A stretch of DNA of 64,000 nt from Herbaspirillum sp. SJZ106 (GTDB taxonomy: Bacteria > Pseudomonadota > Gammaproteobacteria > Burkholderiales > Burkholderiaceae_D): NCBI RefSeq assembly GCF_006715495.1, contig NZ_VFNI01000004.1, positions 1 through 64,000 of the forward strand, written 5' to 3'. A model generated the notes under the pieces. The model did not search any database and was not told the DNA's origin. It saw only the letters and a program-made list of their open reading frames with translations. The position numbers were made by a program, and so were the translations under genes. Of this stretch, positions 1 through 64,000 are shown in pieces; the first letter of the stretch is position 1; every line of letters begins with the position of its first letter.

Positions 1-29
1 TCTTCGGATGTGAATCGCTTTTTCGGCAT
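1..29 (-). CDS. Transposase OrfA, IS3 family (N-terminal fragment, runs off window)
   Basis: Only nine codons are visible, reading MPKKRFTSE, with a GGAG ribosome binding site about nine bases upstream. This N-terminus (basic residues, then RFT and an acidic residue) is the usual beginning of IS3-family OrfA proteins, whose helix-turn-helix domain binds the element ends. The identification rests on this short motif alone. The gene continues left of the window. Confidence 0.5.
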
Positions 30-95
30 GGTCTGACTCTCCTTTTCAATAGCATATGAAATTTCAAGTCGGACCAGTTTTTTCAGGTCAGGTCA
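1..95 (-). mobile_element. Edge of an IS3-type insertion sequence (partial)
   Basis: The first bases hold the beginning of a transposase OrfA-like reading frame on the minus strand. Upstream of it, also on the minus strand, is a stretch beginning TGACCTGACCTG at 95 that could be the terminal inverted repeat. IS3-family ends commonly begin with TG and OrfA starts shortly inside. The other end is outside the window, so neither the boundary at 95 nor a target duplication can be tested. Confidence 0.5.
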
Positions 96-409
96 AGCGT
101 AGATCTCAATAAAATAATTCAGGATCAAGCTAAGAGTAAGAAAAAATAGACGGACTGACCGGAGGCACTTATAAGCGTGTTCAATACCGAAGTTGAGGGT
201 CGGCCGGGATTACGGTTTTTTCGCAGGAATAGGCTTAACTCATTGAATTCAAGATTGATTCTCGAATTTGAAGCCGCGTTAAATACTTCAGTTTCAGACG
301 TGCCGGCTAGAAGATGATCAGACACGTGCGCCCGGTTGACATCGGCTCCCTGTACAATTTTTATCAATTTCTTATTTTCATCAACTTCTCGTGTGTAGGG
401 CTGGCCACA
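96..409. other. Intergenic stretch without a supported gene
   Basis: This AT-richer stretch separates the insertion-sequence edge from the next likely gene. A minus-strand open frame of 80 codons crosses it (125-367), but it has no recognisable domain and no ribosome binding site, so I do not call it. No repeat or promoter stands out. Confidence 0.4.
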
Positions 410-607
410 ATGTCCAAATATTTTGCTATTTACGGCGGCTTCGGTTTTTACTGCCTGGCCGTCTGGACCTTCCCCAAATTCCTGATAGCCCTCAGCGGTT
501 TATTGGTGGCCATCTTTTTGGGCTTTATCGGGTTCTCGCTCCTATCCAGCTCTTCGGGCGGCAACAAAGGCGGGTGGGAAGCGAAAGACAGTGACGGACG
601 CGATTGA
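410..607 (+). CDS. Small putative membrane protein, function unknown
   Basis: A 65-residue protein from the ATG at 410. An in-frame ATG at 314 would add 32 residues, but 410 has a purine-rich TAGGG upstream and gives a cleaner membrane protein. Two hydrophobic stretches (about residues 5-20 and 22-42) are followed by a Ser/Gly-rich, charged tail, which suggests a small inner-membrane protein with a cytoplasmic C-terminus. It ends four bases before the converging gene at 612. No family is recognised and it could be non-coding. Confidence 0.35.
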   Translation: MSKYFAIYGGFGFYCLAVWTFPKFLIALSGLLVAIFLGFIGFSLLSSSSGGNKGGWEAKDSDGRD

Positions 608-611
608 TCGG

Positions 612-920
612 TTAGTTGCTCGTCCCGATTGCCCCCTCGATGGCAGCCTCACGCTCTTTCACCAACGTCGCAAATTCCTCCGCCGTGTCGCTGCACAGAC
701 TGAAGAATAGCTCGGTGCTATCCACCCCAATCGCTGAGGCTTTTTTTCGGATGTGTTCCATAGTGGCGATCCGCTGGTGTTCCTCAAGTGGAATGCCAAG
801 GATGTCCGCCTCTTGCTGCGTCAGGCTGGCTACGTGCCGCGCGGCATCCGCATTTTCAGGACTCTGTAGAAAACGCTTACGGCCCTTGGCCTGCTGTTCT
901 TCGGTGAGCTTGGGCATCAT
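612..920 (-). CDS. Hypothetical protein, 102 aa
   Basis: A soluble, charged, helix-rich protein with no recognised domain. Two adjacent ATG codons (920 and 917) could start it, giving 102 or 101 residues; neither has a clear Shine-Dalgarno sequence. Composition is normal for a coding region and the antisense frame at 616-981 is less convincing. It converges on the small membrane gene ending at 607. It lies in the island cargo; no function is proposed. Confidence 0.45.
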   Translation of the reverse strand: MMPKLTEEQQAKGRKRFLQSPENADAARHVASLTQQEADILGIPLEEHQRIATMEHIRKKASAIGVDSTELFFSLCSDTAEEFATLVKEREAAIEGAIGTSN

Positions 921-1085
921 GATCCAGTCAGTTATAAATCAGCTATTTTTGCCCATACCCCCAAAAAGTAAAATTAGCTGAAAGATCGGTCCACACCTGC
1001 TCGTCTTTCATTCAATAAGTTACGTTCATTCCTGCCACAATTTCCGCAATCCCGGTCGACCCTCAAGTTTGTGCGCAGCGCAGCT

Positions 1086-1343
1086 TTATTGAGGATTGAT
1101 CAAAAGCGAGGCAGCGCTTACGTCTAGTGCGGTGGCGATGCGCTCGATGTTGTAAATGGTGACATTTTTCTCACCGCGTTCAATCATACCAACGTAGGTT
1201 CGATGAACGCCTGCGGCCTCCGCCAACGCTTCTTGAGATATGCCTAAAGCCAAGCGACGCTCTCGCACATTTCGAGCGAACGTTTGAACTAATCGACAAT
1301 TCTTCGGCGGTACAGGCATTGCCGAAGTTTCATGCCATTGCAT
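1086..1343 (-). CDS. XRE/Cro-C1 family transcriptional regulator
   Basis: An 85-residue protein made almost entirely of one HTH_3 DNA-binding domain (about residues 20-80). It has the typical pattern ALGISQEALAEAAGVHRTYV, then a Gly-Glu-Lys turn and an IERIATAL helix. Such single-domain regulators usually control neighbouring genes in restriction-modification, toxin-antitoxin or phage modules. An internal ATG at 1319 may be the true start: a TATAGT hexamer lies directly before the 1343 ATG, and direct repeats of CATACTAT lie at 1341-1348 and 1356-1363. It is divergent from the gene at 1445. Its target is unknown. Confidence 0.85.
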   Translation of the reverse strand: MQWHETSAMPVPPKNCRLVQTFARNVRERRLALGISQEALAEAAGVHRTYVGMIERGEKNVTIYNIERIATALDVSAASLLINPQ

Positions 1344-1365
1344 ACTATAGTTCTACATACTATGA
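1341..1365. promoter_or_regulatory. Candidate operator repeats in the XRE promoter
   Basis: Two direct copies of CATACTAT (1341-1348 and 1356-1363), 15 bases apart, sit in the divergent region between the XRE regulator and the gene at 1445. They overlap a TATAGT-like -10 for the regulator on the minus strand. Direct repeats at this position are typical of autoregulating XRE repressors. Inference only. Confidence 0.3.
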
Positions 1366-1444
1366 TTAGCATAATATGTTGAGGGCATGTTCGTTGTTAT
1401 TGCCTACGGGTGAATAGAGACCAATGAAATAGTTATAGGCAAAA

Positions 1445-1711
1445 ATGGAAATAAGCCAGATTCGTCCTCATTCGACTTACATAGGTGACGATGGCCTTGT
1501 TAGGGAGGTGAGGTCTGTGGTGATGGCCGTGGACGGGCGGCTATATGTCGAGTGGCGCCTAGTCAAACTTACTCTTCCAGAAGCATGGGCAAAACGGAAG
1601 AACTACGAGCCTATTGATCAATTTGCTGCTTGGGCGACGACCATGACTGCGACGTTATCAGCGGATCTTCAACATCATTTGAATAGCGCGCCGCTACACC
1701 CATCTGTTTAA
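1445..1711 (+). CDS. Hypothetical protein, 88 aa
   Basis: A small soluble protein, divergent from the XRE regulator and therefore possibly regulated by it. The first half alternates short beta-strand-like segments (YIGDDGLVREVRSVVMAVDG, then YVEWRLV), which suggests a small beta-barrel or SH3-like fold. The C-terminal half is Ala/Thr/Leu rich. I do not recognise the family. The region from its stop to 1899 holds only a weak open frame (1772-2023) that I reject. Confidence 0.45.
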   Translation: MEISQIRPHSTYIGDDGLVREVRSVVMAVDGRLYVEWRLVKLTLPEAWAKRKNYEPIDQFAAWATTMTATLSADLQHHLNSAPLHPSV

Positions 1712-1899
1712 CTATCTATCTGGGACCGTTGGTGTATTGTCGTCGGAGCCAATGAATTTTGCCTTCAGTGGATGAGGCCTGTGTGTGGATGGTGCCCTCA
1801 ACGAATACTGTATCTATTCAGAAATTGCGACCATTTTTCCAACTACAATCGACACTGTGGCTGCCGACTTCAAAGAGTTCTAACGTTAGGCTCGCTATC

Positions 1900-3561
1900 T
1901 CACTTCTTCCCAGGTAACCAGATCGTGGCTCCAGATTTCGAAATCTCAAAATCAATCTTATTTAATTTTTTCGGCAATGAAGCGAAGGCTATCAGTTGGT
2001 TATTTTCAGCCGATGACTTCTGAAAGATTTCACGTCTTCGTGCCGGATTCTTCAGAGCGGATTCAATCTTCGCTAAATAAAACTTCAGCCCCGGGCTCGC
2101 GGCCTTTTCAATGGTTAATTTTGCATCAGCAACCACTTCGGCGGCCCAGTCGCATCCATGGATAACAGCCTCCCTTGCGTGAAACACCTTTGCCGCTGCC
2201 GCAGATAGCTCGTTATGATGGCTGTCTAACGTTGACGTTGCTTTGTCATAGAGCATGCGTCCTTCAATCGCCATTCCACGGCGATAATACAGAAGACCCA
2301 AATTGGCCAGAGCGTGCTGAGATTCCAATCGGTTCTGAATGAGGGTTCGCAACTCACGCTCTATTCGCTCCTGTTCCTCAAACACCTTTTCCTCTGGCAA
2401 GCCAGTCCAATTGGACGAAATCTCGGCAAAATACTTATTGAGTCGCAGAGTAATATCGTCTGGATTTGCACGCAGTCCCCAGTTGGCGGCTTCCAAACCT
2501 AGGTCATGGTCATCCAGTAACTCAAAGACGAAAGAGAGCATTGTTGCCGGCCTTTTTGAAAACGGCTCTTGCGCCAACCATTGACTGGCGAACTGTCTCG
2601 CACCAAGCAAATCGACACGGTAGTAGCTTGCCCAAAAATTTGCCTCAAATGCGCCATGACTCTGATCAAGATGTTGATCAGTTTCAAAGTCGGCTTTTAG
2701 ATGGCGTTCGGCCCATTTCAATTGCGCCAGCGAGTTTTCAGTTGGACTCAAAAGGGCCTGGGCAAAATACTTACGGGCCCGACGATTACTGCCGCTTTCA
2801 ATTTCTATTGTGCCGACGGCACAGGCTAATTCAGATAAATGAACCGGTGGAAGCCTACCTTCCAGAAGATTTTTAGCTCTCTTCCAATGCGTTGGAGATT
2901 TTCCGTTAGCTTGGGCAATAGCGATTTCCGCCGCGAGCATCCACGGATCACTTCTGGTCAGTGGATGATTAGCAATCAGATGGTGCGCCTTATCTTTCAT
3001 CCCGCTGTGAACATAGAAACGCGCGGCCATTCTGCTTATCCATCTATTTTTCCCACCGTAGGCCAAAGCAGTTTGAATTGAACGATCAGCCTCTTTAAGT
3101 TTTCCTACGCTGGCATATTCGCGTGCTAAGTCCACCAAAAGCACTGAACTTTTAGGATCAATTGTTAAAAGGTGTCGAAGCCTTTTTATATTTGGGCGGC
3201 TCTTCTTAGAAAGATCTAAATCCAGTTGTTGCTCAGGCACCTCGCCCAAGATTTTTTTTGCGAGTCTACGTAAGGGGGCTGGCACATGATCGTGTTTTAA
3301 AACGAATGATGCAGCATCTATTGCTTTGTCTTTTTGACCACTGAGCACGGCGTTATTAATTGCATCGGCCGCGAGACCTATACTCGGTTTGGCCGAAAAA
3401 TCCTCGAGGAGATCATTCAAATCATTGACTGCTGGCCCTAGATGCGCCCTCTGAACCTCCGTACTTGGCAAGGGCTGGATCTCAGAGCTTTTGGCGGCAG
3501 CTGCAGCTGCACGCCACAAAGGCAGTACTCTCCGTTCTGAATTTTCACTGAATCCGCTCAT
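1900..3561 (-). CDS. Helical-repeat (TPR-like) protein coupled to a protein kinase
   Basis: A 553-residue protein dominated by paired helices with TPR-like spacing. Clear examples are near residues 140-170 (LLVDLAREYASVGKLKEADR), 175-205, 255-285 and 420-450 (ALANLGLLYYRRGMAIEGR). There is no signal peptide or membrane segment, so it is probably cytoplasmic. Its ATG overlaps the stop codon of the upstream kinase gene (ATGA, 3558-3561), so the two are translationally coupled and probably act together, with the repeat protein as scaffold, substrate or target recogniser. No defined family is recognised. It lies among other candidate defence genes. Confidence 0.65.
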   Translation of the reverse strand: MSGFSENSERRVLPLWRAAAAAAKSSEIQPLPSTEVQRAHLGPAVNDLNDLLEDFSAKPSIGLAADAINNAVLSGQKDKAIDAASFVLKHDHVPAPLRRLAKKILGEVPEQQLDLDLSKKSRPNIKRLRHLLTIDPKSSVLLVDLAREYASVGKLKEADRSIQTALAYGGKNRWISRMAARFYVHSGMKDKAHHLIANHPLTRSDPWMLAAEIAIAQANGKSPTHWKRAKNLLEGRLPPVHLSELACAVGTIEIESGSNRRARKYFAQALLSPTENSLAQLKWAERHLKADFETDQHLDQSHGAFEANFWASYYRVDLLGARQFASQWLAQEPFSKRPATMLSFVFELLDDHDLGLEAANWGLRANPDDITLRLNKYFAEISSNWTGLPEEKVFEEQERIERELRTLIQNRLESQHALANLGLLYYRRGMAIEGRMLYDKATSTLDSHHNELSAAAAKVFHAREAVIHGCDWAAEVVADAKLTIEKAASPGLKFYLAKIESALKNPARRREIFQKSSAENNQLIAFASLPKKLNKIDFEISKSGATIWLPGKK

Positions 3562-4691
3562 GACGCCTTCTTAATTTTCACCTGTGCTTGCTTAGCCAGT
3601 AAGTCGAATCTGGAGACATATCGTTCCATTCCTAGGGGATTATTTGCTTGGCGTCGTGATTCAGGGGCGCCGCGTTTCGTGAAATCCGGGGCGCACATTT
3701 GCTGAAGCATTACGGTCAGATCTTCTCTAGCCCACACAGGAAACATTGGATTAACCTCGGCTACAACCTTGGCAAAGGCGGCTTCCAAATGAGGTAACAC
3801 GTCAGCGTACCTACCGTGCCAATTCATGAAATGAAATTCAGGGGCCAGATGTTGTTCGTACAACAGAGTGTTTGTAGACATGCCCGTGAAGAGATATGTC
3901 ATGAGAGAGCCGAGGTGATACAGATCAGAGGCCTCCCGCCTATCTACCCAACTTGTAGGTACCTCTCCATAGGACAGTTCTGGCGGCGCATATCGGCTAT
4001 CACCTGGGATGCTCACATTATCATGCGGCGCGGGAGCTTGTTTGCTTGACGCTCTGCCTAAATCACCGATCTTCGCGCCGTTATCCTTGAAAATAAGAAC
4101 GTTCGCGGGTTTAAGATCTTGATGACAAATTTGATTTGTGTGAAGTTGCTGGAGACCAACGGTCACAGAGTGAAGGTGTGTGAGGCGCCAATAATCGTCT
4201 GCGATTTCCGTTTTCAAAATAAAATTGCGAATATCACCATCGTCTGCAAGCTCGAACATCAGGTAGGGCACAGGAAAAGGGGCTGCGGAAGCCACGCCTG
4301 GTGGCGGCGAGGCGTAACCGACCTGTAGAACTTTAACAATCTTGTCGAGATTGCTATTTTTGCAAAACTCAAGCAACGAGTTTTCGGACAGAAATGCGCC
4401 CGAGAGATCTGCGACCGCTAGCATCATCGTTGTTGGATCTTTACGATTTCCATTTCGCATAGTTATCGCGGCTTCGAGATCAAACGCTTTTAGGAAAGCG
4501 CGCTCCTTACCTTTTACTGCACGATAACCGACGCTAAAGAAACCAGGTGTCAATTCCTCGTTGGCTGCCTTCGGCTTTGTAAGCTTTTCAACGATTTCCC
4601 AGCCGTCTTCGACCGTTACTCCTACAAGAAGGTGAGCTGGAAAACTAGGTTCTGTTGCAGGAGTGGCCCCATTTGCTTGCGACACGGTCAT
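3558..4691 (-). CDS. Hanks-type Ser/Thr protein kinase, soluble
   Basis: A 377-residue eukaryotic-like kinase. Visible motifs are the ATP-anchoring Lys68 in AFLKAFD, the hinge region YLMFELADDGD (residues 143-153), the catalytic loop HQDLKPANV at 190-198 (catalytic Asp192), the metal-binding DLG at 210-212 in place of DFG, and the APPE motif at 235-238. HQD replaces the common HRD, as in many bacterial kinases of the non-RD class. There is no transmembrane segment or PASTA domain. It heads a two-gene operon with the overlapping TPR-like gene. Kinases in bacterial defence islands can arrest growth on infection; that role here is inference from context only. Confidence 0.8.
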   Translation of the reverse strand: MTVSQANGATPATEPSFPAHLLVGVTVEDGWEIVEKLTKPKAANEELTPGFFSVGYRAVKGKERAFLKAFDLEAAITMRNGNRKDPTTMMLAVADLSGAFLSENSLLEFCKNSNLDKIVKVLQVGYASPPPGVASAAPFPVPYLMFELADDGDIRNFILKTEIADDYWRLTHLHSVTVGLQQLHTNQICHQDLKPANVLIFKDNGAKIGDLGRASSKQAPAPHDNVSIPGDSRYAPPELSYGEVPTSWVDRREASDLYHLGSLMTYLFTGMSTNTLLYEQHLAPEFHFMNWHGRYADVLPHLEAAFAKVVAEVNPMFPVWAREDLTVMLQQMCAPDFTKRGAPESRRQANNPLGMERYVSRFDLLAKQAQVKIKKAS

Positions 4692-4880
4692 TCGATCCCC
4701 TTATTTGGCAATCATTTTTTTGTCAATTAACCAAGAATTACGCTAGAGCTAGCATAGCATCTACTTTGGAAAAAATAATTGCAAAATTGGCAAATCTAAT
4801 TTGATTGTCCACAGCGGTCTGCAAACTCAATATTGCATAGCTGACTTGGAGATCTCCTTTGCGGTGGGATTAGAGGCAGA

Positions 4881-6263
4881 TCAGCGCGGATATTGAAGCT
4901 GCCGAGCTTCCGGTTTCAGTACTCCACAGTTAATAAGTCCTTCGATGTCATTGGGGCGGCCGGAAAGCGCTTGGGTAGCAGCCGCCAAGTGAACTTCTTG
5001 CCATCGCGCCAACTCAACTGGGTTATCTGCAAAATCAGTTGGAGTTTTTATGGAACGACTGCTCCAAACCTTGACTGCGGAAATAGTGAAGGGTTGTTTC
5101 AGATCCGGTGATACATAGTCCCTGCGTTCTTTGAGAATGCTAGCCAATTCATTTGCCTGTCTTTGCAGGTCGGCTGGAATGGGCTCTCCCGCCAACTGTC
5201 TCGCGTGTACCAAAGCACGTGCCTTCATCGATGTCAACCCCGGCAATATGAAGTCTCGAAGCACGAAGTAATATTTCAATTGCTCTAGCATCGCGACTTG
5301 TGCTGCTTGATAGGTCGCTTTTTCGTCATCCCTGTGTGATCTAGCCATTCCCTTGCAATAGCCGGATAGTTCAGTTATTAGCCGGTCTTCAAAATGGCGT
5401 GTCATTTCAGCGGCGATCATCGATTGGCGAAAGTCTTCGCTCATCAACTTTGAGAGACTATTTATTTCGCTCCAAGCATTTGAGTCTAGGAGTACCTCAA
5501 CCTTTTCGATCTGCTTCTCGATCTTTTCCAGATTCACGCCGGCGGGCTCAATACAAGAACTCTTCAGCTTCGCCGAGAATGTGAAAATATTGTCGACGAG
5601 GAGGTTGTTGCAAGCAACATAATTGCTCCGCAGATCATCGGTGAGCTTAACGAAGGTTTGAAGCTCCTGAATTGATACGCTTGTCCGTTTGTTTTTAAGG
5701 CTCGTCTCCTGATGGAATACATAGACGCATGTAGCCCCCAGCGTCAAAGCAAGTACCCCGACCATCGCACGTATCGACCATTGCCGAAGGGAGAGTTGGC
5801 GGAACCAGTCCTTGTAAAACGAGTGCTGAATTCTTTCGTGTAGACCAATTTGGTCGGAGATTCTGTCCCATCCCCAGACATCAACCTTACATTTTCCTTC
5901 TACAGAGCGTTTCTGTGAGATGTCGATCACGTACTCGTGGAGCGATATATCGTCGCTTGCAGTCGTCAGTATGATCATCTCGTGGATGGGTACTGGCAGC
6001 GTCTCGATGCTTTTAAGCGCGTCGTCCACGTCAGATTTGGTGAGTTTCCGTCCCAGGGCGGTACTGCGCCCTTTACATTGAAGTCCAATAGTTCTGCCAT
6101 CTCTGCGCATCAATATCGCATCTAGGCCGTTCTGCCGCTGACCACCTCGTCCCCATCGTTGGAATTGTTCGCCAAACACTTCGCTAAGCAACGCACGGCA
6201 CAGGCGCTCAAAATGCTGCCAGTCTTTCGGTCTGAGATAGTCTACGGATTGCGGTGAAGTCAT
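4881..6263 (-). CDS. Membrane-anchored Mrr-like restriction endonuclease fused to a helical domain
   Basis: A 460-residue protein. Residues 10-140 form a PD-(D/E)XK-type nuclease domain with Asp48 in NGLDAI and the Gln-x-Lys variant Gln62/Lys64 in GLQCKG, the arrangement seen in Mrr-type enzymes, followed by VWGWDRISDQI. A single hydrophobic helix follows (about 165-184), then a long helical, partly coiled-coil region (190-460) with two or three Cys residues. Nuclease plus membrane anchor plus helical sensor is an architecture common in anti-phage effectors. It stands alone, with 190 bases to the kinase gene and 267 to the next gene upstream. Target and trigger are unknown. Confidence 0.7.
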   Translation of the reverse strand: MTSPQSVDYLRPKDWQHFERLCRALLSEVFGEQFQRWGRGGQRQNGLDAILMRRDGRTIGLQCKGRSTALGRKLTKSDVDDALKSIETLPVPIHEMIILTTASDDISLHEYVIDISQKRSVEGKCKVDVWGWDRISDQIGLHERIQHSFYKDWFRQLSLRQWSIRAMVGVLALTLGATCVYVFHQETSLKNKRTSVSIQELQTFVKLTDDLRSNYVACNNLLVDNIFTFSAKLKSSCIEPAGVNLEKIEKQIEKVEVLLDSNAWSEINSLSKLMSEDFRQSMIAAEMTRHFEDRLITELSGYCKGMARSHRDDEKATYQAAQVAMLEQLKYYFVLRDFILPGLTSMKARALVHARQLAGEPIPADLQRQANELASILKERRDYVSPDLKQPFTISAVKVWSSRSIKTPTDFADNPVELARWQEVHLAAATQALSGRPNDIEGLINCGVLKPEARQLQYPR

Positions 6264-6490
6264 ATAGATGCGAGCTAATTTCCATTGGGAAATAACATGT
6301 TGCCACTATCTCATGACAAATGGAACCTTGTGGACTTTTCATTGATGCTCTGTACGCGGGCTGATGAAGGTGAAGGTCAGCAATCGTCTAAAAATCAAAA
6401 ATGGTGGCAGGCGCAGATATTCAGTCGTCTAGGACTGCCTTTTTAAGTGCTTGTAACGACCGATCAGAGACTTGGTAAGTGAAGATTGCT

Positions 6491-6521
6491 CGTCGTTGGC
6501 TTTGAGCTCAAGCCAACGACG
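6491..6521 (-). terminator. Hairpin behind the 6531-7955 gene
   Basis: A perfect 12-bp stem (CGTCGTTGGCTT with its complement at 6510-6521) and a 7-base loop lie ten bases after the stop codon of the minus-strand gene ending at 6531. There is no strong T run after it, so it may be a weak or Rho-assisted terminator or a 3' stabilising structure. Confidence 0.5.
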
Positions 6522-6530
6522 ATGTATATC

Positions 6531-7955
6531 TCAATGATTGACAGATGAATACGGGTGCCGGGCCCGGAAATATGGATGAGACTCGGGTTCGATGAGTGGC
6601 GGAAGTGCATCTGGGCAGCCATTTTGAAGCGCTAAGCCATGTCGAACCAGCCTGAGACGTGACATTAAGCGATAGCGTTCGTCTGTTAACGCAGAGGAAG
6701 AGTCAAACCATTGTTCTTCGACTGAGTTGATTGCTTGTTGAAGTCGATTCTCTTCTATGTCGAGGAATTCTTTAGTTTGGCACGCATAGTAAACTGCAAC
6801 CGGAAAGTCGAAGGCGCAAGCGGCGGGCGAAAACAAGTGCGATTGATGCTCACTGTCCCTGTAGTTCCATTCGTTCCAAATCTGATATGCCAAACGAGAC
6901 ATTTTTGCAAGAGATTCATCGCCGCCAGCCGCTCTGAAATCAATCATCATTTGGGCGAAAGGGGCAGCGCACTTACCGAAATGGCTTAGCATTGGGGCAC
7001 GGAGAAATGCTAGCCACTGCGATTCATCCATCGATGATAACTCCAGTGCTAAGGCGTTTTCAATGAGTGAATAGCCACCGGGATACCTTAAGAAGGCACG
7101 CATCCAGCTCTCCCAGTCTTTCTTCGAATTATCCGCGACTTGGTGCAAAATCTCCCCCAGCGGTGCATCCCAGCCTGCCGGTATTTGTTGTCTGTGCTCA
7201 TGGACAAATGACGCCAAGCAAGCGAATTTGAATCCATTGTTTTGGACGTCTACTGCGAACCGGAGTGCTTTTTCCCGAAGAATGTAGTTCACCACGCCGG
7301 ATAGATTGATGTCGTTTTTCGTCTCAATGACCCGGGCCAGGGTATCTGGAAATGACGCGTGAAGAAGTGTCACAATGGCTGAGATATCACCGCCTGGACC
7401 GAAGAAAAGATGGTGAAATCGAGGCAGAAGCATTTCGTACCTACTTTGCTGCGCATAGTCTCTTGCATCGTCATGAGCCTCGCGATGTCGCTTGTCATCT
7501 AGAAAGGGCCTAAACATAAATTCCGACAGGAGGGTTTCCAGTCCCGAGCGAACAACTTCTGTGACAATCGCAGTCGCTACATGTGCCAGGCCTCTCCCTT
7601 GGACGTCAAGTACATACGCCGCCGTGACAAGGGTACGTAGCCCTTCGTTGCTATGAGAGTTCCCGTCTGCACCCCAGCTCTTGATCTGGTTTAAGATCCC
7701 CCGAACTGCGCCCACCCATGCCTGATGAATAGACTTATTTGGAGCATAGCCGCGCTGAAGTGCTTCGGGATACGGCACTTCTACGCGAAGTTCGTCTCCC
7801 ATTGAGTTCAGATCTGGAGTGAATGAAAGATCCTCCTTGAGCGCGTCTAGCACTTGAGCTGGCGCAATGAGAGGAGTGATTTCGCCATGTTCCAGTGCAC
7901 ACTGAAATCCATGAATTGCAGCGCTTTCTGCTTCAAGACTCATTTGCTTTTCCAA
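6531..7955 (-). CDS. Unknown helical protein, partner of the PLD-like gene
   Basis: A 474-residue soluble protein with no family I recognise. It is rich in Trp, His and aromatic residues and predicted mostly helical from its pattern; there is no signal peptide or membrane helix. Its start overlaps the 3' end of the upstream PLD-like gene by 16 bases (7940-7955), so the two are translationally coupled and likely form one functional unit. A terminator-like hairpin closes the pair. In this setting it may be the sensor, regulator or second subunit of a two-gene defence system; this is inference from coupling and location. Confidence 0.6.
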   Translation of the reverse strand: MEKQMSLEAESAAIHGFQCALEHGEITPLIAPAQVLDALKEDLSFTPDLNSMGDELRVEVPYPEALQRGYAPNKSIHQAWVGAVRGILNQIKSWGADGNSHSNEGLRTLVTAAYVLDVQGRGLAHVATAIVTEVVRSGLETLLSEFMFRPFLDDKRHREAHDDARDYAQQSRYEMLLPRFHHLFFGPGGDISAIVTLLHASFPDTLARVIETKNDINLSGVVNYILREKALRFAVDVQNNGFKFACLASFVHEHRQQIPAGWDAPLGEILHQVADNSKKDWESWMRAFLRYPGGYSLIENALALELSSMDESQWLAFLRAPMLSHFGKCAAPFAQMMIDFRAAGGDESLAKMSRLAYQIWNEWNYRDSEHQSHLFSPAACAFDFPVAVYYACQTKEFLDIEENRLQQAINSVEEQWFDSSSALTDERYRLMSRLRLVRHGLALQNGCPDALPPLIEPESHPYFRARHPYSSVNH

Positions 7956-9592
7956 ACAAGATATTCGTCGGAATCAAGAGCTTCCCACAGGTCTAGGAAC
8001 GCTTGGCGGATCAACTCGCCATCCTGAACTTTCTGAAGGATATGGTGCTTGCGGCCAAGACTATTAATTGATGTGCCTAAGGACCAAGCTATGGCGCCTC
8101 CCGTGGCGCTAGGAAAAATTAAGAATCGGTCATGGAAATCCCATCCAGCGTGGCCTTTGCGAACCCGGAACTCGAGGCTTAACCCATTTTCGTTTCCTTT
8201 GGCATCTTCCAGTCTTTCATGCTGATCGTTCTTCCAGGTGCTATCTGCGTCGATATCACCTTTTTCGCATTTGCAAGTCGGGAGCGGCTTACCTGCTGAA
8301 AGTGCTCTTAAGTCTGAGTTGGCATGTTCATTGTAGAAAAGTGTTTCAAGGATATCGTCGGCGTCCAGGTAAGGGTCCCATAACCAAGCGCCGTGCTGGC
8401 CATGCACTCGGAATAAAAAGCGAATGTCTTTAATGGCCTGCTCTCTGTTCGCACCAGACTGCCCTCCGTATTGAACAAACTCTTTGCGTTCCTTCAATTC
8501 ATGCAGGCTGTTACTAAAGATTCGACGTGAACGCCAAGGCTCGTGGGGCTTGAACGGGGAGCTGCCAATCTCGGATGAATGCGGTGCAGTGGTGATGGGT
8601 ATCCAAGTCTCTTCCAGCTCCCCCTGTTTGGATGGAATCGAAAATTTTCTTACGTTTGATCCAAGTGTGGAGGAGTTGAAGTGGATGCCAAATGACGTGA
8701 AGAAAAAAGTCTTTGCCGATGCTCCAAGTATGAGCTTATTAGTATCGTCCCACATGACATAGCGAGGACCTTCACCAGGAGCTGTGACGGAGAATCGTGC
8801 CATACCTTCAATAACATCCTTGGAGTCGAATCCCTCAATTACGCTGTCCTCATATTTTTCGCAGGAGATGCGCAACACTCGTGGATTTACATCGGGATGC
8901 CAAACAGGCTGAACACCATACGCTCCGTCTTCGTCACGGCTATTTACTACTGAGGTGATGACGGTAACTGGAAGCTGAATAACGATATTGCCTAGCCGGT
9001 CAGAAAGGCCATCGATACTCATTTTGGCTATAGGACGAACATACTCCGCCAAGCGGCGGAGATGTCGTGGCTCTTTGAGTAGAAACTGTACATCTATTTT
9101 TGTGCGGTCGAAAAGTTCAAGTAAATGTGAGCCTTCCCAGAAATTATTCTTCAAAAGTGAATTCCACGGATGTGGATCAATGCCATCGCTCGGAACGAAC
9201 TGGGGTGGAATGGCGGCCAATTCTCCAATGCCAAGAGATACGCCCTTCGGACTCCATTCGGAGCTTGAATCCAACGCCCGCAGCGCATCAAGCAACTGGT
9301 CGGGAGAAATTCGGTATCGTGCAACTCCAAAGCTCCATGGAGTGTCCCGAAGTTTCAACCTTTTAGCGAGAAATGAGAAACCTGTTTCACTAGGTGCTGC
9401 AACCGCCTCGGCGACGAGCAATGAGAAGAAATTTACCGGTGTCTTTGGGGAATCTGCGTGGAAGCCCAGAAGTTCCGTGACCTCGAAGCTACGATAAAGG
9501 CCAATGACCGTAGGTTCTAGAAGTTTCTGCAACCGTTCGATATGCTGCGCCACTCCCCAGACTGGTGGGGCGACTCCTCCATGTCGCATCAC
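7940..9592 (-). CDS. VPA1262-like protein with a C-terminal phospholipase-D-like domain
   Basis: A 550-residue protein. The last 150 residues carry PLD-superfamily features: WLWDPYLDADDIL, His487-Asp488-Arg489 followed by hydrophobic residues (FHDRFLIF, a variant of HxK), then WSLGTSINSLG about 15 residues on. Only one such active-site half is evident, so a homodimer would be needed for catalysis, as in other one-motif PLD nucleases. The N-terminal 400 residues are beta-rich and recall the VPA1262-type N-terminal domain named after a Vibrio parahaemolyticus island gene; that match is from memory. It overlaps the downstream partner gene by 16 bases. A nuclease effector of phage defence is the likely class. 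Confidence 0.6.
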   Translation of the reverse strand: MMRHGGVAPPVWGVAQHIERLQKLLEPTVIGLYRSFEVTELLGFHADSPKTPVNFFSLLVAEAVAAPSETGFSFLAKRLKLRDTPWSFGVARYRISPDQLLDALRALDSSSEWSPKGVSLGIGELAAIPPQFVPSDGIDPHPWNSLLKNNFWEGSHLLELFDRTKIDVQFLLKEPRHLRRLAEYVRPIAKMSIDGLSDRLGNIVIQLPVTVITSVVNSRDEDGAYGVQPVWHPDVNPRVLRISCEKYEDSVIEGFDSKDVIEGMARFSVTAPGEGPRYVMWDDTNKLILGASAKTFFFTSFGIHFNSSTLGSNVRKFSIPSKQGELEETWIPITTAPHSSEIGSSPFKPHEPWRSRRIFSNSLHELKERKEFVQYGGQSGANREQAIKDIRFLFRVHGQHGAWLWDPYLDADDILETLFYNEHANSDLRALSAGKPLPTCKCEKGDIDADSTWKNDQHERLEDAKGNENGLSLEFRVRKGHAGWDFHDRFLIFPSATGGAIAWSLGTSINSLGRKHHILQKVQDGELIRQAFLDLWEALDSDEYLVWKSK

Positions 9593-9609
9593 TATGCTCT
9601 CCTTATTTT

Positions 9610-9639
9610 AACTCCCGGATGCTATGGTAACCGGGAGTT
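9610..9639. promoter_or_regulatory. Inverted repeat in the divergent region 9593-9682
   Basis: A perfect 9-bp inverted repeat, AACTCCCGG and CCGGGAGTT, is separated by 12 bases and lies between the divergent PLD-like and acyltransferase genes. It starts 18 bases upstream of the PLD-like start codon. It could be an operator or a leader hairpin; it lacks a T run in either useful direction, so a terminator is less likely. Confidence 0.35.
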
Positions 9640-9682
9640 CATACTTCTGTGACAACACGGGCCGAGAATGTATTTATAAGAC

Positions 9683-10879
9683 ATGAGATGGTCTGAAGAG
9701 CTTTTGTGGCCGTGCTACCATCTCCTGATGGCCCCAAACGAACGTACCAATGACACTTCTCGCTATGAATTGAAGGTCGCTGACTCACTCAGCGAAGTTG
9801 ATAGCGAAGCCTGGCAACGATTGACTCAAGGCAACCCATTCGTAGGCTACGGGTTCCTAGATGGTCTCCAGCGAACCGGCTGTGTAGACCCTACCACTGG
9901 GTGGTATCCCAAATTCCTATTGCTGTACCGTGACGGTTCTCTCGTCGGTGGGGCGCCGTGCTATTTCAAGACTCACTCACGAGGTGAATTCGTCTTCGAC
10001 CACAGCTGGGCGGAAGCCTTTCAGCGTCATGGGGTGCAGTATTACCCCAAGCTTGTAGTCGCAGCACCATTCACGCCTGTACAGGGACCACGTCTACTTG
10101 CGCTCGACGGCGAGGCCCGTGCGGCACTGGCGCAGGGAGTCCTCGCACTGACCAGGTCCGGCTCTGCGTCTTCAGCGCACGTGTTGTTTGTGGAGGATGA
10201 GGATAGGGACGCCCTGCTAGAGGCTGGCTTTATGGTGCGCGAGGCCGTCCAGTTTCACTGGACAAACGCGGGCTATGAGACGATGGAGGCTTTTCTCGCT
10301 AGTTTGAACCAAGATAAACGCAAGAAGATTCGTCAGGATAGTCGATACGTGGCTGAAGCGAATATTCAATTCAAATGGCTGGAGGACGAGGCCTTGACCA
10401 GAGAAGATATTGAGTTCTTCTACGAATGCTACTGCAATACCTATAAAGAGCACTGGTCGTCGCCGTATCTGAGTCTGGAATTCTTCCTGGAGATGCACGA
10501 GACTCGTTCGCTGCATTTCGTATTAGTGTTGGCGCAAAGGGACGGGATCCGGGTCGCTTGTGCTCTAAATATCCTGGGCACCGACGCTCTTTACGGTCGC
10601 TATTGGGGCACAACCGAGTTCTCGAAGGGACTTCACTTTGAGACGTGCTACTTGCAGGCAATCGCCTACTGCATCAAGAATGGCGTGGCAGCGTTTGAGG
10701 GCGGCGCCCAGGGCGAACACAAAATGGCCCGCGGCCTGTTGCCGACAAAGACGTATTCAGCCCACTGGATTGCGGACAAACGCTTCGCCGACGCCATCGA
10801 GGACTTCCTCGGCCGGGAGGCGGAGGCTATAGACGGGTTCGTCGACCAACTTGAAGATAGTTCGCCTTTCAGGAAATAG
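9683..10879 (+). CDS. Complete PF04339 (FemAB-like/GNAT) acyltransferase carried by the island
   Basis: A 398-residue protein of the COG3146/PF04339 predicted N-acyltransferase family (older name peptidoglycan biosynthesis/recognition). Family hallmarks are NPFVGYGFLDGL, the YFKTHSRGEFVFDHSW segment, DKRKKIRQD near residue 215, GRYWG, and the C-terminal FEGGAQGEHKMARGLLP. An alternative start at 9728 is possible; neither has a clear ribosome binding site. The stop overlaps the recombinase gene tail to tail by 11 bases. It belongs to the same family as the host gene broken at 17253-17531 but has diverged from it, so it probably supplies a replacement copy. Biochemical substrate unknown. Confidence 0.8.
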   Translation: MRWSEELLWPCYHLLMAPNERTNDTSRYELKVADSLSEVDSEAWQRLTQGNPFVGYGFLDGLQRTGCVDPTTGWYPKFLLLYRDGSLVGGAPCYFKTHSRGEFVFDHSWAEAFQRHGVQYYPKLVVAAPFTPVQGPRLLALDGEARAALAQGVLALTRSGSASSAHVLFVEDEDRDALLEAGFMVREAVQFHWTNAGYETMEAFLASLNQDKRKKIRQDSRYVAEANIQFKWLEDEALTREDIEFFYECYCNTYKEHWSSPYLSLEFFLEMHETRSLHFVLVLAQRDGIRVACALNILGTDALYGRYWGTTEFSKGLHFETCYLQAIAYCIKNGVAAFEGGAQGEHKMARGLLPTKTYSAHWIADKRFADAIEDFLGREAEAIDGFVDQLEDSSPFRK

Positions 10880-12263
10880 TGGGTATGTCCTTTTTCTTTC
10901 TGCTCGTCGTGAGACTCGGTGCTGACTGCGCTAGCTCAATGGCTTTTCTCATTTGAGAAATTACCTCTCGTTCAGCCTTCAATTGTGCACGCAGATTTGC
11001 ATTCGCAGTAAGTAGTTCGTGTTTTTCAACCTTCATCTGCTGAACTTGTCGGGAAAGCTTCTCACCTTGAGAACCATTGCGCACACGAGTGATTGCGCGA
11101 AGATAGGATTTTTGCGACCCCATGCTCAAATGCCCCGCCTTTTCTTGTACAGCAGCAGCAACTTCTTGGTATGTGATAGGAAAATTTATGGCAAGACGAT
11201 ACTCGAGCTCCGCCACAAACTGATCATCTAAAAATTTTCGCCGAATTGAATGGGATGCTGCTCCTATTGGAGCTCCAGCCGCCTTGAACGCTTTGGAAAA
11301 AATGCGTACCCAAGTGTGTGTGCTTAACGGTGCGCCGGTTTTTAAGCTTAAGAACACAGCATGTTTTGCAATCGATTCGTTGGCGCCAGTTTTCCGCAAA
11401 ATAGCCTTTCTGCCGGATGAATCATCCTCGCAGTACGCACGAATGGCATGAGCAAGCTCCCACGGCACTGGAAACGGGAAGTCGAGCTCGCCTTTTTGAA
11501 AAGGAGGGACAACTATATAAGTGTCAGAATCTTCCCGCCTAGCCAGGGCTTCTGCCGAAAACTGATTTGTGGTGAGAGAATTCGTGCTACTTATTCTTAA
11601 GCCTAGAGTATCCATGATCGTCAACATCATCGAGTTTCTCGTTGAGATGGTGACGTTTTCTCTTGACCAGAAGTGATCATCAATGGCAATCAGCTCATCA
11701 TCCGTAGCCCAATGCTGAAGGGCTTTTGTCTTTCCTGCAGCTTTTCTTTTGTATCTAAGTGGGTATTTTCTGACGGCTGTGTTATCAGTATTAGTGCCGC
11801 CTGTGATCAATCTGGGTAGCGTACTAGTTATTAGGGCGACGTCGGCATTGCCAATCGTGTACGGTGGCAGCAGTGCTTCTGATTGGCTCCAGTTGAGGAA
11901 TTCGTAAATGATAGTAAGCTGTCGATTGACCGTTTGGTACCAACTTGTTTGTTGAGCACGGCTTCTAGGATTGTTCTTAACCACCTCAAACTGGTTGTCT
12001 CTGAATCGCTCCAAAGCCGAGTCATTGAATTTCGCGAGCGGCAATTTTTCTTCAAATAAAAACTGAGCAAGGGCGTTTAGGACGTAGACGCACGGTTCCA
12101 TTTCAGATTTTGATGCGGAGGTAGATTTGCGCCCTTTGAAGTGTGTCTCGACAAGGTAGTCAAGATAATCAGTGAATACGGGAATTGTCTTGCCGGCACC
12201 ATCTCGAACCGTCGCCGTAAGGTAGCCCTGATATTTTCCCCAATGGACAGTGGTTAAGCTCAT
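10869..12263 (-). CDS. Tyrosine recombinase, canonical catalytic residues (last gene of recombinase operon)
   Basis: A 464-residue site-specific recombinase. The catalytic set is visible: Arg223 in LGLRISS, His338 and Arg341 in SHSIRRKF, His378 in AGHLS and nucleophile Tyr387 in KSYLRAI. A basic coiled-coil tail (about 400-445) follows the catalytic domain, unlike phage integrases. It is the fourth gene of the leftward operon, five bases behind the small coiled-coil gene. It is the best candidate for the strand-exchange enzyme of the island. Size and partners fit the GmtY-type recombinase of gamma-mobile-trio islands, from memory. Confidence 0.8.
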   Translation of the reverse strand: MSLTTVHWGKYQGYLTATVRDGAGKTIPVFTDYLDYLVETHFKGRKSTSASKSEMEPCVYVLNALAQFLFEEKLPLAKFNDSALERFRDNQFEVVKNNPRSRAQQTSWYQTVNRQLTIIYEFLNWSQSEALLPPYTIGNADVALITSTLPRLITGGTNTDNTAVRKYPLRYKRKAAGKTKALQHWATDDELIAIDDHFWSRENVTISTRNSMMLTIMDTLGLRISSTNSLTTNQFSAEALARREDSDTYIVVPPFQKGELDFPFPVPWELAHAIRAYCEDDSSGRKAILRKTGANESIAKHAVFLSLKTGAPLSTHTWVRIFSKAFKAAGAPIGAASHSIRRKFLDDQFVAELEYRLAINFPITYQEVAAAVQEKAGHLSMGSQKSYLRAITRVRNGSQGEKLSRQVQQMKVEKHELLTANANLRAQLKAEREVISQMRKAIELAQSAPSLTTSRKKKDIPTIS

Positions 12264-12268
12264 GGTTG

Positions 12269-12892
12269 TTATTTTTTTCTTTGAACGGTTTTCAACGGCG
12301 AAACTTTATTTAGGCTTTTCGTTAGATTGATATTATCTTCAACAACAGCCTCAAAGTCCCTACGTAACTGTTCTTCATTGTTTTTATATCGCCGTTCATC
12401 TCTCTTTATTTCACTATTTAGGTGTCTCACTTGCATCCGCAATTCCCGAATTTCTTCTTCCTGAATTGAATTGATGCTTTCTAAGTGAGAAAGCCTCTGC
12501 ATGAGTTTGGCAATGTTGTTACTTTTGTTGGTCTCTGCTAATTGGAACTGAGCCTTTTCCTTAAGTTTGTCAATAAGGAGTAAGCAGATGTTGCGCGTCG
12601 TAACGTGATATGCCTTATCTTGCGTAGAACGGCTCACTTTCTTTAGGTCAGAGAGAAGGAAAGAATCTTTTTCAAACTCAAACTTCGTGTCGGCCAACGC
12701 AGCGCCATACTCTGTGCCAGTCCATTCAGCCAATGCCTTGGTATCTTTAGGAAAGTAAACTAACGATATTTCTCCATCAGAATCGCGTATTAGCTCGCCA
12801 TCATCCGTTGTGTTCCAAGGTATACCGTCACGCAGCCACGATTTAAGAATCGCTTCTCGTGCCTGCATCTGTCTTGTGGCTGGCAGGGTCAT
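12269..12892 (-). CDS. Small coiled-coil accessory protein of the recombinase module
   Basis: A 207-residue soluble protein. The N-terminal half is mixed (LKSWLRDGIPWNTT). Residues about 115-195 form a long, charged coiled coil with heptad leucines (RLSHLESINSIQEEEI onward) and a basic end. The ATG overlaps the stop of the upstream integrase (ATGA at 12889-12892). Small coiled-coil proteins of this kind (TnpC of Tn554, GmtX or VPA1267-type proteins) accompany multi-recombinase elements and may help DNA or partner binding. Assignment is by position, size and coiled coil, not by a defined motif. Confidence 0.6.
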   Translation of the reverse strand: MTLPATRQMQAREAILKSWLRDGIPWNTTDDGELIRDSDGEISLVYFPKDTKALAEWTGTEYGAALADTKFEFEKDSFLLSDLKKVSRSTQDKAYHVTTRNICLLLIDKLKEKAQFQLAETNKSNNIAKLMQRLSHLESINSIQEEEIRELRMQVRHLNSEIKRDERRYKNNEEQLRRDFEAVVEDNINLTKSLNKVSPLKTVQRKK

Positions 12893-15231
12893 TCCGTTTC
12901 TCCCAAATCTTTATTAAAGTACTGCGAGTACGATTCAATAAGCTTTTGAGTTTCTTCAGAAATCAAACAATCTTTCCTATAAAGCTCCTCATATTCTTCA
13001 GCCTCGCGCAAAAGTTCCAGAGCTAATGCTGGAGGGGTGGTGTCAGAGGCAGCCTCGGTCCGCATGTTTGCTGCTTCGTCGAGGATGTTTTTTTGATAGT
13101 TAGCGGTGGTCCATGAGTGAATGCATCCGTGGCAGACATGAGGTGTCGCATCTTGTCTTCGAAGTTTCCCATGTCTTGCACAATTAGCGGAGGACACAGT
13201 CTGTTTGGCGTCGCCAGCGGCGCAGGCGACATGCGGTAGCGGTGTAATAGCGTACCCGTCTTTTTCCAATTTCTCAGCAAGCCGATGCGATTGACGCTCT
13301 AGGGAAAGGGCCGAAAAGCTGGCTCTTGAGGACAATCGTTGCGCTAATTTAATCACTGTCCTCGGGAATAGGCCACCTACGCTTTTCCCTCTAAATAGGT
13401 CTTCAATTAGTTCGGCGAGATACCTTGTCCCTTCATTTTTTATGTTTTTCAAGAGACCGGTGGCGTCGACGTCCAAATTGCGAGGATGAATCTCGATGAC
13501 TGATTCTCCAGGCGTCCGCGAATGCTTGTCGGTGCCGTAGTGAAGTAGCTGCGCGAAGCCTTGATGGCCTAATTGACGAGCTGCTGCCGGAAGCTCAGGC
13601 ATGTCGTAGCGACGTAAGAAGACCTGCACGTACATTCTACGAAAAGGACTGCTCTTTCCATCAAATTTTGTGGGATGGACACCGGCACGCGAAAACAAAT
13701 GTTTGGAGTATTCCGAATATGGAACGGTTATACGAGTATTGGCTTGAAGACCCGTGGACGTGAGGTGACGACGGGTAAATAGTTGCATTTTGCGAAGTTT
13801 GTTTTTCTCATCGATAGAAGGAGGGAATTCTTCTCCGATAGCGCTGAAGATTCTATAGAACCTCTCTAGCAACGAAACCGCGTCAGCTACAAGACCATTA
13901 GCAGGAAAATTCCTCCAGGTTCGAATGCCTTTTTCCACCCAGAACTCAGAACTATAGGCTATAGCCTCGTCGTCAATAACACGAACACATCCATAATATG
14001 CGCCATACGGAAGGCGATTTCCGCCATAAATTTCTTTTGCTCGACGAGCGTGGTTGATTCCAATCAACTGACCACAGGAGACCATGGAGAAAAAGACATA
14101 TGACATATAGTCGGCTTCCTCAAGTCCCGGGCCTCCGCTAGGAATTACTCCTTCAGCGACAAGCGCCTGTATGCGGTCGCTGCGGATCTGCCTTATTTTT
14201 GTGTCGCCATGTTCTCGATCATAATGGCCGGTCTCAATAAGTTCGCGTACTTCTTCAAGAACAGTTGCAATTTTTGGCCCATAGTCAAACAACCAAGCAA
14301 AGCATTCACGGATTATCAGGATAGTATCTCGTGGCTCAATGTTCGGAGTCTGCTCGTGGCGGTTGTCGATGCGGCTTGATGTTGAGGCAGACGCGCTTGC
14401 AAATGGCTTGAAGTGGAGGCCATCAATTTCACCTCTTGGATTTGCCATCAAATTTAGGGTGGTGGCAGTTTGCAGCGTCTCCGTACTGGATGGATGACGT
14501 CCCTTTGTGACTATCTGGCCTGTCGACCTTTTGTCACCTGCTCGGAGAGCAATTTCATTTCTGAACCAATCAGGAATAAATTGAGGATTTATGGGAATTA
14601 CAAGCGCTTTGTTAAGTTCTTCTAGATTCAGGCAAAAGGTCTTGCTCAAGCCAGTGCCGACGAATTTGGTCGCAAGCGTTGGATAAGTGTCAATTTGCTG
14701 AAGAATTCCTCGAAGCTTTTCTTCTACTTTGTTAATTTTGAACCAAGAATGTTGAGCGACGTCGTCAAGCAATTGGGCTGCGTCTGATTTTTCTATGTCT
14801 CGAAGCCAATAGATTCCGCTGTTGACTAGCCAATTCAAAATGTTGTGTGAACTCCGCCAAATGGCGCCAAGATTCTGCGATAGTTGACCAGTGTGGTATC
14901 TCTCGCAGCAGAGATTGAGGTTTCGCTTTAATGCACCAACTAAATTTGGAAAATGGGTGAGCGGAGTTGGGCCTTGGTAAATTCCGCCTAGTTCTTTGGT
15001 GCAGTCTAGTTTGATTCTATCAATGTCAAATGTTCGGAAAAATTTTCCGGGTTCGGAAAAATTCCCAGTGTCAATTACGACTTGATTCGAAGCCCACGAG
15101 GATATATACCGTGCATGACGATTAAGCTCACGCGGAAAATCATCGACTAGCGTGATCGTCGGTAATGCGTTATTGGGAGGTGAGATCTGAATTTCAACAT
15201 TGGAGTGATGAAGACGTTCCGAATTTCTCAC
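12889..15231 (-). CDS. Large integrase-like protein with C-terminal Cys cluster
   Basis: A 780-residue protein whose C-terminal half keeps a tyrosine-recombinase outline: PFRRMYV near 529-535, RQLGHQGFAQLLHYG with His556 and possible nucleophile Tyr565. After it comes a zinc-finger-like set Cys670, Cys684 and Cys700-His-Gly-Cys703. Cys-containing tails occur in TnpB-like recombinases of Tn554-type and related multi-integrase elements. The start is GTG at 15231, overlapping the stop of the upstream gene (GTGA), and the stop overlaps the next ATG. This tight coupling suggests a fixed-ratio complex. Probably the GmtZ/VPA1269-type member, by size and order only. Confidence 0.65.
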   Translation of the reverse strand: MRNSERLHHSNVEIQISPPNNALPTITLVDDFPRELNRHARYISSWASNQVVIDTGNFSEPGKFFRTFDIDRIKLDCTKELGGIYQGPTPLTHFPNLVGALKRNLNLCCERYHTGQLSQNLGAIWRSSHNILNWLVNSGIYWLRDIEKSDAAQLLDDVAQHSWFKINKVEEKLRGILQQIDTYPTLATKFVGTGLSKTFCLNLEELNKALVIPINPQFIPDWFRNEIALRAGDKRSTGQIVTKGRHPSSTETLQTATTLNLMANPRGEIDGLHFKPFASASASTSSRIDNRHEQTPNIEPRDTILIIRECFAWLFDYGPKIATVLEEVRELIETGHYDREHGDTKIRQIRSDRIQALVAEGVIPSGGPGLEEADYMSYVFFSMVSCGQLIGINHARRAKEIYGGNRLPYGAYYGCVRVIDDEAIAYSSEFWVEKGIRTWRNFPANGLVADAVSLLERFYRIFSAIGEEFPPSIDEKNKLRKMQLFTRRHLTSTGLQANTRITVPYSEYSKHLFSRAGVHPTKFDGKSSPFRRMYVQVFLRRYDMPELPAAARQLGHQGFAQLLHYGTDKHSRTPGESVIEIHPRNLDVDATGLLKNIKNEGTRYLAELIEDLFRGKSVGGLFPRTVIKLAQRLSSRASFSALSLERQSHRLAEKLEKDGYAITPLPHVACAAGDAKQTVSSANCARHGKLRRQDATPHVCHGCIHSWTTANYQKNILDEAANMRTEAASDTTPPALALELLREAEEYEELYRKDCLISEETQKLIESYSQYFNKDLGETE

Positions 15232-17234
15232 GCAAGTTTCCTTTCGTATTTCTCAAGCAGTCGACCGTGGGGGCTGGCTAAGATGACATTTCGAAGTGCG
15301 CTGCAAAATGCAAGGCGTGGAAAGTGAACTCGCAGAAAACGCAGCGGATTCTCTTGCAAGAGTTTCTGGTAATTTTTCCTGTAAAAGCGATATTGGTAGG
15401 CGCAAAACTGGAGTTCGGCTACGCCTACCTCAAACTTTTCGATGGTTTCTTCGAGCCATTGATCGGCAACAGAAGGTGCATTTGAATTGGGGGATGCGGG
15501 GAATAACGCTGCTTGGACATCCTTTTCAGATAGGCCGCGGTTAGCTAATTCGCTGCCTCGGCCGCACACGAAGAGCGCCGTGGCCTCCAATTTTTTCATA
15601 AAGCGCCGAGTGTTAGCTTCCAACAGTTCGACAAAGTGCGCGCTTTCTAAGTAAATTCTAGTAATTTCAGGCGATGAGTGGTCAAGCAGTGCTTGCACAG
15701 TGAAGATATTTCCGCCTTCAGATAGATAGTCGATTCGGGCCCCAAGCTTTCGCAATGCTGATAACTGAAAACGCTCGTAATGGAACTTTTTAAAAAATGC
15801 TATTAAGGTCTTGGCAATGGGAAGTCTTTTGACTTCTGTTTTGCCAACTTTCTTTCTGTGTACCACAGAAAATAGCGGGTTATCGGGAATGCCCGAGGTG
15901 AGTGATATTTGCACATCATTTGCGAGCAGCAGCTTGATAGCGGTTACCGCAGTTTTGTCCTTAATACAAATATCCTTGGAAACACCACTTATTTGGGCCT
16001 CATTCTTAGAGTTATATGTGGAGGTATCATCGTCAATTTCTGCTTTCATCAATGAATCAGTTTTTCGCTTTACACCGACAAGGTAATATTTGTGGCCGCG
16101 CACGACGATATTCCGGGCTGTCAAGCTAAGGGCTGTTTCAGAATTCCAAGAAGTCTCAGCCAGAATGGAAAATAAGCATGTGAGTACCACCATGCTGGGT
16201 AAGTAGTGTGTAGAAATCAGAATTTCGTACATGCATTCCAGCGTCTCTCTTTCCGCATTTGTGCGGAGGAGTGGAATTCCGGTTACATCAACGCCCTCGG
16301 GCTTCGAAAATGCAAATTCCTCTTTTCGACTGAGCGTGGCAAAAATCCGAAGTTGCTCTTCTGTGGACAACTTTCGCAAGTCTCGGCTAAAGCGAACAAG
16401 GGTATTTACTGTAAGCGGTCGTCGAACCATCTGGTGTAGTCGACTATCGGTTAGGTCTGGAAAGCCAAGATCTGCTGCGGCATTTATGGCATTCTTCGTG
16501 TTCTCATAGTCTGCAAAAATTTTGTCGCATACTGCGTTAAAACCCTCCCGTGTTTCGAGCAAATTTTTCAGAATTTCCCCATTACGTTCTCTGAACGAAT
16601 CAAAGTTTTTCAAAAAAGGCTTGTCCAACAGGTTTTCCTTGCCCTTGTCTGCAAGTTTCATCGACTCCCTGTTATCGTCAGTTGGACGGGAAGGGAATCG
16701 GCTGTTGAAGCCAAGGACGGCTATGGGTGTTCCATTTGGATATAGCGCCTGCGTTTGGATGAAGGCAGTTCTGGCGATGAAGGATATTGCGCCCTTCCAC
16801 TTTGCAGGTAATGAGGCCACATAGTCCTCGATAAGATACATAAGCTTTGGAATTTCCCAGCCTTTGCAATCATGAACCGACATCCGAACAATTTCCAAAA
16901 CCTCCGGATGTTGCTCGCGCAATTTGAGAAACCTTCGCAGACCTGCCGCGCATGCATAGGTGAATGGACAGGGTAGGCCGTCTAAAACATGAAGCAAGAG
17001 CGAGTCCGTATTAATGTTGAACGGCACAAGGTCAAACTCGACAACGCTAATCCATTCCTCCGCGTGAACTTGTCTTGTTGTTATTAATGCAGCACTTGTA
17101 CATGTGCAAGCATGCGATTGGTGACTTTTGAGTTTTTTCTTCCGTTCTAACAGGCCACTTGGTGATTTGGAAAGCCTCTTAAAGTCCCTTTTAATCGACT
17201 CTAAAATCAATTTCTTGTTTTCTTCTGTATTCAC
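15228..17234 (-). CDS. Tyrosine-recombinase-like protein with altered catalytic residues (first gene of operon)
   Basis: A 668-residue protein. The C-terminal 300 residues align by eye to the tyrosine recombinase fold: strand Lys392 in VKRKTDSL, Arg495 in SALRKLGARI, His519 in LLDHSSPEIT and Tyr528 in RIYLES. However, the first catalytic Arg appears replaced by Asn364 (TSWNSETALSL, where TGLRxSE is expected) and the His of HxxR is Ser492. It may therefore be a structural partner or a specialised recombinase. Start codon is GTG with weak AGG upstream. It begins 45 bases inside the island end, so the operon promoter must lie at the junction. Confidence 0.7.
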   Translation of the reverse strand: MNTEENKKLILESIKRDFKRLSKSPSGLLERKKKLKSHQSHACTCTSAALITTRQVHAEEWISVVEFDLVPFNINTDSLLLHVLDGLPCPFTYACAAGLRRFLKLREQHPEVLEIVRMSVHDCKGWEIPKLMYLIEDYVASLPAKWKGAISFIARTAFIQTQALYPNGTPIAVLGFNSRFPSRPTDDNRESMKLADKGKENLLDKPFLKNFDSFRERNGEILKNLLETREGFNAVCDKIFADYENTKNAINAAADLGFPDLTDSRLHQMVRRPLTVNTLVRFSRDLRKLSTEEQLRIFATLSRKEEFAFSKPEGVDVTGIPLLRTNAERETLECMYEILISTHYLPSMVVLTCLFSILAETSWNSETALSLTARNIVVRGHKYYLVGVKRKTDSLMKAEIDDDTSTYNSKNEAQISGVSKDICIKDKTAVTAIKLLLANDVQISLTSGIPDNPLFSVVHRKKVGKTEVKRLPIAKTLIAFFKKFHYERFQLSALRKLGARIDYLSEGGNIFTVQALLDHSSPEITRIYLESAHFVELLEANTRRFMKKLEATALFVCGRGSELANRGLSEKDVQAALFPASPNSNAPSVADQWLEETIEKFEVGVAELQFCAYQYRFYRKNYQKLLQENPLRFLRVHFPRLAFCSALRNVILASPHGRLLEKYERKLA

Positions 17235-17240
17235 TCAATT

Positions 17241-17273
17241 ACCTATCAAAACTCATACAATATTTTTGATGGT
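17241..17273. repeat. Imperfect inverted repeat near the island end (candidate recombinase core site)
   Basis: ACC(T)ATCAAAA at 17241-17251 and its complement TTTTGATGGT at 17264-17273 are separated by about 12 bases. One extra T breaks the symmetry. Paired 10-11-bp arms around a short spacer are the layout of tyrosine-recombinase core sites, and the repeat lies within ten bases of the host-gene junction. It also sits where the promoter of the recombinase operon should be. Confidence 0.4.
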
Positions 17274-17531
17274 ACATAACTTCACGTATTCGCCGTAGGA
17301 GTGCGATTTCAGGTACAGGGGCAGGGCGCCGGCCAATTGCTCTTCATGCCAGACGGTCAGGAAATGCGGTTGCCAGCCGGTTTCGGCGCAGGCTGCGCCA
17401 CTTTCGTGCAGCGCGTGCAGGAAAGCGTAGGAAAGGAAGGGATTGGCTTCATCCTGGACGGCAACCAGGCCGTCCCATGCCGCTTGGCCGATCTCGGCCA
17501 GAGAAGAAACGATTCGCGTGCGATAATCCAT
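17253..17531 (-). pseudogene. N-terminal fragment of a host PF04339 acyltransferase gene, cut by the island
   Basis: From the ATG at 17531 the frame reads [16 protein letters not shown], then [16 protein letters not shown] and [11 protein letters not shown]. These are the N-terminal hallmarks of the PF04339 family, with the high GC of the host. After Gly-Glu-Tyr-Val (about 17280-17284) the sequence turns AT-rich and the frame ends at 17253 after nine unrelated residues. The intact family continues Phe-Asp there and is about 380-400 residues long, so roughly three quarters is missing. It is divergent from nadE. The remainder should lie at the other island end, left of the window. Confidence 0.85.
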
Positions 17532-17677
17532 TGACTGCAATTGAGGTAGCGTTGCCTGTTTCTTCGGTTGCCATTTGCGCTTGCCGCAGCAAGGCATCGA
17601 ACAGGCATTCTACGCAAAATGAAAAAACGCGTCGCAGGCGCGGCAAACGGATGCCATCAGGCAGCGGAAAATACGAC

Positions 17678-19735
<2,058 letters not shown>

Positions 19736-19926
19736 GCGCCGGTTGCCGCGCATCGGGGGCGCGAGCGATTTTCAGGCGGCCTCCTGCCACCGGAGGTTGA
19801 AAGCCGGATGCTCCTGATTGACAATGCAAATGGATGCTGGCCGCCCGCGGTTGCCGGCAGGATGCATGGGGCAGGCATCGGTCAATTAAGCAGAATGTGC
19901 GTGCCGCGCAGGTAAGTGCCGATAAA

Positions 19927-20336
<410 letters not shown>

Positions 20337-20340
20337 CCGA

Positions 20341-20363
20341 AACCGGCCGCAGGCCGGTTTTTT
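20341..20363 (+). terminator. Intrinsic terminator of glnB
   Basis: AACCGGCC and GGCCGGTT form a perfect 8-bp stem with a 3-base loop, followed directly by a T run. It begins four bases after the glnB stop codon. Confidence 0.85.
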
Positions 20364-20431
20364 CTTGCCTCCCTCCCGTTCCGGCATGAGGACTGGCTGC
20401 TGATGCAGCGATTCTTGTAATAGGAGGGATC

Positions 20432-21649
20432 ATGCCGGGTGCGGCCATTCATGTTGTCGGCATTGCCATCGCAGCGCTTTGGCGGCGGCCGGCATCCGGG
20501 CGCGAGGCTGCGCCGGGGCGCCGCTGGCGCATCCTGCTGCTGTGGCTGGCGGCAGCGGCCTGTTGGCCGGCGCAGGCCGAACCGGGCGTCTATCCAAACC
20601 GCATCGTCATTGGCCAATCCATCGGCATGACAGGGCCGTTGTCGTCATTGGCAAGGCAATGTGCGATTGGCGCCAAGGCTTATTTTTCCGAGATCAATGC
20701 CCAGGGCGGCATATACGGCCGCAAGATAGAAATGGTGAGCCGCGATGACGGTTACCAGGCCGATGTCGCGCGGGCCAATACCGAACGGCTGCTCAATGTG
20801 GATCGGGTGTTTGCGCTGTTCGGCCATGCCGGCTGGCCGGGGATCGACGCTTCCTTGCCGGCGATCACCCGGGCGCGCGTGCCGTTCCTGTTTCCCTGCA
20901 CCGGCGCTCCTTCCTTGTACCGCAATGTCAATCGCTACGTTTTCACGATGCGGGCCAGTTATACCCGCGAATACCGTTACCTGCTGGAGCGCTTCGGCCG
21001 CTTCGGCGTCAAGAGCGTGGCGCTGGTCTACCAGAACAATAGTTTCGGCCGGCAACTGTTGTCCGGGTTGGAAGAAGAGGCCGCAGCGCGCTCGATTGCC
21101 CTGTCCCCGATCGAAGGCAGCACCGAGGGAAATTTCCCGGCCCTGATACGGCGCATGATGGCCTTGCGTCCCGATGCCGTGCTGCTGGTCAACGGCGACC
21201 CGGCGATCAATTCCGCCGTGGTGCGCGGCATGCAGGAAGCCGGCTACCAAGGCCGTTTCTTCGGCGCATCCGTCATTGGGGTGCGGGCGCTGGCCGATGC
21301 GCTGGGACCGTTGTCGCGCGGCGTGATCATCGCGCAGGTCGTGCCTTCGCCGTGGCAGGTATCCATGCCGCTGGTGGCCGACTATCGCAAGACGATGCTG
21401 GGCAGCGGCGTATCTGAATTCTCTTTCGGCAGTATGGAAGGTTTCATCTCGGCGCGCGTATTCGTCGAGGCCTTGCGCCGCGCCGGCCGCAATCCGACGC
21501 GCGAGAAGCTCATCAATGCGCTGGAAAGCATCAACGAGTACAACTTCGACCACCGCGGTTTTCCGCTCAATTTTTCCCCCAACCGGCACGGCGGGTCGGA
21601 CTATGTCGATACCACCGTCATGGCCGGCGACGCCGTTTTCGTCAATTGA
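20432..21649 (+). CDS. Periplasmic substrate-binding protein, branched-chain amino acid ABC transporter type
   Basis: A 405-residue Peripla_BP_6 protein. A basic N-terminus and hydrophobic stretch (ILLLWLAAAACWPAQA, about residues 33-49) form a Sec signal peptide with cleavage near AQA-EP. The mature part begins with IVIGQSIGMTGPLSSLA, the family signature, and has GFISARVFVEALRRAGRNPTRE at the C-terminal lobe. It is unusually far from any permease or ATPase gene: none is in the window, so it may work with a transporter elsewhere or act as a ligand sensor. Ligand unknown. It has its own GGAGG ribosome binding site. Confidence 0.8.
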   Translation: MPGAAIHVVGIAIAALWRRPASGREAAPGRRWRILLLWLAAAACWPAQAEPGVYPNRIVIGQSIGMTGPLSSLARQCAIGAKAYFSEINAQGGIYGRKIEMVSRDDGYQADVARANTERLLNVDRVFALFGHAGWPGIDASLPAITRARVPFLFPCTGAPSLYRNVNRYVFTMRASYTREYRYLLERFGRFGVKSVALVYQNNSFGRQLLSGLEEEAAARSIALSPIEGSTEGNFPALIRRMMALRPDAVLLVNGDPAINSAVVRGMQEAGYQGRFFGASVIGVRALADALGPLSRGVIIAQVVPSPWQVSMPLVADYRKTMLGSGVSEFSFGSMEGFISARVFVEALRRAGRNPTREKLINALESINEYNFDHRGFPLNFSPNRHGGSDYVDTTVMAGDAVFVN

Positions 21650-21672
21650 ATCCATGTTGAATCCGTCAGGAG

Positions 21673-21733
21673 TGTTGCAGACTTGTTCCAGATTGGAACA
21701 AGTCTGGCACACGGCTGCAACACAGCTGCAACA
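21673..21733. promoter_or_regulatory. Candidate enhancer-binding-protein sites (palindromes) upstream of aldehyde dehydrogenase
   Basis: A perfect 10-bp inverted repeat GACTTGTTCC/GGAACAAGTC (21680-21704, 5-base spacer) lies about 130 bases upstream of a sigma-54 promoter. Around it are TGTTGCAG (21673-21680) and two inverted copies CTGCAACA (21715-21722 and 21726-21733). This is the expected distance for an AcoR-type activator to loop onto RNA polymerase. The activator gene is at 23931-25934. Confidence 0.55.
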
Positions 21734-21829
21734 TGCGGCGCAAATGGCGCCACATGCCGCCATGGCGCAGGCCCGATGCCAAGAGGGTTTGGCCGGTGGG
21801 CGGGCAATGCCGGCGCTGCGGCATCGCGC

Positions 21830-21845
21830 TGGCATGCGGTTTGCC
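21830..21845 (+). promoter_or_regulatory. Sigma-54 promoter of the aldehyde dehydrogenase gene
   Basis: TGGCATGCGGTTTGCC matches the -24/-12 consensus TGGCAC-N5-TTGC with the required ten bases between the GG and GC pairs. It lies about 105 bases before the start codon. A second GG...GC pair at 21706 has nine bases between and was not accepted. Confidence 0.65.
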
Positions 21846-21951
21846 CCATGTCCGCTTGAACCCCAGGCTGGGCGCTTGTCCGGTCATCCGCGCACCTGCG
21901 CGGCAAGCGATCCCGTCCGGGCTTTCATTCCTATAAACCCATGGAGACAAC

Positions 21952-23472
<1,521 letters not shown>

Positions 23473-23489
23473 CGCGGACGATATGGGCG

Positions 23490-23521
23490 ACGGCGCCGGG
23501 CTGAGGCCGGCGCCGTTTTTC
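23490..23521 (+). terminator. Intrinsic terminator between aldehyde dehydrogenase and DUF779 genes
   Basis: ACGGCGCCGG and CCGGCGCCGT form a perfect 10-bp stem with a 7-base loop and a five-T tail. It lies 18 bases after the dehydrogenase stop and 18 bases before the DUF779 start, so the two genes may be expressed at different levels by partial read-through. Confidence 0.75.
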
Positions 23522-23538
23522 ACGGCAGGGACAAGAAC

Positions 23539-23925
23539 ATGGAGACGGCCATGCAGGTACCGGAACGCGTGAAGGCGACCGAGGCGGCGATCGGGTTGCT
23601 GCGCGACCTGAAGCGGCGCCACGGCGAGCTGATTTTTTTCCAGTCCGGCGGCTGCTGCGACGGCAGCGCGCCGATGTGCTACCCCGCCGGCGAGTTCACG
23701 CTGGGCGACACCGACGTGCATCTGGGCGAGCTTGACGGCGTGCCGTTCTACATCGGCGCCGACCAGTACGAATATTGGAAGCACACCCAACTGATCATCG
23801 ACGTGGTCAACGGCAACGGCGGCATGTTCTCGCTGGACAATGGCAGCGGCAAGCGCTTCCTGACCCGCTCGCGGCTATTTACCGACGAGGAGTTCGACGC
23901 CTTGCCGCCGTTGGCCAGCCGTTGA
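23539..23925 (+). CDS. DUF779 family protein
   Basis: A 128-residue protein of the DUF779 family (PF05610). The conserved cysteine motif GGCCDGSAPMCY is at residues 36-47 and is likely to bind a metal. The GADQYEYWKHTQ segment is also typical. Members are nearly always next to aldehyde dehydrogenases, so a role in protecting or activating the dehydrogenase or in aldehyde handling is inferred, but the biochemical function is not known. AGGGA precedes the ATG at 23539. It converges on the regulator gene with five bases between stop codons. Confidence 0.85.
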   Translation: METAMQVPERVKATEAAIGLLRDLKRRHGELIFFQSGGCCDGSAPMCYPAGEFTLGDTDVHLGELDGVPFYIGADQYEYWKHTQLIIDVVNGNGGMFSLDNGSGKRFLTRSRLFTDEEFDALPPLASR

Positions 23926-23930
23926 CCGAT

Positions 23931-25934
23931 TCAACCGCCGCGCGCCTTGATGCGCCGGTAGATGGTGTTGCGCGAGATGCCCAGCGCCTTGGCCGCGGCG
24001 CTGACGTTGCCGGCATGCGCCTGCAGGGCGCGCTCGATGGCCGACCATTCGTTGTCTTGCAATGACAAGGCAGCCGGCGCCGACATGGGCATTGGCGTGG
24101 CGCGGCCGGGAAGGGCGCCGGCCTCTTCGAGGAAGTCGTCAGGCAGGTGCTGCAGCGTGATGCATCGTTCGCCGTCTGCCATGGCCAGTGCGGTGCGGAT
24201 CAGGTTGCTCAATTGGCGCAGGTTGCCCGGCCACCGGTGGGACAGCAGCAGATGCCGCACCTCGGTAGCCAGTTGCGGCGCTTGCCCTGCGGATTCGCGC
24301 GCGAGGATATGGTCGACGAGCTGCGCCAGGTCGCTGCGCTCGCGCAAGGCCGGTAACCGCACCTGCAAGCCGTTGATGCGGTAGTACAGGTCTTCGCGGA
24401 AGGCATGGCTGGCCGCCATGTCGCGCAAGGGGCGGTTGGTGGCGCAGACCAGCGCGAACGCCACCGGAATCAGGCGGCTGCTGCCCAGCGGCATCACCGC
24501 GCGTTCCTGCAGCACGCGCAGCAGGCGTGCCTGCAGCGCCAGCGGCATGTCGCCGATCTCATCCAGGAACAGCGTGCCGCCATGCGCCTGCGCGATCTTG
24601 CCCACGGCCCCTTTGCGCCGCGCGCCGGTGAAGGCGCCGTCGTCGTAGCCGAACAGCTCGGCCTCGATCAGGTGCTCGGGGATGGCCGAACAGTTCACCG
24701 CCACGAAGGGGGCGATGCCCGCATGCGCGCCATGCGCCGGTTGCCGGCGCAGCATCTCCTGATGGATGGCCTGGGCCAGCCATTCCTTGCCGGTGCCGGT
24801 CTGGCCGGTAATGAGGATGGGGATGTCGCGGCCGATCGCCTTGCGCAGCTTGTCGATGACATTGCGCATCTGCGCGTCGCCGGTGTCGAGCGACTGCAAG
24901 TCCGGCCCCGGCGCGGCCGGCGTTATCCGTTGCGCAGGCGGCGCGGATGTTGCCGTTCGCGCCGGCTCGGCGAGCGCATCGCGCGCGCTCTGGAAGTGCT
25001 GTTCCTGCAGCCGCATCTCGGCGCGCGCATGGATCTGGATGCCGTTGTGCAGATACAGCGCCAACAAGCCCGGCATGGCCTTGCGGTAGTGGTCGGAGAG
25101 CATCGACACCGGCACGCCGAACAGCGAGCTGAAGGTATGCGATTGCAACGCCCCCAGCGGCAGCCCGAGCTGGAACAGCGCGCTGCGGTTGGCCGCCAGG
25201 AAGCGCCCGCCCGGGGTGAAGCTGGCGATGCCTTCGACCAGCGTGCCGACGAATTCCGGGCGGCTGTGGAAATGCACGGTGATGCAATCGGGGAAGCTGC
25301 CGGTCAGCAGGTGGTTTTCGATCATCTGCGCCGACATGCGCACCAGTGCCATGGTGTGCTTGTGGAAGCTGCCGCATTCGCCGGAGACGTCCAGTACGCC
25401 CAGCACCTTGCCCTGGTGGTCGAAGATAGGCGCTGCCGAGCAGGTCAGGAAGCGGTTGGCGTCGAGGTAATGCTCTTGCGCATGCACGGTGGTCGGCTTC
25501 TGTTCGAACAAGGCGGTGCCGATGGCATTGGTGCCGCGCAACTGTTCCGACCAGCGTCCGCCGGCGCCCAGCGCCACCCGGTCGGCCTTGGCCAGGAAGT
25601 CGCTGTCGCCCAGCGTATGAAGGATGGTGCCGCTGGCATCCGAGAGGATCACCATGCTGTGGGTATTGCGGATCTGGTCGTAGAGCGTTTCCATCACCGG
25701 CCGCGCATGGCCGAACAGGGTATGGTTGGACTCCAGCGTGAGCGCCAGGTCGGGGCGCGAGAGCGTCTCCAGGTCGGGGCGCTGCTGGCGGGTGATGCCA
25801 TAAGCGGAACTGCGCTGGTGCGAACGCGCGATGGTTTGCAGGTCGAGAAATTGATTGTCGGCCGCAGGCTGCAGCACAGGGGTATTGCTCAGCAGGGACG
25901 TGCCGGCATCCGGCCGGTTTGCCTGGTGTTGCAT
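23931..25934 (-). CDS. acoR: Sigma-54-dependent transcriptional activator, AcoR type
   Basis: A 667-residue enhancer-binding protein. The N-terminal half has a GAF-like sensor (RGTNAIGTALFEQKPTTVHA, CSAAPIFDHQGKVLGVLDVS), then the AAA+ domain with Walker A TGQTGTGKEWLA, the sigma-54 contact loop GAFTGA and Walker B GGTLFLDEIGD. The C-terminus ends in a Fis-type helix-turn-helix (AAAKALGISRNTIYRRIKA). This layout is that of AcoR, which activates acetoin and aldehyde dehydrogenase genes in response to acetoin or acetaldehyde. The sigma-54 promoter at 21830 is the obvious target. The name is by family; the inducer is unknown. Confidence 0.85.
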   Translation of the reverse strand: MQHQANRPDAGTSLLSNTPVLQPAADNQFLDLQTIARSHQRSSAYGITRQQRPDLETLSRPDLALTLESNHTLFGHARPVMETLYDQIRNTHSMVILSDASGTILHTLGDSDFLAKADRVALGAGGRWSEQLRGTNAIGTALFEQKPTTVHAQEHYLDANRFLTCSAAPIFDHQGKVLGVLDVSGECGSFHKHTMALVRMSAQMIENHLLTGSFPDCITVHFHSRPEFVGTLVEGIASFTPGGRFLAANRSALFQLGLPLGALQSHTFSSLFGVPVSMLSDHYRKAMPGLLALYLHNGIQIHARAEMRLQEQHFQSARDALAEPARTATSAPPAQRITPAAPGPDLQSLDTGDAQMRNVIDKLRKAIGRDIPILITGQTGTGKEWLAQAIHQEMLRRQPAHGAHAGIAPFVAVNCSAIPEHLIEAELFGYDDGAFTGARRKGAVGKIAQAHGGTLFLDEIGDMPLALQARLLRVLQERAVMPLGSSRLIPVAFALVCATNRPLRDMAASHAFREDLYYRINGLQVRLPALRERSDLAQLVDHILARESAGQAPQLATEVRHLLLSHRWPGNLRQLSNLIRTALAMADGERCITLQHLPDDFLEEAGALPGRATPMPMSAPAALSLQDNEWSAIERALQAHAGNVSAAAKALGISRNTIYRRIKARGG

Positions 25935-26118
25935 CGTTGTCTCCTTTGGGACCCGAGGTCCTGATCCTCCCTGTTCGATTTCTTATGGATTGGGAAGCGA
26001 GGTGGGCCAAGCATAACCGATTAATTCGCGCTTGCCTCCCCCCTTGCGGCGCCGATATGGCCGGCCGGCAAGGGAAAATTGAAACAGGGTTTGCAGGCCG
26101 GGATGGCAGGGTGCAAAA

Positions 26119-26138
26119 TACTGTATATAAACACAGTA
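26119..26138. promoter_or_regulatory. LexA (SOS) box before the radical SAM gene
   Basis: TACTGTATATAAACACAGTA contains the exact LexA core CTGT-N8-ACAG (26121-26136) with AT-rich spacer and flanking TA dinucleotides. It lies 16 bases before the start codon at 26154, where bound LexA would block transcription or initiation. Confidence 0.75.
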
Positions 26139-26153
26139 TCTCATGCCTCCATC

Positions 26154-27419
26154 ATGTCCAAATCCTCCAGGTTTCCCAGGTTTCCAGAAGGCATCGCCGC
26201 TCCCTTCCCGGAACAACCCCAGGCGCCGGCCGACGACGATCCGACGTTGACGCCCGAGTCCTACATCCACCCCAGCCAGGTTGCGCGCAAGGGCCGCGGC
26301 GCCGTGACCAATTTGCGCGGGCGCTATGAATCGGTCAGCCGGGAGGCGTTCGACGACGGCTGGCAGGCGCTGGCGCAGGCAAGGGAGCGGGAAGGGGCTG
26401 ACGATATGGACGACGCGGACGAACCTGCGCCCCTGAAAACCATTGTCACCGAAGAAACGGCGAAGTCCATCATCAGCCGCAACAGCTCGCCCGATTTGCC
26501 GTTCAGCCTGTCGCTCAATCCCTATCGCGGCTGCGAGCACGGCTGCATCTATTGCTTCGCGCGCCCGTCGCACAGCTATCTGGGCCTGTCGCCGGGGCTG
26601 GACTTCGAAAGCCGCCTGTTTGCCAAGACCAACGCGCCGGAGCTGCTGCTGCGCGAACTGGCGCGGCCATCCTATGTACCCGACACCATCACGGTCGGCA
26701 TCAATACCGACGCCTACCAGCCGATCGAGCGTGAACTGAAACTGACGCGGCGCGTGCTGCAGGTGCTGCATGACTGCGGCAATCCGGTGGCGCTGATCAC
26801 CAAGTCTTCGCTCATCGAGCGCGACATCGACTTGCTGGCCGCGATGGCGGCCAAGCGCCAGGCCATCGCCGCCGTCACCATCACCACGCTGGACCCGGCC
26901 ATCGCGCGCACGCTGGAACCGCGGGCGGCTAGCCCCATGCGGCGCCTGCGGGTGATCCGGACGCTGGCCGCGGCGGGCATTCCGGTCAGCGTCTCGATCG
27001 CGCCGGTGATCCCGTTCATTACCGAACCGGACCTTGAACGCGTGATGGAAGCGGCCATCGAGGCCGGCGCCGGGCAGGCCGGCTACATCGTGCTGCGCCT
27101 GCCGTGGGAGGTGAGCCCGTTGTTCCGGCAATGGTTGCAGGCGCACTTCCCGGAGCGCGCCGCGCGCGTGATGAACCGTATCCAGGACATGCGCGGCGGC
27201 AAGGATTATGACGCCAATTTCGCCACCCGCATGCGCGGCGTCGGCGCCTGGGCCGACCTGCTGCAACAACGTTTCGAGAAAGCCAGCCGGCGGCTGGGTT
27301 TGACGCACCGTAACCGCGCCTTCGCCACGCTCGACGCCAGCCAGTTCCGGCGGCCGCTGGTGGCGCCGACGGCGCGGCAGCAGGCCGCTACAGGTTCGGG
27401 GCAGTTGGATTTGTTCTAG
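26154..27419 (+). CDS. Radical SAM protein, PA0069/spore-photoproduct-lyase-like family
   Basis: A 421-residue radical SAM protein. The 4Fe-4S cluster motif is Cys-x3-Cys-x2-Cys in RGCEHGCIYCFARPSH (about residues 129-144), followed by a SplB-like barrel (NTDAYQPIE, VSIAPVIPFI). The family, typified by Pseudomonas PA0069, is related to spore photoproduct lyase, so DNA repair chemistry is plausible but unproven. I chose the ATG at 26154 because the LexA box ends 15 bases upstream, and a start at 26079 would put the box inside the coding region. SOS control supports a DNA-damage role. Confidence 0.85.
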   Translation: MSKSSRFPRFPEGIAAPFPEQPQAPADDDPTLTPESYIHPSQVARKGRGAVTNLRGRYESVSREAFDDGWQALAQAREREGADDMDDADEPAPLKTIVTEETAKSIISRNSSPDLPFSLSLNPYRGCEHGCIYCFARPSHSYLGLSPGLDFESRLFAKTNAPELLLRELARPSYVPDTITVGINTDAYQPIERELKLTRRVLQVLHDCGNPVALITKSSLIERDIDLLAAMAAKRQAIAAVTITTLDPAIARTLEPRAASPMRRLRVIRTLAAAGIPVSVSIAPVIPFITEPDLERVMEAAIEAGAGQAGYIVLRLPWEVSPLFRQWLQAHFPERAARVMNRIQDMRGGKDYDANFATRMRGVGAWADLLQQRFEKASRRLGLTHRNRAFATLDASQFRRPLVAPTARQQAATGSGQLDLF

Positions 27420-27563
27420 CGCGCATTTCGCTTCTATTGGCCTATTGGTCCATTGGCTGATTGACCTGGTGATGGCATGCGTTCCAAGGACCTGCATGGC
27501 CCGGGGGCCGGGATGTTCGCCGTCCCTGATACACTGCGCGCTTTCTTTTGGCGGGCAGGCGGC

Positions 27564-28910
27564 ATGCATACCCTTGAACAATTACGCAGCGGGGCGCTGG
27601 CCGGCATCAAACGGCTTTCGCTGTCTTGCGGGCTGCGCGAATTTCCGCGCGAGATTTTCAATCTCGCCGATACGCTTGAGATTCTCGACCTCAGCGGCAA
27701 CCAGCTCAGTGCCTTGCCGGACGACTTGCCGCGCTTGCATCAGCTGCGCATCATCTTTTGCTCCGACAATGCGTTCACCGAACTGCCTGCCGTGCTGGGC
27801 CGCTGCGCGCGCCTGGAGATGATCGGTTTCAAGGCCAACCGCATCGGCCGCGTGCCGGGAGCGGCGTTGCCCGCGGCGTTGCGCTGGCTGGTGCTGACCG
27901 ACAATCGCATCGAGGCCTTGCCCCCTGAAATCGGCCATTGCACGCGGCTGCAGAAGTTGATGCTGGCGGGCAATCGCCTGCGTTCTCTGCCATCGGAGAT
28001 GGCGAACTGCCGCCGCCTTGAACTGCTGCGCCTGGCGGTCAACCGGTTCGAGGCGTTTCCCGAGGTGCTGGCGGCATTGCCGCGATTGAGCTGGCTTGCC
28101 GTGGCCGGCAATCCATTTTGCGCGGAGTTTGAGGCCGCCGTGGATGGCGCCGCCCAGGCGCCTCCGGTTGAGTGGCGCGATCTTGAATTGCTGCGCAAGC
28201 TGGGCGAAGGGGCTTCCGGCGTGATCCACGAGGCGCGTTGGCGCACCGGGAGCGAGGCGCGCGCGGTTGCCGTGAAACTGTTCAAGGGGGAAGTCACCAG
28301 CGATGGTTTGCCCCGGCGAGAGATGGCTGCGGCCATCGCGGCCGGCGATCATCAAGGGCTGATTCCCGTGCTGGGGCGGTTGCGGGGGCATCCGGACAGC
28401 GCTCACGGTCTGGTGATGCCATTGATTGCGCCCAGCTTCGTCAATCTTGCCGGCCCGCCCAGCCTCGTATCGTGCACGCGCGACGTGTACGCCGAGGAGA
28501 CCGTCTTTGAATGGCGCCACGCCTTGGGGGTAGCCCGCGATGTGGCCGCCGCAGTGGCCCATCTGCACCGCCGCGGCGTGGTGCACGGCGACCTGTACGC
28601 GCACAACATTTTGCATCGGGCGCCGGGCAGCGCATTGCTGGGCGACTTCGGCGCCGCATCCTTGTGCGACCCGGCCGCTCCTTATGCGGCGGCCTTGCAG
28701 GCGATGGAGGCAAGGGCGTTCGGCTGTCTGCTGGAAGAATTGCTGCAGCGTTGCGCGCTGCCCGGCCTGGAACCCGTTATTGAGCGGCTGGGCCGCTTGC
28801 GCGACCGATGCCGTTCCGAAGCGCCTGGCGATCGGCCGGATTTCGACGGCATCGCACGGGAACTGGCGGCGGCGGTGGCCTCACTCGAGCGCTCCAGCTG
28901 CGCGGCTTAG
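27564..28910 (+). CDS. Leucine-rich-repeat protein fused to a protein kinase domain
   Basis: A 448-residue fusion. Residues 15-200 hold about seven bacterial-type leucine-rich repeats (LEILDLSGNQLSALPDDL, LQKLMLAGNRLRSLPSEM). Residues 210-440 are a Hanks-type kinase: glycine loop KLGEGASGVIHEA, Lys in AVKLFKG, catalytic HGDLYAHNIL near 341 and GDFGAAS. I take the ATG at 27564, where the protein begins MHTLEQL; the longer frame from 27477 adds a GC-poor, unlike stretch. No signal peptide, so cytosolic. The architecture is eukaryote-like but recurs in pseudomonads and betaproteobacteria. It overlaps the Smr gene tail to tail by four bases. Confidence 0.8.
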   Translation: MHTLEQLRSGALAGIKRLSLSCGLREFPREIFNLADTLEILDLSGNQLSALPDDLPRLHQLRIIFCSDNAFTELPAVLGRCARLEMIGFKANRIGRVPGAALPAALRWLVLTDNRIEALPPEIGHCTRLQKLMLAGNRLRSLPSEMANCRRLELLRLAVNRFEAFPEVLAALPRLSWLAVAGNPFCAEFEAAVDGAAQAPPVEWRDLELLRKLGEGASGVIHEARWRTGSEARAVAVKLFKGEVTSDGLPRREMAAAIAAGDHQGLIPVLGRLRGHPDSAHGLVMPLIAPSFVNLAGPPSLVSCTRDVYAEETVFEWRHALGVARDVAAAVAHLHRRGVVHGDLYAHNILHRAPGSALLGDFGAASLCDPAAPYAAALQAMEARAFGCLLEELLQRCALPGLEPVIERLGRLRDRCRSEAPGDRPDFDGIARELAAAVASLERSSCAA

Positions 28911-29566
28911 CCGGAGACGCGCTCGCTGGACTTGAGCAGCACCACCAGTGCGCCGGCGCCGCCGTCGGCCGCGCGCGCCTGGCAGAAGGCCATCACTTCA
29001 TCCTTTTGCGCCAGCCAGTTGCGCACCTTGTGCTTCAGCACCGGCTCCTTGTTGACCGAACCCAGGCCCTTGCCGTGGATCACGCGCACGCAGCGCAGGC
29101 CGCGTTTCCTGGATTGGCGCAGGAATTCGCCCAGGGCCTCGCGCGCCTGGTCGCGCCGGTAGCCGTGCAGGTCGAGCTGGGCCTGGATCACCCAGTTGCC
29201 GCGCCGCAGCTTGCTGAGTACGTCGGGGCCGATGCCGGGACGGGCGAAGCTGAGGTTTTCATCGCTGTCCATCAGGGTGTCGACGGTGAATTCGTCGGAC
29301 AGCGACTCCAGCAGCGCGGCCTGCTCGTCGGCCAGATGCTGGCGTGGAATGGGCGGCGGCAGCTCCGGCAGATGGTGCGTTTTGTCGGCCGCCTTGGCGC
29401 GCAGCGGCGCCACCTGGCCGATGCTGTTGCGGAAGATATCGGTGTCTTCCCTGAGTTTAGCCTCGTTGCGCAGGCGTTCTGCCTGCGCTTCGGCGCGCGC
29501 CTGCTCCTGGGCCTGCAATTGCTTGCGCAGCCCCTTGAGTGCGGAAAAATCCTTGATTGTTGCCAT
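28907..29566 (-). CDS. Smr-domain protein (SmrA-like)
   Basis: A 219-residue protein. An N-terminal basic coiled coil (about residues 10-45) is followed by a linker and a C-terminal Smr domain (about 130-215) with the conserved LDLHGYRRDQA and VIHGKGLGS motifs. Smr domains are found at the end of MutS2 and in stand-alone nicking or RNA-cleaving proteins. The stand-alone form is the YdaL/SmrA type. The exact substrate here is unknown. The next gene upstream starts far away, so it is probably monocistronic. Confidence 0.85.
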   Translation of the reverse strand: MATIKDFSALKGLRKQLQAQEQARAEAQAERLRNEAKLREDTDIFRNSIGQVAPLRAKAADKTHHLPELPPPIPRQHLADEQAALLESLSDEFTVDTLMDSDENLSFARPGIGPDVLSKLRRGNWVIQAQLDLHGYRRDQAREALGEFLRQSRKRGLRCVRVIHGKGLGSVNKEPVLKHKVRNWLAQKDEVMAFCQARAADGGAGALVVLLKSSERVSG

Positions 29567-29641
29567 GATGCAGCCCGGTCAAACTTCCCAGCGGGCTACT
29601 TTATCAGAACCTGAACAGGTTCTCGGAACGACACCCGCGGT

Positions 29642-29977
29642 TCAGCCGCAGGCCAGCTTGATGATGACCTTGCCGGGGTCGGTGTGGATATTGAGACGCC
29701 TGGGGTTGAAGTCCATGGTGGCGGCGTCGCCGGGACGCAGGACACGCACATCGGATGCGCCCGACTCTTGCATGGCTTGGCGTTCGATATAGCCGCTGAT
29801 ATTCTGGCCGATCAGATAGTCGACCTTGGCGGCATCGCAGCCGGCACTGCTGTCGGCGTCATGCGGCTTGGGCTCCTGGGAGGCGCTGCAGGCAGCCAGC
29901 AAGGCGGCCAGCGCGAGCGGGGAAAGCAGGGAAAGCAGGGAAAGCAGGAAAAGCCGGGCGGCACGGGGAAAGGCCAT
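29642..29977 (-). CDS. Lipoprotein with peptidase inhibitor I78-like domain
   Basis: A 111-residue protein with a lipoprotein signal peptide: basic start, hydrophobic core and lipobox LLAAC, giving an acylated Cys at about residue 29. The mature part reads CDAAKVDYLIGQNISGYIER and DFNPRRLNIHTDPGKVIIKLACG, which matches the I78 inhibitor family (conserved Gly-Gln and RxNxxxD motifs, two Cys). These small proteins inhibit serine proteases in vitro, and a periplasmic or outer-membrane location is expected. Runs of AGGGAAAGC repeats lie within the signal-peptide coding region. A shared hairpin separates it from trxB. Confidence 0.75.
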   Translation of the reverse strand: MAFPRAARLFLLSLLSLLSPLALAALLAACSASQEPKPHDADSSAGCDAAKVDYLIGQNISGYIERQAMQESGASDVRVLRPGDAATMDFNPRRLNIHTDPGKVIIKLACG

Positions 29978-30003
29978 GTTTTTCCTTTCTGTTGATAAAA
30001 AGC

Positions 30004-30038
30004 AAAGCCGGTAGAAGCACTGGGCTCCTACCGGCTTT
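30004..30038 (-). terminator. Intrinsic terminator of trxB
   Basis: An 11-bp perfect stem, AAAGCCGGTAG and CTACCGGCTTT, with a 13-base loop lies about 40 bases after the trxB stop codon. On the minus strand it is followed by a T-rich stretch. It can also act on plus-strand transcripts. Confidence 0.75.
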
Positions 30039-30079
30039 TGGATGAGCGGCCGCTCCGCTAGTTCAGCGCTGGCGAAAGT

Positions 30080-31382
<1,303 letters not shown>

Positions 31383-33713
31383 ATGTCGAAGACGAGTCAA
31401 GCCCATATCCGCAACACCAAAGCGCCGGCCCCGCCGATGCCCAACCGCCTGGTGCGGCTGATTTCCGAAGCGCGCTGGCTGGCGCTGACCGCGCTGCTGG
31501 TCTATCTGGTCTTGATCCTCCTGACGTACTCCAAGACCGATCCGGGCTGGTCGGTGGCCAGTTCGGTGCCGCGCGCGGCCAACTGGGGCGGCCGCGTGGG
31601 CGCCTGGGTGGCCGACCTGATGCTGTACATCTTCGGCCTGTCGGCCTGGTGGTGGTGCGTGCTCCTGGGGCGCTCGGTCTGGAGCGGCTATCGCCGCCTG
31701 TCCAACCGCTTCCTGGTGGAAAAGGAAGCCGAGCCCGAACACCGGCAGGAACCGCTGATCCGCGCTATCGGCTTCGTCTTCATGATGACCGGCAGCCTCG
31801 GCATCGAATTCACCCGCATGCATCGCCTGGCGCCCAAGCTGCCGCATTCCCCCGGCGGCGTGCTGGGCGAGATGATCGGCACGGCGGTGCAGCCGACCTT
31901 CGGCTTCACCGGCGCCACCTTGCTGCTGCTGTTGCTGTTCGGGCTGGGCTTTTCCCTGTTCTTCCATGTGTCGTGGCTGGCGGCGGTGGAGCGCATCGGC
32001 GGCGCCATCGAGGATGGCTTGCTATGGGTGCGCAATTTCTTCGCCGCGCGGGCCGACCGCAAGGCCGGCGCCGAAGCCGCCGTCAAGCGCGAGGAAGTGG
32101 TGGTGCAGGAGCGCGCCAAGATCGTCGAGGCGCCGCCGATCCGCATCGAGCCGCAGATCGTCGAGGTGCAGAAATCGGATCGCGTGCAGAAGGAAAAGCA
32201 GACCAGCCTGTTCGACGACAGCAATACCGACCTGCCGCCGCTCTCCCTGCTGGATGAAGCGCCGCCGGCGCAGCAGACAGTGTCGGTCGAGACGCTGGAA
32301 TTCACTAGCCGCCTGATCGAGAAGAAGCTCTCGGACTTTGGCGTCGAGGTCAAGGTGGTCGCGGCCTATCCGGGCCCGGTGATCACCCGCTACGAGATCG
32401 AACCGGCCACCGGCGTCAAGGGCAGCCAGATCGTCAACCTGGCGCGCGACCTGGCGCGTTCGCTGTCGCTGACCTCGATTCGCGTGGTGGAAGTCATCCA
32501 GGGCAAGAATTACATGGGCCTGGAGCTGCCCAATCCCAAGCGCCAGATCGTGCGCCTGACCGAGATCCTCGGCTCCAAGGTCTACAACGACAGCCACTCC
32601 AGCCTGACCGTGGCGCTGGGCAAGGACATCGCCGGCAACCCGGTGGTGGCCGACCTGGCCAAGATGCCGCACTTGCTGGTGGCCGGCACCACCGGCTCGG
32701 GCAAGTCGGTGGGCATCAACGCCACCATCCTGTCGCTGCTGTACAAGTCCACGCCCAAGCAGGTGCGCCTGATCCTGATCGACCCCAAGATGCTGGAACT
32801 GTCGATCTACGAAGGCATCCCGCACCTGCTGGCGCCGGTGGTGACCGACATGCGCCAGGCCGGCCACGCACTGAACTGGGCGGTGGAGGAAATGGAGCGC
32901 CGCTACAAGAAGATGTCCAAGCTGGGCGTGCGCAACCTGGCCGGCTACAACCAGAAGATCATCGATGCCGACAAGCGCGGCGAGAAGATCCCCAATCCGT
33001 TCAGCCTGACCCCGGACGCGCCGGAGCCGCTGGAGCAGCTGGAAACCATCGTCATCATCATCGACGAACTGGCCGACCTGATGATGGTGGTGGGCAAGAA
33101 GGTGGAAGAACTGATCGCCCGCATTGCACAGAAGGCGCGCGCGGCCGGCATCCACCTGATCCTGGCCACCCAGCGCCCGTCGGTGGACGTGATCACCGGC
33201 CTGATCAAGGCCAACGTGCCGACCCGCATCGCCTTCCAGGTATCGTCCAAGATCGACTCGCGCACAATCCTCGACCAGATGGGCGCGGAAACCCTGCTGG
33301 GCATGGGCGACATGCTGTACATGCCGCCCGGCACCGGTTTGCCGGTGCGCGTGCACGGCGCTTTCGTTTCCGACGATGAAGTCCACCGCGTGGTGGATCA
33401 CCTCAAGGCCCAGGGGGAACCGAATTACATCGAAGGCATCCTAGAGGGCGGCGTGCTGGAAGATGCCGAGGGCGGCAGCGGCGCCGGAGCGGGCGCCGGC
33501 GGCGGCGAGAGCGATGAACTCTACGACCAGGCCGTGGCGGTGGTGCTGAAGAACCGCCGCGCCTCGATCTCGCTGGTGCAGCGCCACTTGCGCATCGGCT
33601 ACAACCGCGCCGCGCGCCTGCTGGAGCAGATGGAGCAAAGCGGCGTGGTATCGACCATGCAGTCCAACGGCAACCGCGAGATCCTGGTGCCGGCGGGCAA
33701 TGACGCCGACTAA
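31383..33713 (+). CDS. ftsK: DNA translocase FtsK
   Basis: A 776-residue septal DNA pump that coordinates chromosome segregation with division. Four N-terminal membrane helices (about 32-49, 75-95, 126-143 and 176-196) are followed by a short charged linker. The motor domain has Walker A GTTGSGKS near 434-441 and Walker [12 protein letters not shown]. The C-terminal gamma domain (about 705-770, [17 protein letters not shown]) reads the KOPS polarity sequences. The linker is short compared with the E. coli protein, as usual in betaproteobacteria. It is followed directly by lolA. Confidence 0.95.
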
Positions 33714-33781
33714 GCGGGGACAAGGCGGCGGGCCAAGAGTGGCCGCCTACCTTGTTGCGCAACTGTAAGAACGGAAACGAT

Positions 33782-34516
33782 ATGAACAATCCCAGGCATC
33801 CCTTGTTTGAAGGAATCGAACGCCGCGGCCGGGCACCAGCCCGGGCGCGCGCCATCAACCTGCGCCGCATCCTCGTGGCGGTTTCGCTGTCGGCGCTGGC
33901 CGTGGCCGGCGCCATCGTCTTTACCGCGCTGACGCCGGGCCGGGCCTCGGCGGCCGCGCTGGAGCAGTTCAAGCAATTCGTCGCCAGCACCCAATCGGCC
34001 AAGGGCGATTTCACCCAGCGCCTGGTGCGGAACGACAATGGCGCGGCCAAGGTGGTGAACACGTCCAGCGGCGCTTTCGTGTTCTCGCGCCCGGGGAAAT
34101 TCATCTGGACTTACCAGAAGCCCTATGAGCAGGTGATCCAGGCCGACGGCGAAAAGCTGTTCATCTACGACAAGGACCTGAACCAGGTCACCACCAAGAA
34201 ACTGGGCAATGCGCTGGGCTCTTCGCCGGCGGCGATCCTGTTCGGCAGCAACGACCTGGAAAAGAATTTCACCCTGAAGGAATCGGGCGTCAAGGATGGC
34301 GTGGAGTGGCTGGAGGCGGTGCCCAAGAGCCGCGACACCACTTTCGACCGCATCGGCATCGGCTTCAGGAACGGCATGCCGGTGGCGATGGAGCTGCACG
34401 ACTCCTTTGGGCAAGTCTCGGTGCTCAGTTTCGACAGCTTCGAGAAGAATCCGCCGCTGAAGGTCAACAGCTTCACCTTCACCATCCCCAAGGGGGCGGA
34501 CGTATTCAACAACTGA
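33782..34516 (+). CDS. lolA: Outer-membrane lipoprotein carrier protein LolA
   Basis: A 244-residue periplasmic chaperone that ferries lipoproteins from LolCDE to LolB. The N-terminus is longer than usual: about 30 basic residues precede the signal-peptide hydrophobic core ([17 protein letters not shown], about 31-47), with probable cleavage after RASA. The mature part has the LolA pattern [19 protein letters not shown] and [19 protein letters not shown]. The ATG at 33782 is chosen over an in-frame ATG at 33752; GGAAACGAT precedes it. It lies 68 bases after ftsK, probably co-transcribed, and ends in a very strong hairpin. Confidence 0.9.
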
Positions 34517-34545
34517 GCAACGACCGGATTGTCGCAGCTCCATGA

Positions 34546-34579
34546 AAAAGCCCCGCAAGTGTGAACTTGCGGGGCTTTT
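34546..34579. terminator. Bidirectional terminator between lolA and fdxA
   Basis: A perfect 15-bp stem (AAAAGCCCCGCAAGT and complement) with a GTGA loop. A runs on one side and T runs on the other let it stop transcription from both converging genes. Confidence 0.9.
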
Positions 34580-34598
34580 CCGTGCATGGCCGGGAGGC

Positions 34599-34940
34599 TT
34601 AGTCGCCGTCGGCCATTTTCAGCAGCGGCAGCTTGTCCTTCACGTCCTTCCACTGCGCGTGGTCGGCCATCGGCGCCTGTACCTTGGTAATGGGCTTCCA
34701 GCCGGGATGCTTGGCCAGCCTAGCATTGAGGTCTTCGAAATGCGCCAGCGCCACCGGCAGGTCGGTGGCGTTATAGATGGCGCCGACCGGGCATTCCGGC
34801 ACGCACATCGAGCAGTCGATGCAGCCATCCGGGTCGATGGCCAGGAAGTTCGGCCCTTCGACGAAGCAGTCCATCGGGCAGACGCTGACGCAATCGGTGT
34901 ACTTGCACTGGATGCAGGAATCGGTAACGACAAAAGGCAT
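34599..34940 (-). CDS. fdxA: Ferredoxin FdxA (3Fe-4S/4Fe-4S)
   Basis: A 113-residue seven-iron ferredoxin. Cluster ligands are Cys9, Cys17 and Cys50 for the 3Fe-4S cluster and Cys21, Cys40, Cys43 and Cys46 for the 4Fe-4S cluster, with an extra Cys12 and Cys25 as in Azotobacter-type FdI. The C-terminal extension (from about residue 60) is typical of the proteobacterial FdxA group. I use the ATG at 34940, where the protein begins MPFVVTDSC; the frame extends to 34967. It is cytoplasmic, and its electron partner is not defined by context. Confidence 0.92.
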   Translation of the reverse strand: MPFVVTDSCIQCKYTDCVSVCPMDCFVEGPNFLAIDPDGCIDCSMCVPECPVGAIYNATDLPVALAHFEDLNARLAKHPGWKPITKVQAPMADHAQWKDVKDKLPLLKMADGD

Positions 34941-35129
34941 GGGATTCTGGAGCGGGCAGGGTGACAACTTGCGCGGACCGGCCGCGCGGCGAACCGGTAT
35001 TTTAACCGCTAAGCGGAAACGCGCGCCCGGCGCCTGTCGGGGCCACGTCGCGGTGCGCGTACTTGACTCTGCGTTAGACTACTGCCTTTGGCGGCCGATC
35101 TACCTGCCGCCGCACCGACTGATTTCAAG

Positions 35130-38523
<3,394 letters not shown>

Positions 38524-38550
38524 CCGGGACTGGTGGGATATCGATGGAGC

Positions 38551-38582
38551 ACGGCCGACCTGTAATGGGTCGGCCGTTTTTA
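38551..38582 (+). terminator. Intrinsic terminator of serS
   Basis: ACGGCCGACC and GGTCGGCCGT form a perfect 10-bp stem with a 7-base loop, then a T run. It lies 28 bases after the serS stop codon. Confidence 0.85.
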
Positions 38583-38643
38583 CATTGGCGTTGCCGTCAT
38601 GGCGGGTGCAGGGCCGGTGAAAACGTTCTCGCCGGCGGCGTGG

Positions 38644-40527
38644 CTAGCCGCCGTCATTGAGTGCCCAGGAGAACGCCATCGGGATGCGGCGTTCGATGAA
38701 CAGGCTGTTGCCGGGCGTCTTCTTGGCCTGTTTCTTGGCCCGGGTCGCTGCCGAGGCGATCTGGTGCGGCGAGGAGTACTGGGCGGGTTCGATCTTCACC
38801 GCCCCCAGGGAAATGCTCACCAGCGGATGCAGCACGCGGTTGCCCTGGCGGTCTTCGCTGAAATAGCCGCCGCGTTCGCGGTCTTCGTCGTAATAGAAGG
38901 CGCCGGATTCGGCGGTGAAGTTGTCCAGCATGGCGCGGCAGCGCCTTTCCCAGTCCTCGCTTTGGAACATGATCAGGAAGTCGTCGCCGCCGATATGGCC
39001 GATGAAGTCATGCTGCGGGTCGCAGCCTTGCTGCAGGATGCGGCCGGTGAGCTGGATCATGTCGTCGCCCTTGCGATAGCCGTAGACGTCGTTGAAGGGC
39101 TTGAAGTGGTCCAGGTCGCAATAGCAGATGCAGAACTCGACCCCGCTTTGCAGCAGGTATTCGATGTGGTCGTTGATCGGCACGTTGCCCGGCAACTGGG
39201 TCAGCGGGTTGGCGTGGCGTGCGGCGTCGATCTGCATCTGGGTGATTTCGCGCAGCAGGTCGTGGCCGGTGCCCAGGCCCACGTACTGGCCGCGGTCGGT
39301 GATGATGAAGCCGTTGGACAGGTGGTGCGACTCGGCCTGCACCAGCAGGTTGGACAGGTCCTGCAGGCTGGTGTCCTGCTCGGTCAGGATGGGGTTGGGA
39401 TCCATGAAGAAGGCGCAGGACTTCTTGCCGTAGAGCTCGCGGCCGTACAGGCGGGCGAAGCGCTCGACCATGCTGTAGCGGTTGATCAGGCCGATCGGCA
39501 GGCCGTTGCTGACCACCGGCAGCGCCTGCAGTTGCGGATCGTTGACGAACATGTCGTAGGCGTGGTCGTTGGTGATTTCCGGCGTGACGTAGCGGGTTTC
39601 GCGCAGCAGCTTGAAGACGGTGGCGCTGCGCTTGCCGGGACCGTATTTGTTGGCCGCCAGCGGCACCTTGTCGCGGCGCAGGGTCTTGGTGACATCTTCC
39701 GAGATCGATACCGGCGGCTCGGCCATCGGGCGGGCAATGTGGTAGCCCTGGCCGCAGGCGATGCCGAGGTCGCGGATGGTCAGCAATTCGGCCTGCGACT
39801 CGATGCCTTCGGCGATGACGATGGAGCCGGATTTCTCGGCGATCTCCTGGATCGAGCGCACGAATTGCAGCTTCATCGGGTCGTGGTTGATGCCTTGCAC
39901 GAAGTGCATGTCGATTTTGACGTACTCGGGCTGCAGCTCGGACCACAAGCGCAGGCTGGAGAATCCTTCTCCGAGATCGTCGATGGCGATCTGGAATCCC
40001 ATGTCGCGGTAATGCATGGCGGCATTGCGCAGCAGGGCGTAGTCATAGGTCGGTTCGTTTTCGGTCAGCTCGATGATGATGCGCTGCGGGTTGACGCCCA
40101 GGTTCTCGAGGTAGCGCAGGGTTTCGCCCTGGATCGCCTCGGGCTGCATCAAAGCCCCGGGGGTGACGTTGAGGAACAGGTTGCCGGGCAGGCCGGATTG
40201 GGCGAAGCGGGTCAGCACGATATGCCGGCACAGGTATTCCATCTGTACCGAGAGGTTGTGCGTGCGCGCCACCTTGAACAGGGCCAGCGGGGAGTGCAGC
40301 GGGGTGTTCGAGGGCCCGCGGATCAGGCCTTCGTAGCCGAGGATCTCGCCATTGCGCATGCGTACGATCGGCTGGAACAAGGCCGTCAGCTTGCGCTGGG
40401 CGATGATTTCATGCAGCAGCGACAGCATCTGGTCGTCGGCGTTCGGCGGCAGGCTGCCGGCGGCGCGGGCGATCAGCTCGGCCGCTTCGGCGTCGAGCGG
40501 AAAAGAGGCATTGGAAAGAGGCGCCAT
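38644..40527 (-). CDS. EAL-CBS-GGDEF cyclic-di-GMP protein
   Basis: A 627-residue soluble protein with domains in unusual order: EAL (about 40-275, with EGLIRG, DDLGEGFSS and KIDMHFVQ), a CBS pair (about 290-440), then GGDEF (about 455-610). The EAL signature E-x-L is kept as EGL. The GGDEF site reads GGDDF (near 512) and so departs from GG(D/E)EF, which may abolish cyclase activity. It is therefore more likely a phosphodiesterase with a regulatory cyclase-like domain. Start at 40527 (MAPLSNAS); the frame extends to 40677. The family includes E. coli-like YhjK-free, betaproteobacterial EAL-first proteins. Monocistronic. Confidence 0.8.
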   Translation of the reverse strand: MAPLSNASFPLDAEAAELIARAAGSLPPNADDQMLSLLHEIIAQRKLTALFQPIVRMRNGEILGYEGLIRGPSNTPLHSPLALFKVARTHNLSVQMEYLCRHIVLTRFAQSGLPGNLFLNVTPGALMQPEAIQGETLRYLENLGVNPQRIIIELTENEPTYDYALLRNAAMHYRDMGFQIAIDDLGEGFSSLRLWSELQPEYVKIDMHFVQGINHDPMKLQFVRSIQEIAEKSGSIVIAEGIESQAELLTIRDLGIACGQGYHIARPMAEPPVSISEDVTKTLRRDKVPLAANKYGPGKRSATVFKLLRETRYVTPEITNDHAYDMFVNDPQLQALPVVSNGLPIGLINRYSMVERFARLYGRELYGKKSCAFFMDPNPILTEQDTSLQDLSNLLVQAESHHLSNGFIITDRGQYVGLGTGHDLLREITQMQIDAARHANPLTQLPGNVPINDHIEYLLQSGVEFCICYCDLDHFKPFNDVYGYRKGDDMIQLTGRILQQGCDPQHDFIGHIGGDDFLIMFQSEDWERRCRAMLDNFTAESGAFYYDEDRERGGYFSEDRQGNRVLHPLVSISLGAVKIEPAQYSSPHQIASAATRAKKQAKKTPGNSLFIERRIPMAFSWALNDGG

Positions 40528-40984
40528 TTGGCTGATCCCGGTATGAAATTGTTCCTGAGAACCTGTCCGGAACCTCGTCGGCTGCCGCAATGCCCCCTCA
40601 GGCGGTTTGCGGCGCCGCAAAGCCGCGCCGTGCCGCCGGCCGGGCTGGGTTTTGCGCCTTGCCCCCCATCCTGACACGGCATCGGTTCGACTTCCGTGAG
40701 ATCCCGAAAAATTTCTAGTTGTGGAAAATAATTTACGGATGCTAGAAGCGATTTATGACAAGACGATGATATGGAAGCGCAAGGGCAACGTTTTTGCATG
40801 AAAAAAACTGAGGCTTGGCGTTTGACGCGGCGCTAGTCCTGCGCGCCGGGAGAAGGTGGGGCGAAAATGACGGAGCGGCAATACGCTGGGGGAAATAATT
40901 TTAGAGGGATGTTCCTTTCTTAAAAAACTTCTGCTATAGTTGCGAGCTTTGCTGCTTCACGCAGTAAATCGACCGAAGTTAACC
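40528..40984. other. Intergenic region between EAL-GGDEF gene and tRNA-Ser
   Basis: About 450 bases without a supported gene. They contain the leader of the minus-strand EAL gene and, at the right end, the tRNA promoter: TATAGT at 40935-40940 with a weak TTCCTT 17 bases upstream. The middle is GC-mixed with A-rich patches and no clear repeat. Confidence 0.4.
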
Positions 40985-41389
<405 letters not shown>

Positions 41390-43117
41390 ATGTCCTTGAC
41401 TCGACTGTTCCGGCTGATCTCCATCGCGTTGCTGATGTTGTTTTTGGCGTTGGCGGTATCGCTGGTATGGATTGAGTGGAACATCTACCGGAGCAGCACC
41501 AATACCATCCCGGCCTTGAAGCGGTTTCGTCTGGGCCTGATTGCGATGGAGCAGGTATCGATCGAGCGCGGGCCCTCCAATGCCTTCATGGGCGCACGGG
41601 ACGACGAGCGCGCGTTGCTTTACCGGCGCCTGCAGGCGGCACGGTCGGCCAGCGATGCGGCCCTGGCCGATCTGCGCACCGCCCTGGAAAAGGATCCGGC
41701 GCAACATAATTCCAGCATTCTGAAGAAGATCGGGAGGGTGCAGCAGGCCATGGGCCCGGCCCGCGCCGCAGTCGACCGCATCGGCCGGCAACCGCAGGAA
41801 AGGCGCAGCCATCCCGAGATCGTGTCCGCAGTCAAGGGCATGGTGGATGTGATCCCGATGCTGGTGCGGATAACGGGGGAACTGGTCGATACCGTCGACC
41901 TGGCCGATCCCGATTTGCGCGACGGCCTGTCGGGGGTACGCGCGGCAGCCAGCTTGCGCGAATATGCCGGGCAGGTGGGGTCTTGTTTCACTGCTGCGCT
42001 GATCACCCATCGCAGGCTCAACCCGGATGAGGTCATCGAGATCGGCCGGCTTTACGGGCGGATCGAATTGCTGCGTTCGCTGCTGGGCGCGCGGCTGGCT
42101 TCTTATTCGTCGCAGCCGCAATTCGTGCAGGGACTGGCCAATCTGGACAGGCAATATTTCGACGACGGCTTCCAGTTCATCGACCACCTTTTGCAGGTGG
42201 GCCTGAAGTCCGGGGATTACGGCATTACGCCGGCCGAACTGGCGGCGCGCTACGTGCCGCGGATGAAGGCCATCTTCGATTTGCGCGATATCATCCTGGA
42301 CGACCTGATGGCCCGGGCCGAGCACCGCAACCTGCAAGCGCGTAATTTGCTGGCCCTGGTCATCGGATTGACCATCGTTGCCTGCCTGTTCTTCCAGTTA
42401 TTGATGTACATGATCCGCAAGCGCGTGGTGAGCCCGTTGGTCGCTGCCACCGACCTGGTGGTGGGGCTGGCCGATGGCAAGCTGGGGCTGGAGATTCCCG
42501 CTGCCAGGCATGATGACGAGATCGGCGGCATGATGCGGGCATTGCGCGTGCTGAAAGAACGTATTCTTGAGCGCAACAGCCTGGCGCGCGAACGCGAAGC
42601 GCTGATCAGCCAGTTGCAGACGTCATCCAACACCGATTTCTTGACCGGTCTGTTGAACCGGCGCGCCTTTTTTTCCGATGGCGAGCAGCAGATGCGCGCG
42701 GCGCAACGTTATCGGCGCAACTTGTCGGTGGTGCTGTTCGATATCGACCATTTCAAGCGCATCAACGACAGCTACGGTCATTTGTCCGGCGACGCCGTCT
42801 TGCGTGGTGTGGCGCAAATCGCCGCGCAATTGCTGCGCAAGGTGGATGTGCTGGCGCGTTATGGCGGAGAAGAGTTCATCGTGCTGTTGCCGGAGGCGGA
42901 TATCGGCAAGGCTGAAACGGTGGCGCAGAAGTTGCGCGCGGCGCTGGAGGCGAAGGAGTTCGATCTCGATGGCGGCCAGCGCATCAGCATCAGCGCCAGT
43001 TTCGGCGTGGCGGCATTGGGTGCGGGACATAGCCTGGAGCAATTGATCAAGCTGGCCGATACCGCGCTGTATTTGGCCAAGGAGCGCGGCCGCAACCGGG
43101 TGGAAGTCAGTATTTGA
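41390..43117 (+). CDS. Membrane-bound diguanylate cyclase
   Basis: A 575-residue protein making cyclic-di-GMP. A membrane helix (about residues 8-28) precedes a periplasmic all-helical sensor (30-315) that begins with MEQVSIERGPSNAF, the style of nitrate/nitrite-sensing (NIT) domains. A second helix (about 320-340) and HAMP region (345-400) follow. The C-terminal GGDEF domain (415-573) has GGEEF near 490 and an intact DFLTGLLNRRAF start, so it should be active. The ATG at 41390 follows AAAGAA. The hairpin at 43183 ends the transcript. The ligand is unknown. Confidence 0.85.
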   Translation: MSLTRLFRLISIALLMLFLALAVSLVWIEWNIYRSSTNTIPALKRFRLGLIAMEQVSIERGPSNAFMGARDDERALLYRRLQAARSASDAALADLRTALEKDPAQHNSSILKKIGRVQQAMGPARAAVDRIGRQPQERRSHPEIVSAVKGMVDVIPMLVRITGELVDTVDLADPDLRDGLSGVRAAASLREYAGQVGSCFTAALITHRRLNPDEVIEIGRLYGRIELLRSLLGARLASYSSQPQFVQGLANLDRQYFDDGFQFIDHLLQVGLKSGDYGITPAELAARYVPRMKAIFDLRDIILDDLMARAEHRNLQARNLLALVIGLTIVACLFFQLLMYMIRKRVVSPLVAATDLVVGLADGKLGLEIPAARHDDEIGGMMRALRVLKERILERNSLAREREALISQLQTSSNTDFLTGLLNRRAFFSDGEQQMRAAQRYRRNLSVVLFDIDHFKRINDSYGHLSGDAVLRGVAQIAAQLLRKVDVLARYGGEEFIVLLPEADIGKAETVAQKLRAALEAKEFDLDGGQRISISASFGVAALGAGHSLEQLIKLADTALYLAKERGRNRVEVSI

Positions 43118-43182
43118 TGGCGGACCGGGACGCGGGCGGCCACGGGCGCTGATCTCACGAGGGGCGCAAAATATTTGGCGGG

Positions 43183-43205
43183 CCGGAGTTGACTCCGGTT
43201 TTTTT
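43183..43205 (+). terminator. Intrinsic terminator of the diguanylate cyclase gene
   Basis: CCGGAG and CTCCGG form a stem (43183-43188 with 43193-43198) with a TTGA loop, followed by seven T. The loop and right arm also contain the -35 hexamer of the next operon's promoter, so the two signals are interleaved. Confidence 0.65.
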
Positions 43206-43230
43206 GCGGCATATTATGTTCGCGCGAACA
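43189..43230 (+). promoter_or_regulatory. Sigma-70 promoter and palindromic operator of the PhyH-permease operon
   Basis: TTGACT (43189-43194), a 17-base spacer and TATTAT (43212-43217) form a near-consensus promoter. The last base of the -10 begins a perfect 14-base palindrome TGTTCGCGCGAACA (43217-43230), whose CG-centred symmetry fits a LacI-family operator. A repressor bound here would cover the transcription start. The LacI-type gene at 46840-47871 is the likely regulator. Confidence 0.7.
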
Positions 43231-43313
43231 TTGATTTTGGACGGCAGGGCGCAAGCATTCAAGAAAACCCCGCCGCGGCGGGTAGAACACGATTCCGATC
43301 AAAGGAGACAGCC

Positions 43314-44207
43314 ATGATCACGCTAGGGCAGGTTTCGCAATATCAGGACGAAGGTTGGCTGGTGGTGCCCGGCCTTCTCAACGACATCATGCGGCAGCGG
43401 ATGAAGGATGCGCTGGCGCAGTGGGTGGAGCAATCGCGCAAGGTCAGCGACCATACCGACGTATTCGATCTGGAGCGAGGCCATACCGCCGCCGATCCGC
43501 GTTTGCGCCGCATCAAGCAGCCGCACAAGAACCATCCGGTGTTTGAGGAGTTCATCCGTTCCAAGCCGGTGCTGGAAGTGCTGGAAGCCTTGTTGGGGCC
43601 GGCTTTCCGGCTGCAAAACTCCAAGCTCAACCTGAAGTCGCCGCGTTTTGGCTCGCCGGTGGAGTGGCATCAGGACTGGGCTTTTTATCCGGCCACCAAC
43701 GATGACATCCTGGCCGTGGGCGTGATGCTGGACGATACCTCGCTGGAAAACGGCGCCATGTTGGTGGTGCCGGGGTCGCACAAGGGGCCGACCTACGACC
43801 ACCATGATGCCGATGGCCGTTTCTGCGGCGCGCTCGACCCTAACCAACCCGGGCTGAATCTCGACCGGGCGGTGCCTATCGTCGGCAAGGCGGGTTCGGT
43901 CTCTTTCCACCATGTGCGGGCGATACACGGTTCGGCGCAGAATCGTTCGTCCATGTCGCGCAATTTCCTGCTCTATGAAGTTTGCGCGGCCGATGCCTTT
44001 CCGCTGATGGGCGTGCCCGATTTCGACGATTTCAACAGCCGGCTGCTGCAGGGCGAGCCGACCATCGTGCCGCGCTTTCGCGATGTGCCGGTGCGCATGC
44101 CGTTGCCGCCGGCACTGAACCAGGGGTCGATCTACGAAAACCAGTCGGCCAGCGGCAAGCGTTTCTTCGAACAGGTGGAGGTGCCGCAGCAGGCGGCCGG
44201 TACCTGA
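43314..44207 (+). CDS. Phytanoyl-CoA dioxygenase (PhyH) family Fe(II)/2-oxoglutarate oxygenase
   Basis: A 297-residue member of the PhyH family of non-haem iron oxygenases. The iron ligands are His119 and Asp121 in WHQDWAF and distal His205 in AIHGSAQNRS, with Arg211 as the likely 2-oxoglutarate anchor. AAAGGAGA is an excellent ribosome binding site. It is the first gene of an operon with a TIM-barrel isomerase-like protein and a permease, controlled by a palindromic operator, so it probably hydroxylates an imported small substrate. The substrate cannot be read from sequence. Confidence 0.82.
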   Translation: MITLGQVSQYQDEGWLVVPGLLNDIMRQRMKDALAQWVEQSRKVSDHTDVFDLERGHTAADPRLRRIKQPHKNHPVFEEFIRSKPVLEVLEALLGPAFRLQNSKLNLKSPRFGSPVEWHQDWAFYPATNDDILAVGVMLDDTSLENGAMLVVPGSHKGPTYDHHDADGRFCGALDPNQPGLNLDRAVPIVGKAGSVSFHHVRAIHGSAQNRSSMSRNFLLYEVCAADAFPLMGVPDFDDFNSRLLQGEPTIVPRFRDVPVRMPLPPALNQGSIYENQSASGKRFFEQVEVPQQAAGT

Positions 44208-44320
44208 ACCGGCCCTTGCGTTTCATTCCGGGGCGGCACATCGTCCCGGCACGAACCTGGCGCAGCCGATCCAAGCCGGCTGCGCCGGAGGGACGAACTT
44301 TTTTGCAGAGGCAAACACCC

Positions 44321-45196
44321 ATGCAAACGTTTCGCGTGTACCAATCGTTATGGGCCATGGAGCGCCGTCGCCCGGATGGGCAGGAATGGACGCTGGAACA
44401 AAAGCTGTCCATGATCCGCGACGCCGGTTTCGACGGCGCCGGCGTGCGCTTTGCCGATATCCAATACGCCCGCACCGTCACCGCGTTCCTGCGCGAACAT
44501 GGCATGAGCTGGCAGGCCCAATGCTATCCGCGCACGGTCGATGAATTGAAGCCCATCATCGAACATGTGCAGGAGCTGGGCGCCGACCACATCAACCTGC
44601 AGGCCGATGTGCGGCCCTACACGCTGCAGGAATGCATTCCCTACATCGAAGGCTGGCGCCGGCTGGCCGAGGACGCCGGTATCGCGCTGCATATCGAGAC
44701 GCACCGCGACCGCATGACCACCGACCTGCTGTTCACCCTGCATCTGCTGGACCGCTTCCCGGACCTGCGGTTGACGGCGGATCTTTCCCACTATGTGGTG
44801 GGGCGCGAGTTCGCCTGGCCGATTTCCGCGGAAAACCATGCGCTGATGCACCGGATCATCGATAACGCCTGGGGCTTCCACGGCCGCGTCGCCAGCCGCG
44901 AGCAAATCCAGTTGCAGCTGGAATTCAAGCAGCACCGGCAATGGCTGGAGTTGTTCATGGGCTGGTGGGAATACGGTTTCAGGAGCTGGATGGCGCGCGC
45001 CGGCGACGACGCGGTACTGACCTTCCTGTGCGAACTCGGCCCGCCCGAATATGCGATGACCGGCGCCGACGGCTATGAGCTGTCGGACCGTTGGGAAGAG
45101 GCGCAATTGATGATGCGCATGGTGCGCGAACGATGGGCGCGCTGCGTTTCGGAGCAGGCCAGCGCGCCAGCCATGAACATGCGCAGGCGCGCCTGA
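44321..45196 (+). CDS. Sugar phosphate isomerase/epimerase-like TIM-barrel protein
   Basis: A 291-residue protein of the xylose-isomerase-like (AP_endonuc_2) superfamily. Barrel features are GAGVRFADIQYA, a GADHINLQAD strand, ALHIETHRDR with a likely metal-binding Glu and His, and LTADLSHYVV with Asp and His further on. I start at the ATG at 44321 (MQTFRVYQSL); the earlier open frame runs antisense through the PhyH gene. It lies 113 bases after the oxygenase gene in the same operon. It probably isomerises or epimerises the oxygenase product; the exact substrate is not known. Confidence 0.75.
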   Translation: MQTFRVYQSLWAMERRRPDGQEWTLEQKLSMIRDAGFDGAGVRFADIQYARTVTAFLREHGMSWQAQCYPRTVDELKPIIEHVQELGADHINLQADVRPYTLQECIPYIEGWRRLAEDAGIALHIETHRDRMTTDLLFTLHLLDRFPDLRLTADLSHYVVGREFAWPISAENHALMHRIIDNAWGFHGRVASREQIQLQLEFKQHRQWLELFMGWWEYGFRSWMARAGDDAVLTFLCELGPPEYAMTGADGYELSDRWEEAQLMMRMVRERWARCVSEQASAPAMNMRRRA

Positions 45197-45363
45197 CGCG
45201 CCACTGAGCAAAGCGAATTTACCCAGGAAGCAGCAGGAAGGAGCAACGACGGCGCAGTACATCCCATCGCAGGAAAGACAGGGCCAGTGCCGGACACACG
45301 ATAAAACAGCCGGCCGGCGCGTCAAGCGCCGCATGCGCCCGTCACCCAACAGGAGACAGACAC

Positions 45364-46743
45364 ATGAATACAATCGCAGGTACCCGGGCGCACCCGGTGA
45401 ACCCCGGCCATGCGCAGGCGCCCGGCCAGGCCTCGACATCGGCGGAGAACCTGAGCGCGGCAGAGATCCGGCAACGCAAGATGGCGCTGCGTTCGTCGGT
45501 CATCGGCACCGCGCTCGAGTGGTACGACTTTTTCCTTTACGGCACGGCGGCGGCGATCGTCTTCAATGTGCTGTTTTTCACCAAGCTGGATCCGATGATC
45601 GGCACGCTGGCCGCTTTCGGCTCTTACGCGCTGGGGTTCGTGGTGCGCCCGCTGGGCGGATTCGTGTTCGGCCACATCGGCGACAAGATAGGACGCAAGA
45701 ACGTATTGGTGGTCACGCTCATGATGATGGGCTTGTCCACCACGCTCATCGGCATCCTGCCGACCTATGCCAGCATCGGCATCGCCGCGCCGATTCTGCT
45801 GACCTTGCTGCGGCTGGTGCAGGGCTTCGCCGCAGGCGCCGAGTTCGGCGGGGCGGTGACCATGTCGGCCGAATATGCCCCGCCCGACAAGCGCGGCTAT
45901 TACGCCAGCTGGCCGGGCGTCGGCGTGGCGCTGGGCGTGGTGCTCTCGGCGGGTGCCTTCGCGCTGGTGCGCATGATGCCGGAGGCCGACTTCATGAGCT
46001 ACGGATGGCGCATTCCTTTCCTGCTTTCCGCGGTCGGCCTGGCGGTGGGGATCTATATCCGCCTGTTCGTGCAGGAGTCGCCCACCTTCGAAAAGATGAA
46101 GCAGCGCAAGGCGGTGGCGAAGGCGCCCATCAAGGCGGTCTGGCAGGAGCAGAAGCGCAGCCTGCTGATTGCCATCGGCGCGCGCTTTTCGGAGAACACG
46201 GCGGGCTATATCTTCCAGGTGTGGGCCTTGTCGTATCTCACCGCCCAGCTCAAGGTCGAGGCCAGCGTCGGCCTGATGGCGGTGCTGATCGGCGCGGGCA
46301 TCGGAGCCTTGCTCAATCCGTTTTGGGGAGCGCTGTCGGACCGTGTCGGCCGGCGACCAGTGTATATCCTCGGTATCCTCGTGATGATACTGGGCGCCTT
46401 CCCGTTTTTCTGGATGCTGGAGACGCGGGAAACCCCGATGATCATCGGCGCTTTCGTGATGATGATCGTGTTCGGGCTGTATCCGATGTTTTCGGTGCAG
46501 GCGGCTTTCTTCGCCGAGTTGTTCCCGCCGCGCATGCGCATGAGCGGCATCTGCTGCGCGCGCGAGCTGTCTTCGGTCATCACCGGCGGCATGGCGCCGG
46601 TGATCGCCACGGGCCTGCTGGCGTATTACGGCGGCAGCTATTACCCGATCATCGGCTACATCATGTTCATGGGCGGGGTGGCGCTGGTGGCCTTGCTGGT
46701 CGCGCCGGAGACGCGCGGCATCGTGTATGACGAGGAGCAATAG
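45364..46743 (+). CDS. MFS transporter, metabolite:H+ symporter (MHS) family
   Basis: A 459-residue permease with twelve predicted membrane helices. The MHS family is shown by the start of helix 1 (GTALEWYDFFLYGTAAAIVF), the loop 2-3 motif FGHIGDKIGRKNVL and RLVQGFAAGAEFGGAV. Members import organic acids, betaine, proline, shikimate or similar compounds with protons. GGAGA precedes the ATG at 45364. It is the third gene of the PhyH operon and ends at a strong terminator shared with the converging LacI gene. The substrate is presumably the compound handled by the two enzymes upstream. Confidence 0.85.
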   Translation: MNTIAGTRAHPVNPGHAQAPGQASTSAENLSAAEIRQRKMALRSSVIGTALEWYDFFLYGTAAAIVFNVLFFTKLDPMIGTLAAFGSYALGFVVRPLGGFVFGHIGDKIGRKNVLVVTLMMMGLSTTLIGILPTYASIGIAAPILLTLLRLVQGFAAGAEFGGAVTMSAEYAPPDKRGYYASWPGVGVALGVVLSAGAFALVRMMPEADFMSYGWRIPFLLSAVGLAVGIYIRLFVQESPTFEKMKQRKAVAKAPIKAVWQEQKRSLLIAIGARFSENTAGYIFQVWALSYLTAQLKVEASVGLMAVLIGAGIGALLNPFWGALSDRVGRRPVYILGILVMILGAFPFFWMLETRETPMIIGAFVMMIVFGLYPMFSVQAAFFAELFPPRMRMSGICCARELSSVITGGMAPVIATGLLAYYGGSYYPIIGYIMFMGGVALVALLVAPETRGIVYDEEQ

Positions 46744-46771
46744 CGCGCGCAAACCGGCAGGGCAATGGAAG

Positions 46772-46810
46772 CGGCCGGTGCGGTCAAACGTTGGCCGCAC
46801 CGGCCGTTTT
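46772..46810. terminator. Terminator between MFS and LacI genes
   Basis: CGGCCGGTGCGG and CCGCACCGGCCG form a perfect 12-bp stem with an 11-base loop and a TTTT tail on the plus strand. It lies between the two converging genes. Confidence 0.8.
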
Positions 46811-46839
46811 GCCTGAATGGCAATGGCACTGGCAGTGGA

Positions 46840-47871
46840 TCAGGCGCTTTCGCGTTCGACGATGGAATAGCCCAGATCGCATATCGGCTGGGCTACGCCC
46901 TGGCCGTTCAAGCGCGCCAGCAGCATTTGTCCTGTGGTCAGGCCGATCTGGTGGCCGCTGATTTGTACCGTAGTCAGCGCCGGCGTGACTTCGGGGGCGA
47001 TCTCAAGATTGGCGAAGCCGGCCAGCGCAATCTGCCCGGGCACCTGGATGCCGCGCCGGATGCATTCCATCGCGGCGCCGGCGGCGATGACGTCGTTGCT
47101 GAAGAAGACAGCATCGACATCGGGGTGCTCCCTCAGCAGCAAGCCGATCGCTTCGCGCCCGGCATGGAGGAAGGAGCCCAGCGGGATCTTGATATGTATC
47201 GGCTCCTGCGCGCCCTGCGCCAGCACGGCCTCGCGCATTCCCGAAAAGCGCGCCATGCCGCGCGGATCTTCGCCGCCGATGAAGGCCATGCGGCGGTATC
47301 CCTTGCCGGTGAGGTAGTCGCCCATGGCGCGCCCGGCGGCATGGTTGTCGAAGCCGACCAGCATGTCGATGGGGCGTTTGGTCAGGTCCCAGGTTTCCAC
47401 TACCGGGATGCCGGCTGCCTTCAGGCGCTGGCGCGTACGGGCGGTATGCTGCACACCGGTCAGCACCAGGCCGTCGACGCGGCGGCCGATGAAGGCTTCC
47501 ACCAGGGCCGTCTCGGCCGTTTCAGAATAATTGGTCTGCCCCAGCAGCAACTGGTAACCCTGTTCGCTGAGCTTTTCCGACAGTCCGCGCACGGTCTCCG
47601 CGAAGATCGAGTGGCTGATGGTGGGGACGATGGCGGCGACGATGCGGGTGCGGCGCGAGGCCAGTCCGCCGGCCAGCATGTTGGGGATGTAGCCCATGCT
47701 GGCGATGAAGGATTCGACCTTGGCGCGAGTCTCGGGAGAAACCTTTTCCGGCGTATTGATCACGCGCGATACCGTGATGTGCGACACGCCGGCGGCGCGG
47801 GCAACGTCTTCCTTGGTGATGGCGCGCACTGGCGCGGGGGCGGCTGTCTCGGTATTCGGTTTTCTTGTCAT
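46840..47871 (-). CDS. LacI family transcriptional regulator
   Basis: A 343-residue repressor. The helix-turn-helix (TKEDVARAAGVSHITVSRVI, residues 19-38) and hinge helix (MLAGGLASRRTRIVAAIVP) are followed by a periplasmic-binding-like effector domain with FFSNDVIAAGA and IALAGFANLEIAPEVTPALTT, typical of the GntR/gluconate subgroup. It converges on the PhyH operon; the palindrome TGTTCGCGCGAACA at that operon's promoter is the likely operator. No copy of the palindrome is seen upstream of its own gene, so autoregulation is not supported. The effector is probably a sugar acid, by subgroup only. Confidence 0.88.
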   Translation of the reverse strand: MTRKPNTETAAPAPVRAITKEDVARAAGVSHITVSRVINTPEKVSPETRAKVESFIASMGYIPNMLAGGLASRRTRIVAAIVPTISHSIFAETVRGLSEKLSEQGYQLLLGQTNYSETAETALVEAFIGRRVDGLVLTGVQHTARTRQRLKAAGIPVVETWDLTKRPIDMLVGFDNHAAGRAMGDYLTGKGYRRMAFIGGEDPRGMARFSGMREAVLAQGAQEPIHIKIPLGSFLHAGREAIGLLLREHPDVDAVFFSNDVIAAGAAMECIRRGIQVPGQIALAGFANLEIAPEVTPALTTVQISGHQIGLTTGQMLLARLNGQGVAQPICDLGYSIVERESA

Positions 47872-48046
47872 TGGCTGGATTCGATTGCAGATCCGGATGG
47901 CGGGATATCACGCCTCTTTACACACCTTGTTGTCACGCCTATTTGTCGCGTCTGTCTTGCGCCTATCGATGAAACGGATTCCAGCATAACAGCATGGCTT
48001 GCCGGAATCAGTTGCGGAAAACCGCAGTTTGCCGCCAGCCGCAATG

Positions 48047-48472
48047 TCAGTCGCGGTCGTTGAAGGCCGAGATGTGCGACACCTGGAACACGCCGGACAG
48101 CGATTGCAGTTCGTTGCGGTGCAACTGCGCCAGCCGTTGCAGGTATTGCTCTCCCAGGTCGGTCAGGCGCACCTGCACCAGGCGTTTGTCGCGGTCATCC
48201 GGCGCGCGCGTGACCAGGCCGGCTTTCACGCAACGGGTCACCAGCGCCACCACGCCATGATGCTGGGCCTGCAACCGTTCTGCCAGCTCGCTGATGCTGG
48301 CCCATTCGCGGCCGGGGAATCCTTTGATGTGCAGCAGCAGCAGGTATTGCAGCGGCGTGAGGCCTTCGCTTTGGGCGGCATCTTCGGAAAATCGCAGGAA
48401 GCGGCGCAATTGGTAGCGGAAGTCGGAGAGCGCTTCGAAGTCTTCCTTCTGCAGGCGGGATGCGCTTTTCAT
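48047..48472 (-). CDS. MarR family transcriptional regulator
   Basis: A 141-residue winged-helix regulator. The pattern LRRFLRFSEDAAQSEGLTPL, then ISELAERLQAQHHGVVALV (recognition helix), APDDRDKRLVQVRLTDLGEQ (wing with the DxRxxR motif) is the MarR signature. MarR proteins bind as dimers to short palindromes and release on binding phenolic or oxidising compounds. It is divergent from the HPP/CBS gene with a candidate operator in between, so it probably controls that gene and itself. Confidence 0.88.
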   Translation of the reverse strand: MKSASRLQKEDFEALSDFRYQLRRFLRFSEDAAQSEGLTPLQYLLLLHIKGFPGREWASISELAERLQAQHHGVVALVTRCVKAGLVTRAPDDRDKRLVQVRLTDLGEQYLQRLAQLHRNELQSLSGVFQVSHISAFNDRD

Positions 48473-48559
48473 CGGCGGCGCCCATGTCCTGCGGGCATGG
48501 AGTCTGTGGTGCGCATGCGCGGCAAGGTAGCCGCATGGCAGGTAGGATCAGACATAAAT

Positions 48560-48572
48560 ATCATCTTATGAT
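48560..48572. promoter_or_regulatory. Candidate MarR operator
   Basis: ATCAT-CTT-ATGAT, a short perfect palindrome with AT-rich flanks, lies in the 178-base divergent region between the MarR gene and the HPP/CBS gene. Size and symmetry fit a MarR dimer site. Confidence 0.4.
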
Positions 48573-48650
48573 GTAATTGCGGTTTGGCTGCGCTTCGCCG
48601 GTGCGCCGCCGTTGAATGTATGAAAAGACAAAAGACGCCGAAAATCAGAT

Positions 48651-49856
48651 ATGCCCGATTCTATCTTGCTGTGGCTTAAAAGTTTCATTCCTCCCAGAAA
48701 CAACGTTGACCGCTTCGAACGCATGCGCTCCTGCGCGGGGAGCCTGTTCGGCATCCTGCTGGTGGGCTTGGCGAGTTATGCCATCCTGCCGCATGAAGCG
48801 CGGACCATTTGGCTGATCGCGCCCATGGGGGCATCGGCGGTGCTGCTGTTTGCGGTGCCATCCAGCCCGCTGGCGCAGCCGTGGTCCATCATCGGCGGCA
48901 ATCTCAGCGCCGCGCTCATTGGGATCAGTTGCGCCAAATTGGTCCAGGAGCCGGCATTGGCTGCAGCGCTGGCCATTTCGTTGGCCATCGGCGCGATGTT
49001 TTTGTTGCGCTGCCTGCATCCGCCCAGCGGCGCCGTCGCCCTGACTGCGGTGCTGGGCGGGCCGGTGGTGCACGAGATGGGCTATCAGTTCGTATTGGCG
49101 CCGGTCGGTTTGAATTCGGTGCTGCTGTTGCTGGCGGCATTGTTCTTCAACAACGCCAGCGGCCGCCGCTATCCGCATGCCCAGCAGAGTGCCGCGCCGC
49201 ATCCGCACCAGACCAGGGACGAATTGCCGATCACCCGGCTGGGTTTTTCGCATGAGGACCTGGACGAGGTGCTCAAGAGCTATAACCAGGTGATCGACAT
49301 CGGCCGCGACGACCTGGAAGAGATTTTCATGCAAACCGAGATGCGCGCCTATCACCGCCGTTTCGGCGAGACGCGCTGCGCGGCGGTGATGTCGCGCGAT
49401 GTCGTGGCGGTGGAGTTCGCCACCAGCCTGGACAACGCCTGGCGACTGTTGCAGAAGCATCGTCTGCGGGCGTTGCCCGTGATCGACCGGGGGCGGCATG
49501 TGATCGGCATCGTCAGCCGCAGCGATTTTCTTGAGCACGCCGGCGCGCAAGTGCATACCGGCCTGGCTGAGCAATTGCGCAAGCTGTTGCATCGCGTGCC
49601 GTTTTCCCATTCGGACAAGCCGGAAGTGGTCGGCCAGATCATGAGCCGGCCGGTGATTTCCGCCGGGGTGGATACGCCGCTGCTGGAGCTGGTGCCGCGC
49701 ATGGCCGATGGCTTGCACCAGATCCCGGTGCTCGACGCCGAAGGCAAGCTGGCGGGCATGCTGACCCAGTCCGACATGATCGCCGCGTTGTATGAGAAGA
49801 ATCTGGCGGCCGCGCGTGCGGCATCTGCCGGCGCCGGCTTGCGCAGTGCGGCTTGA
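48651..49856 (+). CDS. HPP family membrane protein with CBS domains
   Basis: A 401-residue protein. The N-terminal HPP domain (about residues 25-170) has four to five membrane helices and the namesake His-Pro-Pro in RCLHPPSGAVALTAVLGG. Two CBS domains follow (about 245-305 and 320-385) with TRCAAVMSRDVVAV and VGQIMSRPVISAG. HPP proteins are thought to be transporters (plastid and cyanobacterial relatives move nitrite) and CBS pairs bind adenine nucleotides as regulators. Divergent from a MarR gene. Substrate unknown. Confidence 0.85.
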   Translation: MPDSILLWLKSFIPPRNNVDRFERMRSCAGSLFGILLVGLASYAILPHEARTIWLIAPMGASAVLLFAVPSSPLAQPWSIIGGNLSAALIGISCAKLVQEPALAAALAISLAIGAMFLLRCLHPPSGAVALTAVLGGPVVHEMGYQFVLAPVGLNSVLLLLAALFFNNASGRRYPHAQQSAAPHPHQTRDELPITRLGFSHEDLDEVLKSYNQVIDIGRDDLEEIFMQTEMRAYHRRFGETRCAAVMSRDVVAVEFATSLDNAWRLLQKHRLRALPVIDRGRHVIGIVSRSDFLEHAGAQVHTGLAEQLRKLLHRVPFSHSDKPEVVGQIMSRPVISAGVDTPLLELVPRMADGLHQIPVLDAEGKLAGMLTQSDMIAALYEKNLAAARAASAGAGLRSAA

Positions 49857-49940
49857 CAGGGTGGCCGGGGAGGGCGATTCTGCCCGGAACGGTTCCCAGC
49901 GATGCGTTGTTGTCGATGCGATATTCTTGAGGGAGGTGTG

Positions 49941-50063
49941 GTGAGAAAGTGTGCTTTGGCGGTTGCTATCGCCACGATGCTGGTTCTATCCGCTTGCGAG
50001 CGTAAGGGGGTTAATCCGCCCAAGCCGACGACATCGACGTACGTCATGCCTGTGACGGCCTGA
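49941..50063 (+). CDS. Small lipoprotein, 40 aa
   Basis: A GTG at 49941 preceded by GGGAGG (49931-49936) opens a 40-codon frame: VRKCALAVAIATMLVLSAC, then a short Pro/Thr-rich tail ending at TGA 50061-50063. The lipobox LSAC places the lipidated Cys at residue 19, leaving a mature peptide of only 22 residues. It resembles in size the small lysis/entericidin or LptM-like lipoproteins but lacks their diagnostic motifs. The strong ribosome binding site and complete lipoprotein signal make it a believable gene. Confidence 0.6.
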   Translation: MRKCALAVAIATMLVLSACERKGVNPPKPTTSTYVMPVTA

Positions 50064-50156
50064 AAGGCGCGCCTGGCGGGAGTTATTGGAAAGGTGAATA
50101 TCTGCTATTGCCACAATAAAGCAGACTCGACGGTGGCGCATCGCTATAGTTGCACC

Positions 50157-50227
50157 TGTCTCCTCCAATCTCCTCCTTAAGAAATTGGATTCAAGCCCGC
50201 AGCCGATTGGTTCGCGGGCTTTTTTTT
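50157..50227 (+). ncRNA. Candidate small RNA with anti-Shine-Dalgarno loop
   Basis: A -10-like TATAGT at 50145-50150 (with GAC in a plausible -35, 17-base spacing) precedes about 70 transcribed bases. These contain a CU-rich start, a 6-bp hairpin TCCAAT/ATTGGA (50164-50169 with 50184-50189) whose 14-base loop displays CTCCTCCTTAAG, and a GC-rich intrinsic terminator ending in eight T. The loop contains CCTCCTTA, identical to the 3' end of 16S rRNA that pairs with ribosome binding sites. This is the architecture of trans-acting small RNAs. It could also be the 3' end of the lipoprotein transcript. Confidence 0.45.
50193..50227 (+). terminator. Intrinsic terminator of the candidate small RNA
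   Basis: AAGCCCGC and GCGGGCTT form an 8-bp stem with a 13-base loop, followed by eight T (50220-50227). Confidence 0.85.
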
Positions 50228-50374
50228 GCCCGTTTCCCTTGGCGCGGACAGGCGATTTGATGGCGTCCGCGGCGAGCGGGCGCTTCTTGGTAAGATGGCG
50301 GCTGTTGCGCGGTCAGTCTGACGCGCTGCGCGCCGACCGGCTGCGCCTTGTGTTTTTCGTTTCAGAACCGTCCA

Positions 50375-50581
50375 ATGTCCCCAACATCTCCGTCTTCCCC
50401 GCTTCCTGAGCGGCCCGATACGCCTTGTGTGGCGGTCTGTTCCACCACCTTTGACGACGTCTGCCGCGGTTGCGGGCGCACGGTCGATGAGGTGGCGCAA
50501 TGGGTTTTCATGAATCCCGAGGAGCGCGAAGTGGTGTGGCAACGCATCCTGGCGCAGGGATATCCGCGCCGCAATTATTAA
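50375..50581 (+). CDS. DUF1289 family Cys-rich small protein
   Basis: A 68-residue protein of the DUF1289 (PF06945) family. Conserved Cys in TPCVAVCSTT and DVCRGCGRTVDEVAQW form a likely metal site, followed by the characteristic Trp and a basic end. Function is unknown; the family is widespread in proteobacteria. I take the ATG at 50375 rather than one at 50348, since MSPTSPSSPLPERP leads directly into the domain. The stop codon overlaps that of the converging maf gene. Confidence 0.8.
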   Translation: MSPTSPSSPLPERPDTPCVAVCSTTFDDVCRGCGRTVDEVAQWVFMNPEEREVVWQRILAQGYPRRNY

Positions 50582-51225
50582 GTTGCCGGATTGAGTGCCG
50601 CGGGGTGGCCGAAAAAGCCGACGCCGGCCTGGCGCAGCATGTCGGTCAGCGCGATCAGCGGCAGCCCGGTAAGGGCGGTGGGGTCGTCGCTTTGTATGCT
50701 TTGCAGGATGGCAATGCCCAGGCCTTCGTTTTTTGCGCTGCCGGCGCAATCGTAGGGTTGCTCGATGCGCAGGTAGGCGTCGAGTTCGGCGTCCGGCAAG
50801 TCGCGGAATGTCACCAGGGTTTGCACGTTGCGTACTTGCGCGGCGGAGGCGGCATCGGATTGGCGGCCATCCCACAGGCACAATGCGGTGTGGAAGATGA
50901 CCTGGCGGCCGCGCATTTTCTGCAGTTGTTTCAGTGCGTTGGCATGGTTGCCGGGCTTGCCGATCTGTTCGCCGTCCAGGGTCGCCACCTGGTCCGACCC
51001 GATCACCAGCGCCGCGCCGGCCCTGGCCGCGACCGCCGCCGCTTTTTCACGCGCCAGGCGCAAGGCGGTGGCATCGGGCGTTTCACCGGGATGCGGCGTT
51101 TCGTCGATATCCGGCACCATGGTGTCGAAGGGCAGGCCGAGGCGGCTGAGCAATTCTTTGCGATAGATCGAGCTGGATCCGAGGATCAGGCGTGTCGGTG
51201 TGGCGATAGGGGTGTCTTGCGGCAT
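50578..51225 (-). CDS. Maf-type nucleoside triphosphate pyrophosphatase (YceF-like, m7GTP)
   Basis: A 215-residue Maf/HAM1-fold house-cleaning enzyme that hydrolyses modified nucleotides. LGSSSIYRKELLSRLGLPFD is the N-terminal phosphate-binding signature, followed by PDIDETPHPGE and the catalytic-loop VIGSDQVATLDG. These features and proximity to yceD-rpmF-plsX point to the YceF group, which prefers 7-methyl-GTP. The ATG at 51225 is used; the frame extends to 51279 without a ribosome binding site. It is divergent from yceD. Confidence 0.85.
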   Translation of the reverse strand: MPQDTPIATPTRLILGSSSIYRKELLSRLGLPFDTMVPDIDETPHPGETPDATALRLAREKAAAVAARAGAALVIGSDQVATLDGEQIGKPGNHANALKQLQKMRGRQVIFHTALCLWDGRQSDAASAAQVRNVQTLVTFRDLPDAELDAYLRIEQPYDCAGSAKNEGLGIAILQSIQSDDPTALTGLPLIALTDMLRQAGVGFFGHPAALNPAT

Positions 51226-51349
51226 GGCGGCGGTGTTGTTGTGCGGATATTGATGTGGTCGGAAAGGCAAGATTGCCATCCAAATCCGGCCGAAAAGACG
51301 TTGCGCGGCGACAGCCAGGCGACAAATTCGCAGAAAGCGCGCTAACGCT

Positions 51350-51379
51350 TTGACTGGTAAGGAAATTTTCTGTTATTAT
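51350..51379 (+). promoter_or_regulatory. Sigma-70 promoter of yceD-rpmF
   Basis: TTGACT (51350-51355) and TATTAT (51374-51379) are separated by 18 bases, about 30 bases before the yceD start codon. Confidence 0.6.
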
Positions 51380-51408
51380 CGCAGGTTTTCCGGATTGCAG
51401 CTTTGGAT

Positions 51409-51906
51409 ATGAATGCACTTGTGATCGACGCGTTCGAGTTTTGCCGGCTGAAACAGCAGGCCCAGGGCGAGATTCCGGTGGCTGAATTAGGTCGTCTGGC
51501 GCAAGAGACGGTTGACCGTTCCGGCACGATAAAGTGGGCTCTGGCCGGCGATATCGACAAGCTGGGACAGGCTCGACTTAGTCTGGCAGTGTCGGGTGCG
51601 GTTAATCTGATCTGTCAGCGTTGCCTGACGGCATTGCATTTCGAGATTGATTCGAAGTCGCTGCTGGTACTGGCAAAAGATGAGGCACAGGCCGACGCGA
51701 TCGAGGAACTGGTCGACGATGACGAGATTGATGTCATCGTCGGTTCGGCAACCTTCGACGTAGCCAACCTGGTCGAGGATGAGGCGTTGCTTGCGCTGCC
51801 TGTGGCGCCCAAGCACGATGCCTGTCCCGGGGATGGTGTGGCGGCTGAAGCCAAAGGTACTGAGCGGGCCTCCCCGTTTGCAGTGCTGAAGAAGTTGAAG
51901 CAGTAA
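51409..51906 (+). CDS. yceD: YceD family (DUF177) protein, 23S rRNA accumulation
   Basis: A 165-residue protein of the YceD/DUF177 family, needed for normal 23S rRNA accumulation in E. coli and chloroplasts. The paired Cys expected for this family appear as LICQRCLTALHFEI at about residues 69-82, and the acidic stretch EELVDDDEIDVIV follows. It precedes rpmF, the universal arrangement. The ATG at 51409 is chosen; TTG at 51403 is a less likely start. Very near the start there is no strong Shine-Dalgarno sequence. Confidence 0.88.
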   Translation: MNALVIDAFEFCRLKQQAQGEIPVAELGRLAQETVDRSGTIKWALAGDIDKLGQARLSLAVSGAVNLICQRCLTALHFEIDSKSLLVLAKDEAQADAIEELVDDDEIDVIVGSATFDVANLVEDEALLALPVAPKHDACPGDGVAAEAKGTERASPFAVLKKLKQ

Positions 51907-52008
51907 TTGTTAGGGGATGTCCGGCAGGTGCCGGGCAGCAGCAGCCGGGTTGATGGAAACCTGAACCCGGTGTGTTAAAATTTTCAATCTTAAGGTTTAG
52001 GAGTAATC

Positions 52009-52191
52009 ATGGCCGTTCAACAGAACAAAAAGACCCCGTCCAAGCGCGGTATGCATCGTGCACACGACTTTCTGACTGCACCCCCGCTGGCTGTCGAGCC
52101 GACGACTGGTGAAACCCACCTGCGTCACCACATCAGCCCGAACGGTTTCTACCGCGGTCGCAAAGTGCTGAAGACCAAGAACGACGAGTAA
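52009..52191 (+). CDS. rpmF: 50S ribosomal protein L32
   Basis: A 60-residue basic protein beginning [20 protein letters not shown], the standard L32 start, and ending in [11 protein letters not shown]. It lacks the four Cys of the zinc-binding form. TTTAGGAGT is the ribosome binding site. It is followed by an intrinsic terminator, so plsX must be expressed by read-through or from its own promoter. Confidence 0.96.
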
Positions 52192-52221
52192 TCTCATTTA
52201 TTGAGCTTGCTGTTTTTGGAG

Positions 52222-52275
52222 AAAAGCGGCGCAATGAGCTTCCATTCCAGGAGGTTCATTTTGCGCCGCTTTTTT
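52222..52275 (+). terminator. Intrinsic terminator between rpmF and plsX
   Basis: AAAAGCGGCGCAA and TTGCGCCGCTTTT form a perfect 13-bp stem (52222-52234 with 52261-52273), enclosing a 26-base loop and ending in a T run. Confidence 0.8.
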
Positions 52276-52413
52276 ATGCCTGCGGCATTCGTGTTTGCGG
52301 GCAGGCCTGTCTGCTTGCCGGTACGTCAATTGCGTCCTGGCTTATGCGCGCCATTTTGAATGGTGCCCGATCTTGCCTCATAATGTGGGCTGGCAAGGCT
52401 CAGAATCAAATCG

Positions 52414-53517
52414 ATGACCATCAAAATTTCAATTGACTGCATGGGTGGCGATCATGGCCCGTCAGTCACTCTCCCAGCCGCTGCCTCTTTCATCCGTCGT
52501 CAATCCGATGCGGAATTGATCCTGGTTGGCCAGGAAAGCGTACTGCAACCGCTGTTGAAAAAGTACAAGCTGGCCGGTGAGCCGCGCGTACAAATCCGCA
52601 ATGCTTCCGAGGTGGTCACGATGGAAGACCCGATCGAAGTGGCTTTGCGCCGCAAAAAGGATTCTTCCATGCGCGTGGCAGTGACCCTGGTCAAGGAAGG
52701 CCAGGCGCATGCCGCGGTGTCGGCCGGCAATACCGGCGCGCTGATGGCGGTATCCCGCTACGTACTCAAAACCCTGCCGGGCGTGGACCGGCCCGCCATC
52801 TGCACCATCCTGCCGAACCAGAAGGATGGCCCTACCTACATGCTCGACCTGGGCGCCAACGTCGATTGCGAGCCCCAGCATTTACATCAATTTGCCTTGA
52901 TGGGTTCGGCCCTGGTGTCGGTGATGGAGGGCAAGCCCAAGCCGACGATCGGCTTGCTCAATGTCGGCGAAGAGGACATCAAGGGCAATGAACTGGTCAA
53001 GGAAACCGCAGGATTGCTGCGGGCGGATCATGAGAAGGGTATCCTCAACTTCTACGGCAACGTGGAAGGCAATGACATTTTCGAAGGCACGACCGACCTG
53101 GTCGTCTGCGACGGTTTCGTCGGCAACGTCACGCTGAAGGCTTCGGAAGGCCTGGGGCGTTTCGTCAAGTCCGTGCTGACATCTGAATTCAAGAAGGGCC
53201 TGATCAACAAGCTCGGCGCGCTTATCGCCTATGGCGCGATCAAGGCGCTGTCGCGCCGCCTCAATCCTTCCCGTTACAATGGCGCCAGCCTGCTGGGACT
53301 GAGGGGGCTGGTGTTCAAGAGTCATGGCGGCGCCGACGTGTATGCCTTTGAATGGGCCATCCGCCGCGCGTATGATGCCGCCAAGTACGACGTGCTCTCG
53401 CGCATCGGCGCGAGCATGGCGGAATTGATGCCCCAGGGACAGGGGCTCCCGGCCGGGACGGCCGTCGCGGCTGCGGAGCCCGCGGTGGTGCAGGCCTCGC
53501 TGCAACAACCGAACTAA
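52414..53517 (+). CDS. plsX: Phosphate acyltransferase PlsX
   Basis: A 367-residue soluble enzyme that converts acyl-ACP to acyl-phosphate for phospholipid synthesis. The start [16 protein letters not shown], the GNTGALMA loop near residue 100 and TICTILPNQ are family signatures, and length is normal apart from an Ala/Gln-rich tail. It heads the fatty-acid cluster and lies 16 bases before fabH. Confidence 0.95.
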
Positions 53518-53533
53518 CAGAGCAAAAAACGGT

Positions 53534-54520
53534 ATGACTATTTATAGCAAAATCGTCGGGACAGGAAGTTACCTGCCGGCCAAGCGCGTGACCAACAACG
53601 AACTGGCCGCGCAACTGGCGCAGCAGGGCATCGAGACTTCGGATGAATGGATCGTCACGCGCAGCGGCATTTCCGCGCGCCACTATGCGGAGCCAACCCA
53701 GCTTTCCAGCGACCTTGCGCTGGCGGCGGCGCAGCGTGCGCTGGAAGCGGCCGGCATGCAGGCCAACGACATCGACCTGATCATCCTGGCGACATCGACG
53801 CCGGACCACCTGGGCGGTTTCCCCAGCACGGCCTGTGTGGTGCAGCACAAGCTCGGCATCACCAACGGCTCGCCGGCGATGGACGTGCAGGCGGTGTGCA
53901 GCGGCTTCGTCTACGCGATGTCGGTGGCCGACAGCTTCATCAAGTCCGGCGCGCACAAGAACGTGCTGGTGATCGGCACGGAAGTGTTTTCGCGCATCCT
54001 CGACTTCAAGGACCGCACCACCTGCGTGCTGTTCGGCGACGGCGCCGGCGCGGTAGTGATGAGCGCATCGGGCGAGCTGGGCGTGCTGGCATCCAAGTTG
54101 CATGCCGATGGCAGCCATGGCCACATCCTGTGCGTGCCGGGCAGCGTCGACAATGGCGCCGTGGCCGGCAGCGCTTACCTGTACATGGACGGCCCGGCGG
54201 TGTTCAAGCTGGCGGTGTCGGTGCTGGACAAGGTCGCCCGCGAGACGCTGGCGGCTGCCAAGGTCGATGCTTCCGAGATCGACTGGCTGATTCCGCACCA
54301 GGCCAATATCCGCATCATGCAAGGCACCGCCAAGAAACTGGGGCTGCCGCTTGAGAAGATGGTGGTCACCGTCGGCGAGCACGGGAACACCTCGGCCGCT
54401 TCGATCCCGCTGGCGCTGGACCAGGCGGTGCGCGATGGCCGCATCAAGCCGGGCCATACCGTCATGATGGAAGGCGTGGGCGGCGGTTTCACCTGGGGCG
54501 CCGTGCTTGCCCGAATGTAA
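53534..54520 (+). CDS. fabH: 3-oxoacyl-ACP synthase III (KAS III)
   Basis: A 328-residue condensing enzyme that starts fatty-acid synthesis from acetyl-CoA and malonyl-ACP. The catalytic triad is Cys122 in [10 protein letters not shown], His in IPHQANIRI (about 255) and Asn in EHGNTSAAS (about 285). Normal length. Transcribed with plsX and fabD. Confidence 0.96.
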
Positions 54521-54607
54521 GGCGGAAGCGCTGCCCGGGCCGTCGCATGGCGGTTTCATGGGTGGCGTTTCGTTTTCTGTTTCATCCAACCTCAATCAAA
54601 TCCAAGC

Positions 54608-55540
54608 ATGACAAAATTTGCTTTTGTTTTCCCGGGGCAAGGTTCTCAGGCGATCGGGATGCTCAATGGTTTCGCCGATAACGAAGCCGTTCGCCAGACC
54701 GTGGCCGAAGCGTCCGATGCATTGCAGTTCGACCTGGGCAAGCTGATCGCCGAAGGTCCCAAGGAAGACCTCGACCTGACCACCAATACGCAGCCGGTCA
54801 TGCTGACCGCCGCCGTGGCGTTCTACCGCGCCTGGCTGGCCGCCGGCGGCCAGGCCCCGGCGCTGGTGGCCGGCCACAGCCTGGGCGAATACTCCGCGCT
54901 GGTAGCCGCTGGCGTGATCCAGTTCAAGGATGCGGTGCCGCTGGTGCGCTTTCGCGCCCAGGCCATGCAGGAAGCCGTGCCGGTCGGGCAGGGCGGCATG
55001 GCGGCCATTCTCGGCTTGTCCGACGACGACGTGCGCGCCGCCTGTGCGGAAGCGGCGCAGTCGGAGGTGGTCGAGGCCGTCAACTTCAACGCGCCGGCGC
55101 AAGTCGTGATCGCCGGCCACAAGGGCGCTGTCGAGCGCGCCTGCGAGATTGCCAAGGCCAAAGGCGCCAAGCGTGCGCTGGCGTTGCCGGTGTCGGCGCC
55201 GTTCCACTCGTCGCTGCTCAAGCCGGCATCGGATCGGCTGCAGGCCTACCTGGCCAATGTGGTATTCGCCGCGCCGCAGATTCCGGTCATCAACAACGTC
55301 GACGTGGCGGTGCTCAATGAGCCCACCGCCATCAAGGATGCGCTGGTGCGCCAGGCGGCCAGCGCGGTGCGCTGGGTCGAGACCATCCAGAAGATGGGCT
55401 CCGACGGCATCACCCATGTCATCGAATGCGGTCCGGGCAAGGTGCTGACCGGCCTGACCAAGCGTATCAACGGCGAACTGATCGGCGAAGCCATCGTCGA
55501 CCGGGCGTCCCTCGAAAAAGTATTGGAGCTGCTCAAGTGA
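54608..55540 (+). CDS. fabD: Malonyl-CoA:ACP transacylase
   Basis: A 310-residue acyltransferase. The active-site Ser91 lies in AGHSLGEYSALVAAG and the partner His in SAPFHSSLL (about 199-207). FPGQGSQAIGM at the start is the family signature. The stop overlaps the GTG of fabG. Confidence 0.96.
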   Translation: MTKFAFVFPGQGSQAIGMLNGFADNEAVRQTVAEASDALQFDLGKLIAEGPKEDLDLTTNTQPVMLTAAVAFYRAWLAAGGQAPALVAGHSLGEYSALVAAGVIQFKDAVPLVRFRAQAMQEAVPVGQGGMAAILGLSDDDVRAACAEAAQSEVVEAVNFNAPAQVVIAGHKGAVERACEIAKAKGAKRALALPVSAPFHSSLLKPASDRLQAYLANVVFAAPQIPVINNVDVAVLNEPTAIKDALVRQAASAVRWVETIQKMGSDGITHVIECGPGKVLTGLTKRINGELIGEAIVDRASLEKVLELLK

Positions 55541-56292
55541 GTGCACAGAATCTGCAAGGACAAGTCGCGCTGGTCACCGGCGCATCGCGCGGCATCGGCC
55601 GCGCCATCGCGGTGGAGTTGGCACGGCAGGGCGCCAAGGTGGTGGGTACCGCCACGTCGGAAGCCGGCGCTGCGGCCATCAGCGAATATCTCAACGCCCT
55701 GCAGCCGGAGTGCGGCAAGGGTTTGGTGCTCAATGTCAACGATGCCGCCGCTTGTACCGCCATCGTCGAGCAGGTGCAGAAGGATTACGGTTCGCTGTCG
55801 ATCCTGGTCAACAATGCCGGCATTACCCAGGACCAGTTGGCCATGCGCATGAAAGACGAGGAGTGGGACAGCGTGATCGCCACCAACCTGACCGCCGTGG
55901 GCCGCCTGTCGCGCGCGGTGCTGCGCGGTATGATGAAGGCCAGGCACGGCCGCATCATCAGCATCACTTCGGTGGTGGGCGAGGCCGGCAACCCCGGCCA
56001 GATGAATTATGCCGCCGCCAAGGCCGGCGTGGCGGGCATGAGCCGTGCATTGGCGCGCGAGATCGGCAGTCGTAACATCACCGTCAACTGCGTGGCGCCC
56101 GGTTTTATCGATACCGACATGACCAAGGCGCTGAACGAGCAACAGTCGGCCGCGATCCTGCAGCAGATCCCGCTGGGCCGCCTGGGCGCTGCCGAAGAAG
56201 TGGCGGCGGCGGTGGCCTTCCTGGCTTCGCCGCAGGCTGGCTACATCACCGGCAGCACGCTGAATGTGAATGGCGGTATGTACATGGGTTAA
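55537..56292 (+). CDS. fabG: 3-oxoacyl-ACP reductase
   Basis: A 251-residue short-chain dehydrogenase using NADPH. TGASRGIGRAIA binds the cofactor, and the catalytic Ser-Tyr-Lys set lies in ISITSVVGEAGNPGQMNYAAAKAG seen in two parts (SVVG and MNYAAAKAG). The start is GTG at 55537, overlapping the fabD stop as GTGA, so translation is coupled. The next gene, acpP, has its own promoter. Confidence 0.95.
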   Translation: MSAQNLQGQVALVTGASRGIGRAIAVELARQGAKVVGTATSEAGAAAISEYLNALQPECGKGLVLNVNDAAACTAIVEQVQKDYGSLSILVNNAGITQDQLAMRMKDEEWDSVIATNLTAVGRLSRAVLRGMMKARHGRIISITSVVGEAGNPGQMNYAAAKAGVAGMSRALAREIGSRNITVNCVAPGFIDTDMTKALNEQQSAAILQQIPLGRLGAAEEVAAAVAFLASPQAGYITGSTLNVNGGMYMG

Positions 56293-56408
56293 TCCTGTGC
56301 CAAGGGATTGATCTGAATCCTTTTGGCGCATTTTGTTTGAAGTTAAGCTGGACTTGGCGCAATCTTGCCGAGAATAGTTAAAAGTAAATTTTCCCCGCGC
56401 AAACCTGC

Positions 56409-56414
56409 TAAAAT
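56409..56414 (+). promoter_or_regulatory. Candidate acpP promoter (-10)
   Basis: TAAAAT in the context GCTAAAATGCGCGC lies about 43 bases before the acpP start codon; the -35 region is weak (AAATTT at 56386-56391). The acyl carrier protein gene is normally expressed far above its neighbours, so an own promoter in the 164-base gap is expected. Confidence 0.45.
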
Positions 56415-56456
56415 GCGCGCACTTTTGTAACCTATCTATCCCTCTGGAGGAACAAT

Positions 56457-56696
56457 ATGTCCGATATCGAACAACGCGTTAAGAAGATCGTCGCTGAGCA
56501 ACTGGGCGTCGCTGAAGCCGACATCAAGAACGAATCGTCGTTCGTTGACGACCTGGGCGCTGACTCCCTCGACACCGTCGAGCTGGTCATGGCCCTGGAA
56601 GATGAGTTCGAAATGGAAATCCCTGACGAGCAGGCAGAGAAGATCACCACCGTGCAACAGGCGATCGACTACGCCAAGTCGCAAGTCAAGGCCTGA
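56457..56696 (+). CDS. acpP: Acyl carrier protein
   Basis: A 79-residue acidic four-helix protein. The phosphopantetheine-bearing Ser37 is in [27 protein letters not shown] is a near-perfect ribosome binding site, in keeping with very high expression. It carries the growing acyl chain to all the enzymes encoded around it. Confidence 0.98.
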
Positions 56697-56730
56697 TAAG
56701 GGCTTTGGACCCAGTTTGTAGGAGAATTGC

Positions 56731-57972
56731 TTGAGCCGCACTCGTGAACGTCGTGTAGTCATTACCGGCCTGGGGTGCATTTCACCTGTCGGCAACAATA
56801 TCGCCGATACGTGGAGTGCCATCAAGGAAGGCAAGTCCGGCATCGCCACCATCACCAAGTTCGACGCTTCGCCATTCACCACGCACTTTGCGGGTGAGGT
56901 GAAGGGCTTCAATATCGAGGATTACATCCCCGCCAAAGAAGCGCGTCACATGGATACATTCATCCATTATGGGATGGCAGCCGGTATCCAGGCCATTGAA
57001 AACAGTGGTTTGACGGTAACGGACGAGAATGCCGAGCGTATCGGCGTCATGATCGGTTCCGGTATCGGTGGCCTGCCCCTGATCGAAGAAACCCATGCGG
57101 AGCTGACCAACCGCGGCCCGCGCCGCATCAGCCCGTTCTTCATCCCGGCCTCGATCATCAACATGATCTCCGGCAACCTGTCGATCAAGTACGGCATGAA
57201 GGGCCCCAACCTGGCCATCGTGACCGCTTGCACCACCGGTTTGCATTGCATCGGCGCATCCGCGCGCATGATCATGTACGGCGATGCCGACGTGATGATC
57301 GCCGGCGGCGCCGAGTCCAGCGTTTCGCCGCTGGGCATCGGCGGCTTTGCCTCGGCGCGCGCGCTGTCGACCCGCAACGATGATCCCGCCACCGCGTCCC
57401 GCCCGTGGGACAAGGATCGCGACGGCTTCGTGCTGGGCGAAGGCGCCGGCGTGATGGTGCTCGAAGAGTATGAGCATGCCAAGGCGCGCGGCGCGACGAT
57501 CTATGCCGAGCTGCTGGGCTTCGGCATGAGCGGCGATGCCTACCATATGACCGCGCCGAACCTGGATGGCCCGCGCCGTTGCGTGCTCAACGCGCTGCGC
57601 GACGCCGGCGTCAATCCGGATGAGGTGCAGTACCTGAATGCGCACGGTACCTCGACCCCGCTGGGCGACAAGAATGAAACCGAGGCGATCAAGGCCGCGT
57701 TCGGTGACCACGCCTACAAGATGGTGGTCAATTCGACCAAGTCGATGACCGGCCACCTGCTGGGCGGCGCCGGCGGCCTGGAAACGGTGCTGACGGTCCT
57801 GGCTGTGCATCACCAGATCTCGCCGCCGACGATGAACATCGTCAATCAGGATCCGGAGTGCGATCTTGATTATTGTGCGAATCAGGCGCGTGATCTGAAA
57901 ATCGATATTGCTGTAAAGAACTCTTTCGGCTTCGGTGGCACCAACGGTACACTGGTTATCGGCAAGATGTAA
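56731..57972 (+). CDS. fabF: 3-oxoacyl-ACP synthase II (KAS II)
   Basis: A 413-residue elongating condensing enzyme. Catalytic Cys167 in [10 protein letters not shown] and the two His in [11 protein letters not shown] (about 307) and [11 protein letters not shown] (about 344) are present. The start is TTG at 56731, six bases after TAGGAGA; there is no ATG giving a sensible N-terminus. A terminator follows. Confidence 0.95.
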
Positions 57973-57981
57973 AATGCTGTG

Positions 57982-58009
57982 CCCGGCTTTCAGGTGAAAG
58001 CCGGGTTTG
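57982..58009 (+). terminator. Intrinsic terminator of fabF
   Basis: CCCGGCTTTC and GAAAGCCGGG form a perfect 10-bp stem with an AGGT loop, followed by TTTGTCATTTT. It begins nine bases after the fabF stop codon and ends 18 bases before the next gene. Confidence 0.75.
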
Positions 58010-58027
58010 TCATTTTGATGGCGTCTT

Positions 58028-58534
58028 ATGTCGACCATAGCAGTCTCTGCGGATATCAAACCTTCCCGTTTGCTTTTGCTGGTCATGGCCTTCGCCTGCC
58101 TGTGCGTGGCGTTGATCGGCGTTGCGGTGTGCCTATTGCTGCCGGGACAACTTTCCTGGCCGCTGCGCGGCATGCTGGCGGCAGTTTGTCTTATCGCTGC
58201 GGCCGTTGCACTGTATCTTGTCTTGCGTGGCCGCAAGACCATCTGGCTGCATATATCCGCTACCGGCCAGATCCGCGTTGTGGAACATCTCATCAGCAGC
58301 AGTAGTGCCCGGGCCAAGCCGCAGGTAATGAAGGCCGGCCTGGCCCAGCTGCTGGCTGGCACCACGGTTTGGCCTGGCATGCTGTTTTTGCGCCTGCGCC
58401 TGGAAAATGGCAAGACCCGCACCATCCCGATCTTGTCGGACTCTGTCTCCGAGGATACATTCAGGGCGCTGTCCGTGGCATGTCGCTGGTTGATCAGCCA
58501 CAATATGGCCAAAGCCCAGATGCTGGAAAAATAG
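58028..58534 (+). CDS. YgfX-like two-helix membrane protein
   Basis: A 168-residue protein with two adjacent membrane helices (about residues 15-37 and 45-67) and a soluble C-terminal half containing TTVWPGMLFLRLRLENGKTR and a Trp near 154. The layout (short N-terminus, helix pair, beta-rich tail with W/R pattern) resembles YgfX, named CptA in older work. The match is weak and by eye only. It lies between fabF and rpoE. The ATG at 58028 follows a poor ribosome binding site. Confidence 0.6.
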   Translation: MSTIAVSADIKPSRLLLLVMAFACLCVALIGVAVCLLLPGQLSWPLRGMLAAVCLIAAAVALYLVLRGRKTIWLHISATGQIRVVEHLISSSSARAKPQVMKAGLAQLLAGTTVWPGMLFLRLRLENGKTRTIPILSDSVSEDTFRALSVACRWLISHNMAKAQMLEK

Positions 58535-58627
58535 GTCGATAAAGCTTGAAAATTGCCAAATCGGAATCATCTGATTGAGGGCAATAGCCACAGAAAAACA
58601 AGGCGATAAAAGAACAAGGAATCCGGT

Positions 58628-59230
58628 TTGACGACAGAACGCGAAATAGACCAGCTGCTTGTTGAGCGCGTCCAGCGTGGCGACAAGAAGGCGTTCGAGC
58701 TATTGGTGGTCAAGTATCAACGCAAGCTGATGCGCCTGGTGTCGCGGCTCGTGCGCGACCAGGCGGAGGCCGAGGACGTAGTGCAGGAAGCTTTTATCAA
58801 GGCTTACCGCGCGCTGCCGCAATTTCGCGGCGACTCGGCCTTTTATACCTGGCTTTATCGCATCGGCATCAATACCGCGAAAAATTATCTCGTCACTTTG
58901 GGAAGGCGAGCTCCAACTTCTACGGAAGCGGACGCTGAAGAAGCGGAAACTTTTGACGATGGAGATCACCTAAGGGACATCAACACTCCTGAGTCGATGT
59001 TGGCCACCAAGCAGATTGCGCAGACGGTCAACGTGGCGATGGAGGCATTGCCGGAAGAATTACGTACTGCCATCACGCTGCGCGAGATCGAGGGGTTGAG
59101 CTACGACGAGATTGCAGATGCGATGAATTGTCTGATCGGCACCGTGCGCAGCCGGATTTTTCGTGCGCGCGAGGCAATCGCCGAGAAGTTGCGTCCGTTG
59201 CTGGATACGGCAGCAGACAAGCGCTGGTGA
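58628..59230 (+). CDS. rpoE: RNA polymerase sigma factor RpoE (sigma-E/AlgU)
   Basis: A 200-residue ECF sigma factor of the envelope-stress type. Region 2 (FELLVVKYQRKLMRLVSRLV, DAEDVVQEAFIKAYRAL with one residue changed) and region 4 (LREIEGLSYDEIADAMNCLIG) are complete. The start codon is TTG at 58628 preceded by AAGGA. It directs genes for outer-membrane and periplasmic folding when RseA is degraded. It is the first gene of rpoE-rseA-rseB-mucD. I saw no clear sigma-E promoter upstream. Confidence 0.93.
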   Translation: MTTEREIDQLLVERVQRGDKKAFELLVVKYQRKLMRLVSRLVRDQAEAEDVVQEAFIKAYRALPQFRGDSAFYTWLYRIGINTAKNYLVTLGRRAPTSTEADAEEAETFDDGDHLRDINTPESMLATKQIAQTVNVAMEALPEELRTAITLREIEGLSYDEIADAMNCLIGTVRSRIFRAREAIAEKLRPLLDTAADKRW

Positions 59231-59308
59231 CGCTGCTGGCAATGTTGTTGATAAGAAGCAAAATAATAAAGCGGGTATGGAACTAAGATTTTTGCCGGGT
59301 GACTGCTT

Positions 59309-59989
59309 ATGGATGCCAAAGTAACAACCAGAGAACAGATCTCTACGCTTGCCGATGGCGAGCTGAGTTCTGAAGAGATGACTATTGCCCTCGCGGCTTT
59401 GCGTTCGTCGCAAGATGGACGTGAAGCCTGGGAGGTCTACCACCAGATCGGGGATGTCCTGCGCTCCGAAGAAATGGACATCTCGTTGAGTGCCGGCTTT
59501 TCGGCCAAAATGAGCGCCTTGCTGGACGCGGAACCTGCGATCGTGGCGCCCCAGGCGTCTGCGGACGTGACGAGGGCGGTTGCGGCAGTGTCGTCCGTGG
59601 CTGCCAACGGCGATCACCAAGCGGTGCGCCCGCGTGGCCGGAACCGCTTTTTCCTGCCGGGCGCCGCCGCGGCTGCCGCTGTCGTGGCTGCCGTATTCGT
59701 GGCGATGCCGCAGCAGGCTGTCGTGACTGCCGATTCCGGGGCTTCCCCGGTGCAGGTCGCCGTCGCGCCGGTCATCGTGCCGTCGGCGCTTTCTACTGTG
59801 TCGGCTGGCGGCGCGGCGGCGGACGGTGCGCAAAACGTCACCCAGTTGAGCACGCTGGCCCAGCAAGGTGAAGTCAAGCGCGATCCGCGCATCGACGATT
59901 ACCTCTTCGCCCACCAGCGCTTCTCGCCATCGTACAGTTCGGCGCAATATGCACGTTCTGCCGCCTTCTCGGTTGGCGCCGATAAATAA
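59309..59989 (+). CDS. rseA: Anti-sigma-E factor RseA (MucA-like)
   Basis: A 226-residue membrane anti-sigma factor. The N-terminal domain (about 1-90) has the RseA_N pattern ISTLADGELSSEEM, DGREAWEVYHQIGDVLRSE and binds sigma-E. One membrane helix (about 114-132, in an Ala/Val-rich stretch) and a periplasmic C-terminal part follow. Weak overall similarity is normal for this family; order and size support it. It ends one base before rseB starts. Confidence 0.88.
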   Translation: MDAKVTTREQISTLADGELSSEEMTIALAALRSSQDGREAWEVYHQIGDVLRSEEMDISLSAGFSAKMSALLDAEPAIVAPQASADVTRAVAAVSSVAANGDHQAVRPRGRNRFFLPGAAAAAAVVAAVFVAMPQQAVVTADSGASPVQVAVAPVIVPSALSTVSAGGAAADGAQNVTQLSTLAQQGEVKRDPRIDDYLFAHQRFSPSYSSAQYARSAAFSVGADK

Positions 59990-59990
59990 T

Positions 59991-61025
59991 ATGCGGCGAA
60001 CAGGGCGTTTGCTCAGGCTACTTCCATTTCTCTCCGCCTTACTCGTACTGTCCGCCCAAGCTGCGGACAGTACGCCACCACCGGCCACGGCGCCATCGGC
60101 TTCCTCGGAGGCAGCCCGGGCACAGCTGAAGAAGATCCAGTCCGCGGCGCAGCGCCTCAGTTACTCGGGGACTTTCGTCTATCAGCAAGCCAGCCAGATG
60201 CGTACTTCACGCATTACGCACATCCTGGCCGGCAAGAGCGAACTGGAAAAGCTCGAAGTGCTGGACGGCAAGCCGCGTGAATATCTCCGCAACAACGATG
60301 ATGTCGCCTGCTATATTCCGGACGCCAAGACGGTCCTGGTCGAAAAACGCGTCACGCGCGATGTTTTCCCCGCCATTTTGGGCGCCAACCCGGAAGACCT
60401 GGTCAACCATTACAATCTGAGCATGGGCGGGGATGAGCGGGTGGCCGGCCGGGATTGCCAGGCGATCGTGCTGGAGCCCAAGGACAAGCTGCGTTATGGT
60501 TACCGCTTCTGGGCCGACAAGAGTTCCGGCCTGCTGCTGCGGGCGCAGACGCTGGACGGCAAGGGGGACGTGGTCGAGCAGATTTCCTTTACCCAGATTG
60601 AAATCGGCCCCATCGACCGTGCGCGGATACGTCCCAGCTATGCCGATACGCGTGGCTGGCGCATTGAGAAGGCCGCGATGAGTTCGGTTGACCTGTCGGG
60701 CTGGAACGTCACGCCGCCGCCGGGATTTCGCAAGATCCAGGAAGTGCGCAGGCTGATTTCCGATACGGCTGGCGAGGGTGCGTCGCCGGCCCAGAGCCGG
60801 GCGGCCGAGCGTGAAGTATCGCAGATCGTGTTTTCCGACGGACTGGCAGCCATTTCGGTGTTTATCGAAGCTGGCGGCCAGAATCGTAATGAGGGGGCAA
60901 TCCAGCAAGGAGCGCTGAATATCGTCGGCCGGCGCCAAGGCGATTACTGGCTGACTGTGGTGGGGGAAGTACCTGCTGCCGCGATCCGCCAGGTTTCTGA
61001 TTCGATCGAGCTAAAAACCAAATAG
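59991..61025 (+). CDS. rseB: Periplasmic sigma-E regulator RseB (MucB)
   Basis: A 344-residue periplasmic protein that shields RseA from proteolysis until lipopolysaccharide or unfolded proteins are sensed. The signal peptide (LLPFLSALLVLSAQA-AD, cleavage near residue 23) is followed by the LolA-like domain (LKKIQSAAQRLSYSGTFVYQQ) and a C-terminal domain. ATG at 59991 follows the rseA stop by one base, so translation is coupled. Confidence 0.92.
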   Translation: MRRTGRLLRLLPFLSALLVLSAQAADSTPPPATAPSASSEAARAQLKKIQSAAQRLSYSGTFVYQQASQMRTSRITHILAGKSELEKLEVLDGKPREYLRNNDDVACYIPDAKTVLVEKRVTRDVFPAILGANPEDLVNHYNLSMGGDERVAGRDCQAIVLEPKDKLRYGYRFWADKSSGLLLRAQTLDGKGDVVEQISFTQIEIGPIDRARIRPSYADTRGWRIEKAAMSSVDLSGWNVTPPPGFRKIQEVRRLISDTAGEGASPAQSRAAEREVSQIVFSDGLAAISVFIEAGGQNRNEGAIQQGALNIVGRRQGDYWLTVVGEVPAAAIRQVSDSIELKTK

Positions 61026-61039
61026 AAGAGAACGTTGCA

Positions 61040-62524
61040 ATGACATCACTGAAGAAAACCATCGTCGGTTGCTCACTGCTGGCAGCCTCTGTTTTTGTGG
61101 CCGTTCCCGCAATATCCGCGCCGCCGGCCGTGGTGGCGCCAAGCGTGGCGGCGTTGCCCGATTTTGCCGATATCGTCGACCGCACCGGTCCAGGCGTGGT
61201 CAACATTCGCACCACCGAACGTGTGCGTAATGGCGGCCAGGCGCAAGGGGGCATCGACGACCCCGAGATGCAGGAATTTTTCCGCCGTTTCTTCGGTATT
61301 CCCATTCCGCGCCAGCAGCAACCGGGCACACCCCGCGGCAATGGCAGGCAGGGTGGCCAAGGCCAGCAGGAAGAGGTGCCGCGTGGCGTAGGATCCGGTT
61401 TCATCATTTCGGCGGACGGTTTTATCCTGACCAACGCCCACGTAGTGGATGGCGCCAGCGACGTTTATGTGACGCTGACCGACAAGCGTGAATTCAAGGC
61501 CAAGATCGTTGGCGCCGATACCCGCACCGACGTTGCCGTGCTGAAGATCGACGGCAGCAACCTGCCGCGCCTGGCGATGGGCGACTCCGACAAGATCCGC
61601 GCCGGCGAGTGGGTGCTGGCGATCGGTTCGCCGTTCGGCCTGGAAAACACCGTGACGGCCGGCATCGTTTCGGCCAAGGCGCGCGATACCGGCGATTACC
61701 TGCCGCTGATCCAGACCGACGTGGCGGTCAATCCCGGCAACTCGGGCGGCCCGTTGATCAACCTCAAGGGCGAGGTGATCGGCATCAATTCGCAGATCTA
61801 CAGCCGCTCGGGCGGCTTCATGGGCATCTCGTTCGCGGTGCCCATCGATGAGGCGCTGCGTGTGGCCGAGCAATTGAAAGCCAGCGGCCGCGTCACGCGC
61901 GGACGCATCGGCGTGCAAATTGGCGAAGTCACCAAGGATGTGGCCGAGTCGCTCGGCCTGGCGCGTGCGCAAGGCGCGCTGGTGCAGCGCGTCGAGCCGG
62001 ATGGCCCGGCCGCGAAGGCCGGCCTGGAAGCCGGTGACATCATCCTGAAATACAACGGCGCCGCCATCGAGCGGCCGAGCGACCTGCCGCGCATGGTCGG
62101 CGCCACCAAGCCGGGCGCCAAGGCGACCGTGAATATCTGGCGCAAGGGCAGCGCGCGCGACGTCAGCGTGACCGTGGTGGAGCTGGAGGCCGACAAGCCG
62201 GCCAAGTCGGCTGACGAGAAGAAGGCCAAGCCGGACAACACCCCGAATGCGCTGGGCCTGGTCGTCAGCGATCTCTCCGAGGCGCAGAAGAAGGAACTCA
62301 AGGCGGACAACGGCGTGCTGGTTGAAGCGGCAAGCGGCGCCGCCGCTGCCGCGGGTATCCGTCCCGGCGATGTCGTGCAGCGCCTCAACGACGTCGATAT
62401 CAGGGACGCCAAGCAATTCAACCAATTGGTGGCCAAGCTGGATCCCAAGAAGCGCGCGGCGGTATTGATCCGTCGTGGAGATTCATCGCAATTCGTGCCG
62501 CTGCGGCCTAACGGCGGCAACTAA
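61040..62524 (+). CDS. mucD: Periplasmic serine protease MucD/DegP
   Basis: A 494-residue HtrA-family protease and chaperone of the periplasm. A signal peptide (residues 1-27, cleavage after AISA) precedes the trypsin-like domain with His134, Asp164 and Ser235 (TNAHVVD, TDVAVLKID, GNSGGPL). Two PDZ domains follow (about 275-365 and 400-490). A low-complexity Gln/Gly-rich loop at 90-115 corresponds to the LA loop. It is the last gene of the sigma-E operon and ends in a strong terminator. Confidence 0.94.
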   Translation: MTSLKKTIVGCSLLAASVFVAVPAISAPPAVVAPSVAALPDFADIVDRTGPGVVNIRTTERVRNGGQAQGGIDDPEMQEFFRRFFGIPIPRQQQPGTPRGNGRQGGQGQQEEVPRGVGSGFIISADGFILTNAHVVDGASDVYVTLTDKREFKAKIVGADTRTDVAVLKIDGSNLPRLAMGDSDKIRAGEWVLAIGSPFGLENTVTAGIVSAKARDTGDYLPLIQTDVAVNPGNSGGPLINLKGEVIGINSQIYSRSGGFMGISFAVPIDEALRVAEQLKASGRVTRGRIGVQIGEVTKDVAESLGLARAQGALVQRVEPDGPAAKAGLEAGDIILKYNGAAIERPSDLPRMVGATKPGAKATVNIWRKGSARDVSVTVVELEADKPAKSADEKKAKPDNTPNALGLVVSDLSEAQKKELKADNGVLVEAASGAAAAAGIRPGDVVQRLNDVDIRDAKQFNQLVAKLDPKKRAAVLIRRGDSSQFVPLRPNGGN

Positions 62525-62554
62525 GGCCGACAGGCAAAAGCGCGCCGTCGGCGC

Positions 62555-62588
62555 AAGGGCTGCACAGCGTGGTTTGCAGCCCTTTTTT
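62555..62588 (+). terminator. Intrinsic terminator of mucD
   Basis: AAGGGCTGCA and TGCAGCCCTT form a perfect 10-bp stem with a 10-base loop and six T. It lies 31 bases after the mucD stop and 31 bases before the next gene. Confidence 0.85.
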
Positions 62589-62618
62589 ATTGTCTGAACC
62601 GGGTGGGCAAGAGGCAAG

Positions 62619-62906
62619 ATGGCCGATACGCTTCGTTTCGTGATTTATTCCCGCAGTTATTGCCATCTGTGCGATGACTTGCGCCAAGCCTTGCAGGCCA
62701 GGCTTTGCGGCCGTGCGGCCGATATCGAGATGGTGGATGTCGATGCGGATGCTAGCTTGGTGGCGCGCTATGACGAACTGGTGCCGGTGCTGATGGCGCA
62801 GCAGCGTGATGGTCAATGGTTGCAACTTTGCCATTATTTTCTGGATGAATCTCGCTTGCAGGCCTTTATCGATGGTTTCGACGCCCCAGGCGCCGATGCG
62901 CGATAG
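62619..62906 (+). CDS. Glutaredoxin-like (DUF836) protein
   Basis: A 95-residue thioredoxin-fold protein with the active-site motif CHLC (residues 15-18) in SRSYCHLCDDLRQAL and a cis-Pro-like VPVLM near 57. The family (glutaredoxin-like NrdH/DUF836) regularly sits between mucD and lepA in betaproteobacteria. It probably reduces protein disulfides or takes part in glutathione chemistry; the target is unknown. It has AGAGGC ahead of the ATG. Confidence 0.82.
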   Translation: MADTLRFVIYSRSYCHLCDDLRQALQARLCGRAADIEMVDVDADASLVARYDELVPVLMAQQRDGQWLQLCHYFLDESRLQAFIDGFDAPGADAR

Positions 62907-63021
62907 GATTTTTCATCCGCAAAGAGCACAGGCAGCGCTGGCGGGAATGTCCGGGGCGACCAGGAAAGACGCGATTCTCCCTCTGAAATCCGGTAAAATG
63001 CCGGGTCGAACAAGCTGTTGC

Positions 63022-63067
63022 AAAGGCGCTCGGCTGGGACTGCTCCCGCTACAGAGCGCCTTTTTTT
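63022..63067 (+). terminator. Terminator-like hairpin directly upstream of lepA
   Basis: AAAGGCGCTC (63022-63031) and GAGCGCCTTT (63054-63063) form a perfect 10-bp stem, with a 22-base loop and a T run to 63067. It ends only 18 bases before the lepA ATG. A TAAAAT -10-like hexamer at 62994-62999 (context GGTAAAATGC) lies just upstream, so a transcript started there would meet the hairpin inside the lepA leader. Confidence 0.65.
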
Positions 63068-63085
63068 ATCGTTACCTGTCTGTTA

Positions 63086-64000
63086 ATGAACAATATTCGT
63101 AATTTCTCGATCATCGCCCACATCGACCACGGCAAATCCACCTTGGCCGATCGCATCATCCAGCTGTGTGGAGGCCTCTCCAACCGTGAAATGGAAGCGC
63201 AGGTGCTGGATTCGATGGATATCGAGCGCGAGCGCGGCATCACCATCAAGGCGCAGACCGCCGCATTGTCGTACAAGGCCAAGGATGGGCAGGTCTACAA
63301 CCTCAACCTGATCGATACCCCGGGACACGTCGACTTCAGCTACGAAGTCAGCCGTTCGCTGTCCGCCTGCGAGGGCGCGTTGCTGGTGGTGGATGCCTCG
63401 CAGGGCGTGGAAGCGCAGACGGTTGCCAACTGCTACACCGCGCTGGATCTCGGCGTGGAAGTGGTGCCGGTGTTGAACAAGATCGACCTGCCGTCGGCCG
63501 ATCCGGACAACGCCAAGAGCGAGATCGAGGAAGTCATCGGCATCGACGCTTCCGACGCCACGCCGTGCTCGGCCAAGACCGGCCTGGGCGTGGAAGACGT
63601 GCTCGAAGCCATCGTCGCCAAGGTGCCGGCGCCCAAGGGCGACGCCGATGCGCCGTTGCAGGCCTTGATCATCGATTCCTGGTTCGACAATTACGTCGGT
63701 GTGGTGATGCTGGTGCGCATCGTCAACGGCACCTTGCGTCCCAAGGACAAGATCCTGTTCATGGCCACCGGCGCCCAGCACCTGACCGAAAGCATCGGCG
63801 TGTTCACGCCCAAGTCGCAATCGCGCGATGCGCTCACAGCAGGGCAGGTGGGCTTCGTCATCGCCGGCATCAAGGAACTCAAGTCGGCCAAGGTGGGCGA
63901 TACCGTGACGCTGGCAGGCAAGCCGGCCGCGGCGCCGTTGCCTGGCTTCAAGGAAGTGCAGCCGCAGGTGTTCGCCGGCCTGTTCCCGGTCGAGGCCAAC
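63086..64000 (+). CDS. lepA: Elongation factor 4 (LepA), N-terminal part, runs off the window
   Basis: The first 305 residues of the ribosome back-translocation GTPase. G1 is AHIDHGKST (11-19), G2 in [11 protein letters not shown]3 DTPGHVDF, G4 NKID and G5 SAKTG, all intact. Domain II begins about residue 185. The ATG at 63086 has no obvious Shine-Dalgarno sequence and lies 18 bases after a terminator-like hairpin. The gene continues beyond the window. Confidence 0.96.

Follow-up and report, generated by a model that had tools for sequence, protein, structure and literature searches.

A genomic island in Herbaspirillum sp. SJZ106 that resembles the GInts (genomic islands with three integrases; Bardaji et al. 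2017, PMC5385486) is inserted into the single-copy FemAB_like (PF04339) gene of its host and carries a complete homologue of that gene, which most likely supplies the activity lost through the insertion. The window, that is, the whole 64,000-nucleotide stretch analyzed here, is C4:1-64000 of a 4.58-Mb genome assembled in 14 contigs. Its features are collected in Table 1.

Table 1. Coordinates of the island, its junctions, the genes discussed, and one split gene from a related element (window positions unless a contig or locus is named)
Feature	Location	Strand	Remarks
Candidate defence pair PDC-M71A (kinase-like, 3558-4691) and PDC-M71B (1900-3561), cargo	1900..4691	-	
VPA1262_N-type protein, 550 aa, cargo	7940..9592	-	NCBIfam NF040700, E 4e-77
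On-board full-length FemAB_like copy, 398 aa	9683..10879	+	PF04339, 463.2 bits, positions 1-369 of 369
Last integrase of the operon, 464 aa	10869..12263	-	PF00589 and XerD, sub-cut-off
Small gin protein, 207 aa, coiled-coil-like	12269..12892	-	Homologues in other FemAB elements
ginB-like gene, 780 aa	12889..15231	-	Relatives at 22-28% in nine other elements
ginA-like gene, 668 aa, first gene of the operon	15228..17234	-	Relatives in three other FemAB elements
attL: left arm GGCGAATAC (17294-17286) and crossover hexamer GTGAAG (17285-17280)	17280..17294	-	
N-terminal part of the split host FemAB_like (PF04339) gene	17286..17597	-	PF04339 positions 1-71
attR: GTGTTC-GACTGGGCC	C10:49970-49956 (L004:4971-4957)		
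qmcA of G078, N part	C49:50082-50637		
qmcA of G078, C part	from about C49:137541		

The split host gene and its island

A PF04339 profile search covering all contigs of the genome returned three pieces. Profile positions 1-71 match C4:17283-17504(-) (E 2.9e-23), within an open reading frame (17253-17597) that continues past the host gene part into island DNA; positions 71-368 match C10:49089-49970(-); and the remaining piece is the on-board copy (C4:9785-10876(+), E 8.1e-139). An earlier note, made from the sequence of the window alone, had stated that the family match ends after Gly-Glu-Tyr-Val and then gives way to island sequence. The search agrees, placing the end after Gly-Glu-Tyr(-Val): in the host sense, the window side reads GGCGAATAC, then GTGAAG, then island DNA beginning TTATG. 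The C-terminal half, predicted by the same note on the minus strand, was found on C10, where island DNA ending CATAA is followed by GTGTTC and GACTGGGCC; the predicted Phe-Asp start is present there as Val-Phe-Asp. Joining the host flanks yields GGCGAATACGTGTTCGACTGGGCC, which at the protein level joins GlyGluTyr to ValPheAsp, the Val-Phe codons forming the 6-bp overlap. The two halves of the split protein share 93.0% identity with the intact gene of an island-free congener (G174), in which the anticipated empty site is present: the joined flanks align with it (L088) in one piece across the join, at 92.5% over 5734 bases. Short imperfect direct repeats and site-specific insertion, both GInt traits, are found here in the unequal attL and attR, in the four elements described below, and in this empty site.

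Contig C4 begins at window base 1. Another 4788 bases of the island are located on C10, and a further island stretch between the two contigs may be absent from the assembly. The GC content is 0.48 for the island part (window 1-17279) and mostly about 0.6-0.7 for the host part, from 18 kb on. A short AT-rich 3' end is a published GInt trait; the last 347 bases of the window element have a GC content of 0.398, and the last 350 bases of the related G320 and Paraburkholderia tagetis elements have 0.469 and 0.497, respectively. When the island ends are joined, inverted arms (ACATAA/TTATGT) can be picked out by eye about the 6-bp overlap (window 17280-17270, L004:4972-4983), and similar, partly matching arms were seen by eye in the three other elements found in FemAB_like genes. 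The island cargo includes proteins matching PDC-M71A and PDC-M71B in PADLOC (E 3.9e-100 and 8.6e-97) and, on C10, SIR2 and HerA proteins.

Four genes, encoding 668, 780, 207, and 464 aa, run inward from the split gene. The earlier note had called all four recombinase genes; the four-gene operon stands, but one member encodes the 207-aa protein, and the other three are assigned from weak matches or from motifs picked out by eye. The profile of the 668-aa protein matches a XerC-like structure (E 0.0034) and a XerA chain (0.01), amid unrelated hits of like weight. The 464-aa protein matches PF00589 (E 7e-4) and a XerD model (E 2.6e-4), both below the cut-offs, and a comparison of its profile with solved structures gave no match. 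The 780-aa GinB-like protein, for which searches of Pfam and of structures gave no match, appears recombinase-like from motifs picked out by eye, and the 207-aa protein has only a weak TPR-nucleoprotein match, below the cut-off.

Related elements and their insertion sites

GinB was found in 8/392 genomes of the family and 2/369 of the class, the own genome being counted in each case; at the order level, GinA and the GinB profile were each found in 1/399 genomes, the own genome only. An alignment-based scan of the genome_contigs collection returned three loci, in Massilia brevitalea (G369), a metagenome-assembled genome (MAG; G1084), and P. tagetis, of which only the last was additional to those above, and a scan of the same collection with one protein as query returned none. 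Viral contigs gave no match in the gin search; among plasmids there were no matches for GinA, three distant ones for GinB, and one for the last integrase. In total, ten gin-type elements were collected, including that of the window.

Four of these elements lie inside PF04339 genes, namely those of the window, G320, M. brevitalea (G369), and P. tagetis. The N parts of the four split genes end at profile position 70-71. Three of the C parts begin at 69-71; that of G320 has a match reaching back to 55, into residues that the island encodes. At the DNA level, all four host genes break after GGCGAATAC and resume at GTGTTC. Moreover, in all four elements a full-length PF04339 copy and the last integrase are arranged tail-to-tail, with anything from a 20 bp overlap to a gap of about 30 bp between them (an 11-bp overlap in the window element). 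In G320, whose island is about 57.5 kb long, a single contig holds both gene halves and the on-board copy. Given the kinship of the four elements, their agreement does not represent four independent events.

The six other gin-type elements (G014, G150, G185, G078, G055, and G1084) are sited elsewhere, at comM, qmcA, and other places, and their GinB proteins are 20-30% alike. No PF04339 gene was found in any of these six elements, in the stretches read; their whole genomes contain one full-length PF04339 gene each, with weak partial matches besides in G078, G055, and G1084. The distribution of four in four against none in six has a chance of 1 in 210 by arithmetic, a figure that is no strict test since the elements are related. 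The earlier note had asked whether such recombinase operons always sit in or next to PF04339 genes. In its favour, three further elements use the same codons and carry a copy; as a limit, six gin-type elements sit elsewhere. The pairing is a property of the elements found in a PF04339 gene, not of all gin operons.

A comparison of open reading frames of at least 100 aa at E 1e-8 (15, 28, 64, and 16 in the four elements, with those of G369 and P. tagetis represented by partial stretches and that of the window including its gap) revealed that, apart from the on-board gene, only the four gin genes belong to families common to all four. Beyond these, the cargo differs, in line with the variable cargo that follows the operon end in GInts. 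A RecD2-HHH-type protein occurs in three of the four elements, and G320 and G369 share two further pairs. The RecD2-HHH-type proteins, of roughly 700 aa (L015:13009-15099, L016:12299-14377, and L043:4940-7036), are encoded downstream or upstream neighbours of none but the small gin gene and the last integrase gene, which flank them, and their Pfam match to the RecD2 HHH-like domain is above the cut-off in L015 and below it in L043; the window element is without such a protein. The gin proteins of the four FemAB elements are 22-46% identical. In trees, G369 and G320 are sisters for GinA, GinB, the last integrase, and the on-board gene, and the branching of the 207-aa protein is not resolved. 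The gin proteins of G1084, an element at another site, are not placed clearly outside those of the FemAB elements, and this placement suggests that the target or the on-board gene may have changed during descent.

The cargo of two of the FemAB elements was also inspected. That of P. tagetis (L053:9874-19994) is defence-dense, with matches to candidate PDC-M01A/B, Lamassu LmuA/B, and DISARM DrmA/B/C side by side. The G320 island (L025, L026) encodes a DNA polymerase III alpha-type protein, a TsiV-type immunity protein, an ABC transporter set, and TerY/STK_OB proteins.

Among the elements at other sites, the gin operons of G014 and G150 adjoin comM-like genes that are without their N-terminal part (L017:5072-6439 and L018:7372-8754). 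The gene comM is linked to competence. No second comM was found near these elements, in the 18 and 14 kb read. The G078 element, about 87 kb long, splits qmcA, a member of the SPFH family (L020 = G078:C49:47001-67000; L164:10538), and carries a slipin-type SPFH gene adjoining ginA. This slipin shares 68% identity with another slipin of the host and 38% with QmcA, and since it is nearer to the former, a replacement of qmcA by the slipin is not demonstrated. The idea that gin elements in general bring the gene they target was considered and is unsupported by the comM elements and the G078 element. Further pairings of target and on-board gene may exist among gin-type elements, the qmcA element with its SPFH gene being a case to compare.

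The on-board gene and its target

The earlier note had placed a full-length, diverged family member inside the island beside the recombinases, and had read GEFVFD in it at the spot where the host gene is split. Both observations were confirmed: the encoded protein spans the entire PF04339 profile and exceeds its curated cut-off of 27. The predicted fold, modeled from three sequences with a mean pLDDT of 74 and poor around the target site, is nearest to FemX, with MprF-type transferases among the next hits. A simple scan for a sigma-70-like promoter around the gene found none. For the function of PF04339, the cited source holds one table entry, which gives a failed prediction (PMC3223725).

The on-board proteins of the four elements are 48-62% identical among themselves and, on average, 47-51% identical to the host genes. 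In a tree of 94 proteins, including 54 intact host genes of the family, the four split genes, and the four on-board copies, the latter form one clade (100/98), sister to a host clade (100/99) that unites the 54 intact and the four split genes. The split genes of the window, G320, and G369 group with close relatives, that of the window with G174, and the split gene of P. tagetis, a member of another genus group, lies at the edge of the host clade. This placement identifies the split genes as native to their genomes and the on-board copies as a lineage apart. In three on-board pairs, differences amount to 63-66% at third, 30-35% at first, and 19-28% at second codon positions, a pattern that reveals purifying selection on the on-board gene. 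As regards long tolerance of the insertion, the split host genes have a third-position excess like that of intact pairs (three of four tested); they thus still look constrained, and the insertions look recent.

The target gene is widespread and nearly always single: PF04339 is present in 274/294 genomes of the family. Only five of the 294, the genome of the window included, have multiple matches, and 20, mostly small genomes, have none at E 1e-10. A renewed search of the other four multi-match genomes and of five low-scoring ones yielded one further full-length paralogue (G234), and no further split near position 70 was found in these nine genomes. Sixteen plasmid records contain PF04339. Of four examined, two from P. 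aeruginosa and one from Sphingomonas have chromosomal-looking neighbours, and the fourth, an Enterobacter record, holds a fragment. This unannotated PF04339-like fragment (L153:12001-12344), in two pieces covering 28% of the query, sits among insertion sequences on an Enterobacter cloacae IncF plasmid. Phage records gave no match to PF04339.

Within the target, the stretch HSYGEYVFDWAWA is exact in 53/55 intact host genes read and in all four split ones. All four split hosts and 19/54 intact genes (the class-level gene L027 being excluded from this count) match the left arm together with the overlap (GGCGAATACGTGTTC) exactly, which, the hosts being related, is only suggestive of a target bias toward an exact left arm and overlap. 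With respect to a 24-bp target core, 54 of the 55 intact host genes have 0-4 mismatches and one has 6, and the on-board copies have 5, 6, 8, and 8. All four on-board copies have GTC or GTT in place of GTG in the overlap and a right arm without TGG, and on account of these changes they look like poor insertion targets. At the protein level, Tyr is replaced by Arg and Trp by His or Gln, at residues that are the same in 59/59 host genes.

Evolved resistance to self-insertion was considered as an explanation and is not claimed here. Thirty distant relatives are as divergent, with 1-12 mismatches to the core and SQGEY[VI]FDH in 15/30; of 152 host-conserved columns, 13 are changed in all four on-board copies and 101 are unchanged in all four, and only two of those 13 common changes fall at the target site. 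As judged from these alignments, the on-board state at the target site may be ancestral.

The proposed mechanism begins with a circular form of the element, which would recombine over the 6-bp overlap at the Val-Phe codons of HSYGEY-VF-DWAWA; Pseudomonas GInts are known to excise and to form circles (PMC5385486). The host gene would be inactive while the island is integrated, and the on-board homologue, as a fifth core gene beside the four-gene operon, would perform the same job and so cover the loss, which would be why the element keeps its copy. Precise excision would restore the host's own gene. An imprecise deletion that took away the copy-bearing part of the island would deprive the host of the function; the copy may thereby also stabilize the island. 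A more far-reaching version, 'break and rescue', in which the rescue copy is insertion-resistant and non-precise loss is punished as a form of target-gene addiction in a recombinase island, is a tentative proposal.

The on-board gene could instead be ordinary cargo or a single capture from a host, without a role in tolerance, and shared by the four elements through common descent. A single gain would be enough, given the kinship of the elements and the grouping of their on-board copies in one clade, and the genes that GInts take up are known to come mostly from related bacteria (PMC5385486). However, the on-board gene is the sole gene besides the four gin genes in all four elements, and other cargo differs. 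Purifying selection has preserved it while identity among the gin proteins fell to 22-46%, it is akin to precisely the gene that the insertion interrupts, and none of the six elements sited elsewhere carries it, all of which makes this account unlikely. These sequence comparisons suggest that the copy is a core gene of the element and not random cargo.

Somewhat less probable again is that the on-board protein serves the element in a separate role, perhaps in the envelope or in competition, that its family is shared with the target by chance, and that the split gene is dispensable. The absence of PF04339 from 20/294 family genomes indicates that the gene can be lost, and the 13 host-conserved columns changed in every on-board copy would fit a new function, yet 101 of the 152 columns are unchanged in all four and the predicted fold is whole, and a gene functionally unrelated to the target would not have to go along with its insertion site. 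As for an assembly artefact, the halves lie on different contigs in 3/4 genomes, but with both halves and the copy on one contig in G320, flanks that match the congener on both sides of the join, and a break point that recurs in four genomes, such an origin of the split is hardly credible. We therefore regard the supply of the lost activity by the on-board homologue as the probable explanation. The reading in the earlier note, of an element that targets a conserved codon stretch and brings its own version of the gene, is thus largely supported; that host function is kept would follow from the conservation of the on-board gene.

Comparison with known systems

The island shares with GInts, as these are laid out in the cited description, a four-gene operon at one island end with one small protein and three that are tentatively recombinase-like, cargo right after the operon, short imperfect end repeats, one fixed chromosomal site per element type, and a 6-nt crossover with unequal attL and attR (PMC5385486). 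This likeness is drawn from the published layout. The gene order here (recombinase, recombinase, small, recombinase) differs from that of the published GInts. The sites described there are gene ends, gene starts, or intergenic, and the target is spared by position or driven by an outward promoter (PMC5385486), whereas the present element interrupts the interior of a gene and brings along an entire homologue of its target.

Other islands also repair what they interrupt. Islands and prophages specific for dusA integrate inside a conserved protein gene, and island sequence makes good the loss; according to the cited account, however, they possess one integrase and give the same gene a new 5' end (PMC4482086), unlike the four genes and the separate, diverged, whole homologue found here. 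Islands in tRNA genes likewise restore the gene they split, although there a gene fragment at the junction, not a separate whole gene, is described as restoring it (PMC4383910). The defence-carrying GInts of E. coli (the Tn6571 family) resemble the present elements in bearing anti-phage defence genes on a GInt-type element; they occupy other hosts and sites, and the cited text describes no target-gene replacement (PMC10121019). In the open-licence literature, no FemAB-like target and no whole replacement gene on an integrase island were found. Islands that furnish their target with a new end are already known; for a complete and separate homologue of the target among the core genes of such an element, the search of open-licence papers gave no report.

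In most cases, site-specific islands keep damage low either by inserting at gene ends or by reconstituting the end of the gene they enter. A carrier of a whole gene can use the interior of a conserved gene that is present in 274/294 genomes of the family. These elements also suggest a search rule, namely to look for single-copy genes split by recombinase operons that are accompanied by a diverged on-board copy. If the rescue is real, it would explain how the island is tolerated and would give it a built-in penalty for partial deletion.
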